Assembly (NCBI GenBank): GCA_021651055.1
Contig: JAJHOH010000001.1
Coordinates: 3,534,001-3,598,000 of the forward strand
Reading direction: 5' to 3'
Length of the DNA: 64,000 bases
Origin: Candidatus Manganitrophus morganii
GTDB taxonomy: Bacteria > Nitrospirota > Nitrospiria > SBBL01 > Manganitrophaceae
Shown here in pieces: positions 1-64,000 of the stretch. The position numbers and the translations under genes were made by a program. The notes beneath the pieces are model-generated. The model had not been told where the DNA came from and did not search any database. It saw only the letters and a program-made list of their open reading frames with translations. Each line of letters opens with the position of its first letter. The first letter of the stretch is position 1.

Positions 1-1010
1 AGGGACGCTATCTCGATTTTAGGGAGGATTCGGATATCTGCATCAATCCGTTCACCCACGTCCGGGAGATCAAAGAAGACCTCTCGGTGATCGCATCGAT
101 CGTGCTGCAGATGATCTTTTCAGTGACGGGAGCGGCGCCAACCGAATCGGCGGAGACCGCGATGACGCTGATCAAGTCTGCGGTGAAGTGGGCCTTCGAA
201 TCCGAGGGAAATGACGCGGACATCGATACGGTGCATCGCTACCTGCGCTCCTTCCCCAAATATATGGATGAGGAGTTCACCGGTAACGAGAATTTCACAG
301 ATCTGGCTCAGATACTTGCGTTCAACCTGACCGAATTCACGACCGGGAACAGCTATGGGAGGTGGTTCAACGGAAAATCGACCTTCGATATCTCCCGGGA
401 TGAGTGGGTGGTCCTGGAGCTGGAGTATCTAAAACCCCAGAAAGAGCTCTTCAAGGTGGTGACGCTCCAGGTGATCAACGAGGTCACCCGCGATCTCTAT
501 CTCTCGGACCGGACGCGGCCGCGGATGGCGATCTTTGACGAGGCCTGGCAATTCCTGGAGAGCGGCGCGGACAGTGTGGCGCTGAAGGAAGTGATCAAGG
601 AAGGATATCGGAGGGCGCGGAAATATCGGGCCAGTTTCACGATCATTACCCAGTCGCTGCTCGATTCCAAGATGTTCGGGGCAGTGGGAGATGTGATCCG
701 CGGGAACTCCGCATTTAAATTCTTTCTGGAGTCCCCCGATTTCGAGAAGGCGAAAGAGGAGAAGCTGATCGACTACGACCCGTTCACGATGAAGCTGCTG
801 AAGAGCGTCAAGAGCAGCCGGCCGAAATACTCGGAGATCTTCATGGACACCCCCTTCGGCGTGGGGGTCGTTCGCCTGATGGTCGATCCCTTTTCCTATT
901 ATGTCTACACCTCCGATGGAAGAGAGGTCGCTGAAATCGAATCGATGGTGTCTAAAGGGATGCCTTATGAAGAAGCCATCAAAGAGATGGTCCGAAAATA
1001 TCGGAGTTGA
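1..1010 (+). CDS. traC: TraC/VirB4-family conjugation ATPase, C-terminal part
   Basis: The reading frame is open from the left edge (codons start at base 3) and ends in TGA at 1008-1010, so only the last ~335 residues are visible. TraC powers assembly of the F-type pilus and type IV secretion channel at the cytoplasmic side of the inner membrane. Visible family marks are the INPF stretch near the edge, a hydrophobic Walker B strand ending in FDEAW (about 523-549), and the ITQS segment after it, as in the TraG/VirB4 ATPase fold. The Walker A half is outside the window. The next gene starts inside its 3' end, indicating one operon. The assignment is supported by the run of F-type genes downstream. 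Confidence 0.85.
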   Translation, partial: GRYLDFREDSDICINPFTHVREIKEDLSVIASIVLQMIFSVTGAAPTESAETAMTLIKSAVKWAFESEGNDADIDTVHRYLRSFPKYMDEEFTGNENFTDLAQILAFNLTEFTTGNSYGRWFNGKSTFDISRDEWVVLELEYLKPQKELFKVVTLQVINEVTRDLYLSDRTRPRMAIFDEAWQFLESGADSVALKEVIKEGYRRARKYRASFTIITQSLLDSKMFGAVGDVIRGNSAFKFFLESPDFEKAKEEKLIDYDPFTMKLLKSVKSSRPKYSEIFMDTPFGVGVVRLMVDPFSYYVYTSDGREVAEIESMVSKGMPYEEAIKEMVRKYRS

Positions 1011-2820
1011 GGGGTTGGCTCTTGCCGCGACGCTCTTTTGGTTGTTCGCAGGGCCCGCTTTTTCCCAGCCCGATCCCAGGCAGGCCGCCCAGGATTCGGC
1101 GGATCAGGCGCTCTCGAAATTCGGCTCCCCCGAGGGCATCCGGCAGAACGCCTCCAATCCCTTGACCTCCCAAGGCGCCCTCATGACGACCATCGACAAC
1201 AAAACCTCTTTTAACGCGCAATTAACCTGTCCTTCCTCAAGCCGGTTTCTCAATGTGTTGATCTCTCCCACAATCACGGGGGATCTCTCCCCGGTCCTGA
1301 TCGGACAGGACGCCGATCTCGACGGGGCGATCGAATCGACCTACCAGCCCCCCTTCCCCATCTCGGGCGTCTGCGCCAACGGCGTCATCTCCTGCGCGCC
1401 GGGTCAGTGGGCCAGTTGCCGGTATTACCAATGGACCGCCGATAGTGGGGGAAGGGCCAATCTGCAGGAGGTCTCTCAATTAAACCTGGGAGGATGTTAC
1501 TGCGTCAACAACAGCTGCGGCGCCAACCTCGCGATGACCCATCTTCCATCGGTCCTTCAAGCCATCGGCGGGGGGGTGGTCGGCGCCATTCAGGCCAACA
1601 ATCCTAAAATGACCATTACCGACGTGAAAATCGATGGAACCGCGCTGACCTATTTCGGACAAAACGCGGGCCAGTGCACCTCGACCGGATCCTCTCCGGA
1701 GCAGTACTTCAATAATCCCGGAGGAATTTCAACTGAAGTTCAATCCCAGATCGCAATTCAATCCGTTGACCCGATGAGTCACTATGGCCTGATGACCACC
1801 CCCCCCCCGGCGTTGCAACAGAGCGCCTCCTCTCGTCAATGTGTGATCCAAAGATCAGCCGCAGTCACGTCGCAGCAGACCTTCTGCCAGAATCCGGCGC
1901 CTACCGGATCAATCGCCTCCAGGGAGGAGACCATTTACCTGAAGGTTTATGCAGGATCCAATCGATCCATCAATGACTGTCGGTGTTCCAATGTGACCGG
2001 CTACTGCGCTCCGCCGCCCGCGACCGTCTATGCCTCCGTCCCCGAGGGGGCGATCTACCTGGGCGCCTCCGCGGAGAACTTTCGCGATCGATCCAGGAGG
2101 GGGGGAGAGGACCGTTGCACGTACGACGCCTACGATTATTACTCCCTCTGTACGCGGACTTCAGACGTCTATTCGGAATCGGTCACCGATAGCTGTAATG
2201 CCCTGGAGGCCGATCCGAATTGCCGGCTAAGAGAGGAGCAGGTCGATGCGGTCGGCACGTATGGCGCCTTCAATCCTACGGGGCTGACCCCTCTTCCTTC
2301 CTGCACGACCCTGATCGGACTTGTTCAGAATCACGACATCTGCCGGGATTGGTGGAAGAAGCAGAGGACCTATTTCTGCCAGACGAATCAGGTGTTTGAT
2401 TTCACAGACGCAAAGAGAAGAGCGGGGGCGGTCATCGGGAGCGTCGCGGACAATACAGCGTCCGTTTACTACCGGGATCTTCGAAAAGACCAAAACGGAA
2501 ATTGGATTTCGGAAGATAAAACAGTTGGGCTGCCGGGACGCGACAGCTACTTGAGCTGTGAGATGGCGTGCAAGACCCGGAAACCGACGACCGATACCGA
2601 GGCTTCCGTGGCCGGGAACACGGCGCAATACCGAAATACGACCGCAAGCTACGACTTCTTTTATAGGAAATGCGTCGATAGCGCCTGTCCTCTTTCGGCC
2701 GGCGAAGAGGTGGTCAAAAGCTGCCAGTGCATCTCCGATTTCGCGGAAGCCGCCTCCCTGATGGAGGTCCTCAAGAACGCGGGATCCGACATGATCTGCA
2801 GCGATGGAGTCAAACAATGA
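967..2820 (+). CDS. Cys-rich secreted TraN-like mating-pair protein (first of two)
   Basis: This predicted 617-residue exported protein starts most plausibly at ATG 967, because a Lys/Arg-rich N-terminus and a hydrophobic stretch ending in GPAFSQ then form a signal peptide. It overlaps traC by 44 bases. The mature part holds many cysteines, including CYCVNNSC and CRCSNVTGYC segments, typical of disulfide-rich outer-membrane mating-pair stabilisation proteins. Its stop overlaps the ATG of the next gene, which carries the recognisable TraN C-terminal signature. I infer that it is a TraN-like partner or an N-terminal half that became a separate gene. The exact family is uncertain. Confidence 0.6.
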   Translation: MKKPSKRWSENIGVEGLALAATLFWLFAGPAFSQPDPRQAAQDSADQALSKFGSPEGIRQNASNPLTSQGALMTTIDNKTSFNAQLTCPSSSRFLNVLISPTITGDLSPVLIGQDADLDGAIESTYQPPFPISGVCANGVISCAPGQWASCRYYQWTADSGGRANLQEVSQLNLGGCYCVNNSCGANLAMTHLPSVLQAIGGGVVGAIQANNPKMTITDVKIDGTALTYFGQNAGQCTSTGSSPEQYFNNPGGISTEVQSQIAIQSVDPMSHYGLMTTPPPALQQSASSRQCVIQRSAAVTSQQTFCQNPAPTGSIASREETIYLKVYAGSNRSINDCRCSNVTGYCAPPPATVYASVPEGAIYLGASAENFRDRSRRGGEDRCTYDAYDYYSLCTRTSDVYSESVTDSCNALEADPNCRLREEQVDAVGTYGAFNPTGLTPLPSCTTLIGLVQNHDICRDWWKKQRTYFCQTNQVFDFTDAKRRAGAVIGSVADNTASVYYRDLRKDQNGNWISEDKTVGLPGRDSYLSCEMACKTRKPTTDTEASVAGNTAQYRNTTASYDFFYRKCVDSACPLSAGEEVVKSCQCISDFAEAASLMEVLKNAGSDMICSDGVKQ

Positions 2821-3896
2821 AGATGATCAGATTCCTTGTCATGGCCGTCGTGTTCGGACTTCTCCTTGTTAAACCGTCTTACGCCGTCAACTTCGTCTGC
2901 GGCGAGGATACCAATGGGAACGGCGCGGTATCCGATCCGGGAGAGACCGCCTCTTGCGCCTCGACACCGGAGGGACCGCTCTGCCCCCTTGGGGCGACCC
3001 TCTGCAGCGCAAGCCGCACGGCTGCAACCTGTCCGCCGGATGGAAGTTTAAATACCGCCAGTGACCGTTGCGAGGCGCCAAGAATATTCCATCTGCATCG
3101 AAGGTTTTTGATTCACTGGCACTGCCCGTTAAATTACACCTATGACGGCGCCGGGGGCGTCTGCGTCGCCACCCCTTCTTGCGCAACCGGCATGTACGAC
3201 CCGGCAGGAGATCAGTGCCTGCAGGGATACAGCTGTCCGTTAGGTTCTCAGTACAGCTGTATGAATAACGCCGGAACGTATCAATGCTCCTCGAACGCCT
3301 GTGTCGATTTAGACGTGGCGCCCCCGCAGACTATGACGCCGAACCTGACAAGTTATCAGAACAATGGACAGGCCGATCCGGCCACCGGCTTATGCCAGGG
3401 GCCGGTCTTCATCTTCAACGGTAAGGCTTCGGAGTGCCGCCCGGCAGGAGCGGGGACCTCCTTCTTCAACTGCTGCAGCAATGGATCGGGAGACTTTTTA
3501 GTCTTCAAGAAATATTGCGCTGATGCCGAGTGGTCGACGAACGCCTCGAAGGACGCTCAAAGCTGCCACTATATCGGCGATTATTGCAAAACCAGCTGGC
3601 CCTTCATCGGTTGCGTGCAGAAGGCGCAAGTGTATTGCTGCTTCAACTCGAAGCTCGGCCGGATGATCCAGGAGCAGGGGAGGGGACAGTTGAAGAAGTT
3701 CGCTCCCGACGGACAGTGGGGGACGACCGGCAGCCCCAACTGCGTCGGCTTCGCGCCGGAAGAGATGCAAATGCTCGATTTTTCCCAAATGGATTTATCC
3801 GAATATTTCGCCAATATCTCGTCAAAGTCACAGTCTCAAATCAATCAGGGCATGGAGAATAAGGTCAATGAGTTTTATCAGAATCTTCGCCCTTAG
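2817..3896 (+). CDS. traN: Mating-pair stabilisation protein TraN
   Basis: 359 residues starting at ATG 2817, which overlaps the previous stop (ATGA). Residues 1-22 form a signal peptide ending PSYA. The middle holds Cys-rich knots (CPLG, YTYDGAGG, CMNNAG). The C-terminus has the TraN signature: a double Cys, a YC..C pattern, the string SKLGRMIQEQGRGQL, then PEEMQMLDFSQMDLSEYF. TraN is an outer-membrane protein that stabilises donor-recipient contact in F-type conjugation and depends on the TraF-type disulfide machinery encoded downstream. It is short compared with F TraN (about 600 residues), probably because the upstream gene carries the other part. Residues about 85-105 (RIFHLHRRFLIHWH) look unlike the rest and could mark a local compensated frameshift. 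Confidence 0.8.
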   Translation: MKMIRFLVMAVVFGLLLVKPSYAVNFVCGEDTNGNGAVSDPGETASCASTPEGPLCPLGATLCSASRTAATCPPDGSLNTASDRCEAPRIFHLHRRFLIHWHCPLNYTYDGAGGVCVATPSCATGMYDPAGDQCLQGYSCPLGSQYSCMNNAGTYQCSSNACVDLDVAPPQTMTPNLTSYQNNGQADPATGLCQGPVFIFNGKASECRPAGAGTSFFNCCSNGSGDFLVFKKYCADAEWSTNASKDAQSCHYIGDYCKTSWPFIGCVQKAQVYCCFNSKLGRMIQEQGRGQLKKFAPDGQWGTTGSPNCVGFAPEEMQMLDFSQMDLSEYFANISSKSQSQINQGMENKVNEFYQNLRP

Positions 3897-4509
3897 CATG
3901 CTCCTCTTTCTGGGGGGATCTTACGAGATTGCGCGTTCGGAGGATATGGGCCGCAACCTCGGTGTGGCCGGCGCCACCTATGCGATCGCCGAGCCGGACG
4001 CCCTCGGTGAGATCGAGGCCCGCGCAAAAGAGGTGAATTGGGGAGAGCGCTTCAATGAGAAAAAGATGAAACAGGCCGTCGCTTCCTACCGTCCCTCCGG
4101 GCTGAGGCCTCTTCCCCGGGCCACGACGGGCAGGACCAGCGCCGTGGATATGACCTACGCGCTCCAGGCCGATATCCCGGACGGTCGGGGAGGGATCCTC
4201 TACCCGCGCGGCTATACCTTCAATCCGCTTCAGTACGTCTCCCTTCCGAATACGTTTGTGATCATCGACGCGGAGGATGCCGAGCAGGTCGGCTGGTTTC
4301 GCGCGTCCGGGTACGCGAACGATCCAAAGGCCTTCCTGCTTCTGACCGGAGGATCGTATCAGGCCATGTTAGAGACTCTGAAAAGACCGGTGTACTACGC
4401 CAATGCAAGCCTGATTCAGCGATTGAAAGTCCGGTCGACTCCGGCGGTCGCGATACAAAAAGGAAGCATGATGGAGGTTCAGGAAATTGCGATCCCTTCA
4501 AAAAAATAG
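3868..4509 (+). CDS. traW: F-type transfer periplasmic protein TraW
   Basis: 213 residues from ATG 3868, overlapping traN by 29 bases. An N-terminal signal peptide (hydrophobic residues 5-18) is followed by a TraW-like body: the string LYPRGYTFNPLQYVSLP, then FVIIDAEDAEQVGW and a C-terminal TPAVAIQKG segment, a layout shared with TraW. TraW is a periplasmic protein needed for F-pilus assembly, acting with TraU and TrbC. The traW-traU-trbC order matches F-like systems. Confidence is high because motifs and context agree. Confidence 0.85.
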   Translation: MSFIRIFALSMLLFLGGSYEIARSEDMGRNLGVAGATYAIAEPDALGEIEARAKEVNWGERFNEKKMKQAVASYRPSGLRPLPRATTGRTSAVDMTYALQADIPDGRGGILYPRGYTFNPLQYVSLPNTFVIIDAEDAEQVGWFRASGYANDPKAFLLLTGGSYQAMLETLKRPVYYANASLIQRLKVRSTPAVAIQKGSMMEVQEIAIPSKK

Positions 4510-4519
4510 GCCCCATTCC

Positions 4520-5527
4520 ATGAGAAACGTCTGCCTGTTCGGGGTACTGACAGCCATTCTGATCCTCAGCCTGGAGGGGCATGCCGATGCGCGCGGATTC
4601 GGAACCCAATTAAATCCCGTGACCGATATCTGCTGGAATTGCGTCTTCCCGATCAAGATCGCCGGTATGACGGTGATCCCGGGAGACGTTCCGGACGCTC
4701 CGGATGCGGCGCTACTTCCGGTTTGTGTCTGTCCCGCTCCGCCGCCTCTTTTCTTTCGGCCGGGAATTCCGGTGAGCTTCTGGGAGCCGGCAAGGTTCAT
4801 CGAGACCGTCAAGGATCCCTTTTACTTTCCCAGCCTGGGGGTCCAAATGCCCAATCCCAGCCGAGGATTCCTGGGTGGGACCCACTCGGAGATCAGCGCC
4901 CACAATCAGATCGATACCTCCACGTTCGCCCAGGCCCACTACTTCATCTTCCCGGTCTGGGGAGTTCTCGAACTGTTGATCGATTTTGTCTGTGTGGAGC
5001 ATAGCGGGTTCGATCTGGCCTATATCACCGAGGTCGATCCGTTGTGGAACAACGACATGCTCGCCTTCGCCATCAACCCGGAGGCCTTACTGTTCGCCAA
5101 TCCGGTCGCGCAGATGTCGTGCATCGCCGACAGCGTGGCGGCCAACGCGGGGCTTCCATTGAGCGCTCTTTATTGGTGCATGGGCTCCTGGGGTTCCGCC
5201 TATCCGCTGACGGGCCATGTCAACGACGATACGTATATCCAGGCCAATGCGGCGATCGCCGCAAGATTGATCTATAAGCTCTCCCGCGAACTGCTCGTCT
5301 GCGACACAGGGGTCAATCTCTGTGGCTGCATTCCGACCCCGATCTGGATCAAGCACAACTACCGCATTCAGATCGCCAAGCCCGTGCGTGATTTTACATG
5401 TCATCCGATCGGAAGAAGCAGCATGGTCTGGGGATCCTTGAAAAATCCCCCTTTCTCCGCGGGAGGTAATTCCAGTGACAATTTCCTCTGGGTCATCTTC
5501 AGAAAGAGGGTGTGCTGTGCATTCTGA
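4520..5527 (+). CDS. traU: F-type transfer protein TraU
   Basis: 335 residues from ATG 4520; the longer in-frame start at 4487 would overlap traW, while 4520 gives a clean signal peptide (hydrophobic residues 4-16, ending HADA). The mature start LNPVTDICWNCVFPIKIAG is characteristic of TraU. Further Cys-rich blocks such as CVCPAPPP and CGCIPTP follow. TraU is a periplasmic protein of the mating apparatus, required for DNA transfer more than for pilus growth. The gene overlaps the GTG start chosen for trbC. Confidence 0.9.
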   Translation: MRNVCLFGVLTAILILSLEGHADARGFGTQLNPVTDICWNCVFPIKIAGMTVIPGDVPDAPDAALLPVCVCPAPPPLFFRPGIPVSFWEPARFIETVKDPFYFPSLGVQMPNPSRGFLGGTHSEISAHNQIDTSTFAQAHYFIFPVWGVLELLIDFVCVEHSGFDLAYITEVDPLWNNDMLAFAINPEALLFANPVAQMSCIADSVAANAGLPLSALYWCMGSWGSAYPLTGHVNDDTYIQANAAIAARLIYKLSRELLVCDTGVNLCGCIPTPIWIKHNYRIQIAKPVRDFTCHPIGRSSMVWGSLKNPPFSAGGNSSDNFLWVIFRKRVCCAF

Positions 5528-6614
5528 TCCCAAACAGGGCCGGGCGGATTCAGGAGCGAAGAAAGGATCTCCATGCCAAAAGAGAGTGGTCGTTTTCATC
5601 ATTTTTATTTCCATCGCCGTCGGCTTCGCCGCCGCAAGGGGGGATACCAGCATAAAGAAGGCCTTCATCCAGGGGCCCTCTTCCTGCCACCTCATCGACA
5701 AGATCGAAGGGGAAAAGATTTACCTCAAATCCCACGGCACATCCTGCACGGAAGGGACGATACCGGTTCAGATCGACGCCTCCATCAAAAGAGTCCGGAT
5801 CTATGTCGACGGGGGTTTTTGGCAGGAGCAGGAGATCGTCGACTTGAATACGATCCGGGGGATGATTGAAAAAAGTAAGGAGATGGAGAAAACCCTTCGT
5901 GTTCCGGAGAGTGTCGACGACCTACGGGAAGTGGTTGGAGGTAAGCACGAAAACCACAAGGAGCAGGGGAGGGCCGAGGCGGAAAGGCTCGCCCGGCATT
6001 TTGTTTCTGAGGACTTTCAGAGAAAGCTTCTCCAGGAATCCGAGCGGGTCAAAAGAGAGCTCTTTGGAGGACCCGCCTCGAAAGTCGCGGGCGAGGAGCC
6101 ATCCGGGGAAGAAGAGATGGAGCAGGCTGATCAAAAGAGCGGACTCCTTTCGTCGTCGGAGCGGATTTATCTCTTTGTCTCCTCTTCCATGCCGCTCGTA
6201 ACGCTGCGGAACTATGCGGCCGATCTCGCGAAACTTAAAGATCCGAACATCACGATGGTGATGAGAGGGTTTGTGGGGGGAATGAAATACGCGCAGCCGA
6301 CCTTGCGGCTGGTCTCGGACATTATCGTCAAAAATCCGGGCTGCAAGGCAACCCGGCAACGGTGTGACGCTCACAAGGTGAACATCAACGTCGATCCGCT
6401 TCTTTACAGGAAATACCAAATCCGCCAGGTCCCGGCGCTTGTCTACGTTCCCTCATTCCATGAGACGGAGCCCGGCGGCAGCGACGGTTTGGGCGAGGCC
6501 TCTCCTTATTACGTCCTCTATGGGGACGCATCGCTGGCCTATGGCATCGAGTGGATCCAGCGGGAAGTGAAAAGTCGCTCTCTCAAGAATATTTTGTCCA
6601 AATTGAATCCATGA
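5517..6614 (+). CDS. trbC: F-type pilin assembly protein TrbC
   Basis: The chosen start is GTG 5517 (365 residues), which has an AGAAAGAGGG ribosome site seven bases upstream and overlaps the end of traU; the longer frame opens at 5475. A hydrophobic segment at about residues 22-40 acts as a signal anchor. A charged, probably helical region follows. The C-terminal ~140 residues hold the TrbC domain: LFVSSSMPL, MVMRGFVGGM, VNINVDPLLYRKYQIRQVPALVY, a thioredoxin-like fold used in F-pilus assembly. The long N-terminal extension makes it larger than F TrbC (about 210 residues). Confidence 0.85.
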   Translation: MHSDPKQGRADSGAKKGSPCQKRVVVFIIFISIAVGFAAARGDTSIKKAFIQGPSSCHLIDKIEGEKIYLKSHGTSCTEGTIPVQIDASIKRVRIYVDGGFWQEQEIVDLNTIRGMIEKSKEMEKTLRVPESVDDLREVVGGKHENHKEQGRAEAERLARHFVSEDFQRKLLQESERVKRELFGGPASKVAGEEPSGEEEMEQADQKSGLLSSSERIYLFVSSSMPLVTLRNYAADLAKLKDPNITMVMRGFVGGMKYAQPTLRLVSDIIVKNPGCKATRQRCDAHKVNINVDPLLYRKYQIRQVPALVYVPSFHETEPGGSDGLGEASPYYVLYGDASLAYGIEWIQREVKSRSLKNILSKLNP

Positions 6615-6642
6615 GAAAGGAATCCATTCGTCGAGGTTTTCA

Positions 6643-6945
6643 ATGGAAGAGAATCAGAAAACAAACAACAGAAGTCACTGGTTTCAGACGGCGGTCCTCT
6701 CCCTGCTTATTTCCGCCTGCTCGCTCTATATCTACGATTATTTCTACGCCCCCAAGATCGTCGCCATCGATATCAAGGGCTACATGGCCGAGCAGAGGGC
6801 GTTGTATCTCTCTGGGAAGATCGACGACGACGCCCTGAAAAAGAATCTGGAGCGCTTGCAGCGGAAGATCGATGCGATTCCGAGAAACAAAATCGTGATG
6901 ATGGGAGACGTCGTTGTCAGCCACGCGGAAACGCTCGTTCCTTAG
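6643..6945 (+). CDS. trbI: F-type transfer protein TrbI
   Basis: 100 residues, with one membrane segment near residues 14-31 and a periplasmic tail containing IVAIDIKGYMAEQ, a helical stretch and KIVMMGDVVVSH. Size, single N-terminal helix and position fit the short F-type TrbI family, an inner-membrane protein influencing pilus outgrowth and retraction. Its end overlaps the TTG start of the signal peptidase gene by 32 bases. Confidence 0.7.
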   Translation: MEENQKTNNRSHWFQTAVLSLLISACSLYIYDYFYAPKIVAIDIKGYMAEQRALYLSGKIDDDALKKNLERLQRKIDAIPRNKIVMMGDVVVSHAETLVP

Positions 6946-7399
6946 CCTGACGATATTCATGACGGCGCTCCTCCTGGCGGGCTCCTGGATTCCCCAGCGG
7001 TTTACGGTGACGATCACCCCCTCATTGTGGCATCGAATCTATATCCTGGACCGGGCGCCTTCCAAAGAGCAGATGGTCCGTAACGCTTATGTGCTCTTCG
7101 AGCTGAACTCCAGATATTTGGAGGGCGCGAAGACCCAAAAGACCCTCAAGCAGGTTGCCTGCTCGGAGGGGGATACGCTCACCGTCAAAGAGGGGTATTA
7201 CTACTGCAATGACACCTATCTGGGTCAAGCCAAAGATTACTCCCTGAAAGGAGAGAAGCTGCCGCACCTTGAGTTCGAGGGGGTGATCCCGAAAGAGAGC
7301 CTGTTTGTCTTCGGCAGTCATGTCGACAGTTTGGATTCCCGATATTTCGGATTTGTGAGGAAAGAAGATGTTATCGCGATCGCTCACCCTGTTTTTTAG
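6914..7399 (+). CDS. S26-family signal peptidase (conjugative TraF/TrhF type)
   Basis: 161 residues from TTG 6914, inside trbI, so translation is probably coupled. One N-terminal membrane helix is followed by TPSLWHRIYIL, where the Ser is the expected nucleophile, the LKQVACSEGD segment carrying the expected general-base Lys, and a final FGSHVDSLDSRYFGFV box that matches the S26 GDNxxxSxDSR motif. Such peptidases process pilin or other exported transfer proteins, and in RP4 TraF cyclises the pilin. The substrate here is unknown. The fit to S26 is clear. Confidence 0.8.
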   Translation: MSATRKRSFLSLTIFMTALLLAGSWIPQRFTVTITPSLWHRIYILDRAPSKEQMVRNAYVLFELNSRYLEGAKTQKTLKQVACSEGDTLTVKEGYYYCNDTYLGQAKDYSLKGEKLPHLEFEGVIPKESLFVFGSHVDSLDSRYFGFVRKEDVIAIAHPVF

Positions 7400-8228
7400 T
7401 CTGTTGGTACTCACGACCTTTGTCCATGCCGGGGAGCTTCCCAAAGAGGCGCCGGACGTTTCCAAGCACGGATGGTGGTGGTACGAAAAGGAACCTGAAA
7501 AAAAGGAAGAAAAAAAAGAAGAGCGAAGAGATGCGCGGAAGGTTCCCTCCCTTTCCGACCATACCCCCGAGGATCTCTGGAATATGCATCCGGACGATTT
7601 TCAACCCCTGTTGATGGCATTCCAGAAGAAGGCCGTGATGGCCCCCACGATCGGGAATGTGAAGGAGTATTACACCATTCAGGATATTGCCCGCAGGAAG
7701 GCGTTGGCCTTCGCCAATGTCGCAGCGATGGTGGTCCAGAAGTACCCGGAGCTCTCCTTGGAGAAAGACTATCCGAATGCTCTTCCCGGAAAGGCGGCGA
7801 AAACAAGAGAGCAGTCGGCCGAGGTCGGTCAAAAGATCGAACAATCGAAAGAGAACTTCGCGCTCCTTTATTTCTACTCCCCCACGTGCCACTTCTGCGC
7901 CGAGCAAGACGAAATCTTGAGCTTCTTTTTGGAGAAATACCGGGGCTGGCAGGTCCGGAAAGTTGATATCTCGCGCAGTACGCAGCTTGCGGAGGAGTTC
8001 AAGGTGCGCGCCGTCCCCTTCATCATGCTGATCCACAAGGACAGCAAGGATTTCATGCCGGTGTCGATTGGGGTGGTTTCCCTGACGGATATGGAAGAGC
8101 GCCTCTATCGCGGGATTCGGATTCTCGGAAATGAGATCACGCCGGAAGAGTTCTCGATGTTTGAATTCCAGCGGGGCGGGGGTTTTGATCCGACGGCGCC
8201 TTTGAAGATCAAAGATGACGCCCCTTGA
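7368..8228 (+). CDS. traF: Thioredoxin-fold conjugation protein TraF
   Basis: 286 residues from ATG 7368, overlapping the signal peptidase gene by 32 bases and preceded by GTGAGGAAAG. A signal peptide (hydrophobic residues 7-20, ending FVHA) leads to a very Lys/Glu-rich stretch. A thioredoxin domain contains the CHFC active site at residues 174-177 and a cis-Pro VRAVPF loop. TraF is a periplasmic disulfide oxidoreductase/isomerase-like component of F-type systems. An intact CxxC fits the Cys-rich TraN, TraU and TraH proteins made by the same operon. Confidence 0.88.
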   Translation: MLSRSLTLFFSLLVLTTFVHAGELPKEAPDVSKHGWWWYEKEPEKKEEKKEERRDARKVPSLSDHTPEDLWNMHPDDFQPLLMAFQKKAVMAPTIGNVKEYYTIQDIARRKALAFANVAAMVVQKYPELSLEKDYPNALPGKAAKTREQSAEVGQKIEQSKENFALLYFYSPTCHFCAEQDEILSFFLEKYRGWQVRKVDISRSTQLAEEFKVRAVPFIMLIHKDSKDFMPVSIGVVSLTDMEERLYRGIRILGNEITPEEFSMFEFQRGGGFDPTAPLKIKDDAP

Positions 8229-8258
8229 TATTGGGCAATCGTATTGAAAGGAAATCAA

Positions 8259-9686
8259 ATGATGTTCACGAGATGGATCATCGTGGCCGCTATTTTACTC
8301 ATCCCTGCCTGGACACACGCCGGCTGGGTCGACGACTGGATCGATCAGAAAACAGAGACTTCGCCCGGATACTTCGAGGGGCAGAAGCGGGGCTACTTCA
8401 ACGGCGGCAGCTTCTCCGCCCGGTGGTACAACAGCAACGATTACATCGCCAGCCTCAATCCGCCGCGGGTGAAGACCGGCTGCGGCGGCATCGACGTCTT
8501 TGGAGGGGCTGTGTCCTTTCTGGATTTTGACCGTCTGGTCCAGAAGCTTCAAGCCATGCTGACCAACGCCCCGGCCGTCGCCTTCGATCTCGCCTTCAAT
8601 ACACTCTGTGAGCCGTGCGCCAAATCGATCAAATCGTTCGAGGCGATCACCGATACCCTCAATCAGCTTCAGTTCAACGATTGTCAGGCCTCTCAGGTCC
8701 TGGTGGCCAAGACCTTTCAAGGTATGGGCGCAGAGAATGCGCAGATCCGGGCCATGGCCGAAAGCGACTACACCCTCAACCGCGGACTGCAGACCTTGCG
8801 CGCGAAGCTCACCGACACATGGAAGAGCAATAACAACCAGCAGACGGTCAACGATAACGCTCAGATCGCGGGCTGCCCCACCGGCCTCAAAGAGATCTTC
8901 GCCACTCCCGGAAAGACCGTGCTTCAGGCCATCGCCGAGAAAAAAGCTTATCCCGTGGAATACATCGACCTCGCCCGCGGGTTTACCGGCGATATCGGCA
9001 TCACGGAGCTCACCTCACCGAATGGAACCAAACAAATCGAGCCGATTCTCATCCCCCCGTGCGAGCAGAACAAAGAAGGAGCGATCGATAACTTCTTTAC
9101 GGGGCAGGCGTATCTGCGGCCGGCCGACGGGAGCGCCTGCAGGCTCATAACCGATGCGAACGCGAACTTAAATCAATGGGCAGGAAATAAACTCCAGGGA
9201 ATCGTGAATAAGATGCGATCGGGGTTGGCCCTCGCTCCCGACGAAGAAGGTTTTATCAACACCCTCCCCCTTCCGGCCTACTCCGCGCTGAAGGTGGCGG
9301 TGATCTCCGACCAGCCGGGGAGCACCATCGCGATCCTGTCGAACATCACCGCCCGCGCCTACGCCTTCAATATGATGTCGGACCTCTATCACCTCTCCTT
9401 GCAAAGTCTCTATACCGCGCGATCGGTGATATCGGCTCAGGGGCAGGCCGCGCAATCCGACTGCCAGATCGATCTGATGGCGCCGGCGATCGCGCAGACG
9501 GAGAAGCTGGCCGTGCAGATTCATGCCTCGGTGGAGGAAATCCAGCGGGCGTATGCCGCAATGGCCGGCGAGATCAACACCATCATGGAAGTGTCCGCGC
9601 GGCTCGAGCAGTTCAACGACATCGCCCGCGCCTCCTTATCCCAGATGTTTCGGCCCTCTCTGGCGAATCGGGCCATCGGAAGGTAG
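8259..9686 (+). CDS. traH: F-type pilus assembly protein TraH
   Basis: 475 residues from ATG 8259 (a second ATG follows directly), with GAAAGG upstream. The signal peptide ends THAGW. The GYFEGQKRGYFNGGSFS segment, the CGGIDVFGGAVSFLDFD block and FNTLCEPC are hallmarks of TraH, an outer-membrane-associated pilus assembly protein that forms helical C-terminal coils. It sits directly before traG with four bases between stop and start, the canonical order. Family and context agree strongly. Confidence 0.92.
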   Translation: MMFTRWIIVAAILLIPAWTHAGWVDDWIDQKTETSPGYFEGQKRGYFNGGSFSARWYNSNDYIASLNPPRVKTGCGGIDVFGGAVSFLDFDRLVQKLQAMLTNAPAVAFDLAFNTLCEPCAKSIKSFEAITDTLNQLQFNDCQASQVLVAKTFQGMGAENAQIRAMAESDYTLNRGLQTLRAKLTDTWKSNNNQQTVNDNAQIAGCPTGLKEIFATPGKTVLQAIAEKKAYPVEYIDLARGFTGDIGITELTSPNGTKQIEPILIPPCEQNKEGAIDNFFTGQAYLRPADGSACRLITDANANLNQWAGNKLQGIVNKMRSGLALAPDEEGFINTLPLPAYSALKVAVISDQPGSTIAILSNITARAYAFNMMSDLYHLSLQSLYTARSVISAQGQAAQSDCQIDLMAPAIAQTEKLAVQIHASVEEIQRAYAAMAGEINTIMEVSARLEQFNDIARASLSQMFRPSLANRAIGR

Positions 9687-9690
9687 ACAA

Positions 9691-12600
9691 ATGAAAAAGA
9701 TTTTCCACGTTCCGCCGCTTGTCTTTCTTGTTGTGATCCTGTCGCACTCGACCTCCCATGCGATCGAAATGGAGTACTACACTTACAACGGCTTTAATGC
9801 GGTGGTCAGCGCGTTTACAAAGATCGCGCTGATCTTCAGCGACGCCGATTACAAGGGCCTCTTCTTCACGGTCATTGTGCTCGGGATCCTCATGGGAGGG
9901 GTGGTGGTCTATTTTCTCGCCCTCTCGGGGGGCCGCGTCACGCCCCTTTCCTGGACCTGGCCGGTCGGCATCGGGATCACCCTCTATCTGGCCCTAGTCT
10001 TACCGAAGGGAACGCTCCACATCTATGATCCGGTGAAAAACCAATATCAGCCGGTCGGAGGGATTCCGGACGGCCTGATCGCGCTCATCGGCGCCCTCAA
10101 CAAGGTCGAACGGGGCCTGATCGATATCGTTTCCACCGCCGCCGACCCGGTCGGGTATCAGCAGCAGGCCGGCGGGGTCGGCTTCGACATGCTTCTGAAC
10201 ATCCAGTCTAAAGGGGTGCTGCTGTCGGACCAGTATATTCATCAGTCTCTGCGGAAATATGTCGAGGATTGTCTCTATTTCGAGGTGGCGCGTCCCGGAA
10301 CGACCCTCACCATCAATGATCTGGCCAATAATGCCGACTTCATCCCCCTGTTCAGGAAGGCGGCGAGCCCCGCGATCTATACGACCTTTTACGAAGACGC
10401 CAAACCGGAGGGGAGGACTCTGAAATGCTCGGACGCGATGCCGGCGATCGAGGCGAAGATCACAAATCCCTCGCTCTTTGAGAACACCTCCCAAGCGAGG
10501 TGCGCCGACGCGGGATTCGACCCGAGTATTCCAAGCGAATACAACCAGTGTAAAGGGACGTTCACGAGCCTGGTCAACTGGGTTCAGGGAGCGGTGTTCG
10601 ACGCCACACAGATTTACCGGCAGAATGCGATGGCACAGTCGCTCTCCTCCGTGGCGCAATCGGCCAGCCCCGATACGGCGATCGCCGTCCTTGCGGGACG
10701 AGACACCGGGACCTCCCTGCTCTCGACAGGGGTGGTGGCCAACGAGTGGATTCCGATCATCCGGGCCGTCATCACGGCAATTGCGATCGGCTTGCTCCCT
10801 TTTCTGGTGATCTTCATTCCGACCCCTCTCTTTGGCAAGGCCGTGACGCTGATCGCGGGGTTCTTTATCTGGCTGACTGCCTGGGGGGTGACCGACGCCA
10901 TCGCCCATCAATTTGCAATGGATTATGCCATAAAGGCCTTTGCGGAGGTACGACAGTACCAGTTGGGGCTCACCGCCATTTCCACATTCGGGACCGCCTC
11001 ATTAAAGACCCTCGCCGCGTTCGGGGCGATTCGCTGGTCCGGTCTGATGCTCGCCACGGTGATCACGACCCTGCTGGTTCGGTTCGGAGGCCATGCGCTC
11101 AGCATGCTGGCAGGACAAATCACATCGTCTCCCCAGCACGCGGCCCAGGCGACCGGGAGAGTGACGACTCCCGAGGGAGGGGCCGGTCTGATCAGCGCGC
11201 TCGAGAACGCGCCCCCGGTGATGGCCAACGCCTATAAGTTTGATTTTGGGCAAAGGACCCATGCGAAGGCGAACACGATGGCCAGAAGCACGGGCGAGGG
11301 GTTGGGATTGCTGGACGCGGATTCGGCGTTCGAGGTCGGCGGCATTCAGGGGCAATCCGCGCGGGGATCGGCGTTTGGAACGAAACACTTTGCATCCGAT
11401 GTCGCAGGAGGTGATGTGGCATCGGCGAGCATGGACTCCCATTATTTCCGGGAGAGCTCTCTGTATGGTGGGAGTAAGGGGCGGTTCGATCAGGCCCGTC
11501 AGATTTTGGGAGTTCAGACGCCGACGGAAGCTGCGGCCTTTGAAGGCACCGGCCGTGTGATCACGCCGGAGATGGCCTCCGTTGCCTCGAAGCAGGGCTA
11601 CAAAGGAGTAATCTCCGGAATGCGCCTCACAGAGATCGGCTTTGATCCGAAGACCGGAAGGGCCGCCTCTATGTCCTTTGCCGGTCCTGTGACCGATAGA
11701 AATATCGATGCGGTGAGAGAAGTCGCCTCGAATGCGGGACATCAGGATGCGGTCTCGATGTTAAAACACGGGATGATCGCGACCTACTCGATCGATCCCC
11801 AGAGCGGGAAGGGGACCTTCAGCGCCACCGATACCACCTCGGTCAAGAGCGAGGATTTTGCGGAGAAGACCTTCCGGGATGGAAAGGGGCTCACGATAGA
11901 TACGCCCTACGGGAACTACAAGTTAAGTTCAGGAAAAGTCCAGCAGGTCGGAGGCCAACTCTATGTCAATGGGACATCGGAGGACGGGAAAAAGATCTCT
12001 CTGGAGGGATCTCTGAGAGATGCTTACCGTGTGATCCCCGGATTGAAGACCGTCGCCGATGGGACGGCCCATTACAGCACCGATCCCGATGCGGCTATGT
12101 ATGAGCTTCAGATGAAGCCGGTGGATCATGGAGGAGAGGGCGCTCTGAGAACCAGTGTGATGAAAGACCGGGATGGAAATATCAGCGGCATCGGGTTGAA
12201 TCTCACCCGCGGCGAGATCGAGGGGGGCATGCATGGCTATGAGACGCTCAATGCAAGAGAGCTGAAGGGTCTCGCAAAGACCCTCAGATCTCAGGGTAGC
12301 TCAAACCAAGCGGTCAATACATTGGAGTATCTTGCGGAGCGCGGGAGGTCGGCCAATGTCCAGTACAGCTATCCCACCCATGGCGGCGAAATGGGACAAT
12401 TGGCGGTGACGAATGAGAAAACGGGAAAAACAATGGATTTCGCGCTGTCCCAGTCAGGATGGGAAGAGATCAGCAAGGCTCACAGCAGCAGCCTCAGCGG
12501 AACACGGAATATCTCTGAAGATGTCGATAAGAGCACAGTTGATCATGGCGTGAATATCGGATCGGCCATGCAGATGGCCTTGAAGAGAGATCCCGCGATC

Positions 12601-13080
12601 GCGAAGTTCGTCTCGGACCACACGCTTGCTAAATATAAGCCGGAGATTTTCGATGCGAATATGGCGGCGACTGCGAAAGATTTGGCTAAGGATGTGGGGG
12701 GATTTTTAAAGAGAAGTGGAGCCAGTGTTGGTTACGCCGAAGGGTCGGCAGGTTTGCGAGTGTTTGGGATTGGAGGGGCCGCAGGTAGAAAATCAATCGA
12801 AGAAGAATCTATTAACTTGCTTGCAACGGAATATGACCAGAAGATTCGTCAGTCTGTCAGAGAAGCCAAAGAGCAGGAACTTGGGAGAGAAGACACGGAA
12901 AGATATGTGGCCGGAAAGGTCGGCGAATTCACGCAGGATCTCTACGATCAAGCCAGGACAGCTTCTTCGTTAGATTACGGAGCATCTGCACCGGGCGGTG
13001 GTGTTAAACGCGTAATCGAAAGTATCCCGTTTGATCCGAAGAGAATTGATGTGGACGAACTAAAAAATAGGCCGGATTAA
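9691..13080 (+). CDS. traG: Mating-pair stabilisation/pilus assembly protein TraG
   Basis: 1129 residues from ATG 9691; the in-frame upstream region overlaps traH and is not used. Residues 1-22 form a signal-like segment. The start of the mature part (YYTYNGFNAVVSAFTKIALI) and several membrane helices up to about residue 480, including the cluster at 10770-11070, match the TraG N-terminal domain. The remaining ~600 residues are soluble, Gly/Ser-rich and presumably periplasmic. In F, the N-terminal part is needed for pili and the C-terminal part for mating stabilisation and entry exclusion recognition. The last gene of the core transfer operon, it ends where minus-strand genes begin. Confidence 0.9.
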   Translation: MKKIFHVPPLVFLVVILSHSTSHAIEMEYYTYNGFNAVVSAFTKIALIFSDADYKGLFFTVIVLGILMGGVVVYFLALSGGRVTPLSWTWPVGIGITLYLALVLPKGTLHIYDPVKNQYQPVGGIPDGLIALIGALNKVERGLIDIVSTAADPVGYQQQAGGVGFDMLLNIQSKGVLLSDQYIHQSLRKYVEDCLYFEVARPGTTLTINDLANNADFIPLFRKAASPAIYTTFYEDAKPEGRTLKCSDAMPAIEAKITNPSLFENTSQARCADAGFDPSIPSEYNQCKGTFTSLVNWVQGAVFDATQIYRQNAMAQSLSSVAQSASPDTAIAVLAGRDTGTSLLSTGVVANEWIPIIRAVITAIAIGLLPFLVIFIPTPLFGKAVTLIAGFFIWLTAWGVTDAIAHQFAMDYAIKAFAEVRQYQLGLTAISTFGTASLKTLAAFGAIRWSGLMLATVITTLLVRFGGHALSMLAGQITSSPQHAAQATGRVTTPEGGAGLISALENAPPVMANAYKFDFGQRTHAKANTMARSTGEGLGLLDADSAFEVGGIQGQSARGSAFGTKHFASDVAGGDVASASMDSHYFRESSLYGGSKGRFDQARQILGVQTPTEAAAFEGTGRVITPEMASVASKQGYKGVISGMRLTEIGFDPKTGRAASMSFAGPVTDRNIDAVREVASNAGHQDAVSMLKHGMIATYSIDPQSGKGTFSATDTTSVKSEDFAEKTFRDGKGLTIDTPYGNYKLSSGKVQQVGGQLYVNGTSEDGKKISLEGSLRDAYRVIPGLKTVADGTAHYSTDPDAAMYELQMKPVDHGGEGALRTSVMKDRDGNISGIGLNLTRGEIEGGMHGYETLNARELKGLAKTLRSQGSSNQAVNTLEYLAERGRSANVQYSYPTHGGEMGQLAVTNEKTGKTMDFALSQSGWEEISKAHSSSLSGTRNISEDVDKSTVDHGVNIGSAMQMALKRDPAIAKFVSDHTLAKYKPEIFDANMAATAKDLAKDVGGFLKRSGASVGYAEGSAGLRVFGIGGAAGRKSIEEESINLLATEYDQKIRQSVREAKEQELGREDTERYVAGKVGEFTQDLYDQARTASSLDYGASAPGGGVKRVIESIPFDPKRIDVDELKNRPD

Positions 13081-13268
13081 TCGCCATTATTGTTGCGATG
13101 ACGATTCAGATTATATTTCCCGCCTGGGTAGATAAATTCGCCTATTCCCCAGTCCTCATCATCCGGATAATACGGTTCCACCTTAATTTTTTTCCGAGTT
13201 GCGAGCATATAAAGCAATCTCAGAACAATGAGGAAGATGGCTAGGAGAAAAATAGCACCGTCGGACAT
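13077..13268 (-). CDS. Small single-pass membrane protein, unknown
   Basis: A 63-residue ORF read leftwards. ATG at 13268 is chosen because an AAGGGGG ribosome site lies just upstream, although an in-frame GTG exists at 13277. The N-terminus is one hydrophobic helix (residues about 5-20), followed by a basic patch (TRKKIK) and an acidic, aromatic tail. It overlaps the traG stop by four bases tail to tail. I do not recognise the family. It is probably a real minor gene riding with the Uma2 gene next to it. Confidence 0.5.
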   Translation of the reverse strand: MSDGAIFLLAIFLIVLRLLYMLATRKKIKVEPYYPDDEDWGIGEFIYPGGKYNLNRHRNNNGD

Positions 13269-13304
13269 CGAGAGCACCCCCTTAAAAAACGTTACCGCAT
13301 TTTC

Positions 13305-13865
13305 TTATTTGAATATTTCAGAGAGCGGTATTCGCAAATCAGGCAGGAGAGGCGTTGTGAGTGTGTTGTTCGATTCCGAAGACAGCTCAGCAGAACGAAT
13401 GTAACCCTGGTCAGTCATGCGGTAGACCTTTACGGTCTCTAACTCCGGATCCACGATCCAATATTCGGGGATGCCGTGCCGTTCATAAAGTTTACGCTTG
13501 ATGATCTCGTCGGTCTTTCGGGTGGTTTCAGAGATGATCTCAACCGCAAGGTCCGGAGCCCCATGAATGTTCTTCTCGGTAATGATGGAGGACCGGGCCG
13601 ATGAAACGAAAAGAAGATCAGGTTCCACAACATCCTGATCGGAGAGGACAACATCAGTCGGAGCCGAAAACAGGATGCCAAGGTCCTTCTCATACACGAA
13701 ATAGCTGATGATTCGATGCAAATTGGAGGAAATTTTTTGGTGCTTGGTCGAAGGAGCCGGGGTCATAAAATGTTCTCCATCAATCAGCTCGTGCCGCTTC
13801 CCATTGTCCGGGAAAAGAAGGTAGTCCTCGTAGGTGAATTTAACTTTATGAGCCTGGGGCGACAT
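13305..13865 (-). CDS. Uma2-family (DUF820) predicted endonuclease
   Basis: 186 residues starting at ATG 13865, with GTGAGGAA upstream. The pattern FTYEDYLLFPDNGKRHELIDGE at the N-terminus, then VVEPDLLFV, PDLAVEIISE and KRKLYERHGIPEYWIVDP is the Uma2/DUF820 PD-(D/E)XK nuclease pattern with its Asp, Glu and Lys positions in place. These proteins are common in cyanobacteria and other environmental bacteria; their biological role is poorly known. It is transcribed against the transfer genes and looks like a later insertion between traG and the lytic transglycosylase. Confidence 0.88.
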   Translation of the reverse strand: MSPQAHKVKFTYEDYLLFPDNGKRHELIDGEHFMTPAPSTKHQKISSNLHRIISYFVYEKDLGILFSAPTDVVLSDQDVVEPDLLFVSSARSSIITEKNIHGAPDLAVEIISETTRKTDEIIKRKLYERHGIPEYWIVDPELETVKVYRMTDQGYIRSAELSSESNNTLTTPLLPDLRIPLSEIFK

Positions 13866-13922
13866 GATATTCCTCACTCAATGAATGTTTCTTAAAAACA
13901 AGAATAACAAGGACAAAATCAA

Positions 13923-14387
13923 ATGTCAAACCGAACAGGAGGTCGTAAAAATCAGAGGCCTACGCAAATAAGAGCCTTCCTGGTGTCGATTTCACTTATC
14001 TTTACCGGTCTGACTCCCAACAGTGCGGATGCCTTCTGCTTCGAGGAGGCCGGGGCGATTTATCGGGTCTCTCCGCAGCTGCTCTGGGCGATCGCCAAGG
14101 TGGAATCTTCTTTCAATCCTGACGCCCTGAATCGGAATGTAAACGGCAGCTACGATGTCGGCCTCCTGCAGATCAACTCGGCATGGGCAAAAATCCTGGG
14201 GGAAGAACTGTGGGCTTCTTTGGGGAACCCCTGCCAGAATGTGAAGGTCGGAGCGTGGATTCTCGCGCAGTGTATGCAGCGATACGGGTATACCTGGGAA
14301 GCGGTCGGCTGCTACAACGCTACCAGCCCGGATAAACGGGCGAAGTATGCATGGAAGGTCTTCTTATCCCTTCCGAACAGAAAATAA
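13923..14387 (+). CDS. Lytic transglycosylase, conjugation type
   Basis: 154 residues with a signal peptide (hydrophobic residues about 18-30, cleavage near ADA). The SLT fold starts with YRVSPQLLWAIAKVESSFNP; the Glu in VESSF (residue 61) is the expected catalytic acid. GLLQINS, then WILAQCMQRYG and GCYNA complete the pattern seen in VirB1/PilT/TrbN-type enzymes. It would locally open peptidoglycan for the secretion channel. It starts about 60 bases from the divergent Uma2 gene, so a promoter for the rightward operon may lie in 13866-13922, but I see no clear consensus. Confidence 0.88.
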   Translation: MSNRTGGRKNQRPTQIRAFLVSISLIFTGLTPNSADAFCFEEAGAIYRVSPQLLWAIAKVESSFNPDALNRNVNGSYDVGLLQINSAWAKILGEELWASLGNPCQNVKVGAWILAQCMQRYGYTWEAVGCYNATSPDKRAKYAWKVFLSLPNRK

Positions 14388-14406
14388 AAAACTAAAAGGG
14401 AGCGCT

Positions 14407-14862
14407 TTGGATATTGAACTCTGGCAACTCTGGACTGTGGCGGCGATGGCGCTCTTTATCACGGAGCTCTTTACCGCTGGTTTCTTTACCGCCGCTATTG
14501 GGATAGGGTGTCTGGCGGCCGGTTTGGCTCATTGGATGGGGTGGGCGATCGAGATGCAGATTACGGCCCTTTTTACAGTGACCCTCCTCGTATTCCTGAT
14601 GCTTCGGCCTCTGTTTTTAAAGTATCTGGACTCGGAAACCTGGATCAAGACCAATACCGAGGCTTTGATCGGGAAGGAGGGATATGTCCTGGAGAAAATC
14701 GATCCGATCGCTCATTCAGGCCGGATTATCATCGGCGGGGAAGACTGGAAGGGAGTCTCGATTGATGACACCATCGTTGAAGCCAACGTAAGAGTTGAAG
14801 TCGTCAGGATCAATGGGACCCGTCTCATCGTAAGACAATTCTCAAAGAGAGAGGACATCTGA
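14407..14862 (+). CDS. NfeD-like membrane protein
   Basis: 151 residues from TTG 14407, which has an AAAAGGGAG ribosome site; the longer frame from 14347 would run inside the transglycosylase gene. Two or three hydrophobic segments (residues about 8-30 and 42-60) precede a small beta-rich OB-fold domain (GKEGYVLEKIDP, GRIIIGGEDWKGVS). This is the short NfeD type that usually pairs with an SPFH protein, as here. The stop overlaps the start of that gene. Role in membrane microdomain organisation is known only loosely. Confidence 0.8.
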   Translation: MDIELWQLWTVAAMALFITELFTAGFFTAAIGIGCLAAGLAHWMGWAIEMQITALFTVTLLVFLMLRPLFLKYLDSETWIKTNTEALIGKEGYVLEKIDPIAHSGRIIIGGEDWKGVSIDDTIVEANVRVEVVRINGTRLIVRQFSKREDI

Positions 14863-15854
14863 TGGGCATATTGATTATTGTCATTCTGGTTGCGGTATTC
14901 GTCATTCTCTTTGCAGCCCAGGGTTTCAAGATCGTGCAGCAGGCGGAGACGATGGTGATCGAAAGGCTCGGCGCCTATCACAGAACCCTCAGCAAGGGGA
15001 TAAACATCATCTGGCCGATAATCGACAAAGCCAGAGAGATCGAATGGAGATACGTCAAAACGGATGTAGACGGCAGAACGATCATCAAGAAGGAGAAGAT
15101 CACTCGAATCGATCTACGGGAGACCGTTTACGATTTTCCAAGGCAAACTGGCATCATAACGAAAGATAATGTCGTCATAGAAATAAATGCAATCCTGTAT
15201 TTTCAGATCACCGATCCGGTCAAGGCGGTCTACGAAATCGCGAATCTTCCGGATGCGATCGAGAAGCTTGCCCAGACGACGCTAAGGAATATTATCGGAG
15301 AGATGGACCTGGATCAAACGCTGATCTCCCGGGATACGATCAACAGCAAGCTGAAGGCGATCCTCGATGAGGTCACGGAGAAATGGGGTGTGAAGGTCAA
15401 TCGCGTCGAATTACAGGACATCCATCCGCCACGGGATATTATCGGCGCGATGGAGAAGCAGATGCGGGCGGAGCGGGACCGGCGGGCGGCCATTCTGGAG
15501 GCGGAGGGGTCAAAGCAGGCGAGAATCCTGGAGTCGGAGGGATTCAAAGAGTCTGAAATCAATAGGGCGGAGGGAGAAAAGAGGGCGAAGATTTTAATGG
15601 CGGAAGGAGAAGCCGAGGCCCGGATCAAAGTGGCGGATGCGGAGGCTGCGGCTTTAAAGAAGATCAAAGAGGCGATTTCCGGTGGGAACCCTGCGCATTA
15701 TCTGATCGCGATTCGATATATCGAAGCGCTCAAGGGGATGGTCACCGGGAAGGATAATAAAGTCGTCTACATGCCGTATGAGGCGACGGGGGTCTTAAGC
15801 TCCCTAGGCGGGATTCGGGAGATGCTCGACGGGGCAGGGACATGGAAGAAGTAA
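14862..15854 (+). CDS. SPFH/band 7 (stomatin/QmcA-like) protein
   Basis: 330 residues with an N-terminal membrane helix (residues 2-19) and a band 7 domain (QQAETMVIERLGAY, then DNVVIEINAILYFQITDP). A long charged, Ala/Glu-rich coiled coil follows (about 200-270) and a short C-terminal tail with MLDGAG. It starts in the stop of the NfeD gene, the classic pair. Such proteins form ring-like oligomers on the inner membrane and influence proteases such as FtsH; an M41 peptidase gene lies close downstream. A role in conjugation is inference. Confidence 0.85.
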   Translation: MGILIIVILVAVFVILFAAQGFKIVQQAETMVIERLGAYHRTLSKGINIIWPIIDKAREIEWRYVKTDVDGRTIIKKEKITRIDLRETVYDFPRQTGIITKDNVVIEINAILYFQITDPVKAVYEIANLPDAIEKLAQTTLRNIIGEMDLDQTLISRDTINSKLKAILDEVTEKWGVKVNRVELQDIHPPRDIIGAMEKQMRAERDRRAAILEAEGSKQARILESEGFKESEINRAEGEKRAKILMAEGEAEARIKVADAEAAALKKIKEAISGGNPAHYLIAIRYIEALKGMVTGKDNKVVYMPYEATGVLSSLGGIREMLDGAGTWKK

Positions 15855-15890
15855 CAGTGTTTATCGAACAACAAAAACAGGAGAACTCCG

Positions 15891-16112
15891 ATGGAACAAG
15901 CGACCGCAACAAGAAAGCCAAAAACAAGAAAAGCCAGGGCGGAGAATAACGTCTCTTTTGAGAGCTTCACACCCCAAGAGCAGGCCCTGATCACGTTGGG
16001 GGCCGACAAGAAGAAGCAGTCGATCTCTGAATTTATGGCGGAGGGGATTCGATTCTTTATTCAGCAGACCGTGGAGGTCCGGTTCAAGAACGGAACCTCT
16101 TCGGAGAGTTAA
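15891..16112 (+). CDS. Small basic protein, unknown
   Basis: 73 residues with a good ribosome site (CAGGAGAAC) before ATG 15891. The N-terminal 18 residues are Lys/Arg/Thr-rich and likely disordered. The rest (FTPQEQALITLGADKKKQSISEFMAEGIRFFI) resembles a short helix-helix DNA-binding or ribbon-helix-helix dimer, but I cannot assign a family. It is codirectional with its neighbours. Confidence 0.55.
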   Translation: MEQATATRKPKTRKARAENNVSFESFTPQEQALITLGADKKKQSISEFMAEGIRFFIQQTVEVRFKNGTSSES

Positions 16113-16132
16113 CCCCTTCTGAAGGAGAACGA

Positions 16133-16267
16133 ATGATGCCTCGGCAGTCTGGGATGAAGGACATACGCAACTGCATCGCGCATGGCGGCATCGCTATCAA
16201 CCTTGAAAGGAGTAGAGAATGTGGATCCTTTATCGAATCAAGGGGCTTCTGCCGCACCTGGTCGTAA
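16133..16267 (+). CDS. Possible 44-residue ORF or leader of the M41 gene
   Basis: A short frame (two Met codons at 16133 and 16136) follows a strong GAAGGAG site and runs into the start of the M41 peptidase gene, overlapping it by 49 bases in another frame. Its product has no recognisable motif. It may be a translated leader coupling expression of the downstream membrane peptidase, or chance. Confidence 0.25.
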   Translation: MMPRQSGMKDIRNCIAHGGIAINLERSRECGSFIESRGFCRTWS

Positions 16268-17331
16268 AGTGCCTTGCCCTGGTGATCGAACACGCCGGAA
16301 CGATCATTCTGGTGATCCTCTGCGTCGCCGTCTCCGTCGCCACCTTCGGAAATCCGGGCACGCCGGAGGAAGCCGTGGTTACGAAGGTGATGTTGGATGT
16401 CAAGTTCTTCGGTCTTGTGACCGTTCTGTTCTACACGGTGGGGCGCGCTCTGCTGTTTTTTCTGAATCTTGTAGCGCTGACGACGCTCATCGAGCAGACG
16501 GCCCTGTTCGCGGCGGCGTATCATTTGGCGCTCTGGCTGATCGGCCACGCCGGTGACAGTGCCTATCGATGGGCGCTGGAGAATCCTCAAGACGCTGCCG
16601 CCGGTCTGATCGCCGCTGCGATCGTCTGGATAATCTTGAAGGTCAGCTCCGGCTGGCGGTCGGTGCAGCCCGAGTACGTCGCGCGCGGAGTGGCCGTCTT
16701 TCCGCCCCGCGAGCTGACTGAGCGCGACACCCGCTACACGGCGGCGCACGAAGCGGGGCACGCGCTGGTCTATGCGGCGCTGGGCCGGCTTCCGGTGGAC
16801 GTGAAGGTCGCGATCAACGACCGCCCCGACGCCCATGGCGTGCTGGGCTTCGTGACCGGCATCCACGACCGGCATCGACTCCCGGAGAAGACCTTCGCCG
16901 AGTGGCGGATGCTGGAGCTTCTCGCCGGGAAAATGGGCGAATCCACACTCGGCGAGACTACGCTCTGCGGTAGCAACGACCATCTTCAATGGCTCGACAT
17001 CGCTTGCCTTTATCTCTCGAATCACTGCCGGGGGATGTTTTATGCCGAACCCCAAAACAGGTTCGAATGGGAACAACGTGAAGCGAAGCTCGAAGCCTTG
17101 CACCAGGAGCATTTGCGCACACTGAAATCGCTGTTCGATCTGAACACGGAGGTGTTCAGGCAGCTTGCCGACGCCTTATTTGAAAAGCGTACGCTTACCC
17201 GTGACGACCTGATCCCTTTCCTAGCCCGCGTGAAGCTCCCCGAGGGTTTCCCGCAGCCGTTTGGGCCCATCGTCGAAGCGAATGGCCGGAGGCCTTCCGT
17301 CCGGAATTGCGCTCAGAGAGGTGAGCCATGA
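16219..17331 (+). CDS. Membrane M41-type zinc peptidase without an AAA module
   Basis: 370 residues from ATG 16219, with GAAAGGAG upstream. Three hydrophobic segments (about residues 14-40, 50-75 and 85-105, with a fourth possible near 130-145) precede an FtsH-like protease domain: AAHEAGHAL with zinc ligands H177 and H181 and catalytic E178, then GSNDHLQWLDIA, whose Asp (residue 254) matches the third zinc ligand of M41. No Walker motifs are present, so it is only the protease half of an FtsH-type enzyme. The DNA is visibly more GC-rich than its neighbours, suggesting separate acquisition. It might cooperate with the nearby SPFH protein. Its stop overlaps the next start (ATGA). Confidence 0.8.
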   Translation: MWILYRIKGLLPHLVVKCLALVIEHAGTIILVILCVAVSVATFGNPGTPEEAVVTKVMLDVKFFGLVTVLFYTVGRALLFFLNLVALTTLIEQTALFAAAYHLALWLIGHAGDSAYRWALENPQDAAAGLIAAAIVWIILKVSSGWRSVQPEYVARGVAVFPPRELTERDTRYTAAHEAGHALVYAALGRLPVDVKVAINDRPDAHGVLGFVTGIHDRHRLPEKTFAEWRMLELLAGKMGESTLGETTLCGSNDHLQWLDIACLYLSNHCRGMFYAEPQNRFEWEQREAKLEALHQEHLRTLKSLFDLNTEVFRQLADALFEKRTLTRDDLIPFLARVKLPEGFPQPFGPIVEANGRRPSVRNCAQRGEP

Positions 17332-18347
17332 CCCGGTCCAGCGGGGATGAAATCAAAGGTGGCTACGTCTGGAACGGTTACGATTATTCATTACAAGTGT
17401 GGGTTGTGAACGGCGCCGTTCGAGATTGCTCCCATCCGGAGGAGATGAAAAAAGAAAGTTGCTGCAACGCAAACAGGCTCGCAGGACAGCGCATCACGGA
17501 CATACCCGGAGCCGAGAAGCGAAACGAGAGAGCCAACGAAGAGCCGATGTGGGGCCCTCTCTGTCGGGTCGTCGGGCAGATGAACCTTTCCGCTTTTATG
17601 TATATGGGTCGGGTCCGAACCGGAGAGAAAAGCATCTTTTTTTATAAACACATTCTCACACGGCGCTATCTGAATCTGGACAGGGAGGGGCAGGCCTATC
17701 GATATGATTCGGGCGCCTACACCACCATCGATCTGGATGAAGCGTTGGCCCATGCATTCGGATCCCACGAATTTCAACGGGATCGCTATCAGAGGGACAT
17801 CGATGTGGTCGAGCTCTCAGTGATCTATCGAGACGCCGGCCGCGTCGCGCTCTTCTTTGTTGTTCTCGATGCCGGCTTGCCTCTTTCCTTTTTGGCATCG
17901 GTCTGTGAGTCGTGCAATACCGATCAGATAAAGCAATGGTCCGATCTGGCGCAGGTCCTTGTCTTTCACGACCCGAAAAAGATCGCTGGACTGAGCGGTA
18001 CCCCGGCGGAGGTGCTCCGGTTCGAAGAAGCCTATCTGGTCAAACCGGATCTAAGACGTATCATCTGGAACCAGCACAAAACCGCCAACGGCATTCTTGT
18101 TCATCGTATAGAGAAGAAATCGCTTCCCGTCTTTCTCAAGCCGGCGGACGAGGCCCTCTGGATTTCACCGAGCGTCGATATCGATCTTGCGGTGGAAATC
18201 TTGTCCAGCCGGAGAGAACCCGCGATCGAATTCCTGATCGGATCAGGACAAGCGAGGATCGTCCAGGATTTCCATTTGGAGGAAGAGGAAGAAGAGGTCG
18301 ACCTGGTGCTCATTCCAAACGGGGCCATCGTGGCGGAAAGCAATTAA
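17328..18347 (+). CDS. Unknown protein, apparently a fusion of two domains
   Basis: 339 residues starting in the M41 stop. Residues 1-62 (GYVWNGYDYSLQVWVVNGAV, CSHPEEM, CCNANRLAGQRITDIPGAE) resemble a small Cys/His-containing protein I recall as free-standing on proteobacterial plasmids and ICEs. From about residue 75 the character changes to a globular mixed protein with no motif I recognise, ending in an acidic run HLEEEEEEVD. Internal starts at 17547 and 17580 could begin the second part as its own protein. It precedes the coupling-protein gene. Confidence 0.6.
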   Translation: MTRSSGDEIKGGYVWNGYDYSLQVWVVNGAVRDCSHPEEMKKESCCNANRLAGQRITDIPGAEKRNERANEEPMWGPLCRVVGQMNLSAFMYMGRVRTGEKSIFFYKHILTRRYLNLDREGQAYRYDSGAYTTIDLDEALAHAFGSHEFQRDRYQRDIDVVELSVIYRDAGRVALFFVVLDAGLPLSFLASVCESCNTDQIKQWSDLAQVLVFHDPKKIAGLSGTPAEVLRFEEAYLVKPDLRRIIWNQHKTANGILVHRIEKKSLPVFLKPADEALWISPSVDIDLAVEILSSRREPAIEFLIGSGQARIVQDFHLEEEEEEVDLVLIPNGAIVAESN

Positions 18348-18451
18348 AGAGAGTGCCACGATGGCGCATTCGGAGCAAAGCGCATGTTGAATCTGAAACA
18401 ATGCAAGATCGCACAGGGTCCGCATTCGCGATCATTGACAGGAGGCGTTCC

Positions 18452-20242
18452 ATGAACTCGCTTGATTCGATTCGGAACATTCAATCGTTCACAGATCAAT
18501 ACTTCTATCTGCTGATCGGTTTTCTTGTTCTCTTAGTTCTTGTAATTGGGACCAGGCGAAAACCGGGAGCAAAGGGATCGGGGAGACTTGCGACCGCCTG
18601 GGAGGCCCTCTCGCATCTGGGGAATTGGGCCCGCTTTCCCCTCTGTGTCTATGCAGTGGTCCTGATCTATGCAGGTCTGTTGGCAATCGTATTCGCGTGG
18701 CGTCTCCACCAGGTCGGGCTCTCCACATTCGAGCACCCCGACCAGATGGTGATCATCCTCACCGCTTCCATGATCATTGCGCTTCTTCTTTACGGATTGC
18801 TTCTGGAATTCTTCTTCAATCAGCGAGATAAAAATCGGTTTATTTTGGGAACAAAGAGAATCGTTCTTCCCATCACCCTCTCCCTGCCGGAGAAAGACCG
18901 CTTCGAACACATACGGGTCCAGGGCCGCGCCGGCACCGGGAAGACGGATGGATTCATGTTCCCCCAGCTGATTGAAGATGCTTCAGGAGAGTGCTCCGCC
19001 GTGGTCCTCGACGTCAAATCGCCCGAAGCCTTTAAGACCATCGGAGGCGCCTGGAGCGCCAAGGGTAAAAAGGTCATTCTCTTCGATCCGTATCATCCGG
19101 ACTGTCCCGGGTTTGAGCCGCTGGCAGATGCGACCGATCAGGCGTTGGCCCAGATCGAGGAGGCGGTGTATGGAAAGCGGAACACCGATGCGAATGACAC
19201 CTCGATCTGGTTCGACCTTCAGGAGCGGCGGCTCTTCCGCCTGATGTGTCAGTTGGTCAGGGGCTATCGGGACCCGAAACAGTGCAGCCTTCCGATGGTA
19301 TATCAGCTGGCGCTGCGGGGGGTTCCGGCGCTGGAAGCGGCGGTCACCTATTGTCGTGATTCGACTCTTCAATCCGAATTTACGAACGCATTCCAGAATA
19401 AGCAGCGATTAACGGACATTCTCAGCGGAATTCTCAACAAGCTCGATTTATTTTCGGATCAGAGTATCAGCGCCGCGTTTTCTCGCTCCGATCTGGATCT
19501 GGGCCTTCTTTTCCGGGAGCCGACCCTTCTGATCATCGCCAGCCCGCACAGCAATCCGAAGGCGCGACTGGCGGCCTCGATCCTGCTTCGCGCCCTGATG
19601 CTGAAAGTCTATGAGCGGCCGGTGCGAACGAAAGAGGATGGACTGCCGCTCTTTGTTTATCTGGATGAATTCTATGCGCTGCATCTGCCGGATTTGGCCG
19701 ATTTTGCGAACACGGCGAGATCGGCCCGCGTCGGCATCATCACCTACCTGCAGGCGGAGGGGCAGATGACCCGCTACAAGCCGCACGAAGTCGTCTCGAT
19801 CGCAGTGAATACGAAAACAGAGATCTGCTTGCAGGGGTGCGATCAAACCACGTGCGAGCGCATCTCGGAGCTTTCCGGGAAATGTCTGATTCCGGATAAG
19901 CGGGTGTCCCGATCGTTCAGGGGAGGGAGGGTTACCACCACGGCGTATCTGGAAAGGCAGGTGTTGACGGTCGATGAGATTTATAATATGCCCCTCGGTG
20001 CTGCGCTTCTTCACATCGGAGGGTTACGCCCGATTTGGGTCAAACTCGTATCCTCCTATAGGGATTGGGTATTCAAGCGTAGAAGAGGACTGCCGGTGGA
20101 GGCGTATCGGCCCAATACGGAATCCCTCACGCCTCCTTCTTATAAAGATCTCGATTTACCCGGGCCCGATATTTTCCCCTCCTCCAATCCGTCACCCATT
20201 CCGCCTGGCGCTCCGGGTGGAGGGGAGATTGTCGGATGGTAA
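18452..20242 (+). CDS. traD: Type IV coupling protein, TraD/VirD4 family
   Basis: 596 residues from ATG 18452, preceded by GGAGGCG; the frame is open far upstream but that stretch overlaps the previous gene. Three hydrophobic helices (residues about 14-32, 60-85 and 95-118) anchor it. Walker A is GRAGTGKT (about residue 160) and Walker B ends VYLDEF (about 404). The block SGKCLIPDKRVSRSFRGGRV and the end of the motor domain are typical of the family. It links the relaxosome to the secretion channel by pumping DNA. The relaxase is not in the window. Confidence 0.9.
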   Translation: MNSLDSIRNIQSFTDQYFYLLIGFLVLLVLVIGTRRKPGAKGSGRLATAWEALSHLGNWARFPLCVYAVVLIYAGLLAIVFAWRLHQVGLSTFEHPDQMVIILTASMIIALLLYGLLLEFFFNQRDKNRFILGTKRIVLPITLSLPEKDRFEHIRVQGRAGTGKTDGFMFPQLIEDASGECSAVVLDVKSPEAFKTIGGAWSAKGKKVILFDPYHPDCPGFEPLADATDQALAQIEEAVYGKRNTDANDTSIWFDLQERRLFRLMCQLVRGYRDPKQCSLPMVYQLALRGVPALEAAVTYCRDSTLQSEFTNAFQNKQRLTDILSGILNKLDLFSDQSISAAFSRSDLDLGLLFREPTLLIIASPHSNPKARLAASILLRALMLKVYERPVRTKEDGLPLFVYLDEFYALHLPDLADFANTARSARVGIITYLQAEGQMTRYKPHEVVSIAVNTKTEICLQGCDQTTCERISELSGKCLIPDKRVSRSFRGGRVTTTAYLERQVLTVDEIYNMPLGAALLHIGGLRPIWVKLVSSYRDWVFKRRRGLPVEAYRPNTESLTPPSYKDLDLPGPDIFPSSNPSPIPPGAPGGGEIVGW

Positions 20243-20263
20243 GTTAAACGAAGGAGGTCCACC

Positions 20264-22030
20264 ATGAAAGAAGGGGGTGTCAATGCGTTTGAGGAGGTGA
20301 AAAGAAGAGTCGATATTGTCGGCCTGGTCGAGAAATGGACGTCGCAGGCCGCACGAAGATCAGGAAAGAATTACTCCCTTCCTCAATGTCCTTTCTGCCG
20401 GGGTCATGGCTGCTTTTCCATCACCCCTGACAAACAGCTCTTCAATTGTTTCCAATGCCCCGGGAAAACCGGTGGAGACATCTTCGATTTCCTCTGCAAA
20501 CTCAGAGGCTGCGATAAGCGCGCCGCCCTGGAAGAAATGGCACGGGAAGCGGGATATCCGCTCCCTCTTTTACGATCATCCAAGCGGGATATTCGCGAAG
20601 AGATCATGGCGCAGGCGAAACAGGATTGGAATCTTCCGGAGGCGGAGGAGGCATGGGAGTACCTGACGCATGAGAGACATCTTTCTTCAGAAGTATTGAA
20701 GGCGCACGATGTCGGTTTTATCGGTAATCGTTCCAGACTCACCGGGATTCTGAAGAAAAAGGGGTTCAGTTATGAGGAAATTAAAAATTCAGGGATCCTC
20801 ACGAAAGGGTATGGAACATTCTACGAGATTCTCTTCGGCTGGCGCGCTTTCAACGGAACTCTGGCCGCTTTCGTCGCCGGGGCCACGAGAGCCCGCCTGA
20901 AGAGTTTAAAGCCGGAAGAGGAGGACGATTATCCGAAGTATAAAAACAGCATCAACTTTCATGTCGATTCTCCTTACAACCTTTATTATGCCAAAAGGTG
21001 GGTCCCCGAAGATGGGTCTCTGGTCATAGTGGAGGGAATCCTCGATTGCCTTCAGATGTTATCGCAGGGGCTTCAAAACACAGCCGCCCTCGGGGGCACG
21101 ACGTTAAAAGAAGGATTCGGACAGGCGCTGGAGGCGACACGGTTTCAGCGGCTCATCGTTTTATTGGACAGTGACCCATCGGGGAAGAAAGCGGTCTCGC
21201 CGCTCATTCGATATCTCATCCAGAAACATCCGAGGTTCGCGTTATACGTTACCGAGATTACGGCGCCCGATCCGAATGACGGGACCCGGACGATCAAAGA
21301 CCCTGATGAGCTGATCGTCAAGCTTGGAGCCGAGGTGATCAAAAAAGTGATCCGGCATCCGGTGAAGGCGGGGCCGTGGCTGGTCCTAGCGATGAGGGAC
21401 CAGTACGATCTGAAGAACACCCTCGATCGTGATCGGGGATTCCAGGAGGTCGCCTCTTTATGGCCCTATTTCTCGGATGAAGTCGAACGAAAGGAGATAC
21501 TCCGCTACTTAGCGGATGCTTCCCAGCTTCCGCAGGAAGATATTCGAAAAACCATTGAGAAGGTTTCCAAGGGGCGATATGCGGACGAGACGGATGGAAG
21601 ACGCGAATTCCTTTCCGAGAACCGGCCTCAGGAGAGAGCCGAACAAACCGACTCGGCCGAATCCAAAATGGCGGAAATTCAAAAACGATCCAAAGAGATC
21701 AAAGAGAAGAATCAACTCCTCACGAAAAGGAATCAGATTCTCTCTCAGGCATATATCTCGTTCGTCTCGCATGCCAAAGAGCTGTCGAAAGCCGGTCTCC
21801 TCTGGCACGTCAATCGCTTAACGGAGGGGCATTTGAAACTTCTAAAGGAGCTTCGGCGAGATCCGATGAAAGCCAAAGAAATGATCGGACAGATAAAAGA
21901 TATTTTCGAGGCGTCACGGCTCAATAATCTCGAGCGCATCAACATGGAGATCGAGAGGTTATGCAGAGAGAACGAGATTGAGGTGGGGGGGGGAACCAAT
22001 GCCGAAGCAAAAGGGAGTTGTTCTGACTAA
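20264..22030 (+). CDS. DnaG-type primase (CHC2 zinc finger and TOPRIM)
   Basis: 588 residues from ATG 20264, with GAAGGAGGT upstream. The N-terminus holds a zinc-binding domain (CPFCRGHGCFSITP and FNCFQC). A primase core follows, and TOPRIM motifs appear as IVEGILD and LIVLLDSDPSGKKA. The last ~150 residues are a helical, charged region (SKMAEIQKRSKEIKEKNQ), probably a coiled coil for partner contact. Mobile-element primases start synthesis on transferred single strands or replicating circles. A second, shorter primase lies at 34398. Confidence 0.88.
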   Translation: MKEGGVNAFEEVKRRVDIVGLVEKWTSQAARRSGKNYSLPQCPFCRGHGCFSITPDKQLFNCFQCPGKTGGDIFDFLCKLRGCDKRAALEEMAREAGYPLPLLRSSKRDIREEIMAQAKQDWNLPEAEEAWEYLTHERHLSSEVLKAHDVGFIGNRSRLTGILKKKGFSYEEIKNSGILTKGYGTFYEILFGWRAFNGTLAAFVAGATRARLKSLKPEEEDDYPKYKNSINFHVDSPYNLYYAKRWVPEDGSLVIVEGILDCLQMLSQGLQNTAALGGTTLKEGFGQALEATRFQRLIVLLDSDPSGKKAVSPLIRYLIQKHPRFALYVTEITAPDPNDGTRTIKDPDELIVKLGAEVIKKVIRHPVKAGPWLVLAMRDQYDLKNTLDRDRGFQEVASLWPYFSDEVERKEILRYLADASQLPQEDIRKTIEKVSKGRYADETDGRREFLSENRPQERAEQTDSAESKMAEIQKRSKEIKEKNQLLTKRNQILSQAYISFVSHAKELSKAGLLWHVNRLTEGHLKLLKELRRDPMKAKEMIGQIKDIFEASRLNNLERINMEIERLCRENEIEVGGGTNAEAKGSCSD

Positions 22031-22820
22031 TCGCGATATCGACGTTCTCAAATATCTCGCGAGCGGGCCGGCCTTCGCCGATGATATGCACGCTCGATTT
22101 TTTGTCGGAAATGGACGCCTGGTCCGTCGGCAGGTTTTTGAGAGACGGATGTCCAGACTAATGAGCGCATCTTGTATCACACGGTTGCAGCCGCCGAAAA
22201 TCCGCGTGCGAGTTCCGATCATTCATAAACCGGTGTACGCCATCGCGGAAGGAGGAATCGAAATATTGGTTTCACAATCCGTCATGCCGATCGACCGAAT
22301 TCGGCGTGTTCGGCTGAAAGGACAATTCCTTTTTCACGAAATTACCGTAACCCGGTTTATTAGAAGAATCTATGAAGGGGAGCCCAGAAGGTATCAGGTG
22401 ATCAGATTGTATGATCACGGAATGCTGGCAAAACAGGTCCAGAAAGTTAGGGTAAAACGGATCCCGGATTTAAGATTTACAGTTCGCCTGCCCCATGGTT
22501 CATATTACAGCTATCTCGTCGAGATCGACGCCGGAACCACCCACACGCCGGAATTTCTCCAGAAGCTGGTCGCGTTCATGCAACTCAACCGCATTCTCGC
22601 TCCGGTAAATTCAAAAGATCCGGTGGGGATTCTGATCGTCTGTCACACGGCCGATCGGATGGCGGCGCTTCAGCGCGCCGTCATGGAGAGCCATGTTACG
22701 GTCAAATTCTCGAACAAGTTTCTCTTCAACACGATTCAGAATGTTGATAATAGCCTTGGTTTACTGAACTCCTGGTTTAAGGCGAATGGCGAAAAAATAG
22801 ATTTCATCTTCAAGCATTGA
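21999..22820 (+). CDS. Replication-relaxation family protein
   Basis: 273 residues from ATG 21999, overlapping the primase by 32 bases. The N-terminal LTNRDIDVLKYLASGP is a winged-helix start seen in the replication-relaxation family (PF13814), which are plasmid and ICE proteins needed for replication or mobilisation. The middle and C-terminus (YLVEIDAGTTHTPEFLQKL, VGILIVCHTADRM) resemble the nuclease-like half of this family. It closes the rightward block; the next 3 kb are poor in genes. Confidence 0.65.
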   Translation: MPKQKGVVLTNRDIDVLKYLASGPAFADDMHARFFVGNGRLVRRQVFERRMSRLMSASCITRLQPPKIRVRVPIIHKPVYAIAEGGIEILVSQSVMPIDRIRRVRLKGQFLFHEITVTRFIRRIYEGEPRRYQVIRLYDHGMLAKQVQKVRVKRIPDLRFTVRLPHGSYYSYLVEIDAGTTHTPEFLQKLVAFMQLNRILAPVNSKDPVGILIVCHTADRMAALQRAVMESHVTVKFSNKFLFNTIQNVDNSLGLLNSWFKANGEKIDFIFKH

Positions 22821-23257
22821 TTGGTTTCGAATAATGAAGAATTCAAAAGATTCTAATCATTCAGGGAGCCTTCCAATACCCAGCAGATTTGAAGGGGTAT
22901 CATTCTGGCGTACACCTACGAACCCTCAAATTTCATTGTCCTGATGATTGACTATTACGGAAGGAAACCTTTGTTGATTTTTGAAAGGTCTTGGCATAAC
23001 TTTCTGGGATCGAAAGAAATATTTTTGCGTGGGGGAAAGACGACCAGGGTGGTACAGGCAGTTAGTGAATGACAAGAAAGTAGACGTGACCCTATTTTTT
23101 GCGTCGGAACCCTGCGATCTCAAAAATTTGTCGTGCACCCGACCTGGTAACAACCATTGTTCCTCGACAATCCTCCCAATGCAATTAATTTTAAATACAT
23201 CCTACGCCATTTATAAGAAAGACGATCTGAAATTATGTTCAATTCAACAAGTATCCT
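22821..23257 (+). pseudogene. Gene-poor gap with possible frameshifted ORF remnant
   Basis: No intact gene is convincing here. Two short frames can be joined with frameshifts: one from ATG 22834 (ending about 22944) and another reading NFIVLMIDYYGRKPLLIFER and on to TGA near 23069, with a third frame continuing after it. The joined product is not one I recognise. The stretch is lower in GC than the flanking ICE genes. I regard it as probable debris. Confidence 0.3.
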
Positions 23258-24424
23258 TCATGGAAACAGAGCAATTAGGGTATCAGAAGATATAATCCCA
23301 ATCGTCACCTCTCCCTTATACTCCACAAACTGTGGAGATTTGTAAAACTCATCGGCTTGTTTAAGGAAATCACTTCCCATTTTATGAATGGAAGGATATC
23401 CACTCGTTTTATTTTTTCCAAGTTCAGTAAAGTAACCTTCGAGGTTTTCTCTGGTTGTCCTATGGTCTGAGTTCCGTATCGCTTCGATTACTTGTTTGAG
23501 TGCTTTTGAATCCCTTTCTTCAGGCAAGAAAACTGCTGGCAGACAACCCGCGGCCATCATGCTAGCTTTATACCGATAAAAAATCGGAAGTAGGTCATTA
23601 GCCGAAACTTTTATTGCCAATAGATGGCAAGCGGAGTAATTTGGCGGGTCAGCCATGATTGCCCCTTTGAGTTCTTCTAATTGATTTTTTGCTGCTAGCA
23701 ATTGTGCCATGTAAAAAGTACCCATTAAAAGATAGACAGCCAGTTTAATGCCCAAATATGAAACGGCGGCAAAAGCCAATGTTTCGGTTCTTCCATTATA
23801 TAAAAATTGCAGGTTAACAGACTGCATACCGAGATGGAGCAAATACAGCCACCACATAACACCTAAGCAATAAAAAGAGACAAAAGCGAGGAACTCGATC
23901 AAGAAAGACGAGCTAGAAGGAGGTAACTGCCTATTACTAATCGACAACCAAAAGGTGTCGAATATATTAGGGGCCAGCATTTCTATTAACGAAAAAGGGA
24001 GATATACGACACTCGCATAGCAGACAACTGGGGCAACTCTCTTTATTTCATGTGGAAAATCTGAACGTGAGACAAAAAAGAGAAGCAAAGTCGATATTAC
24101 GAGCCCACCTAGCAAATACGGAATAACTGAAAAAGGAAATTTTGGAATCCAGGGCAACTGATGTAAAAATTCGGGTAAAGGAAATTCTGGAATAGAATAA
24201 CCAAATATCTCTTCAACTGTTAAGACAATCACGATATTTGTAATGAGGAAAGTATATGGAGAGATTGCCTTATAAGGTTTCTTGTCCGATGAAAGGAGAT
24301 ATGAAAGTTGAGCCCGAGGATTCCTTAGTAACGTCCAAAGTGTAATAAAGTAGGAGGTCAGGGAATCCAAGACATTTTCAATTTGTTGATGCCACCCCTC
24401 TCTATTTTTAGATTCTGATGGCAT
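23258..24424 (-). CDS. Multi-pass membrane protein, unknown
   Basis: 388 residues read leftwards from ATG 24424. At least five hydrophobic segments are seen (for example YTFLITNIVIVLTV, a run containing LLGGLVISTLLLFFV, and FLAFVSFYCLGVMWWLYL). A soluble C-terminal ~150 residues follows, with GSDFLKQADEFYKSP. The N-terminal layout (soluble start, NPRAQLSYLLSSDKKPY before the first helix) recalls Yip1-like proteins, but I do not assign a family. GC is low relative to the ICE core. It stands alone between degraded stretches and may be cargo. Confidence 0.7.
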   Translation of the reverse strand: MPSESKNREGWHQQIENVLDSLTSYFITLWTLLRNPRAQLSYLLSSDKKPYKAISPYTFLITNIVIVLTVEEIFGYSIPEFPLPEFLHQLPWIPKFPFSVIPYLLGGLVISTLLLFFVSRSDFPHEIKRVAPVVCYASVVYLPFSLIEMLAPNIFDTFWLSISNRQLPPSSSSFLIEFLAFVSFYCLGVMWWLYLLHLGMQSVNLQFLYNGRTETLAFAAVSYLGIKLAVYLLMGTFYMAQLLAAKNQLEELKGAIMADPPNYSACHLLAIKVSANDLLPIFYRYKASMMAAGCLPAVFLPEERDSKALKQVIEAIRNSDHRTTRENLEGYFTELGKNKTSGYPSIHKMGSDFLKQADEFYKSPQFVEYKGEVTIGIISSDTLIALFP

Positions 24425-24433
24425 TATCTCTAC

Positions 24434-24619
24434 TCAAAATAAAGTTCGATTATTATTATAACAATTAATGAACTGCCAATCGAACCCGTTATTATATGAA
24501 ATAAACATGCGGCGATCGTTTACATTTCCCTTCAGCCAATCATCAAATTGAATCATGGCCTCTTCAGATTGGCGAACGCTTCTTGGGGTCGCGTCTTGAA
24601 TCTTGATGATCTGGGCCAT
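24434..24619 (-). pseudogene. Truncated 3'-5' exonuclease-like remnant
   Basis: A 61-codon frame read leftwards. The string FISYNNGFDWQFINCY closely resembles the conserved NNGFDWQFxNWYF segment of a bacterial 3'-5' exonuclease family. After that the sequence turns into AT-rich DNA (NNNRTLF) and stops, and an in-frame stop lies just before the first Met. Both ends of the gene are therefore missing. The break next to the membrane gene suggests insertion or deletion there. Confidence 0.5.
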
Positions 24620-26017
24620 CGCATATCAAGATGTTCGCAACAGCATTGTTTCTTTTTATGTGCAATCTACTCCACTCATCAATTTTCTTCAACCGCTGAC
24701 TTCAGGAAGAAAGTTTCTCTTGCAATGTCTGACAAATCAAGTATCGACTTTGAAAAGCTAACCGAGCATAAAATGTTAATCTGGTGAAATCATTTTTCTA
24801 AAGGTTGAAACCAGAGAATCAGACCAATAAATAAATGTTTTTCTTCTTTTCTCAATTCCATCCCGATTTCCTGATGCGATAGCTGATGCAATAATCCTGA
24901 TGCAATTTTCGTGATGCCATCTGTGTTGCAAAGCTGATGCAGCCGCATATTTTATGTCCTTAATTTATCTTTAAAACTCAGCGGGACTATCCCTCAATTC
25001 TATTGCTATGCGGGTTGCTGTTAACTGGAATCTCACTTTTTAGCCTCGATTACTGGTTCTTTCACATATAATTTGGGCGTAAATCTCATATTTTTCTTGA
25101 CACTGAAATTGGAAAATGGTATTTTTCATTTTGTTAATATTAATTACAAGGCCCATTTATTGGGTGCCGGGGACGAAAGTCCAAAATATCAACACCTTTG
25201 ACCTTTCTGCCAATTTTAAAAATAGAACTAAGGCGGAAAGGTCTTTCTATGCCTACTCTTTGAATGCCCTCCTCTCTTCTCTTATCATCATAATATTTCA
25301 GTTTTTTCCATTCATATATTCCTTTTGAAATATCTTCGAGTGATCCAGTTTTCAATTTGTTCTTCATAGAGCGGCGTATTACCTATAAATGCGCCTGAGC
25401 TCATGGACCCCTTTTTCGCTGATGCATTCCGTCTACCTTATCTGATATCCGTTTCTTCTATTCATTCGGAGGGCGGTTTTAAATTTGAGATCTCAAGTAC
25501 GCATGCAATCATGCCGACGAAATGACACATTCCGATCGCTGGCATTGTCGATAAACTCTTCTCGGTTTAATAATCGTTGACCATGAGAGCACGCTTTTCC
25601 TTCTAATCGAAGGTTGTCGCCGGTTTCGATGTTTAAAATTCGGAGCGGCATCCTGTTACAGAACGGGTCCACGCTTCGTAAAACGGACCACATCTTCTTC
25701 GATGTTTTTCTTCACGGAACTTCGTTCTCTGTCGTCTTTTCGGTTCTCGTTTGGTTTACTTAATTTGGATCTGAGCCAGCATTCTAAAACTGGGAGTAGG
25801 TTAGTAGCAGGATCTTCAGGGACAAACTGAGCATGCAATAAGGGAGAGGACCTAATTCCTAATCAACGGTCGGAGATCCGAGGCGATGTCCTTACGCCGT
25901 TCGGAATCGTTGGTCATGCGAAGATGAACCAAATAGAAAAGATTGACGGAGATATGAGCGGTTGATATCGTCTGTAAAGCGCATCGAAGATCGGCGAATT
26001 GTATTGAGGGTAAAAGA
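24620..26017. other. Gene-poor, decayed intergenic stretch
   Basis: About 1.4 kb without a supportable gene. It is AT-rich and holds only short frames on both strands, for example minus-strand peptides at 25140-25367 and 25656-25838, which look like fragments and have no clear start signals. A cluster of imperfect CTGATGC repeats lies at 24871-24940. No IS ends, tRNA or CRISPR units were seen. It reads as a graveyard of old cargo. Confidence 0.6.
24871..24940 (+). repeat. Imperfect direct repeats of CTGATGC
   Basis: Four copies of CTGATGC (starting 24871, 24883, 24897 and 24934) and one GTGATGC (24911), mostly 12-14 bases apart and twice followed by AAT. The spacing is irregular. A further GCTGATGCATT occurs near 25419. 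It could be an iteron-like protein-binding array, part of an old origin, or a simple decayed repeat. Confidence 0.4.
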
Positions 26018-26824
26018 GTGAACTTTCTAAATAACCTTGATCCGGATATCCGCGATGCCCTCATCGTCCAGCTGAGGAACCTCTGGACCCACACAACGAC
26101 TGCGCTGGAGGGAAATTCTCTCACGCTGGAAGAGACGGCTTTCGTCATCCGCGAAGGGCTTGCGATCAAAGGAAAGCCGGTGAAGGATCACCAGGAAGTC
26201 ATCGGCCATGCAAAAGCGATCGACCTTCTCTATGACTTGCTTCGGCGTAACACATCCCTTACCGAAAAGGATTTGTTCTTGCTCCATAAGGCGGTTCAGA
26301 CGAATGTCGTCGTGGATATCTTCAAACCGGTCGGCGCGTGGAAGAAGGAGCCGAACGGAACCAATGCGGTGATCAACAATCAGCAGGTAGTCATTAACTT
26401 CGCTTCACCTGAAGATGTACCCTACCTGATGAAAGAATGGATCGGCTCGCTGAATAGCCGGATGGCTGAAAATCTCTCAGAGATGGCCGCTCTTTCCGCT
26501 TATGTCGATCTTCATGTTTCCTTAGTTCGAATTCACCCCTTCTTCGATGGGAACGGCAGAATGGCGAGACTTCTGGCCAATGTGCCGGTCTTAAAATCAG
26601 GCTATCCTCCGATCATCATCCCCAATGAAAGCCGGTTGGAATATATCCGGTTTCTTTCCGAATATGATTTTGAGGTCGGAACGGTGAAGAAAGGGAAGCC
26701 GCTCCTTCCGGAGCCCGATAAATTGGTGGAATTTAAATCCTTTTGCGCAAATGCTTGGGGAACTACGAAGCTACTGTTTGAGCGGGCTCATCAAGAACAG
26801 CGAAAAAGAGGAAAATCAAAATAG
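26018..26824 (+). CDS. Fic-domain protein with N-terminal inhibitory motif
   Basis: 268 residues from GTG 26018, with TGAGGG upstream. The active-site motif is HPFFDGNGRMAR, complete, with the catalytic His at residue 173. Near residues 28-33 the sequence TTALEGN fits the (S/T)xxxE(G/N) inhibitory helix, so this is a class II Fic enzyme that blocks its own ATP pocket. Fic proteins usually transfer AMP from ATP to Ser/Thr/Tyr hydroxyls of target proteins; the target here is unknown. No separate antitoxin gene is adjacent, in keeping with the built-in inhibitor. A U-rich terminator follows. Confidence 0.9.
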   Translation: MNFLNNLDPDIRDALIVQLRNLWTHTTTALEGNSLTLEETAFVIREGLAIKGKPVKDHQEVIGHAKAIDLLYDLLRRNTSLTEKDLFLLHKAVQTNVVVDIFKPVGAWKKEPNGTNAVINNQQVVINFASPEDVPYLMKEWIGSLNSRMAENLSEMAALSAYVDLHVSLVRIHPFFDGNGRMARLLANVPVLKSGYPPIIIPNESRLEYIRFLSEYDFEVGTVKKGKPLLPEPDKLVEFKSFCANAWGTTKLLFERAHQEQRKRGKSK

Positions 26825-26832
26825 AGAGTGAC

Positions 26833-26867
26833 GGCCCAGGAGTTCTTTCCCTTTGGCCTTTTTTTTT
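26833..26867 (+). terminator. Terminator after the Fic gene
   Basis: A weak GGCC...GGCC hairpin ends in a run of nine T, about ten bases after the Fic stop codon. The long T run makes an intrinsic terminator likely although the stem is poor. Confidence 0.5.
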
Positions 26868-26927
26868 CAGGATTCGGCGAGGGGAGCGCCGCCGGCGATA
26901 TCATTTCGCCATAATAGAATCCATATC

Positions 26928-27013
26928 TAAATAGCCCGAAGCCCGGGTGAATCGTCAAAGCCCTTCGGAGAATTCTTTCTCCCGAGGGCTTTTTTGTTTT
27001 CAGAAAGGAGGTG
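26928..27013 (+). promoter_or_regulatory. Leader element A: terminator hairpin just before a ribosome site
   Basis: Begins with TAAATAGCCCGAAG and leads to a 14-bp stem (arms AGCCCTTCGGAGAA and TTCTCCCGAGGGCT at 26959-26990, one mismatch, loop TTCT) followed by TTTTTTGTTTT. The ribosome site AAAGGAGGTG starts only a few bases later. Between T run and start codon there is no room for another promoter, so the gene at 27020 should depend on read-through of the hairpin. It shares sequence and layout with element B at 32138. Confidence 0.7.
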
Positions 27014-27019
27014 ATTTCG

Positions 27020-27169
27020 ATGAACTGTCCGAGGTGTCAGGGGCTGATCGGCAATGAGTTTGTCGCCACCCACGAAGGAAAATGTTTCTCCGTCTACTGC
27101 ATCATCTGTGGTTGGAGGCCGACGCGCGCTCCCTACCGGGCCACACCTTCAACCAAGAAGCGGGCTTAA
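27020..27169 (+). CDS. 49-residue zinc-ribbon-like protein
   Basis: A short frame with an excellent ribosome site (AAAGGAGGTG, seven bases before ATG). The product starts MNCPRCQG and later has YCIICGW, giving two CxxC pairs spaced like a small zinc ribbon, then a basic tail. Similar tiny zinc-ribbon proteins are common on mobile elements. Function unknown; perhaps nucleic-acid binding. Confidence 0.6.
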   Translation: MNCPRCQGLIGNEFVATHEGKCFSVYCIICGWRPTRAPYRATPSTKKRA

Positions 27170-27238
27170 AAGAAGCCGTTTCTTCCATCCGTCACCGAAC
27201 CATCCGTAAGCCGACAATCAAAAAGAGAGGAGAAGATC

Positions 27239-27388
27239 ATGAAGAGAATCACGGGCGGAGCCACGCGAGAAGAGGTCCTGTTCAGGGAAATGAAGAAAGC
27301 GCTTCCCTACATGGAGCGCGGAATCGATTGGAGCGATCTGAAGGATCACCGGCGGGAAATTCGAATCGACCGGGCCATGGGAAGGTAA
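27239..27388 (+). CDS. 49-residue charged protein, unknown
   Basis: Starts at ATG 27239 with GAGAGGAGAAG upstream and ends at TAA 27388. The product (KRITGGATREEVLFREMKKA, then DWSDLKDHRREIRIDRAMGR) is highly charged and mostly helical, with no motif I recognise. It sits in a row of codirectional small genes. Confidence 0.5.
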   Translation: MKRITGGATREEVLFREMKKALPYMERGIDWSDLKDHRREIRIDRAMGR

Positions 27389-27421
27389 GACTTAACGACC
27401 AACCAACGACAAGGAGGAGGA

Positions 27422-27736
27422 ATGAAGACCTATCAGAACATATTCCACGGCACGATCGCCTCGCTGCTGGTCATCAGTGGGATCGCTCTCGTTTCTACCC
27501 TGGCGATGTGTATCGGGGTGGGCGCGGGGATGATCCTGGGATATCCATCCGGTGTTTGGGCGAATCTGGGAGTCTCGGTGTTCGTGTTGGGGATCGCAGG
27601 CGCTCTCTTCGCGGGAATCTACCAGCTCGCCCAGAAGCTCTTTATCACCGCGATCGACTCTCCGGCGGATCATAAAGAAAGGGCGGTCGGAAAGGTCATC
27701 CAAATAAAAAGGGATCAACCAGCTCTAACTGATTGA
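27422..27736 (+). CDS. Small two-helix membrane protein, unknown
   Basis: 104 residues, ATG 27422 preceded by AAGGAGGAGG. Two long hydrophobic helices rich in Gly and Ala (about residues 10-40 and 47-70), then a charged cytoplasmic tail (ADHKERAVGKVIQIKRDQ). Its stop codon lies inside a hairpin. No family recognised. It may be an ICE membrane accessory factor. Confidence 0.6.
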   Translation: MKTYQNIFHGTIASLLVISGIALVSTLAMCIGVGAGMILGYPSGVWANLGVSVFVLGIAGALFAGIYQLAQKLFITAIDSPADHKERAVGKVIQIKRDQPALTD

Positions 27737-27742
27737 TCCCTT
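27709..27742 (+). terminator. Hairpin spanning the stop codon of the membrane gene
   Basis: A perfect 10-bp stem (AAGGGATCAA with TTGATCCCTT), extended by three more pairs after one mismatch, encloses the TGA at 27734-27736. No T run follows, so it may be an RNA 3'-end stabiliser or Rho-related signal rather than an intrinsic terminator. Confidence 0.4.
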
Positions 27743-27854
27743 CGAAGGTCCCTTATCGGGAGACGCTTCTATCTAACTGAGATCAGTCTATCGATTTGGG
27801 GCCTTCCTGTCAATTAAAAAAATCAACTCACCAAAACGACAAGGAGGAATACCC

Positions 27855-28022
27855 ATGAAGAAGAATCACGCTCGAGGAGGAAAATTTTTATCGACCTGGC
27901 AAGGAGAGGCCCCAAAAGGAAGAGACAGCTCACCATTGTGTTATCAGAGAGGTCAGAGAGAGGAAGACCGGCGTCTTCGGTATTCCTTGGATTCCGACGG
28001 CGCTCGGATCTGGAGTTTCTGA
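27855..28022 (+). CDS. 55-residue polar protein, unknown
   Basis: A short frame starting at ATG 27855 with AAGGAGGAAT upstream and ending at TGA 28022. The product is basic and polar (KKNHARGGKF, RGQREEDRRLRYSL) and looks disordered. The ribosome site is the main argument for it; no family is recognised. Confidence 0.4.
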   Translation: MKKNHARGGKFLSTWQGEAPKGRDSSPLCYQRGQREEDRRLRYSLDSDGARIWSF

Positions 28023-28075
28023 GGAGTTTTTGTCCGAAACATTTTTACCCCCCCTTTTAAACTAGGAGATCGACG

Positions 28076-28480
28076 ATGAGCAAGATTGAAATCAAGAAGC
28101 GTGAAGAGAGATTCAATCCCTGTTTTGCGGCCCTGAAGGGGCTTGTGGGGAACCCGTCCCAAAAGAGCCGTTCGGAAAGATATCTCGCCTGGAGGATGTC
28201 GGCCGGGTCCTACATGAAGCGGTTTGGACTTCGATACCGGGAGGCCGACCGGATCTCTACCTTCATCTATCAGGTCAACGGAGAAGAGGATACTTCTTTT
28301 CTTCGAGCGATGGAGATCTGGGTTCGGGAGGTCGCTTTGACGAAGGGATCGATCGGCGAGATCCTCGATGCGATCACGATCTTTCGGGTCTGCCTGATCG
28401 ATCCCGAAAGGATCGGCAGCTGCAAGAGGGCGCGCGCGGAAGTCGATCGTTATGTGAGATCCCGCTATAGCGCTTCCTGA
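28076..28480 (+). CDS. 134-residue protein, unknown
   Basis: ATG 28076 preceded by AGGAGATCGACG. A mainly helical soluble product with MSAGSYMKRFGLRYREADRI and EVALTKGSIGEILDAITIFR; no catalytic motif seen. It stands alone between small genes and a strong hairpin that separates it from the ribonucleotide reductase gene. Codon use resembles the ICE core. Confidence 0.6.
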   Translation: MSKIEIKKREERFNPCFAALKGLVGNPSQKSRSERYLAWRMSAGSYMKRFGLRYREADRISTFIYQVNGEEDTSFLRAMEIWVREVALTKGSIGEILDAITIFRVCLIDPERIGSCKRARAEVDRYVRSRYSAS

Positions 28481-28487
28481 CGCCGTG

Positions 28488-28523
28488 GGCGCAGGAGGAG
28501 GGGCTCCTCTTCCTGCGCCTTTT
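28488..28523 (+). terminator. Terminator after the 28076 gene
   Basis: A 13-bp GC-rich stem (GGCGCAGGAGGAG with CTCTTCCTGCGCC, one G-T pair) begins eight bases after the stop codon and is followed by TTTT. Good intrinsic terminator shape with a short T run. Confidence 0.65.
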
Positions 28524-28534
28524 GGAGGTATCCA

Positions 28535-28580
28535 TTTTGCGACACCCCTATTTGGAAAGATTTTAGGCCTTGTCGCAAAA
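28535..28580. promoter_or_regulatory. Inverted repeat upstream of nrdJ
   Basis: Perfect 10-base arms TTTTGCGACA and TGTCGCAAAA separated by 26 bases, ending about 100 bases before the nrdJ start. It could be an operator for a dimeric regulator or a long hairpin in the nrdJ leader. The spacer has no B12-box sequence, so it is not a cobalamin riboswitch. Confidence 0.45.
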
Positions 28581-28683
28581 ACAGGTCTGAAGGATGTTTT
28601 CTGCCATCGGCCGGCATAGAAGTTGCTCTGAGGGGAAAGCATGTGCATCAACCAACGGGATAAGAAAAACAGGAGTCAACCCA

Positions 28684-30975
28684 ATGCAGCAAGATATCAA
28701 ATACAATCCAAACGGAACGCTTTCAGGCAATGCGCTTCGAGTGCTCGAGAAGCGGTATCTGGCGAAGAACGAGGAAGGACAGGTGATCGAGACCCCGGAG
28801 GAACTCTTCCGGCGAGTCGCCCGGAATATCGCACAAGCCGATCGGTTCTATGATCCAGCGGCCGATGTGGAGGGGGTCTCCCAGGAATTTTTTGAAACGC
28901 TTTCGGAATTAAGATTTCTTCCGAACTCTCCCACGCTGATGAACGCCGGCCGGGATCTGCAGCAGTTGTCGGCCTGTTTTGTCCTTCCGGTGGAAGATTC
29001 GATGGAGGGGATCTTCGACGCGATCAAGCATACGGCGATCATACACAAGACCGGAGGCGGCACCGGCTTCTCCTTCAGCAGGCTTCGGCCGAAGAACGAC
29101 CTGGTCCGGACCACCGGAGGGGTCGCGTCAGGGCCAATCTCGTTCATGAAGGTTTTCAATCACGCCACGGAAGCGGTCAAGCAGGGAGGAACGCGCCGCG
29201 GCGCCAACATGGGAATCCTTCGGGTCGACCATCCAGATATCCTGGAGTTCATCCGCTGCAAGGAGGACACGAAAGAAATCACCAATTTCAATATCTCGGT
29301 CGCCGTCACGGACGCGTTTATGGAGACCTACAGGAAGGGAGAGGATTTCTTGTTGGTCAATCCAAGGACCAAAGAGGTGTTACAGAAAATCTCGGCCCGG
29401 GAAGTGATGGATCAGATCGCCCGTCAGGCCCATAAAACAGGAGAGCCGGGGATCTTCTTCATCGATCGCGCCAACCAGTCCAATCCGACGCCGCAGATTG
29501 GGGAGATCGAGGCGACCAATCCCTGTGGGGAGCAACCGCTCCTTCCTTACGAGAGTTGCAACCTGGGGAGCCTCAACCTGGAGCGGCATCTGGTTGCAGT
29601 CGACACCCTGGAATCAGTGGCGGGTGCGGGTGGTCAATATCGATTCGATTGGGCCGCCCTGGAGAAGAGCGTGAGGACCTCCGTCCACTTCCTGGACAAT
29701 GTGATCGACATGAACCGCTATCCGATCGAAGAGATCGAACGGATCACCAAAGCCAACCGGAAGATCGGGTTGGGAGTGATGGGCTTCGCCCGGATGCTCT
29801 TCAAGCTGGCGATCCCCTACAACTCAGAGAAAGGGATTGAGACGGCGAAAACGGTCATGAGCTTCATCCGGGAGATCGGCTACGATGAATCGGCCAAGCT
29901 GGCCGAGAAGCGCGGGGTCTATCCGAACTGGAAGGGATCTCTGCATGAAAAGCGGGGAGAGAAGGTACGGAACTCTTACGTCACCACAGTGGCGCCGACC
30001 GGAACGCTCTCGATGATCGCCGACGCCTCCGGAGGGTGTGAGCCGGAATTTTCGCTGATCTGGTACAAGAACGTCATGGGAGGAGATCATCTCGCGTACG
30101 TCCTCGACTACTTCGTCGAAGTGGCCAAGCGCGAGGGCTTTTGGACCGGTGACCTGCTCGATAAGATCGTGAAGAACAAAGGCTCGGTGCAGGGGATCGA
30201 TCAGGTCCCCCCGCATTGGCAGCGGGTCTTCGTCACCTCGCATGGGATCTCTCCCGAGTGGCATGTCCGGATGCAAGCGGCCTTTCAGGAGTTCTCCGAT
30301 TCCGCCGTCAGCAAAACGGTCAACCTCCCGTCGACGGCAACATGCGATGCGGTCAAGCAGGCGTATCAGTTGGCTTATGATCTCGGCTGCAAGGGAATCA
30401 CCGTCTATCGGGACGGGGCCCGGCTGGATCAGGTCATGAATGTCGGAGGTATTCCTCAAAATACCTCCGACATTAGGGAAGTGCCGGCGACAGAAAGTGG
30501 AAAAGAGGATCGGATGACATCGGAGCTTCCCGACCTCATTCCGGAGTTGAGGATCAAGGTCAAGACGAAACGAGGCAATTCCTATGTCCATGTCGGATTC
30601 CTGATTCAGGAGGAGAGCATGGCAGGGATCTTCGATATCCTGCGCTCTCAAGGGAGCATCCGGGAGCTTTTTCTCTCCCCCTCGCCGCATGTCAAAAACA
30701 GAGAGCTGCTCGACATGGTCTGCCGGCTGGGAAGCAAGCTGCTTCGATCGGGCGCGCCGATCGAGGAGGTGCTGGAGCAACTGGTGAAATCGAACGATCA
30801 ATTCGGTGAGATGACCTCCGATGCGTATGCCTTGATCAAAGGGTTGACGACGGTGGTTTCCCGGGTCCAGGAAGCCGCGGAGATGAGGCTTCCCTGTCCG
30901 GAATGCGGTGCCTCTTCGCTCCGGATACAGGAAGGATGTCTCCTCTGCGCCGCCTGTTCCTGGTCCAAATGCTGA
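28684..30975 (+). CDS. nrdJ: B12-dependent (class II) ribonucleotide reductase
   Basis: 763 residues; ATG 28684 is chosen because the N-terminus [20 protein letters not shown] is the usual NrdJ start. The catalytic barrel contains [36 protein letters not shown] and [21 protein letters not shown], the last holding the active-site Cys and Glu. The C-terminus ends in a zinc ribbon plus redox cysteines ([17 protein letters not shown]). It makes deoxyribonucleotides using adenosylcobalamin and works without oxygen. On an ICE it may supply dNTPs during transfer. A 14-bp perfect inverted repeat interrupts the region between barrel and C-terminal domain. Confidence 0.93.
30440..30473. repeat. Perfect 14-bp inverted repeat inside nrdJ
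   Basis: Arms ATGTCGGAGGTATT and AATACCTCCGACAT flank a six-base loop (CCTCAA). It encodes the linker after the catalytic barrel (residues near [12 protein letters not shown]). Such a perfect palindrome in coding sequence is unlikely by chance and may be an inserted hairpin or a binding site. Confidence 0.7.
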
Positions 30976-31028
30976 AGGGCCGATTGAAGGAAGCGACTTT
31001 ACTTTGTCGGTTTGATGGGAGGAAGTTC

Positions 31029-31226
31029 ATGGTAATGACCGATCGGGCGGGGCGTGTGAAGAAGAAAACGGATTCGGCCGGAAAGGATTCGGCCGGGAGG
31101 GCGCCCCTCGGGGTCTGCCCGCACTGCAAGGCGGGCGGCATCGACGGGGACCATCTGATCGTCGCCCTTTACTGGGATTCCAGCGACCGAGCCTTTCGCT
31201 GCGTTTATTGCGGATACTGGCAGTAA
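31029..31226 (+). CDS. 65-residue zinc-ribbon protein
   Basis: ATG 31029 has a strong GGGAGGAAG site; an alternative ATG at 30969 overlaps the nrdJ stop and would add 20 residues. The product has a basic N-terminus and CPHCKAGG with CVYCGYW near the end, a two-knuckle zinc ribbon. It directly follows nrdJ and is probably cotranscribed. Function unknown. Confidence 0.55.
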   Translation: MVMTDRAGRVKKKTDSAGKDSAGRAPLGVCPHCKAGGIDGDHLIVALYWDSSDRAFRCVYCGYWQ

Positions 31227-31266
31227 TGGGGAAACACGCCTGGCCGGAGGACCAGGGCAGAATCAT

Positions 31267-31295
31267 TTGACAGGGTCCGATCTGAATGATATGAT
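31267..31295 (+). promoter_or_regulatory. Sigma-70 promoter of the first toxin-antitoxin pair
   Basis: TTGACA (31267-31272), exactly 17 bases, then TATGAT (31290-31295). This is a near-consensus housekeeping promoter about 30 bases before the antitoxin ribosome site, overlapping the palindrome next to it. Confidence 0.8.
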
Positions 31296-31322
31296 TGCTA
31301 TGATTATAACAATTATAGCAAT
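31294..31322. promoter_or_regulatory. Palindromic operator of the first toxin-antitoxin pair
   Basis: A 29-base imperfect palindrome with outer arms ATTGCTAT and ATAGCAAT covers the expected transcription start. This is the expected place for a Phd/YefM antitoxin dimer to repress its own operon. Confidence 0.75.
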
Positions 31323-31334
31323 TGAGGAGGTCCG

Positions 31335-31613
31335 ATGATCAAGGAAGCAACGGCAATGACGGTGCGCAAGAATCTGGGTGAACTTATCAACGAAGTCCAG
31401 TACCGGCATGATTCCATTCTGGTTACCAAAGCTGGAAAACCGGTGGCAGCGATCGTGGACATCGAGCTGTTCAATAAAATGCGGGCGTTGGAATCGGAAT
31501 TCGACCGTCTGGTCGGCGGCTTACAGGAAGCCTTTAAAGGGGAGACGATCGAAACAGTCGAGAAAGAACTGCGCAAAGCCAAGACGGCGTCGGGCCGCCG
31601 CAGCCGTAAATGA
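31335..31613 (+). CDS. Phd/YefM-family antitoxin
   Basis: 92 residues from ATG 31335, with GAGGAGG upstream. The N-terminal fold (MTVRKNLGELINEVQYRHDS, then VTKAGKPVAAIVDIELF) is the Phd/YefM DNA-binding domain. The basic C-terminal tail would wrap the toxin. The stop overlaps the PIN gene start by four bases. It is expected to neutralise the toxin and repress the operon through the palindrome upstream. Confidence 0.88.
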   Translation: MIKEATAMTVRKNLGELINEVQYRHDSILVTKAGKPVAAIVDIELFNKMRALESEFDRLVGGLQEAFKGETIETVEKELRKAKTASGRRSRK

Positions 31614-32017
31614 GGGTCGTTCTAGACACCAATGTCCTCCTCTCCGGGTTGATCATCCCTGATAGTCTTCCCGGTCGTATTGTCCAGGCCTGGAGAGAGG
31701 CACGGTTCGACCTGGTTTTCTCCGAACAAATGCTGGAAGAAATCCGGAGGATTTTAGCCTATCCAAAAATCAACAAGAGATTGAAATGGGATGCAGAGGA
31801 AATTGAACGATTTCTCCTTTTGCTCCGCTTCAAATGTGTGATCACGACCCCCCCACCGATGAGCTTTGAAGATTTACGGGATCCGGATGACGCCGCTATT
31901 TTATCTGCGCTGATCGATTCCGGTGCCGAAGCGCTCGTCACGGGAGACGAAGATTTGCTGATCTTGGCAGGCCGATACCCGATCTTTTCTCCCGCCGAAT
32001 TCACCAGGCGTCTTTAA
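31610..32017 (+). CDS. PIN-domain toxin (COG1569 type)
   Basis: 135 residues. The start MRVVLDTNVLLSGLI carries the first acidic residue of the PIN active site; FSEQMLEEI holds the Glu; the C-terminal DPDDAAILSALIDSGAEALVTGDEDLL carries further Asp residues. PIN toxins are magnesium-dependent ribonucleases that often cut tRNA or rRNA. Paired with the upstream antitoxin, it likely stabilises the element. Confidence 0.88.
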   Translation: MRVVLDTNVLLSGLIIPDSLPGRIVQAWREARFDLVFSEQMLEEIRRILAYPKINKRLKWDAEEIERFLLLLRFKCVITTPPPMSFEDLRDPDDAAILSALIDSGAEALVTGDEDLLILAGRYPIFSPAEFTRRL

Positions 32018-32137
32018 CAAATAACTAAAATTCCAATCGAAACAAAATGCTCCGGGCTTGAGAGAACCGTCTTAAGTCCCTGTTGGATCAGTGAGGGGAA
32101 CACTGCCTGGCTGAAGTTTTGCCATGACTGAATGCTA

Positions 32138-32216
32138 TAAATAATCCGAAGATTGGATGTTAACCAAGCCCTTTGAAGGAATCCCTTTGAAGGGCTTTTT
32201 TATTTCAAAAGGAGGT
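32138..32216 (+). promoter_or_regulatory. Leader element B: terminator hairpin before the next gene
   Basis: Starts TAAATAATCCGAAG and contains a 13-bp stem (arms at 32167-32179 and 32184-32196, two G-T pairs, loop AATC) followed by TTTTTTATTT, then AAAAGGAGG. Both the front motif and the AAGCCCTT stem with its T run and ribosome site resemble element A at 26928, so they look like copies. A 10-codon frame (GTG 32226 to TGA 32258) could be a leader peptide coupled to the gene at 32261. Confidence 0.65.
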
Positions 32217-32260
32217 TCCAGGGCGGTGTACGAAGTGTGGTGGAAACGTGGGAGGTGACC

Positions 32261-32659
32261 ATGCAAGAACCGAGATCGAAACGATACCCGGACGAGATTC
32301 TCCATGATGCGAATTTCAGGCCGGCTCACCTACCTCTTGAAGAGAGGCTTCTGTCTTGCGCCATCAGCGATGCTGAGTTCAACGATTTTTTAAGAAGGGT
32401 CCATCCGAAACTCTACGAGCGGATGCGGGGCAAGCTCGATTCGGCGGCGCGGGACCTAAAAAGGCTCTATCGAAGACAACAAAACCGGGCGCTCTGTATC
32501 GAGGTCGAAAAGCTCGGCCTGGATCCCAATCAGCCCCTGCCGCGTGAATTGGCGGAACGGCACGAGGAAACGTTCAGCCTGCGTGTGAAGGAGCTTGAGA
32601 AATGGTTACGGGAAACCGTCTGTCCCATCTTTCAAAAGATCAGGAAGGAGGAGAATTGA
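32261..32659 (+). CDS. 132-residue charged helical protein, unknown
   Basis: ATG 32261 has GGGAGGTGACC directly upstream; in-frame GTG codons at 32237 and 32240 are less likely. The product is strongly charged and predicted mostly helical (RGKLDSAARDLKRLYRRQQN, then EETFSLRVKELEKWLRETV). No family recognised. Its TGA overlaps the TTG start of the next gene. Confidence 0.55.
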   Translation: MQEPRSKRYPDEILHDANFRPAHLPLEERLLSCAISDAEFNDFLRRVHPKLYERMRGKLDSAARDLKRLYRRQQNRALCIEVEKLGLDPNQPLPRELAERHEETFSLRVKELEKWLRETVCPIFQKIRKEEN

Positions 32660-34341
32660 AAAGAGATCTCAATCATCAAAACATCGTCATTCACTTATCG
32701 GACGCCGTCGCCGATGGGAAGGCCGATCTGCCGGCCGAGCCCGAATCGGTGTTAGGAGATCGCCTGCTGCCGACCTACGCGGGCGTCCTCCGGTCGGGGA
32801 TCAAGGTTCCGTACGAATCGGGAAAAAACGCGCTCACCGCGAAAGAGAGGACGCTTTTTGAAAAATGGACCTCGGAGGGGCGCTCTCCGCGCGAGATCGA
32901 AAAGGAGCTCAGGAAAGATCTGAGGCCGACGAATGTCCCGTATTTTTCGGTCTACCGGTCGGAGTGCAAAAACAATCCGGAGCATGCCGATTTAATCCGG
33001 ACGCTATATGCCAATGAGCGCGGAGAGATCGACCGGCTTCGGATCACCTTTCTGTCCGAGAAGTGGTGGGAGACGATTCCCCATAAGCTGATGGCTTTTC
33101 GTAAATCGGGTCTTTACTGCTCCTCGGAGCCGATCGAAGGCCGGTTGATCGCGACCCGGGATCCCGAAATGGAACAGGCGGGGGAGGGTAAAGAGAAACA
33201 TAAGAGGGAATTCAAGAGGAATAGAATCACACTCCCTTGCATCCCCGACGAGTGTCCGATCTATGCGGACAATGGTTGCCGCTTTTCAGGAGTGCTTCAC
33301 TTCATGATCCTGGGAGTGCCCGGAACCGACGTGTGGCGGCTGCCGACCACTTCCTGGTACTCGGTGAGAGGTATCAAAGAGAAGATCGACATGTTCCAAT
33401 CGGCGCTCGCAGCGAGGGGGCGGTCTATTGTTGGAATTCCGTTCGAACTCTTTAAATACGAAGCTGAGATCTCGCGTTGGGATCCTGCGAAAGGACGGGT
33501 CCGCTCCAAACAGTGGATCATCCGGATCGACTGCCCGGAGCTGCCGTTAGCGGATTTGATCGTCCAGAGCGCCGGCTTCGGATCGATCCAGAAACCGCAA
33601 GCCCTCTTGCCGGTAAATGGGACCAATGGCTCAGGATCACAGGGTGGGGCACTGCATGTGAGAAGGGCCACGGGAGGATCATCGAATATTCGGATATCCC
33701 AGGAGAAGGGACGGCCACCAGAAGAGGCCGAGGCGCCTGTGGCTGGGGCCACACTTCCCGTTTTTCCGCCTGATCTCTCGGCAGAGGGGAAAGCGACTTC
33801 GGAAAAGTCCAACGCGAATACAGATCATGAAAAGGGGGATGGAACACTGAATGTCAAGGAGGAGACGAAGGCTCCTCCCACGTCTCAAGGAAAAGAAGAG
33901 AAAGAAAAAGGAAGCACGGAACCGGCGTATCGCCCAGGGGAAGAAACGGTCCCTAGAGAAGAAATGACGCGTGAACAGTTACAGTCGGCGATCCTGGGCG
34001 AGGTACATCCGATCGGGAGCGTCCCTTTGAAGACGGTCCGGGATTACCTGAGTTCCGTCGGAAAAAAGCATTTCAAGGATCTGTCGATGGAGGAGGCGAA
34101 GGCTCTCCATCGGAAGGTTCTGAGCGCCAAGGCGGAAAGCACCGATGCAACCGGCGAGGGGAGAGCGAAAATTTGTTCGGCTTGTCCGGCGGAGATTGCC
34201 GTGGAGGTGGAACAATATTCCCTGAAGCGCTTCCGCCGGCCGCTCTGCCGGAGTTGTCAGGAGCAAGAGAAGGGCTCTCTTCCGAACCAGACGACCCCCC
34301 AGCGGAAAGCCCCGGGGCAGGTACCGGATGCCAAATTCTAA
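32656..34341 (+). CDS. RDF-like / metal-binding mobile-element protein
   Basis: 561 residues from TTG 32656, with AAGGAGGAGAA upstream and translational overlap (TTGA). The central part has CIPDECPIYADNGC and GVLHFMILGVPG, then TTSWYSVRGIKEKIDMFQSAL and GIPFELF. This arrangement resembles the phage recombination directionality factor-like family (gp3-like, PF18897), often annotated 'hydrolase or metal-binding protein' on ICEs. A low-complexity linker leads to a C-terminal zinc finger (CSACPAEI and CRSCQEQ). If truly an RDF it would steer excision; it may instead bind DNA in another role. Confidence 0.5.
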   Translation: MKRDLNHQNIVIHLSDAVADGKADLPAEPESVLGDRLLPTYAGVLRSGIKVPYESGKNALTAKERTLFEKWTSEGRSPREIEKELRKDLRPTNVPYFSVYRSECKNNPEHADLIRTLYANERGEIDRLRITFLSEKWWETIPHKLMAFRKSGLYCSSEPIEGRLIATRDPEMEQAGEGKEKHKREFKRNRITLPCIPDECPIYADNGCRFSGVLHFMILGVPGTDVWRLPTTSWYSVRGIKEKIDMFQSALAARGRSIVGIPFELFKYEAEISRWDPAKGRVRSKQWIIRIDCPELPLADLIVQSAGFGSIQKPQALLPVNGTNGSGSQGGALHVRRATGGSSNIRISQEKGRPPEEAEAPVAGATLPVFPPDLSAEGKATSEKSNANTDHEKGDGTLNVKEETKAPPTSQGKEEKEKGSTEPAYRPGEETVPREEMTREQLQSAILGEVHPIGSVPLKTVRDYLSSVGKKHFKDLSMEEAKALHRKVLSAKAESTDATGEGRAKICSACPAEIAVEVEQYSLKRFRRPLCRSCQEQEKGSLPNQTTPQRKAPGQVPDAKF

Positions 34342-34353
34342 AGCTTTAAGCGG

Positions 34354-34386
34354 GAGGCCCCGGATTCACTTCGGGGCCTCTTTTTT
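34354..34386 (+). terminator. Terminator hairpin 11 bases before the second primase
   Basis: A perfect 9-bp stem (GAGGCCCCG with CGGGGCCTC) followed by TTTTTT, then AGAGGAGGCGC and the ATG at 34398. The gap is only long enough for a ribosome site, so the downstream gene needs read-through. Confidence 0.8.
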
Positions 34387-34397
34387 AGAGGAGGCGC

Positions 34398-35384
34398 ATG
34401 GAGCTGAGAACGATTAAATCCATTCCGATCCTGGATGTTGCGGAAAGGCTTGAACTGAAAATCAGAGGCTGCTCGGCGCACTGTTTCGCGCATCAGCCGG
34501 ATCGAAACCCCTCTCTTCGATTTAACATCGAGAAGAACACCTTTCGCTGTTATGTCTGCCCGCAAGTCGGCGGGTCGGTGATCGACCTGGTGATGCAGGT
34601 ATTGAACGTCCCTTTTCATGAGGCATTGGAATATCTTTCCGGAAAGGGCGAGATAAAACGGTCGACGAGGAAGAGAATATCCGAAGGCCCGCTGCTTGGG
34701 ATGGAAGATAGGGACGAGATTCTTCGCGCCCTGTTGTCGGAAGCTCCCTTAGAGAAGGAAGGGATAAGTTACCTGGCGGGCAGAGGGATCGATATCGATA
34801 TCGCGCGGAAGATGGGGGTCGGATTCCTCCGGCCGGAAGATTATCGGAATCTCTTTTGGCGGATGAGCCGAAGATTTGGGCGAAGCCGCTTGAAAGCGGC
34901 GGGTCTGACCCGGTTCCATCTCTTCGCGAAAGAGGGCTTAAGCTTTATGCTCTTTCCGTATCGGCTGGAGGGACGCGTGCATACCATCAAGGGGCGCTGC
35001 CTTCTGACAAAAGCGGAGGCGAAGGAGCGCGGGGTCAGCCGGTTTGTCATGACGGAGAGGGCGCAGATCTTCTACAACCAGGAGATCTTGAAATCGACCC
35101 GGGACCTCTACCTTTGTGAGGGGGAGATCGACACGCTCACACTGCTACAGGCGGGGTATCCCACCGTCGGGATCCCGGGAACCGGGAGCTTCAAGGAGAG
35201 CTGGTTCGATCTGCTCATGGGGAAACGCGTTGTGCTCTGCCTGGATTCCGATCCCGCCGGATGTGAGGCGTCGGCCTATTTGGCGGAGGAATTCAGCAAG
35301 CGGGGGATCGCGCATCTGAAACTCGATCTTCCGAGTGGAAAAGACGTGAACGAATGTTACCTGGATGCGCCGTTACTGATGTGA
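34398..35384 (+). CDS. Second CHC2/TOPRIM primase
   Basis: 328 residues from ATG 34398. A compact zinc finger comes first (CSAHCFAHQPDRNPSLRF, then FRCYVCPQVGG), next a primase-like middle, then TOPRIM motifs LCEGEIDTLTL and VLCLDSDPAGCEA. It is far shorter than DnaG and lacks the helicase-interaction domain, like many plasmid and phage primases. It is followed twelve bases later by a UvrD-type helicase gene, suggesting a replication pair. Confidence 0.85.
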   Translation: MELRTIKSIPILDVAERLELKIRGCSAHCFAHQPDRNPSLRFNIEKNTFRCYVCPQVGGSVIDLVMQVLNVPFHEALEYLSGKGEIKRSTRKRISEGPLLGMEDRDEILRALLSEAPLEKEGISYLAGRGIDIDIARKMGVGFLRPEDYRNLFWRMSRRFGRSRLKAAGLTRFHLFAKEGLSFMLFPYRLEGRVHTIKGRCLLTKAEAKERGVSRFVMTERAQIFYNQEILKSTRDLYLCEGEIDTLTLLQAGYPTVGIPGTGSFKESWFDLLMGKRVVLCLDSDPAGCEASAYLAEEFSKRGIAHLKLDLPSGKDVNECYLDAPLLM

Positions 35385-35396
35385 AGGAGGGGACTG

Positions 35397-37250
35397 TTGC
35401 TCAACGATGAACAGAAGGAAGCCGTTTTGACCCGGGATGTCCCGTTATTGATTCTGGCAGGCCCGGGAACCGGAAAGACCGAGACGATCGCACACCGGAT
35501 CGCCGCATTGATCGGGGAGGGAGAAGATCCCGAGAAAATCCTGGCGATTACCTTTACCAATAAAGCCTCCCAGGCGATGAGAGATCGTGTTCTATCCCTC
35601 ACCGGGAAGCGCCTCTCCTGGATCCGGACGATCCACGGGACCTGCGCCCAACTACTGAGGAGCCACATACACAAACTCGGATACAACACGGCCTTTAATA
35701 TCGCCTCGATGGAGTATAGCAATAAGATCCTCAAAGAAGTCATTCACGGAATAGGACTCAACGAGGTTTCGTTGGATCTGTCGGAGATCACAAGAACGAT
35801 CGCCCATATCAAGTCCCAGGCAAAACCGGAAGAGCAGCTTGCCTCCGAATCCCACCCGTTCCCGGAGATCTTCAGCGCATATCAAGCGAAGATGCGATCG
35901 CAGGGATGTATCGACTTTAACGATCTGGTCTATCTCTGCCTGAAATTAATGAAGGAGGATCCCGCCACCCTGGCGGAGGTGAGGAATCAATGGCGCCACC
36001 TGATCATCGATGAAGTACAGGATTGTGATCTGGCCCAATACCAGTTGATCTCGCACTTAGGAAAGGAGCGCGGGATCGCCGCGGTCGGGGACGACGACCA
36101 ATCGATCTACTCGTTCCGGTCATCGACTCCGGAAGTGATCGCCCTGTTCGTCGCCGATTTCTCTCCGAAGATCATCACGCTGAAGAAGAGCTACCGTCTT
36201 CCCCGGGTCTTGCTTACAGCTGCCTGTTCTTTGATCAGGAACAACTTAAGTCGATATGAGAAAGAGCTCTGTTGCGCGCAAGAGGCGGAAGGTCATTTGG
36301 AGGTTCGTGGATTCTGGTCTGAATCGGAGGAGGGGGATTTCGTGGCAAAGGAGATTCTTACCCTTCAGGTCAGGGGGGTCCCTTCCAACGAGATCGCCAT
36401 CCTGGGGAGACGGCATGCGCCGCTTGCGATCGTCGAGGCCTCCCTCAAGCGGTGGAATATTCCCTGCCGGAAGATGGGCGAGCGCTCCTTCTACGATCTG
36501 CGGGAGGTGCGCGACATGATGGCTCTGATCACGGCGATCGCGCTACCGGAGAATTCTCCCGCGCTGGAGAGGATTTTCAAATTAGCGCCTGGAATCACCG
36601 CCCGGTCAATCGATTTGCTGGAGGATATCGCGGAACAAAACGAAGTCAGCCTCTATCGGGCGGCGGAACTTGCGATTGAGCATCAGTATCTGCAGGGAGA
36701 AGCTTCTAAAAGTCTGCAAGAGGTGTTGACCCGGCTGGATCAGCTCCGTCCCAGAATGGAGCAATTGTGCATCTCGGATTTGATGAGGGCGGCCGCGAAG
36801 GAGTTCGACACCCTCTCTCATCTGCAGAAGATCTCACGAGGACCTTCAGATTACGAAAAGCGTCTGGGTCATTTAAAAGATCTGGCGCAGATGGCCGATC
36901 AATTCGAGCTGTCGTCCGGACCGAGTCTGACGAATTTTATCAACGAGATGGCGATTGCGGCGATCCAGGGCGGGAGTCCGAAAGAGAAAGGCGGTATCCG
37001 CCTGATCACCCTTCATGGGGCGAAAGGCCTGGAGTTTCGTGTGGTCTTTCTCATTGGAGCTTTTCAAGGGAATATTCCGCACGTGAAGGGGAATCTGGAG
37101 GAAGAGCGACGGCTGATGTATGTGGGGGTGACCCGGACGAAAGAGCGGCTCTATATCTCTCATGCCCGGTACGTCCAGAACGAAGTACGGCAGCGATCGT
37201 ACTTTGTCGACGAGATGGGACGAATGCTCAGCCCGCGGTCGCAGGTCTGA
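35397..37250 (+). CDS. UvrD/Rep-family superfamily 1 DNA helicase
   Basis: 617 residues from TTG 35397, with GAAGGAGGGG upstream. Motif I is AGPGTGKTE (about residues 22-30), motif Ia FTNKASQAM, motif II IIDEVQDCD, motif III GDDDQSIYSFR, motif IV region LKKSYRLP, motif V TLHGAKGLEF, and motif VI YVGVTRTKERL. All are intact, so it should be an active 3'-5' helicase. It is a little shorter than chromosomal UvrD (about 720). It likely works with the primase just upstream in replication or repair of the element. Confidence 0.92.
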   Translation: MLNDEQKEAVLTRDVPLLILAGPGTGKTETIAHRIAALIGEGEDPEKILAITFTNKASQAMRDRVLSLTGKRLSWIRTIHGTCAQLLRSHIHKLGYNTAFNIASMEYSNKILKEVIHGIGLNEVSLDLSEITRTIAHIKSQAKPEEQLASESHPFPEIFSAYQAKMRSQGCIDFNDLVYLCLKLMKEDPATLAEVRNQWRHLIIDEVQDCDLAQYQLISHLGKERGIAAVGDDDQSIYSFRSSTPEVIALFVADFSPKIITLKKSYRLPRVLLTAACSLIRNNLSRYEKELCCAQEAEGHLEVRGFWSESEEGDFVAKEILTLQVRGVPSNEIAILGRRHAPLAIVEASLKRWNIPCRKMGERSFYDLREVRDMMALITAIALPENSPALERIFKLAPGITARSIDLLEDIAEQNEVSLYRAAELAIEHQYLQGEASKSLQEVLTRLDQLRPRMEQLCISDLMRAAAKEFDTLSHLQKISRGPSDYEKRLGHLKDLAQMADQFELSSGPSLTNFINEMAIAAIQGGSPKEKGGIRLITLHGAKGLEFRVVFLIGAFQGNIPHVKGNLEEERRLMYVGVTRTKERLYISHARYVQNEVRQRSYFVDEMGRMLSPRSQV

Positions 37251-37278
37251 CAAAAAAACAAAAGGGGTGAGGGACTCG

Positions 37279-37740
37279 ATGACCGGGAATGTTCTGAAAG
37301 ACACGCATCCCCTTGTCCGGGAGGCCTGGGAGGCGGGATTCAATCCGATCGTCAAGGATCATGATCTGATCGTGTTGGATCCCCTCCCGGTATCGGACCA
37401 AGAGGGCCTGGCGAGAGAGGGAATGATTCATGACCTGGAGAGGCGGATACAGGAGAAGAAACAAGGCGTTCTTGTTTATCTGAGAAGCCTGGAACAGGTC
37501 AAGGTGCTCATTCATAGCAAGCGATTAAACGATAAAGTCTGGATCGTGGGGACGGAAGCGCTCTTGAAAACCATCCCGGATGAGGAGGTGGGGTATTTTC
37601 CGGCGGAGGTGTACCGGATTAAGGTGGCGAACTGGCCGGACGAAATATTGCAAAAGATCCATCTGACGAAAAAGATTCTGGGAGGCAGCATCCTCCATAT
37701 TCAACGGAGAGTTGAAGGGAAATCGCTTCCGAAGAGATAG
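37279..37740 (+). CDS. 153-residue protein, unknown
   Basis: Starts at ATG 37279, 28 bases after the helicase stop, with AAAGGGGTGAGG upstream; a GTG at 37267 is also in frame. The product has LVREAWEAGFNPIVKDHDLIVLDPLP, an alpha/beta soluble protein with a Lys/Arg-rich C-terminus. No motif recognised. Probably cotranscribed with the helicase. Confidence 0.6.
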   Translation: MTGNVLKDTHPLVREAWEAGFNPIVKDHDLIVLDPLPVSDQEGLAREGMIHDLERRIQEKKQGVLVYLRSLEQVKVLIHSKRLNDKVWIVGTEALLKTIPDEEVGYFPAEVYRIKVANWPDEILQKIHLTKKILGGSILHIQRRVEGKSLPKR

Positions 37741-37791
37741 TCTCTACCTTGCAGTGTCATCAAGTGAAATCCAACAAGGAGATGAAGCTGG

Positions 37792-38202
37792 ATGCAATGG
37801 GTCAGAGTGAAGCTGATCAAAGAGGCGCGGCCTGTGTGGGCGACCCGGATCAGAGATAGAGAAGATGTTCATAAGATGCTCAAGCGCTACTACCGCTTTC
37901 ATGACCGCGAGGAAGCGCTGATCATCTGTTTGGATAACAAGAATGCGCCGACGCATATTCATTCTCTGTCGGTCGGCAGCATCAATCAATGCATCATTCA
38001 GCCCCAGATCGTGTTCAGGGTCGCGCTGCTTGCGGCCGCGGCGCAAATCATCCTGGTCCACAATCACCCTTCAGAGGATCCGACCCCCTCGAAGGAGGAT
38101 CGACAAATTACCGAGCGGCTCGTGAGAGTAGGGGAACTGATGGGGATCAGGCTGATCGATTCACTGATCGTAGGGGGAAACCGGATCGAATCAATCCTGT
38201 AG
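37792..38202 (+). CDS. RadC-like JAB/MPN-domain protein
   Basis: 136 residues. The metal site HNHPSEDPTPSKED (first His at residue 90) is the JAMM motif of RadC, and the preceding LSVGSINQCIIQPQIVFR and following VGELMGIRLIDSLIVG match the family. The usual N-terminal helix-hairpin-helix part is missing, as in many mobile-element copies. Biochemical function of RadC remains unsettled. Confidence 0.9.
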   Translation: MQWVRVKLIKEARPVWATRIRDREDVHKMLKRYYRFHDREEALIICLDNKNAPTHIHSLSVGSINQCIIQPQIVFRVALLAAAAQIILVHNHPSEDPTPSKEDRQITERLVRVGELMGIRLIDSLIVGGNRIESIL

Positions 38203-38237
38203 AAATCAAGCGCCATAAATAACCAAGACATCCAAGG

Positions 38238-38277
38238 AGGTCCTGTGGAGTTTGTTCCCACAGGGCCTCTGCTTTTT
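38238..38277 (+). terminator. Hairpin upstream of the AAA gene
   Basis: An 11-bp stem (AGGTCCTGTGG with CCACAGGGCCT, one G-T pair) followed by CTGCTTTTT. An AAGGAGG sequence overlaps the 5' arm, so ribosome entry at the in-frame GTG 38245 would compete with hairpin folding. The nearby ATAAATAACCAAG upstream weakly resembles the front of leader elements A and B. Confidence 0.55.
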
Positions 38278-38307
38278 ATCGGTACGAATAAGAGGAGGAA
38301 GAGGCTT

Positions 38308-39738
38308 ATGCCTGAGTTCAAATCGTATCTTCGCGCGGGGTATCCCGCATTGTATGTCCGGACCGTGGAGCCTGACCGGGCCCGGGAGACGCTCAGCAAG
38401 GAAGCGTTGGAAGTGGAGGGGACGGCGGTCTGCTGGGATGTCCTTTCCGGAATCAAAGACATGAACGGGCAGTGTATTTCGGAGAATTCCGATCCGTTAT
38501 CGCCGCTGACGTGGCTGAAGGAGGCATCCGAGAATACGATCCTCTTTCTGTGGAACTTTCACAAATTTCTGAATTCCGTCGAAGTGATTCAGGCCATCCA
38601 GAACGGCATCCATGAATGGAAAGGAGAGGGAAAATCGCTTGTCGTGCTGGCTCCGCAGGTTCAGATTCCGGTGGAGCTCGATCGGATCTTTACGGTGATC
38701 GAGTTCTCGCTCCCGAATCGAGAAACAATCCAAAGTATTCTCTCGGACGTGGTCGGATCTTCCGGGCTTTTGATGCCGGAACACGCGGAGGCGTTGTTGG
38801 ATGCGGCCACCGGCCTGACCACGTTCGAGGCGGAGAACGTTTTCGCCCTCTCGGCGATCGATCCCAGGCCGTTCTCATGCTCGGTTGTATCGACGCAGAA
38901 GGCGCAGATGGTGATGAAGAACGCCTCGCTTGAGATTTTCTACGCAGCCGATCGGTTCGACACCCTGGGGGGGTTGGACCGGCTGAAGGAGTTTGCCTTG
39001 AAGATCGCAGGCTCCCCCCTGGCGCGGGGGCTGCTTCTGCTGGGCGTGCCCGGATGCGGCAAAAGCCATTTTGCCAAGGTCTTGGGTGGAGAGCTCTCGA
39101 TTCCGACGCTCTCTCTGAATTTCGGCCGGCTCTTCGGATCGTTGGTGGGAGAGTCGGAGGAGCGAATGCGACAGGCGTTGTCAGTCGCCGACGCCATGGC
39201 GCCGTGCATCCTCATGCTCGATGAGATCGACAAAGGATTGTCGGGCGCGAATTCTTCTCATCAGTCGGATGGCGGGGTCGGATCGCGGATCTTCGGAACG
39301 TTTTTGACCTGGCTGAATGACCACACAACCCAGGTGTTCGTGGTGGCGACGACAAATAATATCGCGCATCTTCCCCCGGAATTTCTTCGGGCGGAGCGAT
39401 GGGACGCCATCTTCTTCGTCGATCTTCCCACGCCGGAGGAGAGGGAGGCGATTCTGAATATCCACGCGGCGGAATACGGGATTGAGCCGGTGGGCGTGCC
39501 GGATCTGTCCGCCTGGTCGGGGGCGGAGATCCGATCGCTCTGCCGGATTGCGGCGATGACGAAAAGCACCCTGATCGAGGCCGCGCGTTATGTCGTGCCG
39601 CTGTCCCGGAGCATGGGGGAGAAGCTCGCCGAGCTGAGGGAGTGGGCGAAGAGCCGGACGCTGCCTGCTTCCTCCCCGCAGAGATCTTCACTCTCCCGCA
39701 GAATCAGCGCCAAACCGGCCGAAGGGGGCGCAAACTAA
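38308..39738 (+). CDS. AAA+ ATPase, Ycf46-like
   Basis: 476 residues; ATG 38308 is preferred because SYLRAGYPALYVRTVEPDRA is a typical Ycf46 N-terminus and AAGAGGAGGAAGAGG precedes it. Walker A is GVPGCGKS (about residue 247), Walker B ILMLDEIDK (about 302), and sensor 1 VVATTNN, followed by an arginine-finger region FLRAERWDAIFFV. The N-terminal ~230 residues are a degenerate second ATPase-like domain. Its neighbours, DUF1257 and DUF2997 proteins, are the same set found together in cyanobacteria and some phages, so they likely form one complex of unknown purpose. Confidence 0.82.
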   Translation: MPEFKSYLRAGYPALYVRTVEPDRARETLSKEALEVEGTAVCWDVLSGIKDMNGQCISENSDPLSPLTWLKEASENTILFLWNFHKFLNSVEVIQAIQNGIHEWKGEGKSLVVLAPQVQIPVELDRIFTVIEFSLPNRETIQSILSDVVGSSGLLMPEHAEALLDAATGLTTFEAENVFALSAIDPRPFSCSVVSTQKAQMVMKNASLEIFYAADRFDTLGGLDRLKEFALKIAGSPLARGLLLLGVPGCGKSHFAKVLGGELSIPTLSLNFGRLFGSLVGESEERMRQALSVADAMAPCILMLDEIDKGLSGANSSHQSDGGVGSRIFGTFLTWLNDHTTQVFVVATTNNIAHLPPEFLRAERWDAIFFVDLPTPEEREAILNIHAAEYGIEPVGVPDLSAWSGAEIRSLCRIAAMTKSTLIEAARYVVPLSRSMGEKLAELREWAKSRTLPASSPQRSSLSRRISAKPAEGGAN

Positions 39739-39770
39739 AAAGAAGGATTTCATCAAGAGAGGAGGTTCTC

Positions 39771-40205
39771 ATGTCACACATTACCAAAATCGATATCGAA
39801 GTGACCGATCTGACCGCGTTGAAAGCGGCGTGCTGTCGGCTTGGATTCACCTTTGTCGAAGGCAAGAAAACATACGCCTGGTTTGGGCGTTTCGTGGGTG
39901 ATGCCTCGCTTCCAGAAGGTTTGTCAATCGAAGATTTGGGCCGATGCGATCACGCCATCGGCGTTCCGGGAGCCGAATACGAAATCGGAGTCCGAGCGGA
40001 GAGAAGCGGGTTCCGCCTTCTATGGGACAGCTACCAACGCGGAGGCTTGGAGCAAAAAGTCGGTAAGGGCGCCGGTCTTCTCAAGCAGGCGTATGGGATC
40101 GAGAAAACGAAGCTGGAAGCGAGGAGAAAGGGCTATTCGGTCTATGAGAGCCGGAAGACGGACGGCTCCATCACCTTGAAAATTCAGCTCGGAGGTGGGC
40201 GATGA
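39771..40205 (+). CDS. DUF1257 (Ycf35-like) protein
   Basis: 144 residues from ATG 39771, with GAGAGGAGG upstream. The start MSHITKIDIEVTDLTALKAA and the later YGIEKTKLEARRKGYSV are typical of the DUF1257/Ycf35 family. The function is unknown. Position between the AAA ATPase and DUF2997 genes repeats the conserved trio. Its stop overlaps the next ATG. Confidence 0.85.
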   Translation: MSHITKIDIEVTDLTALKAACCRLGFTFVEGKKTYAWFGRFVGDASLPEGLSIEDLGRCDHAIGVPGAEYEIGVRAERSGFRLLWDSYQRGGLEQKVGKGAGLLKQAYGIEKTKLEARRKGYSVYESRKTDGSITLKIQLGGGR

Positions 40206-40393
40206 AGAAGATTGAAATCACATTTGGCCCGCAGGGAGAGGTCACGCTCAAGACGGAGGGCTTTGCCGGGAAGCAATGCCAGGAAGCCTCCCGATTTTTG
40301 GAGCAGGCCCTGGGATCCGTTTCCGAGGAGACCCTGACCGGCGAGTATTATCAGGTCCAAATAAAGGACCGGCTGGAGCAAAAACGCGAATAG
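40202..40393 (+). CDS. DUF2997 small protein
   Basis: 63 residues, ATG overlapping the DUF1257 stop. MKKIEITFGPQGEVTLKTEG, then FLEQALGSVSEET and EYYQ fit DUF2997, a compact alpha/beta protein always found next to DUF1257. Coupled translation supports a stable complex with it. Confidence 0.82.
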   Translation: MKKIEITFGPQGEVTLKTEGFAGKQCQEASRFLEQALGSVSEETLTGEYYQVQIKDRLEQKRE

Positions 40394-40446
40394 GGTAGTT
40401 GAAAGGAAGGCGGTAATGGGGTTGAAAGGAAAAATGGAGGTCCTGA

Positions 40447-41445
40447 ATGAGCATATTTGAGAAAGGCTGTCTTGTGCAGTTGTCTGTGAGCATCTGGGGA
40501 GGGAGGATCAAGCTCCCCTCATCCGCCCTTCAGGTCGATGCCGATCCCGCCCTGATTAGAGCGACGAAGTTTCTGGTGGACCGGGAGTGCTTGAAACCGG
40601 TCGAGCGAGTCAGAAATGAGGCGCGAGGGGATCTCTATGAAAAGACCCTCCCGTTTCCGATCCCGGGAGTTCTTTTCATCCCGAAGGACCTCATCGGAAA
40701 GATCGATGAGAAGCTCAAGAAATATCAGACGGATTTCAATGAACAGGCGGAGGCCTTCTCGAGGAATTACGATCTCTTCATGCAGGGGGCGCGTCTTCGG
40801 CTTAACAGCCTGTATGATCCGGACGATTACCCGGCCGATATCCGGTCGAAGTTTTCTTTCTCATGGCGTTTTCTGATGTTGGATGCGCCCGGACGCAGCG
40901 GCGTGCTGACTCCGGAGATCTATGAGAGAGAGCAGGAGAAGTTTCAGAAGACGATCGAGGAATTTCACGAACTGGCCGGCGCCACGCTTCGAACGCGGTT
41001 TGCCGAGATGGTCGACCATGTGGTCGATCGCCTCTCCGGGGAGAAGAAGGTCTTCCGGGACTCGTTGATCGAGAATATCCGCGGGTTCCTCTCGGATTTC
41101 TCACAGCTGAATATCAATGACGATACGGCGTTGGAGTCCCAGGTGAATCGTTGCAAGGCGATCCTCGAAGGGGTGGATCCCAGGACGCTTCGATCGGATG
41201 AAGGATTCCGAAATGAGGTTGCGAAGAAAATGGGGACGGTCCGGGAGCAACTCGACGCGATGATGATCGCAAGGCCGAAGCGCAAGATCCGGATACCGGA
41301 AGCGAATGGCCTGGAAAAAGGAGCGGCCACCCGTAGCCTAAGGATTCAAGCCGCCGCCGGAGAGGATGGGGCGCTGCATGTGCAGGATGGAACACCGGAT
41401 ATCACGGAAACGGCGGAGAGCACGCACAGGGAGGCGGTCGCGTGA
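40447..41445 (+). CDS. DUF3150-like helical protein
   Basis: 332 residues from ATG 40447, with ATGGAGGTCC upstream. The N-terminal part (GCLVQLSVSIWGGRIKLP, then VLFIPKDLIGKIDEKLKKYQTDF) and the following long helical stretch resemble DUF3150, a family that often sits with AAA ATPases on phages and ICEs. A low-complexity tail ends the protein. The next gene starts in its stop (GTGA). Assignment to the family is tentative. Confidence 0.5.
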   Translation: MSIFEKGCLVQLSVSIWGGRIKLPSSALQVDADPALIRATKFLVDRECLKPVERVRNEARGDLYEKTLPFPIPGVLFIPKDLIGKIDEKLKKYQTDFNEQAEAFSRNYDLFMQGARLRLNSLYDPDDYPADIRSKFSFSWRFLMLDAPGRSGVLTPEIYEREQEKFQKTIEEFHELAGATLRTRFAEMVDHVVDRLSGEKKVFRDSLIENIRGFLSDFSQLNINDDTALESQVNRCKAILEGVDPRTLRSDEGFRNEVAKKMGTVREQLDAMMIARPKRKIRIPEANGLEKGAATRSLRIQAAAGEDGALHVQDGTPDITETAESTHREAVA

Positions 41446-41699
41446 AGATCATTTTTCTGCCGGACGGGACGGCCGTCACTGTCTACACCGAGACCCTGGA
41501 ACTCTCAGGCCTCGGCCGTTTAGAGCACAGGAGAGCGTCTCATGTGGAGCCGACGGCCGCGGGGGAGTGGATCGCGGATCTCTCCCCGGTGGGAGGCCCG
41601 ATGCTGGGGCCGTTTGGTCGACGCTCCGAGGCGTTGGCCGAAGAAGGCTGCTGGCTTGAGTCGCAACTGGAAGGGATCGCCGAAGATCCATGTTCATAA
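41442..41699 (+). CDS. 85-residue protein, unknown
   Basis: GTG 41442 overlaps the previous stop. The product contains LSGLGRLEHRRASHVEP and ADLSPVGGPMLGPFGRRSEAL, a pattern I have seen in small uncharacterised phage and plasmid proteins. It precedes a strong hairpin and the methylase gene. No known function. Confidence 0.65.
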   Translation: MKIIFLPDGTAVTVYTETLELSGLGRLEHRRASHVEPTAAGEWIADLSPVGGPMLGPFGRRSEALAEEGCWLESQLEGIAEDPCS

Positions 41700-41710
41700 T
41701 CTGAGGAAGG

Positions 41711-41740
41711 GGGGTCCGGAGGCCGATACCTCCGGACCCC
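41711..41740 (+). promoter_or_regulatory. Perfect 12-bp hairpin before the methylase gene
   Basis: Arms GGGGTCCGGAGG and CCTCCGGACCCC with a six-base loop; no T run follows. It lies 20 bases before the methylase ATG (41761) and directly ahead of its AGGGAGG site, so it may regulate translation or protect the mRNA end rather than terminate transcription. Confidence 0.6.
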
Positions 41741-41760
41741 AACTTATACCAGGGAGGCCT

Positions 41761-44331
41761 ATGACGGAACAACTCGGTCTGTTCTCTTTATTGGATGGAC
41801 CATTACTGCAAGTGAATGATCCATCTCCCCTGTTTGTTAAGTCGACTGGAATTCGCGAAGAGAAGGAGACCGAGGTCTACCCGTTTCTCTCCTACCGGCT
41901 CTCTCGGTCTCCGTGGATGACCCACTTTGAGGGGAGCGGAGAGCGCGCTGAAAGGCACATCTCCGCGGTGAGCCGGGTTCCGGCTGTGAGATCAAGACTG
42001 ATCGAATTGATATCGAAGCTGAAAGAGGGTCGTGGGCCTTACGACGAATGGATGCAGATGGCGGCCATCCAGGAGAGGCTCTATCTCGATTATTCCGGCG
42101 AAGGGGGGCTTGCGGTCAGCGGCGACTTAATTCGGGCGCAGTTGACTTATATCCGCGATCGGGTTGTGCCGGCGGCTCAAAGAAAGGTTCTCCTCGCGGG
42201 CCTGTATGCGTTATTCGAGTCGGACTTCCCGCCGAGAGTCGCGTCTCTGGTGGAGTCGCTGCGGGGCCAGGCGGACAATTTCTCCTCCGGAGAGATCTCT
42301 TCAACTCGCATGGATTACTTTCTGGAGGGGCTGAACGAGTTGGAAGAGGAATTGGGAGACAGAGGTATCTTCGAATCCGTAGGACGCGCTTTGAACTCCG
42401 ATGAAGGGAACGGCGCTTACTACTCTCCAGAGGTCTTTCATCACCTTCTTCGGCTCATTCCGATTTCAGCCATCCCGGGACAGGAGATCAATGTCCTGGA
42501 GCCGAACGTCGGAAAGGGAAGCCTGATCCGGCCGATGGTTCATCATCCCGGATTTCTCATCGTTGGTAACGATCTCAATCCCATTTCCGCCGAGATCGCG
42601 GAAGTCACCACGATGGTCGATCCGACGGGGGTCGCAGTTGCCTGCAGAGAGGGCGGCGCCATCCCTACCGCCAAGAATTGCGCTGTTTTAAAACACCATG
42701 CGTTCGATCTGATGACCCTTCTTCCGGATCATCTCTTCGATCTGCTGATCGCCAACCCGCCGTATACGTTCGATCAACCGAAGAGCGGCTTTGATAAACA
42801 ATTCCGGGCCATGGGGCTGTCGAAAGGGCCGCAGGGGTTCTCGTTGGCCGCCTACACGCGGCAGATCTTGCCGATGAAACTGCGGGAAGGGGGGATTTCG
42901 ATTCTGATCACCTCGGCGCGATCCCGCAACTTCAAGCGGGTCCGCCATGCGTCGGGGCACATCAGCCACCCGATGATGATCCTGGCGATCACCGGCCAGC
43001 CGTTCTCCCAAAACGACGCCGAGTTAGTACCGGTCTCAATGCCGGCCTACCTGTTCGATGGGAAAGGAATGGCCGAGAAGAGACAGATCAGGGCGGAGTG
43101 TTTTATCTCGATCAATGTCTTCCTCTCCGCAAGAGAGGCCAACGGAAAACAGACCGCTTTTTCAGAGTGTGCGATCATCCAGGTCCACCATGAGCAGCTG
43201 GCCTCCTTCGTCGATTTGTATTTGGATTCCTCACGATGGATGAGCCTCGATCGCCAGCTGCTGGATCCTTCCATGCGGATGATGCAATCCGCAAATCTGC
43301 TTCGGATGTTCGGCCGAATCAAAGACGGCTTACGGGCCTATTTGGAGGAGAAGCGGATCTCCGCGAAGCGGCGATATGATCATGAGGAGGCGAGCCGGTA
43401 CGAAAGGTGGATTGAAGAGGTCAACAATAAACGGTTTCATCAGATCGGAACGTTCGAGGATCTGAACCAATGGATGATTGAACTTTCGGAGCGATGGAAT
43501 ATTCCGGTCCGAAAGGAGATCGAACGGGCCCTTCGCAACAACCCGCTTCGGGAGATTTTTGCCAAGAAAAGGAGAAATAGGGCCGGAGCCTCCGACGTTG
43601 CTTCGGAAGTGAAGAAGGTTTTTGAGGTGATTCTCTCTGTTTCCGATCGCTTTTTCTCCAGGTTTTATATCCTCAGCGCCATCTACCTCGCTCTGGCCCT
43701 CCGTGAGATCGCAGAGCTGCATGGTCCTTTCAACGGGGTCTCTTTCGATAGCGTTCATCCGATTCTGAAGCAGGCGCCGTACCCCCTCTCGCTCTATCTG
43801 CTCATAGAGAAAGAGATCTCGGAGATCTTGGAGTCCTTTCCCGAGGGGGAGCGGAAGGAGGTTCTGGGAAAGATGCGCGAACGGCGGCTTCTTCTGGTCT
43901 CTCATGTTTCGCAGTTCAACGCGATCAGCAAGGCCGCAAGAGACGAGTTGAACTCCGCCTTCGGGGAATCCTGGCGGCAAGATCTGATTTGCGGGGCCTT
44001 GCCGGAAAAACAGCGCATCCTGATACTGCTTGAGACAGGAAACGGTCTGGTCTTGGCGGTTGGGCAGCTCTTATTGGCATTGGTGGAGCAGGACGCGGTG
44101 AAAATCAGGGAGAGGAACCAAGCCTTATCGGTGTTCGATCTGATGGAGATGCAAGAGCAGTATCAGAGGTATTTGAGGGGTTTTAATTCGGGCGGTCTGA
44201 CGCAAAAGCGGATTGGGAACCTGATTCGGAAGACGGAGGAGTTGATCGGCCTCATGCAAAAGTCGCAGGAGATACTGACCGGCGCCCGGACGGGGCGGAA
44301 GAGAAAAATACGCCCACAACCCGTCGGATGA
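41761..44331 (+). CDS. Large N6-adenine DNA methyltransferase-like protein
   Basis: 856 residues; ATG 41761 follows the hairpin and an AGGGAGG site, while the frame is open further upstream without a good start. The N-terminal ~220 residues are helical. A class I methyltransferase domain follows: VLEPNVGKGSLI (about 246) binds SAM, DLLIANPPYTFD (NPPY at 332-335) is the adenine-methylase catalytic motif. The C-terminal ~400 residues are helical with no recognised domain. It is larger than ordinary orphan methylases and could modify the element against restriction. No restriction endonuclease gene is adjacent. Confidence 0.78.
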   Translation: MTEQLGLFSLLDGPLLQVNDPSPLFVKSTGIREEKETEVYPFLSYRLSRSPWMTHFEGSGERAERHISAVSRVPAVRSRLIELISKLKEGRGPYDEWMQMAAIQERLYLDYSGEGGLAVSGDLIRAQLTYIRDRVVPAAQRKVLLAGLYALFESDFPPRVASLVESLRGQADNFSSGEISSTRMDYFLEGLNELEEELGDRGIFESVGRALNSDEGNGAYYSPEVFHHLLRLIPISAIPGQEINVLEPNVGKGSLIRPMVHHPGFLIVGNDLNPISAEIAEVTTMVDPTGVAVACREGGAIPTAKNCAVLKHHAFDLMTLLPDHLFDLLIANPPYTFDQPKSGFDKQFRAMGLSKGPQGFSLAAYTRQILPMKLREGGISILITSARSRNFKRVRHASGHISHPMMILAITGQPFSQNDAELVPVSMPAYLFDGKGMAEKRQIRAECFISINVFLSAREANGKQTAFSECAIIQVHHEQLASFVDLYLDSSRWMSLDRQLLDPSMRMMQSANLLRMFGRIKDGLRAYLEEKRISAKRRYDHEEASRYERWIEEVNNKRFHQIGTFEDLNQWMIELSERWNIPVRKEIERALRNNPLREIFAKKRRNRAGASDVASEVKKVFEVILSVSDRFFSRFYILSAIYLALALREIAELHGPFNGVSFDSVHPILKQAPYPLSLYLLIEKEISEILESFPEGERKEVLGKMRERRLLLVSHVSQFNAISKAARDELNSAFGESWRQDLICGALPEKQRILILLETGNGLVLAVGQLLLALVEQDAVKIRERNQALSVFDLMEMQEQYQRYLRGFNSGGLTQKRIGNLIRKTEELIGLMQKSQEILTGARTGRKRKIRPQPVG

Positions 44332-44365
44332 TCGGAAACGATGAAGAATATTTAGGAGACAGTGG

Positions 44366-46027
44366 ATGCAAATCGAAGAAAATAGATCGATCAAGATCGA
44401 TGTGAATCTGAACATCATGATGAAAAATTTCGGCGAGGTCTTCTCCGGGGAGAGAATCTGGGTTCGGGAACTTCTGCAAAACGCCCGGCGCGCCGGAGCC
44501 ACACGGATCAACATCTACACAGACCGAAGTGATCCGAATTATTTTCGAATCGATGATAACGGATCCGGCGTCTCGGATTTCCAATCGCTTCTCACCCTGG
44601 GCGGCTCCGGATGGGAGCCGGAGGTGATCGAGCGAGAGAACCCGTTCGGAATGGGGTTCTATGCGGCCCTGTACGCGGCTGTGACCGTCGAGATCAGATC
44701 GCGGGGGCAGCGGGTAGTACTGCACAGCGGCCGGATTCTCGCAGGCGAACCGGTCGTCCTTCAGCCGTGCGAAATCCGATCCGGAACATCGATCATCCTG
44801 CATCTGAAAAAATCGACTGTAGACGCCGGGAAGGAAAATCAGATCGAGAAACTCAAAGAGGTCCTTGAGACGATCGTCCGCGGATTTCCGGTCCCCGTGT
44901 ATCTGAATACCGAATCTCTGTGCCGGCCGTACGCGTTGGATGTCTGGAGGGGGCTTCGGTTCGATCTCCCGGACGGAGTGGCTCTTGTGGAGTTGAACCC
45001 GAAGGACACCTTTTCCACGAAGGGAGTCACTTTCCTGCAGGGGCTTGTCATTTCGAGTGCGGACAATGGCTTACGGACCTGGCCGAACTTCAGCCGGCGC
45101 GGCATGCAGGTGTATATGCATCTTCACGGCGATCAATGGCGCGTCCGGGTCCCGGACCGGAACATGTTGTACGATTCCACCGAGACCCGGGAGAGAATCG
45201 GATCGCTTGAAAACGGGGTCGTAAAAGCCGCTGCGAATCATATCGAAGCGCAGGGACAAGCGGAGAGGTTTTTCGAATGCCTTCTGGAATGGGAATGTTA
45301 TGAAGCTGTCCGGAATCTTCCGATTCCGGCTTCCCGCTGGGGCCTACTGATCACTCCGATGCATCTGCTCCATTACGAGGGGGAGGATCAGGAGAATTCG
45401 TTTGGCTCCCCTGTGGAAATTCCGGCCTCCAACACGGAGTTGCGTTTCCTGAAAGACAGAGCGAGTCTCTACCCGGCGGATGACACCCTCGATCATCTCT
45501 TCGCCATGTACGCTTTTGGCCTGCCGATTCTGGATGCCTGGGACGATCCGGAGCATTGGTTCTCACGGGCGAGCGCCGGCGAAGAGATCGAGGCGTTTTA
45601 CAAACGCGGCGTGTCCGTCTCGGTCGAAAAGAATGACATCGTGGCGGAAGGAGCCTGGTGGGGGAAGAGGGTGGTTCTCTGTAAGCGGTTTTCCCTGACC
45701 CTGGAAGGATACGGGATAAAAGAGATCACGGAAGACGCCTTCCTCAACGGCGCCTTCTGGATCATCGATCGGCCTCTGCACTGGGATTATCCGATCGACC
45801 AGGCCTTTTACTTTCAGACGGAGGGAGAGGACTTCGACGAATCCGGCTTCGATGCGGCGATGGAGAACTTCCGGGCGAATCTCGCGATCATCAAGGGAGA
45901 TCCGGGCGCTTTGATTCAGAGCGCCCTTCAAGAGTATGCGCAAGCGCTCGACGGCAGCCGGTTTGTGGTGGAAGTCAAAGGGGGAGAGATTCAAGTCAAA
46001 GAACTCCCGGTAGCCACGAATACATAA
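44366..46027 (+). CDS. GHKL (Hsp90-like) ATPase
   Basis: 553 residues from ATG 44366, with TTTAGGAGAC upstream. The ATP-binding Bergerat fold is clear: WVRELLQNARRAGA, RIDDNGSGVSDFQSLL and NPFGMGFYAAL match the N, G1 and G2 boxes. A beta-rich middle with SRRGMQVYMHLHGDQWRVRVPDRN follows, then an unassigned C-terminus. The start is HtpG-like but the length and middle differ from true Hsp90. A role in DNA remodelling or defence is only a guess. A terminator hairpin follows. Confidence 0.75.
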   Translation: MQIEENRSIKIDVNLNIMMKNFGEVFSGERIWVRELLQNARRAGATRINIYTDRSDPNYFRIDDNGSGVSDFQSLLTLGGSGWEPEVIERENPFGMGFYAALYAAVTVEIRSRGQRVVLHSGRILAGEPVVLQPCEIRSGTSIILHLKKSTVDAGKENQIEKLKEVLETIVRGFPVPVYLNTESLCRPYALDVWRGLRFDLPDGVALVELNPKDTFSTKGVTFLQGLVISSADNGLRTWPNFSRRGMQVYMHLHGDQWRVRVPDRNMLYDSTETRERIGSLENGVVKAAANHIEAQGQAERFFECLLEWECYEAVRNLPIPASRWGLLITPMHLLHYEGEDQENSFGSPVEIPASNTELRFLKDRASLYPADDTLDHLFAMYAFGLPILDAWDDPEHWFSRASAGEEIEAFYKRGVSVSVEKNDIVAEGAWWGKRVVLCKRFSLTLEGYGIKEITEDAFLNGAFWIIDRPLHWDYPIDQAFYFQTEGEDFDESGFDAAMENFRANLAIIKGDPGALIQSALQEYAQALDGSRFVVEVKGGEIQVKELPVATNT

Positions 46028-46044
46028 GAAACCAGGAAGGTCAA

Positions 46045-46088
46045 AGAGGGGCTCTCTTCGTCAACACGAGGAGGGCCCCTCTTTTTTT
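46045..46088 (+). terminator. Strong terminator 11 bases before the 46100 gene
   Basis: A 17-bp stem with two G-T pairs (46045-46061 pairing with 46066-46082, loop CAAC) and T run at 46082-46088. The ribosome site AAGGAGACGTC fills the space to ATG 46100. As with the other hairpins, no independent promoter fits in between. Confidence 0.85.
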
Positions 46089-46099
46089 AAGGAGACGTC

Positions 46100-47269
46100 A
46101 TGGAAGTGAAATTCCGATACGAATTGACGAGCCGGATGGGATGCAATCTATATGAGGCTCTGAGGGAAGAGGATTTCGACAGGATCACCGAAGGTGAGAC
46201 CGAATACTATCGCGAGCAGTCGGAGGTCGGATGTGAGATCCGGAAACCCTTTGTAGAATGGCTCGAAGGACATCTTCCTGCGCGGGATTGGCGGGAAATC
46301 AAAGAGGGAATCGGATGCGATGATCTCTCAAAATGGTTGTTGGAGAATCCGGTCCCCGAACGGGACGAAGATTTAAGGAGAACATATTCGGAAAAGGAGA
46401 TCGAATTTCTAACAACGACACAGACGAAGACCAAAAGCGGCATCCATCTGCCCCTGTTGTGGGATCATATCGATCCCGACGATGACGCCGACGTGGCGCT
46501 CGGTTTCGGCCTTATCACCTATCCTCCGGTAGATGAGAGCGGCCGGTATATTCAGAGCGGAAACAGCCGGCATCTTCCGGCCGATATCGCAAACCGGATC
46601 AAAGCGTGGATGGAGGAGGCCAACGAACTGGCAAGAAAGACCGGCCGCGGCGTCGGATCTCCTGATCCGAAGGATGACCTGGACCGAGCCATCGACGAGA
46701 AAGTAGCCTCCCTTTATCGGGAGGCCTCGTGTTTATCGGAGAAGACCGTGCTGTCCCTCATTCGGATAGAGGGATTTTATTGCGGGATTCACGGAGGAAC
46801 TGTGAAATATGAACGACCCATCCTGAGATCGGAGGTGTTGGCCTGCCCTTCCTGCAATCATCCGGTCTGCCCGTTCTGTGCCAACTGTTACGAGAAGGAT
46901 CCGGCGACGATCGAGGAGGCGAGGGCGTATCTGGCCTCCTGTGATGAGGTCTCAGGAATGGCCTATTGCGGGCATTGCGGGGATTGGGGTGTGGAATGGA
47001 TGCTTCGGTTCCTGCGATTAAAGTGCTGTCCCATCCCGCCGGAATACGAGAATCACCAGCCGGCGGCGAGATCCGTGCGGTTCGTCGCCACCAACACCGT
47101 TGCCGCCTTGCCGGACTGTCATCTCATCCTGGAATCGGTGTCCCGGAGCTTCGCAAAAGGGATCTCGGGAATCATTCACTATCCGCATTCCACGGGAGAG
47201 ATCTGGGGCATTCCGGAGAGACACCCTGAAGGATGGATTGTGACCCTCTGCTATCCGGAGGAGCGATGA
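46100..47269 (+). CDS. 389-residue protein with Cys-rich zinc region, unknown
   Basis: ATG 46100. The N-terminal half is charged and helical. From about residue 215 come many Cys and His: YCGIHGG, LACPSCNHPVCPFCANCYEKD, YCGHCGDWG, suggesting two zinc-ribbon or treble-clef sites. The C-terminus is alpha/beta (GISGIIHYPHSTGEIWGIP). No family recognised. Its stop overlaps the next start. Confidence 0.6.
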   Translation: MEVKFRYELTSRMGCNLYEALREEDFDRITEGETEYYREQSEVGCEIRKPFVEWLEGHLPARDWREIKEGIGCDDLSKWLLENPVPERDEDLRRTYSEKEIEFLTTTQTKTKSGIHLPLLWDHIDPDDDADVALGFGLITYPPVDESGRYIQSGNSRHLPADIANRIKAWMEEANELARKTGRGVGSPDPKDDLDRAIDEKVASLYREASCLSEKTVLSLIRIEGFYCGIHGGTVKYERPILRSEVLACPSCNHPVCPFCANCYEKDPATIEEARAYLASCDEVSGMAYCGHCGDWGVEWMLRFLRLKCCPIPPEYENHQPAARSVRFVATNTVAALPDCHLILESVSRSFAKGISGIIHYPHSTGEIWGIPERHPEGWIVTLCYPEER

Positions 47270-47613
47270 CCACGAAATGGACCTATCCGTTCGTAAAAGA
47301 GTATCTCAGATTTGTCCGAAAGGCGTTTGAGATCACCCGCGCCGGCGGCCGAATCAAAATACGCTGGAGTGACAGCCCGATGGAACTGCGGGCCTGGCGG
47401 AAAGAGTTTATCGACGCCCTCGACCGTCGCATCACCAAATATGGAGGCCTCGATGGGAGGGGCCGGAAATTCGATCCCGACTGGCAATTGTGGATGTGTA
47501 GAGACCGCCATCGTTTGGAGGACATTCGAAAGCGAATCCGTGTTTATCAGTTCGAAACCCCGGAGATGCAACGTCGGTACGGGCATCTGCTCGCGCGCCG
47601 GGATGACTTCTGA
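47266..47613 (+). CDS. 115-residue protein, unknown
   Basis: ATG 47266 overlaps the previous TGA. The product is basic and aromatic (YPFVKEYLRFVRKAFEITR, RIKIRWSDSPMELRAWRKEF), possibly nucleic-acid binding. It is translationally coupled to the upstream gene and immediately precedes the PRTRC cassette. No family recognised. Confidence 0.6.
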   Translation: MTTKWTYPFVKEYLRFVRKAFEITRAGGRIKIRWSDSPMELRAWRKEFIDALDRRITKYGGLDGRGRKFDPDWQLWMCRDRHRLEDIRKRIRVYQFETPEMQRRYGHLLARRDDF

Positions 47614-47666
47614 ACGCCAGGCCTTTTTCATTGGCATTGGGATCGAAATTCATCAGGAGAAAACAG

Positions 47667-49370
47667 ATGGAAACAGATCAGAAAGTGGAAATGATCGCCA
47701 TAAAAGACATTTTCGTAATCAAGAACAGCAGGCAGTATATCGATCCGGCCGCGTTGGGGGAATTGGCCGAGAACATCAGGATGAACGGCCTCATTCAACC
47801 GATCACGGTCGTCCCGAACGGGGAAGGGAAATACGATCTCGTCATGGGGGAGAGACGTCTGCGCGCCCACGAGAAGCTGGGGATGGAGAAGATCGCCGCG
47901 ATCGTTCGGGAGGGGCTGACGGCCGAGCGGATGAAAGCGATCCATCTGGCCGAGAATATTCAACGCGAATCTCTTCCCGCGATCGACGAGGCGGAAGCCT
48001 TTGAGGAGCAGTTGGCCGAAAAATCGATTCAGGACCTCGCCGCGATGATCAACCGGAGCGAAGAGTACATTCGCCGGCGGATGAAGCTGCTTCATCTGAT
48101 CTCGGAGGCGAGGGAGAAGGTCAGGACCGGCGCGATCGGCCTCTCCGTAGCAGAGTTGTTATCGTGTCTTCCCGACGACCGGCAAAAAACGATGCTGGCC
48201 ACGGTGGAGGAGCAGCGCCTCAACGCGGTACAACTCTCCAATCTGCTGAACCATCAGAACGATCGGCGGCTCGTCAATGCCGTCTTCGACACCCAGGACT
48301 GCCGTAACTGCCCCCATAACAGCGCGGGTCAGCCGGATCTCTTTGCTCGGGAGGCCTCGGGTCTTGGGAAGTGCCTCTACGATCCGTGCTGGAGCAGGAA
48401 AGATCTGGAGAAGGCGAAATCTCTGGCGAAACAGATCGAAGAGATGGGGCCCCGGGCGGTCATCGCCGGGAAGGTCAAGATCGGCATCGACGATCTTCCC
48501 CCGGAGATCGATCAAACCCAGGCCGTCATGCACAATAAGGGGGAGCTGGGCGAGGAGGCTCTGCGGGATTGCCAGAGTTGCAAATTTCTGGTTGTTTTCG
48601 TCTCCGCGGGAGGTTACCCGCTGCGGCAGAATATCTGCACGAACCGCCCCTGCTACGAGGAGCGCGCGGCGCGATTCCGGGGAGGGAATGCGGAAAAGAA
48701 GTCCGGATCTACAAAGGGGGGAGCCAAGGCCGAAAAAGATCCCGGTTTAAAGAATGTATCCACAGCCAGTCCGGTTCCCAAAAAGATGACCCCCGCAAAC
48801 GCTCCCCAGCGGGTGAAGGATTTCAAAAGAAATCGATATCAGGAATATCTGGCCGCTCACCTCTTAGAAACCCCGGAGAATCGACTACGGCTGATCCTCC
48901 TTGCCATGAAAGACACCTCCTGGGGGAGGAACTGGACTGGGGATTCCACCCTGAAAGAACTTAATCTGGCCTGCGACGGCTTTGAATCCGATCCGCCGAA
49001 GCTCTATTCCAAGCTGAAAGCCTTGAACGCGGAGCAGCTGATGACCGCGGCGGGGAGAATGGCACTGAAGGCGCTCGATAAATTCTCTCTCCCTTTAATC
49101 GAGGAGATGGTCTTCACCGATCTTGCGGCCACCCCGGAAGTCCTCTTTAAGATCGATCGAACCTACCTGGAGCTGCTCACCAAAGCGGAGATCGAGGCCA
49201 CCGCGAAGGAGGTCGGCATGACCATGTTCCTTCAGAACAAAGGGGGGTCGGTATCGAAGTTATCCACCCGGCCGAAGAAGGAATTCATCGATGCGCTCCT
49301 CGCCTGCGGATTTACGGCCCAAATCATGCCGGCCTGGCTTACGCGGGAGACCGATTTTCAAAACGGATAA
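47667..49370 (+). CDS. parB: PRTRC-system ParB-family protein
   Basis: 567 residues from ATG 47667, with CAGGAGAAAAC upstream. The ParB N-terminal domain has NGLIQPITVVPNG and VMGERRLRAHEKLG; MKAIHLAENIQRESLPAIDEAEAF follows, then a helix-turn-helix (SIQDLAAMINRSEEYIRRRM). The middle carries Cys clusters (CRNCPHNSAG, CLYDPCW, CQSC, CTNRPCYEERA) characteristic of the PRTRC ParB variety, and the C-terminal ~180 residues are a helical extension. It heads a seven-gene cassette whose order (ParB, E, C, F, B, A, ThiF) is that of PRTRC systems on ICEs and plasmids. It probably binds DNA; no ParA partner is present. Confidence 0.9.
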   Translation: METDQKVEMIAIKDIFVIKNSRQYIDPAALGELAENIRMNGLIQPITVVPNGEGKYDLVMGERRLRAHEKLGMEKIAAIVREGLTAERMKAIHLAENIQRESLPAIDEAEAFEEQLAEKSIQDLAAMINRSEEYIRRRMKLLHLISEAREKVRTGAIGLSVAELLSCLPDDRQKTMLATVEEQRLNAVQLSNLLNHQNDRRLVNAVFDTQDCRNCPHNSAGQPDLFAREASGLGKCLYDPCWSRKDLEKAKSLAKQIEEMGPRAVIAGKVKIGIDDLPPEIDQTQAVMHNKGELGEEALRDCQSCKFLVVFVSAGGYPLRQNICTNRPCYEERAARFRGGNAEKKSGSTKGGAKAEKDPGLKNVSTASPVPKKMTPANAPQRVKDFKRNRYQEYLAAHLLETPENRLRLILLAMKDTSWGRNWTGDSTLKELNLACDGFESDPPKLYSKLKALNAEQLMTAAGRMALKALDKFSLPLIEEMVFTDLAATPEVLFKIDRTYLELLTKAEIEATAKEVGMTMFLQNKGGSVSKLSTRPKKEFIDALLACGFTAQIMPAWLTRETDFQNG

Positions 49371-49419
49371 ATCAATTCTGTAAAGAACATACCAGACCAA
49401 CACAATAAGGAGGTTCACC

Positions 49420-49893
49420 ATGTTTGATTTTACAAAGATCTCAAATCTCATACCGCCCCAGGGGAAAGTGACTTTTACTATTACCACGGGGGAGCGCGGG
49501 AAACTGGTCGTGCTCTTCCATCCGATGTATCCGGAGGTGAATCCGCTTTCCGGGAAGGAAAAGGAGTTGTATGAGCAGGCGCGGGTACCGCTGGTTTTTA
49601 AGGCGACCCCGGAGGAGCTCAACGAAGGGTTTATGTCGCTGATCGAGCAGAACTACGAAGAGGAAGGGAGGCTGCATCGCGCCTTTTCGGTCAAACGGGA
49701 AGCGGTCAGTAAGGCGATCTCAGGGGCCGATAAAGGGAAGACCGAAAAGAAAGAATCAAGCGAAGAGAAGAAGCCCTCTGAATTGGATACGCCTCAGCCG
49801 GACACGTCTCAAAAGGTCGACTCGTCGAAGGAGAAAATTGGGACCCCCGCCGGGGTTGAAAAGGAGCCTTCCGCGTTTGATTTGTTTGGTTAA
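49420..49893 (+). CDS. PRTRC system protein E
   Basis: 157 residues, ATG preceded by AAGGAGGTTCACC. The first ~65 residues (MFDFTKISNLIPPQGKVTFT, VVLFHPMYPEVN, PLVFKATPEELNEGF) match the PRTRC E pattern. The rest is a Lys/Glu/Ser-rich disordered tail ending SAFDLFG, as seen in this family. Biochemical role unknown; assigned by sequence and cassette position. Confidence 0.85.
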   Translation: MFDFTKISNLIPPQGKVTFTITTGERGKLVVLFHPMYPEVNPLSGKEKELYEQARVPLVFKATPEELNEGFMSLIEQNYEEEGRLHRAFSVKREAVSKAISGADKGKTEKKESSEEKKPSELDTPQPDTSQKVDSSKEKIGTPAGVEKEPSAFDLFG

Positions 49894-49931
49894 GCGCTCC
49901 ACATATAAACACATCTGATAATGGAGGATTT

Positions 49932-50369
49932 ATGGATATACAAAAAGTAGAACGCGTTTTTGAATACGGTTCATTAAAACTGGCCGATCCCGATCCGGTC
50001 ATGTCGCCCGATCGGGTCAAGGAGTTTTACGCTACGGTCTATCCCGAGCTGACCCAGGCGGTTGTGGGGGAGCCGGAGCGCCGGGGAGCGACCCAGGTCT
50101 ACAAGTTCACCCGGGCCGTCGGAACCAAGGGGGGCGAGCAATCGCCCCCCCATCTTCACATGCAGTGTCCCATCCTGCTCGCCGTCGAGCAACTGGCTAA
50201 AATGTCGGAAGAAGGTCTTGAAGAGGAGAAAGGAGCGCGATGTCCAAACGACTTACTCACCCGGTTTCTAGGAGCGATACAACGGAATACAGAACCAATC
50301 GCCCAGGTACAGGAGCGGCCACCAAACGAAAGCCCGCTTCCCGGTCGATTCCTCCCCCTACTGCCGTAA
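49932..50369 (+). CDS. PRTRC system protein C, extended
   Basis: 145 residues from ATG 49932. The first ~70 residues (VERVFEYGSLKLADPDPVMSP, FYATVYPELTQAVV, FTRAVGTKG) are PRTRC C, which usually ends about there. The reading frame continues for about 75 more residues, the last 43 codons lying inside the protein F gene in another frame. This tail may be real, or it may reflect loss of the original stop codon. Confidence 0.8.
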   Translation: MDIQKVERVFEYGSLKLADPDPVMSPDRVKEFYATVYPELTQAVVGEPERRGATQVYKFTRAVGTKGGEQSPPHLHMQCPILLAVEQLAKMSEEGLEEEKGARCPNDLLTRFLGAIQRNTEPIAQVQERPPNESPLPGRFLPLLP

Positions 50370-51391
50370 TTCCCCTCCCGAAGCTCGATCAGTCACTCGC
50401 AACGCTCGTCTACGCAAGTACGGGCCTTCCCAACAGCCTGCTCGCCCGCGCGGGCTTATGGATCTCTCGCGCCCTGAGCAAAACCCGATGTGGCAAACCC
50501 GGTCCCTGGGGAGAGCAGACGCGGCCGGATCGGATCCAGGTGGAACTTGCAGGTTGGATCAAAGGAATGTTCGACGAGATCTGCTCAGCGAGTTTCGGCA
50601 ACTGCGGGCATGAGATCGGGATAGGAAAATTAGAAAGCTCTGGATCATTGCATTGTGGGATGATGATCGACCATCCGATCGACTGCAACGCGATCTTCTG
50701 CGATGTTCTTCCTCAGATCGGGAAAGCCGATCTACGCTTGGAGGCGGTGGTGGTGGCCGCTTTGCAGACGCTGACATGGGTAAAACCGTATTATACATAC
50801 GATGATCAAATCGAAAGCTGCCTGGATCTCTATGAGCAAGACCGTTATGAAATGGAAAAGGGGAGCGAGGATGAAAAATATTTCCAGGAGAGACTCCAGT
50901 GGCTCCAAAATGGGATTCCTCAAGAGTACCGGTTTCTTTTCCGAGGGAAAGACAAGCCGGTTTTTCCGGAGCTTCCGCCCCCTCCCCCGGATGACTCCTG
51001 GTTATACCGATGGCATCTCTGGGCGGAGGAGGTCCGCGAGATCAGTACCAGGTGGACCCGGCCTATCCGAGAAGAGGCGCCCGCCGGGGACTATTATGAT
51101 GATAATTTTTACCCTGAGTTACTGACACCGCTCCTCTGGTCCACCTCCGATCCCTTGGTCGAAGCATTCGATCAGGAGGCGCAGGGGTACTATGAGAATT
51201 CTCTTGGCTCGAAATCGGTCTTTCCGTTCAAGAGCGCTCAGCAGGTTTCCGAGGTCCTCACGGACCTTAAACAGCTGGGCGAGTGCTATCGACTGCATTT
51301 AAAGGCATGCTCTTTGGCGAGGCCTTCGCTCGCCCAGGGAAATGGGCGGTCACCAGAGGAGAATGAAAATGGTACAGACACTCAATCTTAA
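50240..51391 (+). CDS. PRTRC system protein F
   Basis: 383 residues from ATG 50240, with GAGGAGAAAGGAGCG upstream. Features fitting PRTRC F include IPLPKLDQSLATLVYASTG, a Cys/His-containing middle (CSASFGNCGHEIG) and a long helical C-terminal half with Pro-rich FPELPPPPPDDSW. No enzymatic motif seen. It overlaps protein C upstream and protein B downstream, so the cassette is translated as one unit. Confidence 0.8.
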   Translation: MSKRLTHPVSRSDTTEYRTNRPGTGAATKRKPASRSIPPPTAVIPLPKLDQSLATLVYASTGLPNSLLARAGLWISRALSKTRCGKPGPWGEQTRPDRIQVELAGWIKGMFDEICSASFGNCGHEIGIGKLESSGSLHCGMMIDHPIDCNAIFCDVLPQIGKADLRLEAVVVAALQTLTWVKPYYTYDDQIESCLDLYEQDRYEMEKGSEDEKYFQERLQWLQNGIPQEYRFLFRGKDKPVFPELPPPPPDDSWLYRWHLWAEEVREISTRWTRPIREEAPAGDYYDDNFYPELLTPLLWSTSDPLVEAFDQEAQGYYENSLGSKSVFPFKSAQQVSEVLTDLKQLGECYRLHLKACSLARPSLAQGNGRSPEENENGTDTQS

Positions 51392-52094
51392 CGCAGCACT
51401 GCTCTATTACACCGGACGGGATTCCCTGCCTTCCGAGGCGATCCATTACTGGCAGATCCATCCGATCGAGATATCTGAAAAGGGGATTCCGCTGCTGAGG
51501 GAGGGGCGTCGCGTTGAAATGAAAGATCTCGAATCGCTCTGCAGGGCTACCGCGCCGGATCTCATCCGAAATATCGGCTGGATCGATCCCATGCTGCTGG
51601 CCTACGGCGTGGGATCGGAAGGCCCTCTGGTTTTCTTCCGGCCGCAGGTTCGGCGGCCCATCTATTTCGGACGGCAGATTTCGCTGAAGTCCGGCGTGGT
51701 TTTATGGCCGTCGCTGGTTCTGGTCGCGTTCTCCCGGCGACTCTATGTCTTCGTGACGAAGACCATCTTGCGTCCCGCCCTTTCCACTTCGCTACTGATG
51801 CCTCCCTTTCTCAATGTGAATGCCAATCATGAAGTCTGTCTGGGTTCAAGCCGCATACCGGGAGGGGGCATGCCGCAGGAGATGGAGACCTGGGCCGAGG
51901 CATTTTACACAAGCGCCTTCACCCATACGAATGCGCCGGATAACCACTTCCTGAAACAAGGAACGATCGTGCAACTCTGGGAGGCGCTGCTTTCGGGTAA
52001 ACGAAAACGCTTTCCGTATCATCTTCTAAAACCGGCCGGGATCACTCTCCGGCAGCTTCTACAAAAGATAGGACTCGATGAATCCGAAAGATGA
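51369..52094 (+). CDS. PRTRC system protein B
   Basis: 241 residues from ATG 51369 (ATG 51363 is also possible), overlapping protein F by 23 bases. The segments LNAALLYYTGRD, PEAIHYWQIHPIE-like start and FLNVNANHEVCLGSSRIP, then EAFYTSAFTHTNA are typical of PRTRC B, a protein with an E2-like fold in related systems. Together with ThiF (E1-like) and A (JAB) this recalls ubiquitin-like conjugation machinery; that link is inference. Confidence 0.85.
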   Translation: MVQTLNLNAALLYYTGRDSLPSEAIHYWQIHPIEISEKGIPLLREGRRVEMKDLESLCRATAPDLIRNIGWIDPMLLAYGVGSEGPLVFFRPQVRRPIYFGRQISLKSGVVLWPSLVLVAFSRRLYVFVTKTILRPALSTSLLMPPFLNVNANHEVCLGSSRIPGGGMPQEMETWAEAFYTSAFTHTNAPDNHFLKQGTIVQLWEALLSGKRKRFPYHLLKPAGITLRQLLQKIGLDESER

Positions 52095-52698
52095 AATTAT
52101 TCAAACGCGTCTTCCCACAGTGATGGTTCCGGTGTTTGAGCCGTTACCAGCCTTGAAAGCGGGGGAGACGCGGCTGGCGATGGCCGAAGATGGCTTATGG
52201 ATTGAGATGGATGCGGGCTGGGGGCACTTTTGTCGGCCGCTCTGGAAGAGCCGACGAAAGTTGCCGTATGGAAATGTTGGAGCGTCATCACAGCTTCGCT
52301 GCGGCCGCATTCCACTGAAGTTGATCGAGCGATTTGCCGAACAGGCTAACGAATGGGCCGATTCTGGATGTGAGACCGCGGCCTGGATCACCTGGGGTGC
52401 AGACTGCGGCTGGGAGTATCTTGTGTTGGAGGTTCTGGAGCGATCGGCGGTATCGGTGCGATATCAATGGCCGGATTTAGATCCGGAGACCGTGCTTGTA
52501 TTGGACCTTCACAGCCATGGAGCCGGGGCCGCGTTCTTCTCCCACACCGACGATCAATCCGATCTGGGATTCCCGCATTACTCGCTGGTTTTGGGCCGCG
52601 CTGGTAAAGACCGGCCGCTCACTCAACTGGATTGCAAGCTGCGGCTCTGTCTCGCCGGGTACTTTTTCGACGAGCCGGCGCCTTGGGTTCAAGCATGA
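52078..52698 (+). CDS. PRTRC system protein A (JAB/Mov34-like)
   Basis: 206 residues from ATG 52078, overlapping protein B by 17 bases. The C-terminal half has LHSHGAGAAFFSHTDDQSD, in which the HxH (first His about residue 144) and Asp match a JAMM metal site, followed by LVLGRAG. JAB enzymes cut isopeptide bonds or C-terminal tails of ubiquitin-like proteins; bacterial substrates are unknown here. The order A then ThiF is usual for the cassette. Confidence 0.87.
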   Translation: MNPKDEIIQTRLPTVMVPVFEPLPALKAGETRLAMAEDGLWIEMDAGWGHFCRPLWKSRRKLPYGNVGASSQLRCGRIPLKLIERFAEQANEWADSGCETAAWITWGADCGWEYLVLEVLERSAVSVRYQWPDLDPETVLVLDLHSHGAGAAFFSHTDDQSDLGFPHYSLVLGRAGKDRPLTQLDCKLRLCLAGYFFDEPAPWVQA

Positions 52699-52710
52699 TC
52701 GGAGGGATCA

Positions 52711-53520
52711 GTGCGGCACTATGTCCGTTTCGATAACGATTTTCGGCCGGTGGAAATTCATCTGGTTGGCTGCGGCGGGACAGGCAGCGCCCTGGCCACC
52801 CGGCTGGTACAACTCAATATGGCACTGATCGCCCTGGGACATCCGGGGATGAAGGTCACTGTCTATGATCCGGATATTGTGAGCGAGGCCAATATAGGGA
52901 GGCAGATGTTCTATCGCGCCGATGTCGGCCATCCGAAGGCGTCCGTGTTGGTGACCCGGATCAACCAGTGCACCGGTTTTTCCTGGGAGGCGGCGCCTAT
53001 AAGATATTTCCTCAAAGGCTACCGTTCTCCGGATCTTTTGATCAGCGCGGTCGATACCGGTAAGGCGAGGATCGAAATCGGGGAGATCCTTCGGAGAGGA
53101 ACCGCCGGCGCCTACTGGTTGGATTGTGGCAATAGCCGAAGCCAGGGGCAGGCGGTTTTCGGGACCGTGCGGGAGGTAGAGAAACCGAAGATCCAAGACG
53201 TGATCGGGCGGCTCCCGACGGTCTTGGATCTCTACCCCGAAATCAGAGACCCAGCCAGGGAGAAGGATCAGGGGCCTTCTTGTTCTCTGGCGGAAGCGAT
53301 CGAGCATCAGGATCTCTTTATCAATCAGTTTGTCGCGATCGAAGCCGTGGAGATGCTCTGGAAGGCCTTCCGATACGGCTTTCTGGAGTATTCCGTGGCG
53401 TATGTCAGTTTAACACCGCGGAGTACCTCGGTCCTGCCGATCGATCCGAAAGCCTGGGAGCGATTTGGGTATTGGACTAGACGCGGGCGAAAGAGGAACG
53501 GCGGACTGAGGGATCATTGA
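52711..53520 (+). CDS. PRTRC system ThiF/E1-like protein
   Basis: 269 residues from GTG 52711, with CGGAGGGATC upstream. The nucleotide-binding loop IHLVGCGGTGSALATRL and VTVYDPDIVSEANIGRQMF match the E1/ThiF/MoeB adenylation fold. ISAVDTGKAR follows, typical of the family. It lacks the zinc-binding CxxC pairs and an obvious catalytic Cys loop of classical E1s. It ends the cassette. PRTRC protein D (actin-like ATPase) is not found in the window. Confidence 0.88.
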   Translation: MRHYVRFDNDFRPVEIHLVGCGGTGSALATRLVQLNMALIALGHPGMKVTVYDPDIVSEANIGRQMFYRADVGHPKASVLVTRINQCTGFSWEAAPIRYFLKGYRSPDLLISAVDTGKARIEIGEILRRGTAGAYWLDCGNSRSQGQAVFGTVREVEKPKIQDVIGRLPTVLDLYPEIRDPAREKDQGPSCSLAEAIEHQDLFINQFVAIEAVEMLWKAFRYGFLEYSVAYVSLTPRSTSVLPIDPKAWERFGYWTRRGRKRNGGLRDH

Positions 53521-53595
53521 CAAGGGAGGAGGATTAAGAGATAACCCAACAAAGGTGTAAACGGACTGGCCGGAGGGATGGAGGCCCCGGGCGCC

Positions 53596-53624
53596 TTGAC
53601 TTGACCGCGACTGGTCTATATACT
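53596..53624 (+). promoter_or_regulatory. Sigma-70 promoter of the second toxin-antitoxin pair
   Basis: TTGACT (53596-53601), 17 bases, then TATACT (53619-53624), about 35 bases before the antitoxin start. The -10 lies inside the tandem repeats described next. Confidence 0.75.
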
Positions 53625-53633
53625 GGTCTATAT
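53610..53633. promoter_or_regulatory. Tandem 12-bp direct repeats, probable operator
   Basis: Two exact adjacent copies of ACTGGTCTATAT overlap the -10 region. Antitoxin dimers commonly bind such repeats to repress their own promoter, so this is a likely operator. Confidence 0.75.
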
Positions 53634-53657
53634 GAAACAAAATAACGGGGAAAAAAC

Positions 53658-53900
53658 ATGAAAAGAGAAATTGGTTCCTACGAAGCGAAGACGAAGCTCT
53701 CAGAGTTGCTGCGGCAGGTGAAAGCAGGAAAGAGTTTCACGATTACGAGTCGGGGGGAAGCTGTCGCGGACCTTGTGCCGAGCGTCGGGGCGAAGACGAA
53801 AGACAAAGCTGCGGCGGTGAAAAAGATGAAGGCGTTCATGCTGGAGAACCCGGTGCGCGGGGTGAACATCAAGGAACTCATCGAAGAGGGGCGCGCGTGA
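53658..53900 (+). CDS. Phd/YefM-family antitoxin (second pair)
   Basis: 80 residues from ATG 53658. MKREIGSYEAKTKLSELLRQVKAGKSFTITSRGEAVADLVP is the Phd/YefM DNA-binding domain; the short C-terminus (NPVRGVNIKELIEEGRA) should bind the toxin. It overlaps the toxin start by four bases. The pair sits between the PRTRC cassette and the helicase gene and likely reinforces maintenance. Confidence 0.88.
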   Translation: MKREIGSYEAKTKLSELLRQVKAGKSFTITSRGEAVADLVPSVGAKTKDKAAAVKKMKAFMLENPVRGVNIKELIEEGRA

Positions 53901-54322
53901 GGTTTGTCGTCGACAATTCCGTTTCGATGCGCTGGTTCTTCGGCGACGGCAAGCCGCAGGAACTCGCCTATGCCACAGAAGCGCTTGACGCGATGCGGGA
54001 CGGGAGTGCGCTCGTGCCGGTCACATGGGGGCTCGAAGTGGCGAATGTCATCGCAAGGGCGGAAGCGAAGGGATTGGTCACAGAGGCTCGCAGCGAGACC
54101 TTCCTCGGGATGCTCGAAGAGGTGGATATCGAAGTGGATGATGCGACTTTCTCGCATGCGTTGTCGGAGACCCTTCAATTGGCTCGGCGTTACCGGCTTT
54201 CCTCCTATGACGCCTCCTATCTCGAACTGGCTTTGCGCGAGGGGATACCTCTGGCGACGCTGGATGAAGAGCTACAGAAGGCGGCCAAGAAGGCGGGCGT
54301 AAAGCGATTTGCAATAAGATAA
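53897..54322 (+). CDS. PIN-domain VapC-type toxin (second pair)
   Basis: 141 residues from GTG 53897. MRFVVDNSVSMRWFF supplies the first Asp, LEVANVIARAEAKG the Glu, and RRYRLSSYDASYLELALREGIPLATLDEEL the later Asp residues of the PIN nuclease site. All four acidic positions look present. It is distinct in sequence from the PIN toxin at 31610. Expected to be an RNA-cutting toxin held in check by the upstream antitoxin. Confidence 0.88.
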   Translation: MRFVVDNSVSMRWFFGDGKPQELAYATEALDAMRDGSALVPVTWGLEVANVIARAEAKGLVTEARSETFLGMLEEVDIEVDDATFSHALSETLQLARRYRLSSYDASYLELALREGIPLATLDEELQKAAKKAGVKRFAIR

Positions 54323-54427
54323 GTGAAAGGCATAACGCTGCAACGCAGATCCACGAATGCCTAACGGCCCTGGGGTCGAAAGTCCCAATCTGTGGCATTA
54401 AGGTTCAGACGAATCTTGATTGTGATG

Positions 54428-54473
54428 AAGAGGCCCGGTTTCCCGATGAGGGAGGCTGGGCCTCTTCCTTTTT
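54428..54473 (+). terminator. Terminator hairpin before the large helicase
   Basis: A long stem (arms 54428-54444 and 54450-54466, three G-T pairs, loop GATGA) followed by CCTTTTT. The helicase start codons (54480 or 54495) lie within 25 bases. Same layout as the hairpins at 34354 and 46045. Confidence 0.75.
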
Positions 54474-54494
54474 CAGACCATGATGGAGATCTTT

Positions 54495-57400
54495 ATGAGC
54501 GGGAACGCAGCCAAAGAATTGCAGAAGGCACTCAAACAACTTCAGAGGTTTCAGAGAAAACTCAAGGAAGTCGAAAATCGCCCGGACGAAATCGAGGAAT
54601 TGGTGGAAGAGGAGGTATCCAATCTCTGGAAGCCGGTGGACCCGATTCAGCGCATCCGAATACCGGCCGCGCCGGATATCCGGCTTCCTTTTTTCATGCC
54701 CGCCCGGCAGAGAGAAGTCGCTTATATCGAGGCTTCCGCCCACGAAGCGGGGCTCTTCCTGCTTCCGTACACACAGACATTCCGAGAGCAGTTTACAGAG
54801 CGCTTCGAAGCGAAGATCTCCTCTGTAAGACGGCTGCTGCAGCGATTACGGGATCTGGAGCTGGAATATCATCAAGAAGCCAAGACGCAGTCCTTTGAAA
54901 ACGAGGCTCCGGATGATAAGGACCGGGCGACGAAGGAGGACTTTGAGCGTCTGACCGGTGACTACAACTTCTTCAAGTACCTCCATACGGTCACCCTGGA
55001 TAACAGCAAACTGGGACGACTCTTCAGTGAGATCGGATCTCTACTGGGAGAGGCGCAGAATGGAGGGATCGTCGCATGTCTGAAAAAGGAGCAGAGCAGC
55101 GGCAGGACCGGCGGCGCCCTTGCAGAGGCATTGGAGTCATTCGATCAGATCGCGCCCCTGTGCGGCAATATGTATCTCTCCTCCATCGCCTCCTGGGCTT
55201 CGTTGTCCAACTTCATCTCCTCGGAAGCCAAGAAGCTCGAAAGGGAGATGCTCGATGGAGTAGGCCCTGAGATTTACCGGCCTGACTATCTTGCCTTTCG
55301 GGAGACGATCAAGCGGACCACAGAGGGGTTATCGGGAGCGCCGACCTCCATGCAGGAGAAAGCGCTTTATTATGCCTATCTGAGTTTTCAGGTGCACCTA
55401 TTGGAGAAAAGAAAGGATCCCTTCCGGCTGAATAACTTCGCCCAGGTCGGCGCCGGCAAGACCTACACCACGCCGATCTTCCTGAAGGTGTTCTCCCACC
55501 TGATTAATCAGAAGTGGGCGAAACGGCAACGCCCGCCCATCAAACTCCTCACACTCTATTTTACCGAGGCCAACCTCTGCCGGAATGTCATCAACTCCAT
55601 GGTCGAGATCAGTGTTCCTAAAGACACGCTGCACCAGATCCAGATGAAGAAGTTGCCCACCCTCACAGTCAAAGACGGCGATTGCGTCGTTCTCAGCCGC
55701 CATGAGTTCGGGCTCAAGGAGGAGGAAGAGATTATTCGACCTCTGGAGATCCTCATCCGAAGAGGGTTTCAGTTCATGATCGTCGCCGATGAATCGTCGT
55801 TCTTGAAGAACTCCGAGAGTGGGATCTCGCATGCGATGGAGCGCCTTTACGCCTATCTGCGGCGAAGAGGAGTTCTCTGGGTGGACTATCGCCTCTCCGC
55901 CACCCCCACGAACAATGACACCGGCGATTTTCTCTATCTGTTGGCGACGAATCGGATCAACATCGGCTCCTTTCTTCATGCCGATCCCGACATCGCGCTG
56001 AAAATGGAGGCGCATCTGGCCGCAGGACAGGAGCGCTCCGATCCCGAGCACAGGATCACATTGAACCAGCTTCTGAGACTATTGAATCGCGGAAGTTCCC
56101 GGACCGGAATTCTCTTGATGATGAACCTCATCGAAAAATCGGCAAAAAACGCACAGGACAAAGACGGAGAGAAAGGAGGAGAGGATACTGAGAAGTACGT
56201 TCTGGAACTGGTCTATACCGACTGCGCCGGCGCCATTCTCTCACTCTATTACATGGCGGTTTACCACTCGCATCGTTTCAACATCCCCTCCTGGTTGGGA
56301 AAGGATAAAGAGGGTCACAGCGTGGAGCCGACCCTCCTCGACGTCATGAATAAGCTTGGCGTCGGCTTTACCCGAATTCATCAGCCGGCGGGGGAAAAAG
56401 TGAAGCATCTCATCGGCCTTGAGCGGCCTCTGGTCCATCCCGGATCGCGGGAGATGAGCTGCCTGATCCCCTGCATCCCTCTGCTCAAAGAGATCGCATC
56501 CGCCTTGACCTACGATCGGGCGCTGAACGCGGATGAGGAAGTCCATTTCCAGATCAACGCCAAACAGCTGAAATCGAATCTCCTGGAGGCGGTCACCAAT
56601 CTCGAGGTGTTGGAGAAGATCAGAGAGTTTCTCAATCTGATGATGTTCGTGAATCTGGTCCGAAAGGTCAGAGGCAGCCAGCGCGCCTGGTGGACGGTCG
56701 GAGAGGCCGTAGAAGTGGAATTCCGAAAGCTGCGGTTGGAATTCGTGGCGGCCTATGCGCAGGTTCGCGGTATCCCGTTGATTCAGAAGGAAGAGGTGGT
56801 CCATCGGAAGGTTCATCAGGGGTTTCAGATCGTCGAAGAGACGGAGTGCTACCCGTACTTGGCGATTGAGTCTCATAAAAAGAAAGATCTCATTTGCCTT
56901 TTGCGAGGTCTTTCTTATGAAGGTCTCTTGTGGCATCGGCTCCTGGACGACTTGGCCCAGTATTTTGCTCCGGTCCGTTTCTTTGAGATGGTCGATCTTC
57001 TGGAGGAACTGAAGACTGAAGGAAAGACCCTGCGAGAGAGGGAGAGGCTCGATGAGGAGATCGAGAAAAAGCGATCCCTGATCACGGAGATGCTGATCGA
57101 CGCCTTGGGGCTCTCTTACGAGATCCAGGAGTATGCAAAGGTGCTGACCCTTTTAGAGGGCGATGTCACAGAGCTTCCGGCGGAAGAAGACGACCTGCTC
57201 CATTTTCGGCCGTCGATCCTCTCGAAATACCCGATCTTTTTAAAAGAGGTCCTCGATCTGCTCAAGAGTGTGCTGGAGGATCTGCAGGGGTCCGAGCGGT
57301 TTGCTCTTGCGGATGTGATTTCGGATATCGGCAGCGAGAACGTCGATTTGGCGCAGACCCTGGCCGAATACGGGATCATCTTCAAGGCCTCCGAGTCGGT

Positions 57401-58340
57401 CAATTTTCCGCTGGTCTTGCGGTTTGCAGACCGGATTCTACAGAAGCTGGGGTCGATCTTTGCCAAAAAAGAGATACAGCTGACCCTCCGGGAGGAGGAT
57501 GTCGGTGGCATCCGGCGGACCGTCGCGAGGAGCGCAAGCTTTGAGAATTTCGCAAGGAAGCTCTCGGAGATGGCGAAGGTTCATGAATCTCCGGTGTTGA
57601 TCTCCTGCCGCTATCGCTTCTCCCAGAAAAGTGTCGCGGCCACGACCGGGGCCCTGTATGCGGTGACCGGGGAGACGGATAAGGCGGAGCGGTATCGCAT
57701 CCTGGAATCGTTCGATCATATGGATGAGAAGATGGGGCGGGTCTTGGTAGCGACCACCCGGTCGATCATGAAGGGATTTAACCTCTTCTATGCCCAGTAC
57801 GGCTGTATGTCGGAAGGACTGGACAACGCCGAAGTGCGGATGCAGATGGCAGGGCGGCTTCGTCCCCTTTTCCCGCAGCATCTCAAGGAGATTCAAAGGA
57901 TGTTGGAAGTATTGAGAAAAGAGAAGCCGGAGGCGCCGGTAATCCTGCATTTGGATCGGTTGTCGAAGAATGTGAAAGTCTTCGATGTGATCTCTCCGCA
58001 GATCATATCGGGTTTTCCGGATATTCAGAATACGAAGGCGTTTCTGCTCCATACCTTTCTTTTCTCCCAGACCCATCAGCGATCTTTTCCGGCCATCTTC
58101 TCCGATGAGGAGGTCTTCCACTATGTCGACACCGAGCCGGCATTTAGCGCCAAAACGGTGGAGGCCTTCTGCCGGAAGACCATCGAGGAGGCGATCGAGG
58201 GATACCTGTTGAAACTGCGTGGGAGGAAGGAGATTGTGGTTTCGGAGCTGATCGAGATGATGGAAGAGGAGATTGAAGCCGTGGCCTGCGAGAATATCAA
58301 GGCATCGAGCTATCTTCCCCTACTTCAGGCGGCGTCATAA
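54495..58340 (+). CDS. 1281-residue SF2 (DEAD/SNF2-like) helicase
   Basis: ATG 54495 is preferred for its GGAG site; ATG 54480 would add five residues. Residues ~1-300 are a charged helical region. Walker A lies in QVGAGKTYTT (about 317), the motif II equivalent is VADESSFLK (about 431), motif III LSATPTNN follows, and motif VI-like VRMQMAGRLRPLFP is near 1120 after VLVATTRSIMKGFNLFYA. The region between the two RecA lobes is greatly expanded (over 500 residues). The C-terminus is helical. The protein resembles large helicases encoded with DNA methylases on ICEs and could act in antirestriction or DNA processing; it may pair with the methylase at 41761. Confidence 0.82.
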   Translation: MSGNAAKELQKALKQLQRFQRKLKEVENRPDEIEELVEEEVSNLWKPVDPIQRIRIPAAPDIRLPFFMPARQREVAYIEASAHEAGLFLLPYTQTFREQFTERFEAKISSVRRLLQRLRDLELEYHQEAKTQSFENEAPDDKDRATKEDFERLTGDYNFFKYLHTVTLDNSKLGRLFSEIGSLLGEAQNGGIVACLKKEQSSGRTGGALAEALESFDQIAPLCGNMYLSSIASWASLSNFISSEAKKLEREMLDGVGPEIYRPDYLAFRETIKRTTEGLSGAPTSMQEKALYYAYLSFQVHLLEKRKDPFRLNNFAQVGAGKTYTTPIFLKVFSHLINQKWAKRQRPPIKLLTLYFTEANLCRNVINSMVEISVPKDTLHQIQMKKLPTLTVKDGDCVVLSRHEFGLKEEEEIIRPLEILIRRGFQFMIVADESSFLKNSESGISHAMERLYAYLRRRGVLWVDYRLSATPTNNDTGDFLYLLATNRINIGSFLHADPDIALKMEAHLAAGQERSDPEHRITLNQLLRLLNRGSSRTGILLMMNLIEKSAKNAQDKDGEKGGEDTEKYVLELVYTDCAGAILSLYYMAVYHSHRFNIPSWLGKDKEGHSVEPTLLDVMNKLGVGFTRIHQPAGEKVKHLIGLERPLVHPGSREMSCLIPCIPLLKEIASALTYDRALNADEEVHFQINAKQLKSNLLEAVTNLEVLEKIREFLNLMMFVNLVRKVRGSQRAWWTVGEAVEVEFRKLRLEFVAAYAQVRGIPLIQKEEVVHRKVHQGFQIVEETECYPYLAIESHKKKDLICLLRGLSYEGLLWHRLLDDLAQYFAPVRFFEMVDLLEELKTEGKTLRERERLDEEIEKKRSLITEMLIDALGLSYEIQEYAKVLTLLEGDVTELPAEEDDLLHFRPSILSKYPIFLKEVLDLLKSVLEDLQGSERFALADVISDIGSENVDLAQTLAEYGIIFKASESVNFPLVLRFADRILQKLGSIFAKKEIQLTLREEDVGGIRRTVARSASFENFARKLSEMAKVHESPVLISCRYRFSQKSVAATTGALYAVTGETDKAERYRILESFDHMDEKMGRVLVATTRSIMKGFNLFYAQYGCMSEGLDNAEVRMQMAGRLRPLFPQHLKEIQRMLEVLRKEKPEAPVILHLDRLSKNVKVFDVISPQIISGFPDIQNTKAFLLHTFLFSQTHQRSFPAIFSDEEVFHYVDTEPAFSAKTVEAFCRKTIEEAIEGYLLKLRGRKEIVVSELIEMMEEEIEAVACENIKASSYLPLLQAAS

Positions 58341-58359
58341 GAGATTTTTGTTCTCGAAA

Positions 58360-58393
58360 AGGGGTCCCCCGGTTGGGGGGCCTCTTTTTTTTT
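58360..58393 (+). terminator. Terminator after the large helicase
   Basis: An 11-bp GC-rich stem (AGGGGTCCCCC with GGGGGGCCTCT, two G-T pairs, loop GGTT) followed by eight T. Strong intrinsic terminator ending the last large ICE operon. Confidence 0.88.
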
Positions 58394-58442
58394 GCCTTTT
58401 TTCCCGGGCATGTTTGCCGAAATCATCTAAGGGAGGAATATA

Positions 58443-58601
58443 TTGGAACCCGATGAGATGGAGAGTGATCCGTTCGATATGGTGCAGGAGATCCTGAACA
58501 GCGACCACTATACTTCCGGAGAGAAGGAATGCGTGAAGTTTCCTCCCCCTCCAGTTAATATGATCCGGACCGGCACCAGTATTCCGCCACCTAGATCTTA
58601 A
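58443..58601 (+). CDS. 52-residue acidic protein, possible
   Basis: A short frame from TTG 58443 with an excellent AAGGGAGGAATA site, ending TAA 58601. The product is acidic at the start (EPDEMESDPFDMVQEIL) and Pro-rich at the end (FPPPPVN, IPPPR). No family recognised. The ribosome site is the main support. Confidence 0.45.
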   Translation: MEPDEMESDPFDMVQEILNSDHYTSGEKECVKFPPPPVNMIRTGTSIPPPRS

Positions 58602-58762
58602 AAAGCCTGGCCCGGTTTAAGACTTCTTTAACCCAAGTGGAATGGGTCTTGGGGTCGTGTCGGTCGATCTTTACTGTCGCTGATCAAAACTTTATCTTCG
58701 GGGAGGCCGATCCGAGAGAGGGGTGGAGGTGATATCCCATGCCCGTCTGAGACCGGACAGTG

Positions 58763-58954
58763 ATGGCGGATGAAACACTTTTAAAATTACGGCTCTTGAA
58801 AGAGGGGGTCCTAGACTGGTGCATACCTGCGGCCTATCGGAAACTTTTCGTCGAGCAGGCCGAGAAATTAACCGACATCACAAAGCTACAGGTCTCCAAA
58901 TGGCGGCGGCGCGGAGAGTCCGAATCGTCTTCTGACGATGGCCCCAGGAGATGA
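58763..58954 (+). CDS. 63-residue basic protein near the ICE end, possible
   Basis: Frame from ATG 58763 (GTG 58760 also in frame). The product is helical and ends in a basic patch (VSKWRRRGESESSS). The ribosome site is weak. Located 80 bases from the tRNA at the presumed ICE end, the place where an excisionase-type gene could sit, but the sequence shows no winged-helix pattern I recognise. Confidence 0.35.
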   Translation: MADETLLKLRLLKEGVLDWCIPAAYRKLFVEQAEKLTDITKLQVSKWRRRGESESSSDDGPRR

Positions 58955-59035
58955 GGAGAAGGAGCTTCCTGCTGGTCACCGTTTGGTCACTGTTTATTTT
59001 TACGTTCAGGTGTGATCTTCTAAGTTGTTGATTTT

Positions 59036-59111
59036 TGGTGGAGCTGCGGGGGATCGAACCCCGGACCTCCTGATTGCGAACCAGGCGCTCTCCCAGCTGA
59101 GCTACAGCCCC
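59036..59111 (-). tRNA. tRNA-Ala (anticodon CGC)
   Basis: Read leftwards the sequence folds as a full cloverleaf: acceptor GGGGCTG with CAGCTCC, D arm GCTCAGCTGGGAGAGC, anticodon loop TTCGCAA (anticodon CGC, reading GCG), T arm CGGGGTTCGATCCCCG-like, discriminator A and an encoded CCA. It belongs to the chromosomal side, but its 3' end points at the ICE, the usual target of tyrosine-integrase elements. It is therefore the probable attachment site at this end. Confidence 0.95.
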
Positions 59112-59151
59112 GTAAAGGCAGGACAAAAGATAAAACATTTCATGGCGATTG

Positions 59152-59640
59152 TCAATTGGATCTTCGAGCGGCGGTTTTTTTCACCTCCGTGGCCATGAAC
59201 CACATCCCGAGATACTTGTTGATGAAGTGCTGACGCGGCAGGAAGGAGAGAAACGGGCGCTTCCGAAATCCGAGTTGAGAGATCTGAGACCAAAGGCCGG
59301 AGTGCTCCGGATTCAATTTCAGCCCCTTTCGGAAAACCGTAAGCGCCTTCTTCTTGTCTCCCGTTTTTAAATAAATCATGCCGAGATTCTGATAAAAGCC
59401 GGGCTCATACTGATCCATTGAAATGGCACGCTGACAATAGGTCAATCCGCTCATGATGTTGTTGCGCGCCATCGCGTAGCAGAGGCCGAGCGCGGAAAAT
59501 AAAACAGGCGGAACATTTTCTTCCGGCAGGTCTGAAAAGCGCTTTTGGCTCTCAAGCAAGGTATTCAGGGCTGAATCCCAATTTTTTTCACGCATGTAGG
59601 CGAGACCTAGTTCGAGGTATTCCTCTCCAGTCATCTCCAT
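59152..59640 (-). CDS. TPR-repeat protein
   Basis: 162 residues read leftwards from ATG 59640. Repeats such as YLELGLAYMREKNWDSALNTL and PGFYQNLGMIYLKTGDKKKALTVF are tetratricopeptide units, at least three, used for protein contact. The C-terminus is basic. It follows the pur genes in the same direction and precedes the tRNA. No enzymatic part. Chromosomal by context. Confidence 0.8.
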   Translation of the reverse strand: MEMTGEEYLELGLAYMREKNWDSALNTLLESQKRFSDLPEENVPPVLFSALGLCYAMARNNIMSGLTYCQRAISMDQYEPGFYQNLGMIYLKTGDKKKALTVFRKGLKLNPEHSGLWSQISQLGFRKRPFLSFLPRQHFINKYLGMWFMATEVKKTAARRSN

Positions 59641-59740
59641 TCTCCCATGGTTTTTACTTCCGGTGGACTACAAAACATAAAAACGAAACCAGTCCCTTCT
59701 TCGTCTCCGGCGAGTCCGAGGAATCCGGCCTTGCGGAGAA

Positions 59741-60355
59741 TCAGTTCTGCTCATCGATCAAGACGGCGGTTCCAACGGCGGAAAGGAGGAGAGAGCGTGG
59801 ATCGATTCGATGGAAGTTGAAAGAGGTTCCCACCACGGCATTGGCGCCGAACAGGGCCGCTTCGCCTCGGAGATCGCGAAGCGCAAGCAAGATTCCTGTT
59901 TTTAGGTGGCTTCGATAAGTGGTGTTGGTTGAGTAAACCGCTTTTTCAGGGATCGAGTGAATCTGGTCCTCCAGCTCGATAATGATATTGGCATTGATCA
60001 GTCCAAAGTAGTTTTTGACTTTTCTTCCCTCTACCTTTTGAGTTGTGGTGATCAAAATTTTGTGAGCCCCTTCTTCATGACGTGCCCGGCGTTCCGGCTC
60101 GACGACGCGGATCGGCCCCTTACGATTCGTTTTGAGCCCTTCTTTCTCCGTCTGCTCCGGAGGAGAGAGCGCTGGACTTTCTTCTCTCTCTTCGCTCTCT
60201 TCCCGCTCTTTCTTTTCCCTTCTCTTTGACGTCGTTGCAGCGGCGGGAGAGGGAGGGTTGCTCGCCGGCGCCTCCTTCACGCCGGGGAGCGTCATTTGAC
60301 ACTGGATACATCGGCCGGCCTCACGCTGTTCGCAGCCGCAATTGGGGCAAATCAT
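59741..60355 (-). CDS. Zinc-ribbon plus YbjQ-like domain protein
   Basis: 204 residues read leftwards; the ATG overlaps the purN stop (ATGA). An N-terminal zinc ribbon (CPNCGCEQREAGRCIQCQ) leads to a highly charged disordered linker, then a YbjQ/UPF0145-type domain (HKILITTTQKVEGRKVKNYFG, FGANAVVGTSFNF). YbjQ-like proteins form pentamers of unknown role, once proposed to bind metals. The operon-like overlap with purN is notable but its meaning is unknown. Confidence 0.75.
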   Translation of the reverse strand: MICPNCGCEQREAGRCIQCQMTLPGVKEAPASNPPSPAAATTSKRREKKEREESEEREESPALSPPEQTEKEGLKTNRKGPIRVVEPERRARHEEGAHKILITTTQKVEGRKVKNYFGLINANIIIELEDQIHSIPEKAVYSTNTTYRSHLKTGILLALRDLRGEAALFGANAVVGTSFNFHRIDPRSLLLSAVGTAVLIDEQN

Positions 60356-61023
60356 CGGGCGCTCCTTGCGGAAGCGCGATCTCGAATATGAACTTTTCTC
60401 CCGTCTACCGTCAATTTCCCCTCGGCATAAAGCTGGAGAACCTGCGGCAGAAGCCGGTGCTCTTCCGCCAAAATCCGCTCCGACAGCTGCTCTACGGTGT
60501 CTCCCTCGAAGACAGGAACCGAAGCCTGCGCGATGATGGGGCCGTGATCCATCTCTTCATCGACAAAGTGGATCGTGCATCCGCTCACACGAACCCCGTA
60601 CGACAGCGCCTGTCGCTGGGCATGCATTCCGGGAAAAGCGGGGAGGAGACTCGGGTGAGTGTTAATGATCCGATCATGGTATGGCTGAATCAGCGTCGGC
60701 GTGACAAGGCGCATGTAGCCGGCCAGCACCACTAATTCGACGCCAAACTCTTTTAGTTGCTGTAAAACCGCGGCGTCGTATTCTTCTCGACGACTGTAGT
60801 GCGTCGGATCGAGAAAGAGCGCGGGGACCTGATACCGCGCCGCTCGCTCCAGCGCCGCGGCGTCCTTCTTATTGCTGATCACCACCGCTACGCGTGCGGA
60901 AAGCTTCCCCTGCTTGATCGCATCAAGAATCGCCTCAAGGTTGCTCCCTCGGCCGGAGACGAGGATGCCCAGTCGAAGGGCTCCTTCAGCAGGGTTCAGG
61001 ACAGGTTCCTCTTCGCTACACAT
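60352..61023 (-). CDS. purN: Phosphoribosylglycinamide formyltransferase
   Basis: About 223 residues read leftwards from ATG 61023 (an upstream ATG at 61038 is also in frame), overlapping the purM stop. LGILVSGRGSNLEAI is the phosphate-binding start; VLAGYMRLV, then RIINTHPSLLPAFPGMHAQRQAL and GCTIHFVDEEMDHGPII hold the catalytic Asn, His and Asp. It converts GAR to FGAR with 10-formyl-tetrahydrofolate in purine synthesis. Coupled to purM as in many bacteria. Chromosomal. Confidence 0.96.
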   Translation of the reverse strand: MCSEEEPVLNPAEGALRLGILVSGRGSNLEAILDAIKQGKLSARVAVVISNKKDAAALERAARYQVPALFLDPTHYSRREEYDAAVLQQLKEFGVELVVLAGYMRLVTPTLIQPYHDRIINTHPSLLPAFPGMHAQRQALSYGVRVSGCTIHFVDEEMDHGPIIAQASVPVFEGDTVEQLSERILAEEHRLLPQVLQLYAEGKLTVDGRKVHIRDRASARSAR

Positions 61024-62050
61024 AAACCACCGTTCCATCTCCCTTGACGATCTCGCCGATCACGTACGCTTCCTGTCGGAGCCGTTTTAGAAGGGAGCGC
61101 GTTTGGGAGAGCGCCTTTGGCGAGATCACCAAGATCATTCCGATCCCCATGTTAAAGTCGGTGTACATCTCTTCGGTGTCGACCTCTCCCATTTCTTGAA
61201 GGGTCCTGAATATGAAAGGGACCTCCCACCGGTCGCGCCGCACCTGGGCCGCACAACCGGGCGGAAGAACACGCGGAAGATTTTCAGTGATCCCTCCGCC
61301 GGTAATGTGGGCCGCTCCTTTGATTTGGACTTTCTCCTGAAGTTTCGAGAGGGTTTTTGCGTAGATGACGGTCGGGGTCAACAGAATTTCTCCGACCGAT
61401 TTCGACTCTCCGGGAAAGTGGTCCTTTACCGTAAGCCCCATCTTCTCGAAAACAATTTTCCGGACCAGGGAGAAGCCGTTGCTGTGCAGGCCCGAAGAGG
61501 CCAGGCCGATCAAGAGATCTCCCGGCCTGATTTTCTTTCCGTCGATGATCTTCTTTTTGTCCACCGCCCCCACGGCGAAGCCGGCCAGATCGTATTCTCC
61601 CGCGGGGTAAAAGGAGGGCATCTCCGCCGTCTCGCCGCCGATCAGGGCACAACCGGCCTGCCGGCATCCGTCCACAATCCCTTTCATCACCTCCACCGCC
61701 TTCTCCGGAAAAAGCTTTCCCGTGGCGAAGTAGTCCAAGAAAAAGAGCGGTTCGGCGCCGGTCACGATGACGTCGTTGACGCACATCGCGACGAGGTCAA
61801 TTCCGACCGTATCGTGGCGGTCGGTCATAAAGGCGATCTTCAGCTTTGTCCCAACCCCATCCGTGCCGGAGACCAGGACCGGCTCCTTAAACTTTTTCGC
61901 TCCGAGGGCGAATAGGCCGGAAAAGCCTCCCAAGTCGGTGAGAACTTCGGGTCGATGTGTTGATCGGACCATGGAGGTGATTTTTTGGACGAAAAGATCG
62001 CCGGCGTCAATATCAACACCGGCATTTTTGTAGGTCAGTCGCGCCATCAT
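61016..62050 (-). CDS. purM: Phosphoribosylformylglycinamidine cyclo-ligase (AIR synthetase)
   Basis: 344 residues read leftwards from ATG 62050. LTYKNAGVDIDAGDLFV, VSGTDGVGTKLKIA, GIDLVAMCVNDVIVTGAEPLFFLDYFATGKL and GGETAEMPSFYPAGEYDLAGF are diagnostic PurM motifs; the C-terminal GGGITENLPRVLP completes it. It makes aminoimidazole ribonucleotide from FGAM using ATP. First gene of the purM-purN-YbjQ set. Confirms that this end of the window is chromosomal. Confidence 0.97.
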   Translation of the reverse strand: MMARLTYKNAGVDIDAGDLFVQKITSMVRSTHRPEVLTDLGGFSGLFALGAKKFKEPVLVSGTDGVGTKLKIAFMTDRHDTVGIDLVAMCVNDVIVTGAEPLFFLDYFATGKLFPEKAVEVMKGIVDGCRQAGCALIGGETAEMPSFYPAGEYDLAGFAVGAVDKKKIIDGKKIRPGDLLIGLASSGLHSNGFSLVRKIVFEKMGLTVKDHFPGESKSVGEILLTPTVIYAKTLSKLQEKVQIKGAAHITGGGITENLPRVLPPGCAAQVRRDRWEVPFIFRTLQEMGEVDTEEMYTDFNMGIGMILVISPKALSQTRSLLKRLRQEAYVIGEIVKGDGTVVYV

Positions 62051-62887
62051 TTACTCGTGAAGGGTGGGCTTTCGATTTTTTTTAGAAAAAAGGTAACCTC
62101 ATAAAAGTGATCTGTATCATACCGCAAGATCAGGAAAAGGTCAATTTAGGGGCCCTTTTCCCGGCGGAAATCGAGTGGAACGAAATGGCTTTAAACAAAC
62201 AGATGAGCGGCTCGTCCCCCGCGATAACGAAAGACTCCATAAGATACATCATTCTTGACAAAGATTTTTTGCGGGCTACGGATCAAACAGGAGGGGTTTT
62301 GTCGGCGGCGAGTAGAAACCGCAGTGATGGCCCAATCCTTGTATCCTCGCTATCGTTTCTTCCGGTTTGTTTATCAGAAGTCGGTTTTTCCATTCGCCGT
62401 TTCAATTTCTCTTAAGCATTTCGTTTCTCCTATTGATCACCTCCCTCTAACGTCCGTCCTAATCGAGAGATCAAAAACGATTGTCTTTCCCAAAAAAATC
62501 GGTTATTCTGACGGAGTTTATCCATGTTTTAATCGATTATTCTGTTTGATGAGAAATAATCTAGTGAAGGGCTATAGAACGCCATTTCGGTTTCACAGAA
62601 ATTTTTCTCCAAAGTGCTGGAGAAGGGTAAGAACATTGGCAGTGGGGTCAGTGCGATCTCCGGAAGATCGAGAAGTGCGATAAAGTACTCCCTAGAAGCA
62701 TAGAACAAAGGGGCATTGATGGCGGCAGAAGGATGGAAGACGAGAAGGAGATGTAAATTCCGATCGAGCGGTGCATTCTTCCCAAATCCTCCGGCGCGGG
62801 GTTCTTCGAAAGCGTCGGATCGATCGATTCAACCCTTCATCGCGGCCGCATCATCCCTGGATAAGCGTTCATAGAGGGTTAGGGAGT
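62051..62887. other. Intergenic region between purM and the methyltransferase
   Basis: About 840 bases with only short low-quality frames on the + strand (62107-62415 and 62255-62683), neither with a good ribosome site nor recognisable protein. One sigma-70-like pair, TTGTCT (62481) and TATTCT (62504) with 17-base spacing, might drive the gene at 62888. It should also hold the leftward purM promoter. I see no RNA gene or repeat. Confidence 0.5.
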
Positions 62888-64000
62888 ATGATGGAAAAAG
62901 AGGCATTCACCGGATCATCGCTGCCCGGCCAAAATAAAAGGAAGGTGGGTCGACGTTCCGTAGAGAGCGGGAACGTTCTCCGGAAAGTCTCTCCTCTCTT
63001 TGAGATTCTGGTCTCCGAACTCCATCACGCTCTCGGCCAATTGAAGCAGAAGCTCGATGCGGAAGAATCCGGGATTCGCTCCGAGAGCGATGAAGAACAC
63101 CGGATGCTGCTTGAGGCGGAGAGCCTACACCACGCAGAGGGACTTTTAACAGAGGCCCTGGATCGTTTTATCTTGAGAATGGATAAGATGGTGAGGCATT
63201 TTACCCCTCAGGAGCATCGTATCCATCGCGATTATTTTCAGAAACATCTTCATCCCTTTCTTCTCCTCTCTCCTTTCGTGAAGCGGGCTTATTCGAAGCC
63301 GTTGGGATATCCCGGGGATTATGAAATGATGCGGATGTTGTATGAAGACCACGACCAAGGAGAAACCTTCTTCGCCCGTCTCATCAATCGATATTGTTCC
63401 CAACTCTCCCCGGCCAGATCGGTGATGGGCCGGGTTCCCTATATGCTGGGGAAGATAAACCGGGTCCTCGGCCGGGCCTCGGGGAATCGGGAAACCGTCT
63501 CGATCATGAGCATCGGTTCCGGACCGGCCAAAGAGATCCAGGAACTGATTCGGAGCAACCCCAAGAGTGATCGGTGCCACCTGACCATGATCGACACCGA
63601 GTGGGAGGCGCTGCAATATTCCCGCGCGAAGATCGACGTGTTAAAGGGGGTGACGCGGAGCCGCATCCAGATCAATTATGTCAACAAATCGATTCATCAG
63701 TTGGTCCACCATCCCCACACCTTTGATCTCTTCGCCGGGCAGGATTTGATTTATGTCACGGGCCTCTTCGACTATCTCCCCTTTCATATCGCAAAGCATT
63801 TGATTCAACGCTTGTACCGGCTTCTCTCCGAGGAGGGTGAGCTTATTATCGGAAATCTGGACGTCTCGAATGATGCCCGGTATTTTATGGAATATGGCGC
63901 GGAATGGTATGTCCTTTATCGAACCCCTCAGGAGCTTGTTCAAATGGTGGAAGGGATTTCTCCCGCCCAGGCTTTTGTCGAGACCGACGAAGAGGGGACA
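62888..64000 (+). CDS. Class I SAM-dependent methyltransferase, 3' end cut off
   Basis: Open from ATG 62888 (ATG 62891 also possible; TTAGGGAG precedes) through the right edge, at least 371 residues. The N-terminal ~190 residues are helical (PQEHRIHRDYFQKHLHPFLL, KPLGYPGDYEMMRMLYEDH). A Rossmann methyltransferase follows with VSIMSIGSGPAKEIQEL binding SAM, then LTMIDTEWEALQYS and DLIYVTGLFDYLPFHIAKHL. The pattern recalls proteins annotated as extracellular-factor (3-hydroxypalmitate methyl ester) biosynthesis methyltransferases; the substrate is not certain. Chromosomal. Confidence 0.8.
   Translation, partial: MMEKEAFTGSSLPGQNKRKVGRRSVESGNVLRKVSPLFEILVSELHHALGQLKQKLDAEESGIRSESDEEHRMLLEAESLHHAEGLLTEALDRFILRMDKMVRHFTPQEHRIHRDYFQKHLHPFLLLSPFVKRAYSKPLGYPGDYEMMRMLYEDHDQGETFFARLINRYCSQLSPARSVMGRVPYMLGKINRVLGRASGNRETVSIMSIGSGPAKEIQELIRSNPKSDRCHLTMIDTEWEALQYSRAKIDVLKGVTRSRIQINYVNKSIHQLVHHPHTFDLFAGQDLIYVTGLFDYLPFHIAKHLIQRLYRLLSEEGELIIGNLDVSNDARYFMEYGAEWYVLYRTPQELVQMVEGISPAQAFVETDEEGT

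Follow-up and report, generated by a model that had tools for sequence, protein, structure and literature searches.

Two related structured leaders that probably control transcriptional read-through into genes of a PRTRC-type element in Candidatus Manganitrophus

The window analysed here, a 64,000-nucleotide stretch of the Candidatus Manganitrophus morganii contig JAJHOH010000001.1, carries genes of a PRTRC-type element. Pfam matches above cut-off were obtained for PRTRC E, ubiquitin-like, E2-like, JAB, ThiF and ParB proteins, and the NCBIfam model PRTRC_parB matched with E = 9e-70, yet below its curated cut-off. A related plasmid, CP114559, has genes annotated as PRTRC A, B and C and ThiF, while in Cupriavidus and Burkholderia plasmids with matches to the element's Gp3-like gene the gene order differs. 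Direct repeats marking the ends of the element were searched for and none were found. Two elements on the + strand, here called copies a and b, are real, mutually related and larger than the initial annotation had seen: it had placed both correctly, and their starts lie about 60 nt further upstream, at 26867 and 32082. The folded part of each copy spans approximately 80 nt (26867-26950 in a, 32082-32160 in b) and consists of a three-way junction, P1-P3, and a hairpin, P4, followed in both copies by a strong predicted intrinsic terminator and then by an SD-like sequence. Common to the two are an AAATA-NNCCGAAG motif and a hairpin AAGCCCTT...AGGGCTTTTTT. In 4.29 Mb the strict motif AAATANNCCGAAGNNNGG has three occurrences and its reversed control none, which together with the model match described below places the pair in excess over chance. 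The third occurrence falls within an ORF of 155 aa encoded on the opposite strand.

In copy a, the three-way junction (26870-26922) is closed by P1 (26870-26875/26917-26922) and contains P2 (26876-26893), with the loop AGGGGAGCGC, and P3 (26894-26910). An A/U-rich linker (TAAATA) precedes the P4 hairpin GCCCG-AAGCC-CGGGT (26934-26948), and the predicted terminator follows at 26957-26995 (-21.8 kcal/mol, T6). AGGAG stands at +10 after the T run and belongs to the 49-aa zinc-ribbon protein ZnR (SD and gene 27005-27169, ATG 27020), as the initial annotation had proposed. ZnR itself matched nothing in Pfam, PHROG or NCBIfam. In copy b, the P1-P3 part (32082-32135) has diverged and retains the GGGGA loop; P4 is AUCCG-AAGAU-UGGAU (32144-32158), the predicted terminator lies at 32166-32201 (-20.0 kcal/mol, T6), and AGGAG stands at +8. 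The gene assignment proposed for b needs amending, as AAAAGGAGG precedes a conserved 10-codon ORF (SD-like sequence and ORF 32207-32258; GTG 32226, MYEVWWKRGR) and not the charged protein directly. That ORF (32226-32258) overlaps the SD of the next gene, and the likeliest start of the charged protein is ATG 32261, served by this SD of its own. The same layout, an SD-like sequence and a 10-codon ORF overlapping the next SD, recurs at two related loci (L194 and L186).

A covariance model (R1) was deliberately built without copy b, with copy a among its training sequences; two further leaders (L159 and L177) were omitted because MAFFT had shifted their P4 by one. It recovered copy b with a score of 30 bits, for an E-value of 2.2e-4 over the window and 0.015 over the genome. 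Alignment of the leaders and a covariance search of related elements, proposed earlier as a check, showed conservation and some compensatory change. In the window, no Rfam family matched the leaders at gathering score; with permissive settings copy a gave only matches far below the family cut-offs, and eight loci with related leaders gave none up to E = 5. Compensatory changes back P2, P3, P4 and the terminator, and none were seen in P1, whose arms form a nearly invariant inverted repeat; the GGGGA loop of P2 is invariant. Across P1-P4, 94.6% of cells are paired (shuffles, 92.7), falling to at most 53% when the pairing is slid, and 5 of 20 pairs have changed on both sides; pair types are no more numerous than expected, as 74 of 500 shuffles had a count at least as high. 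For P4 plus terminator, compared over 12 leaders, 7/20 pairs have changed on both sides and the slid maximum is 68%. These shuffle controls overstate the support because the sequences are related. The initial annotation held that the stems keep pairing through G-T changes; pairing is indeed kept, and the changes go beyond G-T, with one full C-G to U-A replacement in P4 and six terminator pairs changed on both sides among the 12 leaders. The P1-P2-P3-P4-terminator succession was predicted unaided in 7 of 10 full leaders, and no P1-P3 was predicted when b, L157 and L194 were folded alone. Fold z-scores for the P1-P4 part of eight leaders were modest (-0.4 to -2.3).

Other readings of the conserved segments were tried, among which two antiterminator pairings and a promoter were set aside. 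An antiterminator pairing of CCGAAG with CTTCGG paired 88.2% of cells, had no pairs changed on both sides, and was equalled or exceeded in pairing by 500 of 500 shuffles. The P2 loop (GGGG) can also pair with a terminator arm (CCCT), in 10/10 leaders (4-6 pairs); this pairing has no covariation support and is uninformative because both sides hardly vary. That TAAATA-CCGAAG is a promoter is unlikely: L172 and L157 retain P4 but differ in TAAATA, and the P3 loop is too variable in length for -35 and -10 boxes on either side of it to keep one spacing. With a leader-peptide attenuator in mind, two alignments were read informally and showed no start codon common to P1-P4.

The model matched 13 copies, which come from 6 of the 18 genomes searched within the order and all adjoin genes of one PRTRC-type plasmid/ICE family. 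The leader genomes are six of the nine that have the element's Gp3-like gene, against none of the nine others (Fisher p = 0.0045). In a phylum-wide draw of 395 genomes, three had matches, all from the Ca. Manganitrophus order, and among 72,556 plasmid records three matched, all Ca. Manganitrophus. A pattern search of genome contigs returned 10 loci, among which L134 was by eye the only leader. The phage search gave no match. In viral contigs a loose pattern hit at least 120 stretches; with a slightly narrower gap there were 100 among the matches listed, of which nine had a pairable P4 and none the leader layout by eye, while two narrower patterns returned one (no model match, E up to 1) and zero. 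A primase query found no viral relatives. The suggestion that this is a structured leader specific to a mobile element agrees with its occurrence beside one element family only in the genomes searched.

The two leaders lie in a run of genes punctuated in a similar way. Downstream of copy a, predicted terminators begin at 26957, 32166, 34352, 38236 and 46043, each before an SD and all on the same strand. The one at 34352-34400 sits directly in front of the primase SD and start, at the Gp3-like/primase junction, where related elements also keep a hairpin; the one at 38236-38312 precedes the SD and start of an AAA+ ATPase gene; and the one at 46043-46102 lies directly before an SD and ATG 46100, with a similar hairpin before the homologue of that gene at L200-L202. 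A strong terminator behind the last of these + strand genes (58358-58395) is followed by no SD. Strong + strand terminators right before an SD make up 5/6 in the gene run vs 2/41 in 400 kb of chromosome (p = 8e-5), at cut-offs (-17 kcal/mol, SD core within 15 nt, start codon not required) that were chosen after a first look and relax a rule copy b had failed; the earlier cut-offs (-11 kcal/mol, with SD, start codon and ORF) gave 4/9 vs 9/211. The initial annotation had suggested a weaker third relative at about 38214. This site gave no model match with filters off and E up to 10, no fold was predicted for the 31 nt in front of its hairpin, and the site was rejected as a P1-P4 family member; its hairpin is the predicted terminator before the ATPase SD. 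Two genomes (G139 and G254) have the element and its terminator-SD junctions with P1-P4 not detectable, and an incomplete one (G295) has a junction hairpin lacking a T run and no P1-P4, so P1-P4 is not needed for such junctions.

ZnR is the commonest gene behind the leader (8/13 copies) and probably the ancestral one; other copies precede different accessory genes (Uma2, a 49-aa protein, an antitoxin region). The terminator is kept in 10/13 copies, and two of the three without it are near-identical. Of the 13 leaders compared, 12 have an SD-like sequence 8-11 nt past the T run, and in eight of those that sequence is the ZnR SD. Where the gene is znR, the gap from T run to SD is too short to hold a promoter, so its expression requires read-through of the predicted terminator. 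This supports part of the initial annotation's suggestion; as an attenuator or antitermination target in vivo the leader is a candidate. For L207 the distance from the T run to the gene start is about 85-90 nt, and for the main gene of copy b it is 60 nt, leaving room for a promoter in between.

We lean towards a role for P1-P4 in cis, as a structured leader RNA controlling termination in the PRTRC-type element of Ca. Manganitrophaceae, and entry of RNA polymerase into the element's genes probably depends on these leaders. The basis computed here is homology, structure, occurrence beside this element family alone in what was searched, and a terminator close to the znR SD; from it we infer a working terminator, its government by P1-P4, and the direction and signal of control. 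Transcription from upstream would make P1-P4 RNA and then, within the small gene's 5' UTR, reach the strong intrinsic terminator, where polymerase would stop by default. Once something engages P1-P4, be it the polymerase or a protein or ligand that reads the invariant P2 loop and hairpin P4, transcription would continue into znR and the following genes.

It is unlikely, if worth serious attention, that these are ordinary terminators of upstream cassette genes, with the downstream gene served by leaky read-through and P1-P4 a passenger or a short regulatory RNA ending at the T run. The terminator is of normal intrinsic type and 3/13 P1-P4 copies lack it, as this explanation would allow, but the SD-like sequence so soon behind the T run in nearly all leaders, a layout rare in the chromosome sample (2/41), speaks against it. 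Furthermore, several leaders (e.g., L134, L158, L159, L172, L207) have by eye a further terminator-like hairpin just 5' of P1, where an upstream transcript would already end. A slightly less probable explanation is that the hairpins are mainly 5'-UTR hairpins with a U-rich tract, protecting mRNA ends or helping ribosome loading at operon junctions. At the Gp3-like/primase junction the hairpin before the SD has no T run in L142 (and the overlapping locus L218) and L144, and the T run is poor in L146 and L147, consistent with such a role, but the remaining junction loci have a T run, as do 12/12 P4-terminator leaders of alignment A7, from which L145 was left out for its hairpin of another kind (the run is short in L172, TTT then CTGC). 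Although copies before different accessory genes and the inverted repeat of P1 would suit a DNA site for cassette recombination or protein binding between accessory genes, this is very unlikely given the compensatory changes in P2, P3 and P4, similarity continuing through P4 and terminator up to the SD, and strand agreement with the Gp3-like gene in 11/11 matches on contigs holding that gene.

A leader RNA controlling termination would resemble in layout, by analogy, Tn916 canT, pLS20 conAn and HK022 put, and as in those systems the predicted RNA lies 5' of several same-strand predicted intrinsic terminators. According to PMC11658703, canT is probably a cis-acting RNA letting polymerase pass element-internal intrinsic terminators; the likeness, by that description, is a conjugative-element RNA with internal intrinsic terminators, whereas canT activity was assayed in a Gram-positive host, using a fragment of 452 bp, the leader here is about 84 nt and predicted only, and most copies here adjoin their own terminator. 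The large conjugation operon of pLS20 has many internal intrinsic terminators and starts with the RNA conAn2 and the protein ConAn1, according to a review (PMC8955417). Here too there is an RNA and usually a small zinc-ribbon gene, but pLS20 is a Gram-positive system in which the role of ConAn1 was tested, and that of ZnR is a guess. HK022 put, according to PMC9378689, is a structured RNA of about 70 nt with two copies per genome that acts on termination, its binding to RNA polymerase demonstrated by cryo-EM; the leader shares the mobile-element origin, similar size and two copies per genome, but put has two stem-loops and a polymerase contact that was seen, while the leader is a prediction. 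Riboswitch and attenuator leaders in Rfam likewise place an aptamer-like fold before an intrinsic terminator in the 5' UTR, but no Rfam family matches these leaders at gathering score. A second NusG-domain protein, as expected for antitermination by a NusG paralogue of the RfaH or LoaP type, was looked for and not found: the genome, 98% complete, has a single PF02357 match (E <= 0.001), which lies outside the window. Tentatively, and rather improbably, P1-P4 and the zinc-ribbon protein could be the two parts of a bipartite, processive antitermination system belonging to PRTRC elements of Nitrospirota, in which polymerases that have transcribed P1-P4 would pass the terminator-SD junctions of the gene run of about 30 kb, and stray transcripts would end at the first junction.

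The leader is a structured RNA without Rfam match, found in what was searched only in the Ca. Manganitrophus order and beside one plasmid/ICE family, whose accompanying gene run is punctuated by terminators right before ribosome sites; its parts are short and testable. Were the bipartite reading true, conAn, canT and put would have an RNA-based counterpart beyond Gram-positives and lambdoid phages. If the leader controls termination, antitermination by RNAs that mobile elements encode, a mechanism known for conjugative elements of Gram-positives and for a lambdoid phage, would gain a counterpart in another phylum.

Two copies of a predicted leader RNA are present in the PRTRC-type element of the window, copy a (26928-27013) before a zinc-ribbon gene (ZnR) and copy b (32138-32216) before the gene for a charged protein of 140 aa. 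The initial annotation had placed both correctly but had started them too far downstream; sequences upstream of ZnR and of the 140-aa protein gene in relatives show that the common block begins approximately 60 nt earlier. This block reads GGATTC, GGCR-AGGGGARCGC-YGCC, GGCGG..loop..CCGCC, TTAATA and GAATCC, corresponding to a three-way junction (P1-P3), and is followed by an A/U-rich linker (often TAAATA), a hairpin P4 (NNCCG-AAGNN-YGGNN), an intrinsic terminator (AAGCCCTT..AGGGCTTTTTT) and a Shine-Dalgarno (SD)-like sequence. RNAfold predicted P1, P2, P3, P4 and the terminator in seven of ten full leaders (copy a and the related loci L134, L170, L158, L177, L172, and L207), while the P1-P3 part deviated in L157, copy b, and L194. 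The GGGGA of the P2 loop is identical in 13/13 copies, b included, and the A preceding it is altered in both copies that stand before a Uma2 gene. Taken by itself, P1-P4 had fold energies modestly lower than those of shuffled sequences (z -0.4 to -2.3, eight leaders).

The proposed kinship of the two copies was borne out by a covariance model (R1) of six leaders built without b, which found b at 32082-32160 (30 bits, E = 2.2e-4 in the window with filters off; E = 0.015 in a whole-genome search); the next match in the window (E = 1.3) lies on the other strand and overlaps copy a. In a 13-copy alignment fitted to the covariance model, and against shuffle controls that are lenient because the sequences are related, 94.6% of cells pair (92.7% in shuffles) and 5/20 pairs have changed on both sides (1/500 shuffles as high), namely two in P2, two in P3 and one in P4. 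Pairing fell to 53% or less when partners were slid, the number of pair types was unremarkable (74/500 shuffles as high), and P1 showed no both-side changes in this alignment. A MAFFT alignment of P4 and terminator from 12 leaders, judged by equally lenient shuffles, had both-side changes in 7/20 pairs (2/500 shuffles), one in P4 and six in the terminator, with 92.5% paired vs 68% in the best slid version.

The window belongs to a single-contig genome of 4.29 Mb. At 26-59 kb it encodes the PRTRC-type proteins PRTRC_E, ubiquitin-like, E2-like, JAB, ThiF and ParB (the last a strong PRTRC_parB match, yet under the curated cut-off), together with RadC, AAA+, DUF3150, a ribonucleotide reductase, a Gp3-like protein, a primase and a UvrD helicase; genes for TraG and a coupling protein lie to the left. 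The ribonucleotide reductase gene lies within the element at 28594-30975, and a gene of that kind on plasmid CP114554 is annotated as vitamin B12-dependent. Among named sequences, those closest to the region come from a Manganitrophaceae MAG (L134) and from Ca. Manganitrophus plasmids (Nitrospirota, Troglogloeales by record), of which CP114554, CP114559, and CP114562 have a similar gene order and CP114559 carries PRTRC names. CP114554, from Ca. Manganitrophus GAC1, also has a fluoride riboswitch (L200:24041-24126, minus strand).

Across 18 genomes of the order, R1 found 13 places in six genomes, and a second model (R2), from all 13 copies, recovered the same places. The Gp3-like gene of the element occurs in nine of these genomes, and P1-P4 was found in 6/9 of them vs 0/9 of the others (Fisher p = 0.0045). 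Eleven places share both contig and strand with the Gp3-like gene, at distances of 1-33 kb; the remaining two are on a 10.8 kb contig, judged from its length and coordinates to be that of L134, with a ribonucleotide reductase resembling the window's. A phylum-wide search with stricter filters, in a sample that took in part of the genus genomes, gave matches (E up to 0.01) in 3/395 genomes, all from the leader's order. No Rfam family reached its gathering score on the window leaders; in permissive scans copy a had only matches far under cut-offs, and eight related loci had none up to E = 5. L176, L194, and L186 have P4 and terminator, but their P1-P3 part was unrecognised by R1 (none up to E = 1), and R2 reached no better than E = 1.1 in L176 and 4.7 in L186.

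ZnR, a protein of 49 aa in the window and 49-69 aa across the set with two CxxC motifs, is encoded behind eight of the 13 P1-P4 copies. Copy b precedes the 140-aa gene, L207 a 49-aa gene that in the window comes after ZnR, the near-identical second copies of L200 and L201 a Uma2 gene, and the L214 copy an antitoxin region. The terminator is kept in 10/13 copies; L214 and both copies before Uma2 lack it. In L214 (G296:C1, 1584-1840), P4 is followed by a short stretch weakly resembling a group II intron (13.3 bits against a model cut-off of 49) and then by a gene recognised by eye as a Phd-like antitoxin.

In 12 of 13 leaders examined the SD-like sequence starts 8-11 nt past the T run. In eight of these (a, L134, L157, L170, L158, L159, L172, and L176) it is ZnR's own SD, and the gap is too small for a promoter; as read from sequence, read-through of the predicted terminator is therefore needed for ZnR expression. 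In L207 the probable gene start lies approximately 85-90 nt further downstream, so a promoter in between is possible there. The SD-like sequence of b, L194, and L186 precedes a conserved 10-codon ORF with a GTG start (MYEVWWKRGR; at 32226-32258 behind b, where it overlaps with the SD of the gene for the 140-aa protein), identical in L186 and with one residue changed in L194. Since the 140-aa gene of G297:C282 is immediately preceded by ZnR with a P4-terminator leader, copy b may be a ZnR leader that has lost its ZnR.

The terminator-SD arrangement recurs along the gene run. A scan of the plus strand at 25.9-58.5 kb predicted six strong terminators, of which five (26957, 32166, 34352, 38236, and 46043) have an SD core no more than 15 nt behind them and one (58358) has none; the minus strand has one, without an SD. 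Inside the element, a strong terminator-like hairpin lies on the minus strand at 27708-27743. On the chromosome an SD follows 2/41 strong terminators (400 kb, both strands; Fisher p = 8e-5 against 5/6, with cut-offs picked after a first look; 4/9 vs 9/211 in the first form of the test). The site at about 38214, which had been suggested as a weaker third relative, proved to be one of these junctions and not a P1-P4 member. At the Gp3-like/primase junction (34341-34400 and related loci) a strong hairpin stands before the gene in 24/24 loci listed, several of them overlapping; its stem sequences are strongly divergent, with primases approximately 50% identical across elements. Most loci have a T run there, which is absent in L142 (and overlapping L218) and L144 and poor in L146 and L147. 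Two genomes (G139 and G254) have the element with P1-P4 undetected and also show terminator-SD junctions; in G295 (72% complete) the junction hairpin has no T run.

A review describes operon-internal intrinsic terminators as a good sign of an antitermination system (PMC8955417). Tn916 canT (PMC11658703), pLS20 conAn (PMC8955417) and HK022 put (PMC9378689), which are reported to act by processive antitermination, are among the closest known systems, likened here by description rather than sequence comparison; we do not claim membership among them. Among the matches listed in literature searches on PRTRC, Manganitrophus plasmids and antitermination, no title described a P1-P4 RNA. The RNA may act solely on its neighbouring terminator, by attenuation, or on later junctions as well, by processive antitermination; the sequence fits both. 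Two candidate antiterminator pairings were checked, and covariation supported neither. A leader-peptide attenuator is not apparent, because no common start codon was seen in P1-P4 on reading the leader alignments. A NusG-paralogue system is unlikely, given that the genome has a single NusG-family match, outside the window. The simplest account is that the leader RNA would decide on read-through of the adjoining terminator, with ZnR, solely by its gene position, as a candidate partner.

Follow-up and report, generated by a model that had tools for sequence, protein, structure and literature searches.

A PRTRC cassette on an F-type integrative and conjugative element of Candidatus Manganitrophus morganii: a ubiquitin-like tag with a probable precursor tail, the small protein X and a possible link to the sliding clamp

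PRTRC and Related Systems

The components of a ubiquitin-like conjugation operon designated type 6d were described early: an E1-like protein, a JAB protein with an extra N-terminal domain, a helical protein, a ubiquitin-like protein with a conserved C-terminal Gly, and an E2-like protein with a conserved Cys (Iyer et al., 2006; PMC1779556). The cassette described here contains the same components as well as a ParB, which is not mentioned in that study (PMC1779556). A second related system is Bil (BilABCD), in which a JAB protein exposes the C-terminal Gly of the BilA tag (PMC11354881). Like PRTRC, Bil combines a ubiquitin-like protein, an E2, a JAB protein and an E1. The two differ in that BilA contains a pair of ubiquitin-like domains, and in that PRTRC has a ThiF consisting of a minimal adenylation domain where Bil has the larger E1 BilD; E, F, X and ParB are further components of PRTRC.

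The PRTRC systems of plasmids (TIGR03734-TIGR03742), such as that on CP114559 of Ca. Manganitrophus, display the same gene order as the present cassette, ParB-E-C-F-B-A-ThiF, and a long C tail, but the cassette analysed here sits on an integrative and conjugative element (ICE). No functional study of PRTRC was found in the open literature, only annotation and expression mentions.

The locus is a member of this known kind, and the new points are the arrangement of the tag as a precursor, the small protein X and a lead towards the sliding clamp; compared to operon type 6d, the present analysis adds the C tail, X, a poly-tag and the clamp association. We consider it somewhat more likely than not, at roughly 55%, that mobile elements have in this cassette a ubiquitin-like conjugation system complete in itself, in which C is the tag, A would mature it, ThiF and B would transfer it, and E would be an adaptor for the clamp.

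The Cassette and Its Element

The cassette occupies positions 47667-53520 of the window, i.e., the whole stretch of 64,000 nucleotides that was analysed, and all seven genes lie on the (+) strand (Table 1). They were identified by NCBIfam and Pfam profiles with their cut-offs. ParB and E are separated by 49 nt, E and C by 38 nt, and A and ThiF by 12 nt, while C and F overlap by 130 nt, F and B by 50 nt (a start of B at ATG 51369 would shorten this), and B and A by 17 nt. Profile matches and coordinates agree with the original prediction of a tightly coupled set in this order.

Table 1. Features of the cassette and of the right end of the element (positions in the window).
Feature	Position	Strand	Basis or remark
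ParB-family protein, ParB_N + HTH	47667..49370	+	TIGR03734 (E 9e-70), PF02195, PF17762
PRTRC protein E, with a small domain at the N-terminus, a disordered linker and a short tip at the C-terminus	49420..49893	+	TIGR03741, PF19556, AlphaFold2 model
E tip AFDLFG, clamp-binding-motif-like	49873..49890	+	Compared with consensus QL[S/D]LF
PRTRC protein C precursor: ubiquitin-like domain to ..AVGTKG, then 78-aa tail	49932..50369	+	TIGR03738, PF14454 Prok_Ub
Gly67 of C, end of ubiquitin-like domain	50130-50132	+
C tail, X-like sequence, ending ESPLPGRFLPLLP	50133..50366	+	Own gene in many relatives
PRTRC protein F, largely uncharacterised	50240..51391	+	Position; homologous to the F proteins of relatives
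PRTRC protein B, diverged E2-like	51342..52094	+	TIGR03737, PF14460 Prok-E2_D; probable start ATG 51369
B catalytic residues Asn158 and Cys166 (codon of Cys166)	51837-51839	+	Invariant in 121/121 sequences
PRTRC protein A: DUF2016 and JAB/JAMM peptidase	52078..52698	+	TIGR03735, PF09436, PF14464 Prok-JAB
A motif HSHx7SxxD	52510-52551	+
PRTRC ThiF: E1-like adenylating enzyme, GCGGTGS	52711..53520	+	TIGR03736 (E 1e-80)
ThiF PSC191S, Cys191	53281-53283	+
Right attachment repeat, 49 bp	59034..59082	.	Inside 3' part of tRNA-Ala(CGC)
tRNA-Ala(CGC)	59036-59111	-	Right end of ICE, ahead of chromosomal pur genes

C, B, A, and ThiF all score above the NCBIfam cut-offs (TIGR03738, 03737, 03735, and 03736, respectively). 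Protein E is marginally below that of TIGR03741 (37.6 bits, cut-off 37.95) and above that of the Pfam family PRTRC_E (26.7, cut-off 26). The best match of ParB, TIGR03734, reaches 235.8 bits and lies below the cut-off of 278.6, with fitting length and position. Protein F, which likely starts at ATG 50240 preceded by AAAGGAG, gave no match in the profile libraries. It is 35% identical to the F proteins of Nitrospirota relatives, and these match a profile from other lineages with E-values of ~1e-12 to 1e-14; F is thus identified by its position and by homology, through the Nitrospirota relatives, to the F of other lineages.

The host element measures about 228 kb and resides in the 4.29-Mb, single-contig genome of this member of the Nitrospirota. 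An exact 49-bp copy of the 3' end of tRNA-Ala(CGC) is found 228 kb upstream, adjoining an ORF for a tyrosine recombinase, and the two repeats together with this ORF identify the element as an ICE. It encodes the F-type transfer proteins TraN, TraU, TrbC, TraF, TraH, and TraG. An F-type T4SS, an integrase and attachment repeats are accordingly all present, as expected from the F-type ICE proposed originally; the relaxase is without firm identification. Among named relatives a Manganitrophaceae MAG is closest, with a ThiF 82% identical to that of the window.

Enzymes of the Cassette

ThiF has the nucleotide-binding glycines, the Arg, Lys and Asp residues and the candidate catalytic Cys, and its Ser-Cys pair is kept in 126 of 126 sequences. 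In B a Pro and a Gly are as invariant as the Asn and the Cys (121 of 121 sequences). The JAMM motif of A, HxH-x7-S-x2-D, is found in 74 of 75 sequences, the remaining one being truncated by the end of its locus, and reads HSHGAGAAFFSHTD in the window.

Sequence searches gave no solved homologues of B and ThiF. Structures were modelled with AlphaFold2 from alignments of loci other than plasmid loci. The model of B, a step proposed in the original prediction, has a pLDDT of 90.5 and is nearest to E2/UEV domains: among the VIA-align matches listed, nearly all are of this type, with modest Z-scores of up to 5.6 over residues ~79-229, and one clearly unrelated row has Z 3.0. A Foldseek search with the same model gave no significant match. 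B models as a very diverged E2 fold with an invariant Asn and Cys. The invariant catalytic residues and the modelled E2 fold support the earlier reading of ThiF, B, and A as an E1/E2/JAB set; the idea is not new, since the components, including the ubiquitin-like protein, were described by Iyer et al. (2006).

C and ThiF are also members of the ThiS and ThiF superfamilies, and C might be a sulphur donor as in ThiS/MoaD-like chemistry, with no protein being tagged. This seems very improbable, as neither a rhodanese domain nor metabolic genes were found, and the E2-like protein with its invariant Asn and Cys is always there.

Protein C, Its Tail and Protein X

Protein C is the ubiquitin-like tag itself (Prok_Ub), and is therefore not a candidate target. 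The original suggestion that E or C could be the modified partner fails for C on this ground, and for E the role of an adaptor is the better explanation. A look for C-terminal Gly tails had also been proposed; the ubiquitin-like domain of C ends at Gly67.

The tail behind this glycine was compared in 114 related loci, taken from plasmids and phages as well as from viral contigs and genomes. In all 38 loci lacking A, C ends exactly at the terminal Gly or the equivalent residue (Ala in L116). Where A is present (76 loci), C continues beyond this residue in 67, by 3 to about 100 residues; the tail of the window has 78. The raw association between A and tail has a Fisher p of 3.5e-20 (100 loci), a value inflated by the relatedness of the loci. 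On the trees, A changes 5-6 times, giving 2-3 independent contrasts on supported branches and 5-6 on the best tree; these go in the expected direction or show no difference, none being opposite, and with so few contrasts the test is underpowered and not significant. Within the tree set, eight loci have A but no tail of at least three residues, so that A must serve another role in those loci. In Bacillus phage KLEB27-3, whose locus also has homologues of A and ThiF, four tandem copies of the tag are found, each ending in GVKG. The confinement of the tail to A-bearing loci and the tandem tags in an A-bearing phage locus suggest that A, as a JAB protein, most likely frees the mature tag from a larger C precursor, as the JAB protein of Bil does with BilA (PMC11354881).

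Between C and F many loci contain an ORF of 41-96 aa whose end resembles LPxxxxPxLP or LPPxxxPLLF. This protein, X, recognised here by a pattern set after inspection, is a previously uncatalogued small protein. No PHROGs match was obtained for X from phages, nor for their E, C, F, B, and A. X has its own ORF in 29 of the 38 A-less loci. Of the A-bearing loci, 35 have it as a separate ORF, and in 31, the window included, it is joined to C behind the Gly. The fused X tail of the window is conserved at the protein level relative to L002, with a pN/pS of 0.37 on the few sites ahead of the overlap with F. The X-bearing tail would then be what A releases. To our knowledge, neither an X-like tail on C nor its link to A has been described previously. 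Some A-bearing loci have another type of tail together with a separate X.

Protein E and a Possible Link to the Sliding Clamp

The AlphaFold2 model of protein E displays a small domain, a linker of low confidence and a hydrophobic tip. The N-terminal domain consists of strands and one long helix, modelled with moderate confidence; its best matches (Z up to 6.8) are to unrelated folds, and no fold was assigned from them. The tips of E, among them FTLDLF, AFDLFG, GFSLFE, and TFNLFA, resemble the clamp-binding consensus QL[S/D]LF (PMC3716654). A pattern of this kind, defined post hoc on tips already seen, occurs in 40 of 87 distinct E tips, compared to 38 of 1398 background ORF ends (2.7%); ParB, B, and A gave no match to it. 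The tip of the window is without the Gln of the consensus. In many E proteins of the Bacteroidota type the C-terminus is a run of acidic residues. An SSB-like reading of the tip was rejected as a general one, as it requires a terminal Phe and many tips have residues beyond the Phe.

In eight loci from several lineages dnaN is found within about 100 nt of E, and in others it lies elsewhere near the cassette. Four loci in which E adjoins dnaN (L066, L089, L108, and L116) have E tips of the form QxxLF or QxxFF. The clamps were confirmed by Pfam in the loci tested, weakly in L066, and that of L108 was recognised by our own profile only. A clamp gene is present in just 6 of 22 PRTRC plasmid or phage records. 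None was found on the ICE, the sole dnaN of the genome being chromosomal. From the tip sequences and these neighbourhoods we put forward a link between E and the clamp as a testable hypothesis, tentative and with a chance somewhat short of even.

Cassette Variants and Distribution

The actin-like protein D was not found anywhere in the 4.29-Mb genome, even at E ≤ 1, nor was a ParA-type ATPase found within the ICE, and the absence of both noted originally is borne out, the proposed search for D having been extended from the ICE to the genome. D is present in seven and absent in ten of 17 other records and genomes that contain either the cassette or a related ThiF; it is never beside the cassette wherever positions can be compared, and on plasmids it is about 18 kb or more away. 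Since D is distant or missing in the other records searched, its absence here is ordinary. The notion that the D-less set shows a minimal core was not upheld, D being this infrequent and smaller cassettes existing. A Parabacteroides plasmid carries E-C-F-B-ThiF without ParB or A, a Mu-like Burkholderia phage E-C-F-B-A-ThiF without ParB (Mu-like phages also lack D), and cassettes without ParB, A, and D are found on Bacteroidota plasmids and viral contigs. What recurs throughout as a core is E, C, F, B, and ThiF with the small protein X.

These variants bear on a role in partition, in which C would tag ParB or DNA-bound partition complexes and the tip of E would bind a protein of the cassette, for example F or ParB, instead of the clamp. 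In nearly all cassettes of plasmids and ICEs the operon indeed begins with ParB. However, 71 of the 75 viral-contig cassettes are without a nearby ParB and still retain E-C-F-B-ThiF (26 of the 75 are without A), and the genes recurring beside E in viral contigs are clamp genes, not par genes. A partition role is thus unlikely, and tagging by a self-contained conjugation system with E as clamp adaptor is still preferred.

Of 72,556 plasmid records, 379 carry a PRTRC-type ThiF, and related ThiF proteins occur on 250 stretches of viral contigs. When the class to which L004 belongs was surveyed, just 2 of its 369 genomes gave a match at E ≤ 1e-30. The sporadic distribution of the cassette, its location on mobile elements and the enzyme classes shared with Bil (PMC11354881) would also suit anti-phage or inter-element defence through protein tagging, as by Bil or Bub. 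Against this, no PADLOC model, be it for Bil, CBASS Cap2 or other catalogued defence systems, matches the set from C to ThiF, apart from weak Cap2 E1-E2 matches to ThiF, and the cassette is common in phage and prophage contigs and in plasmid backbones. Defence is considered decidedly unlikely, and the conjugation system outlined above is retained.

Proposed Mechanism and Implications

In the conjugation system proposed here, A would cut the C precursor behind Gly67 to yield mature C and the X-bearing tail. ThiF would adenylate the exposed C-terminal Gly of C, probably forming a thioester on Cys191, and C would move from ThiF to Cys166 of B and thence to the substrate. A may remove tags too. 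As an adaptor, E would dock with its C-terminal tip on the sliding clamp, that of the host in the present case and one encoded by the element in some relatives, which would put tagging at replication forks. ParB would give element specificity on plasmids and ICEs. In the most specific version, PRTRC would be a bacterial counterpart of clamp-directed ubiquitylation: E would bring the E1/E2 pair specific for C to the clamp, and tagging of the clamp itself, or of a protein bound to it, would favour replication or stability of the element. This version is unlikely as it stands.

The patterns described predict a cleavage site for A on C and the active end of the tag, and they point to X as a component to include in reconstitution and to the clamp as the first candidate partner. 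In eukaryotes, ubiquitylation of PCNA is a case of tagging at a sliding clamp; the comparison is an analogy only, and no homology is claimed. Should the clamp link prove true, mobile elements would possess a system that tags proteins and is directed at the machinery of replication.

Genes flanking the cassette

The genes preceding the PRTRC cassette of the ICE are arranged as they are on CP114559 (L035), a Manganitrophus plasmid, and this agreement indicates that the two elements have a backbone in common. Behind its cassette, CP114559 encodes a protein similar in length to the 1286-residue protein of the window, for which Pfam gave no match.

Features of the window and of the phage locus L167
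Location	Feature
window 28594-30975	ribonucleotide reductase large subunit, encoded by the ICE
window 37792-47613	upstream genes, including RadC, AAA ATPase, DUF1257 and DUF3150
window 41542-46027	protein of 929 aa with weak similarity to PADLOC mad2 (methylation-associated defence); GHKL-ATPase protein
window 53658-54322	toxin-antitoxin pair, Phd-like/PIN (VapC-like), immediately after ThiF
window 54480-58340	1286-aa protein
L167:2236-2943	gp199 of Bacillus phage KLEB27-3

Variation in the tag and its genomic context

The maturation model, in which the JAB peptidase A removes the tail behind the terminal glycine of the ubiquitin-like tag C, does not alone account for eight A-bearing loci (L004, L040, L080, L091, L094, L109, L158, and L166) where C lacks a tail of at least three residues; in some of these X, the small protein between C and F, is separate. 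In the A-less locus L116, C ends in GTKA instead of GTKG. Three Nitrospirota loci (L149, L150, and L151) encode divergent ThiF, A, and B proteins and lie within a few kb of a dnaN gene.

PRTRC cassettes occur commonly in viral and prophage contigs (L057-L136), and 250 ThiF relatives were found in IMG/VR. The phage-borne cassette proteins that were tested had no match in PHROGs. In KLEB27-3, gp199 contains four tandem Prok_Ub domains, each ending in GVKG, and a PRTRC_A-like protein and ThiF are encoded downstream. The gp199 protein is a predicted poly-tag encoded by a phage.
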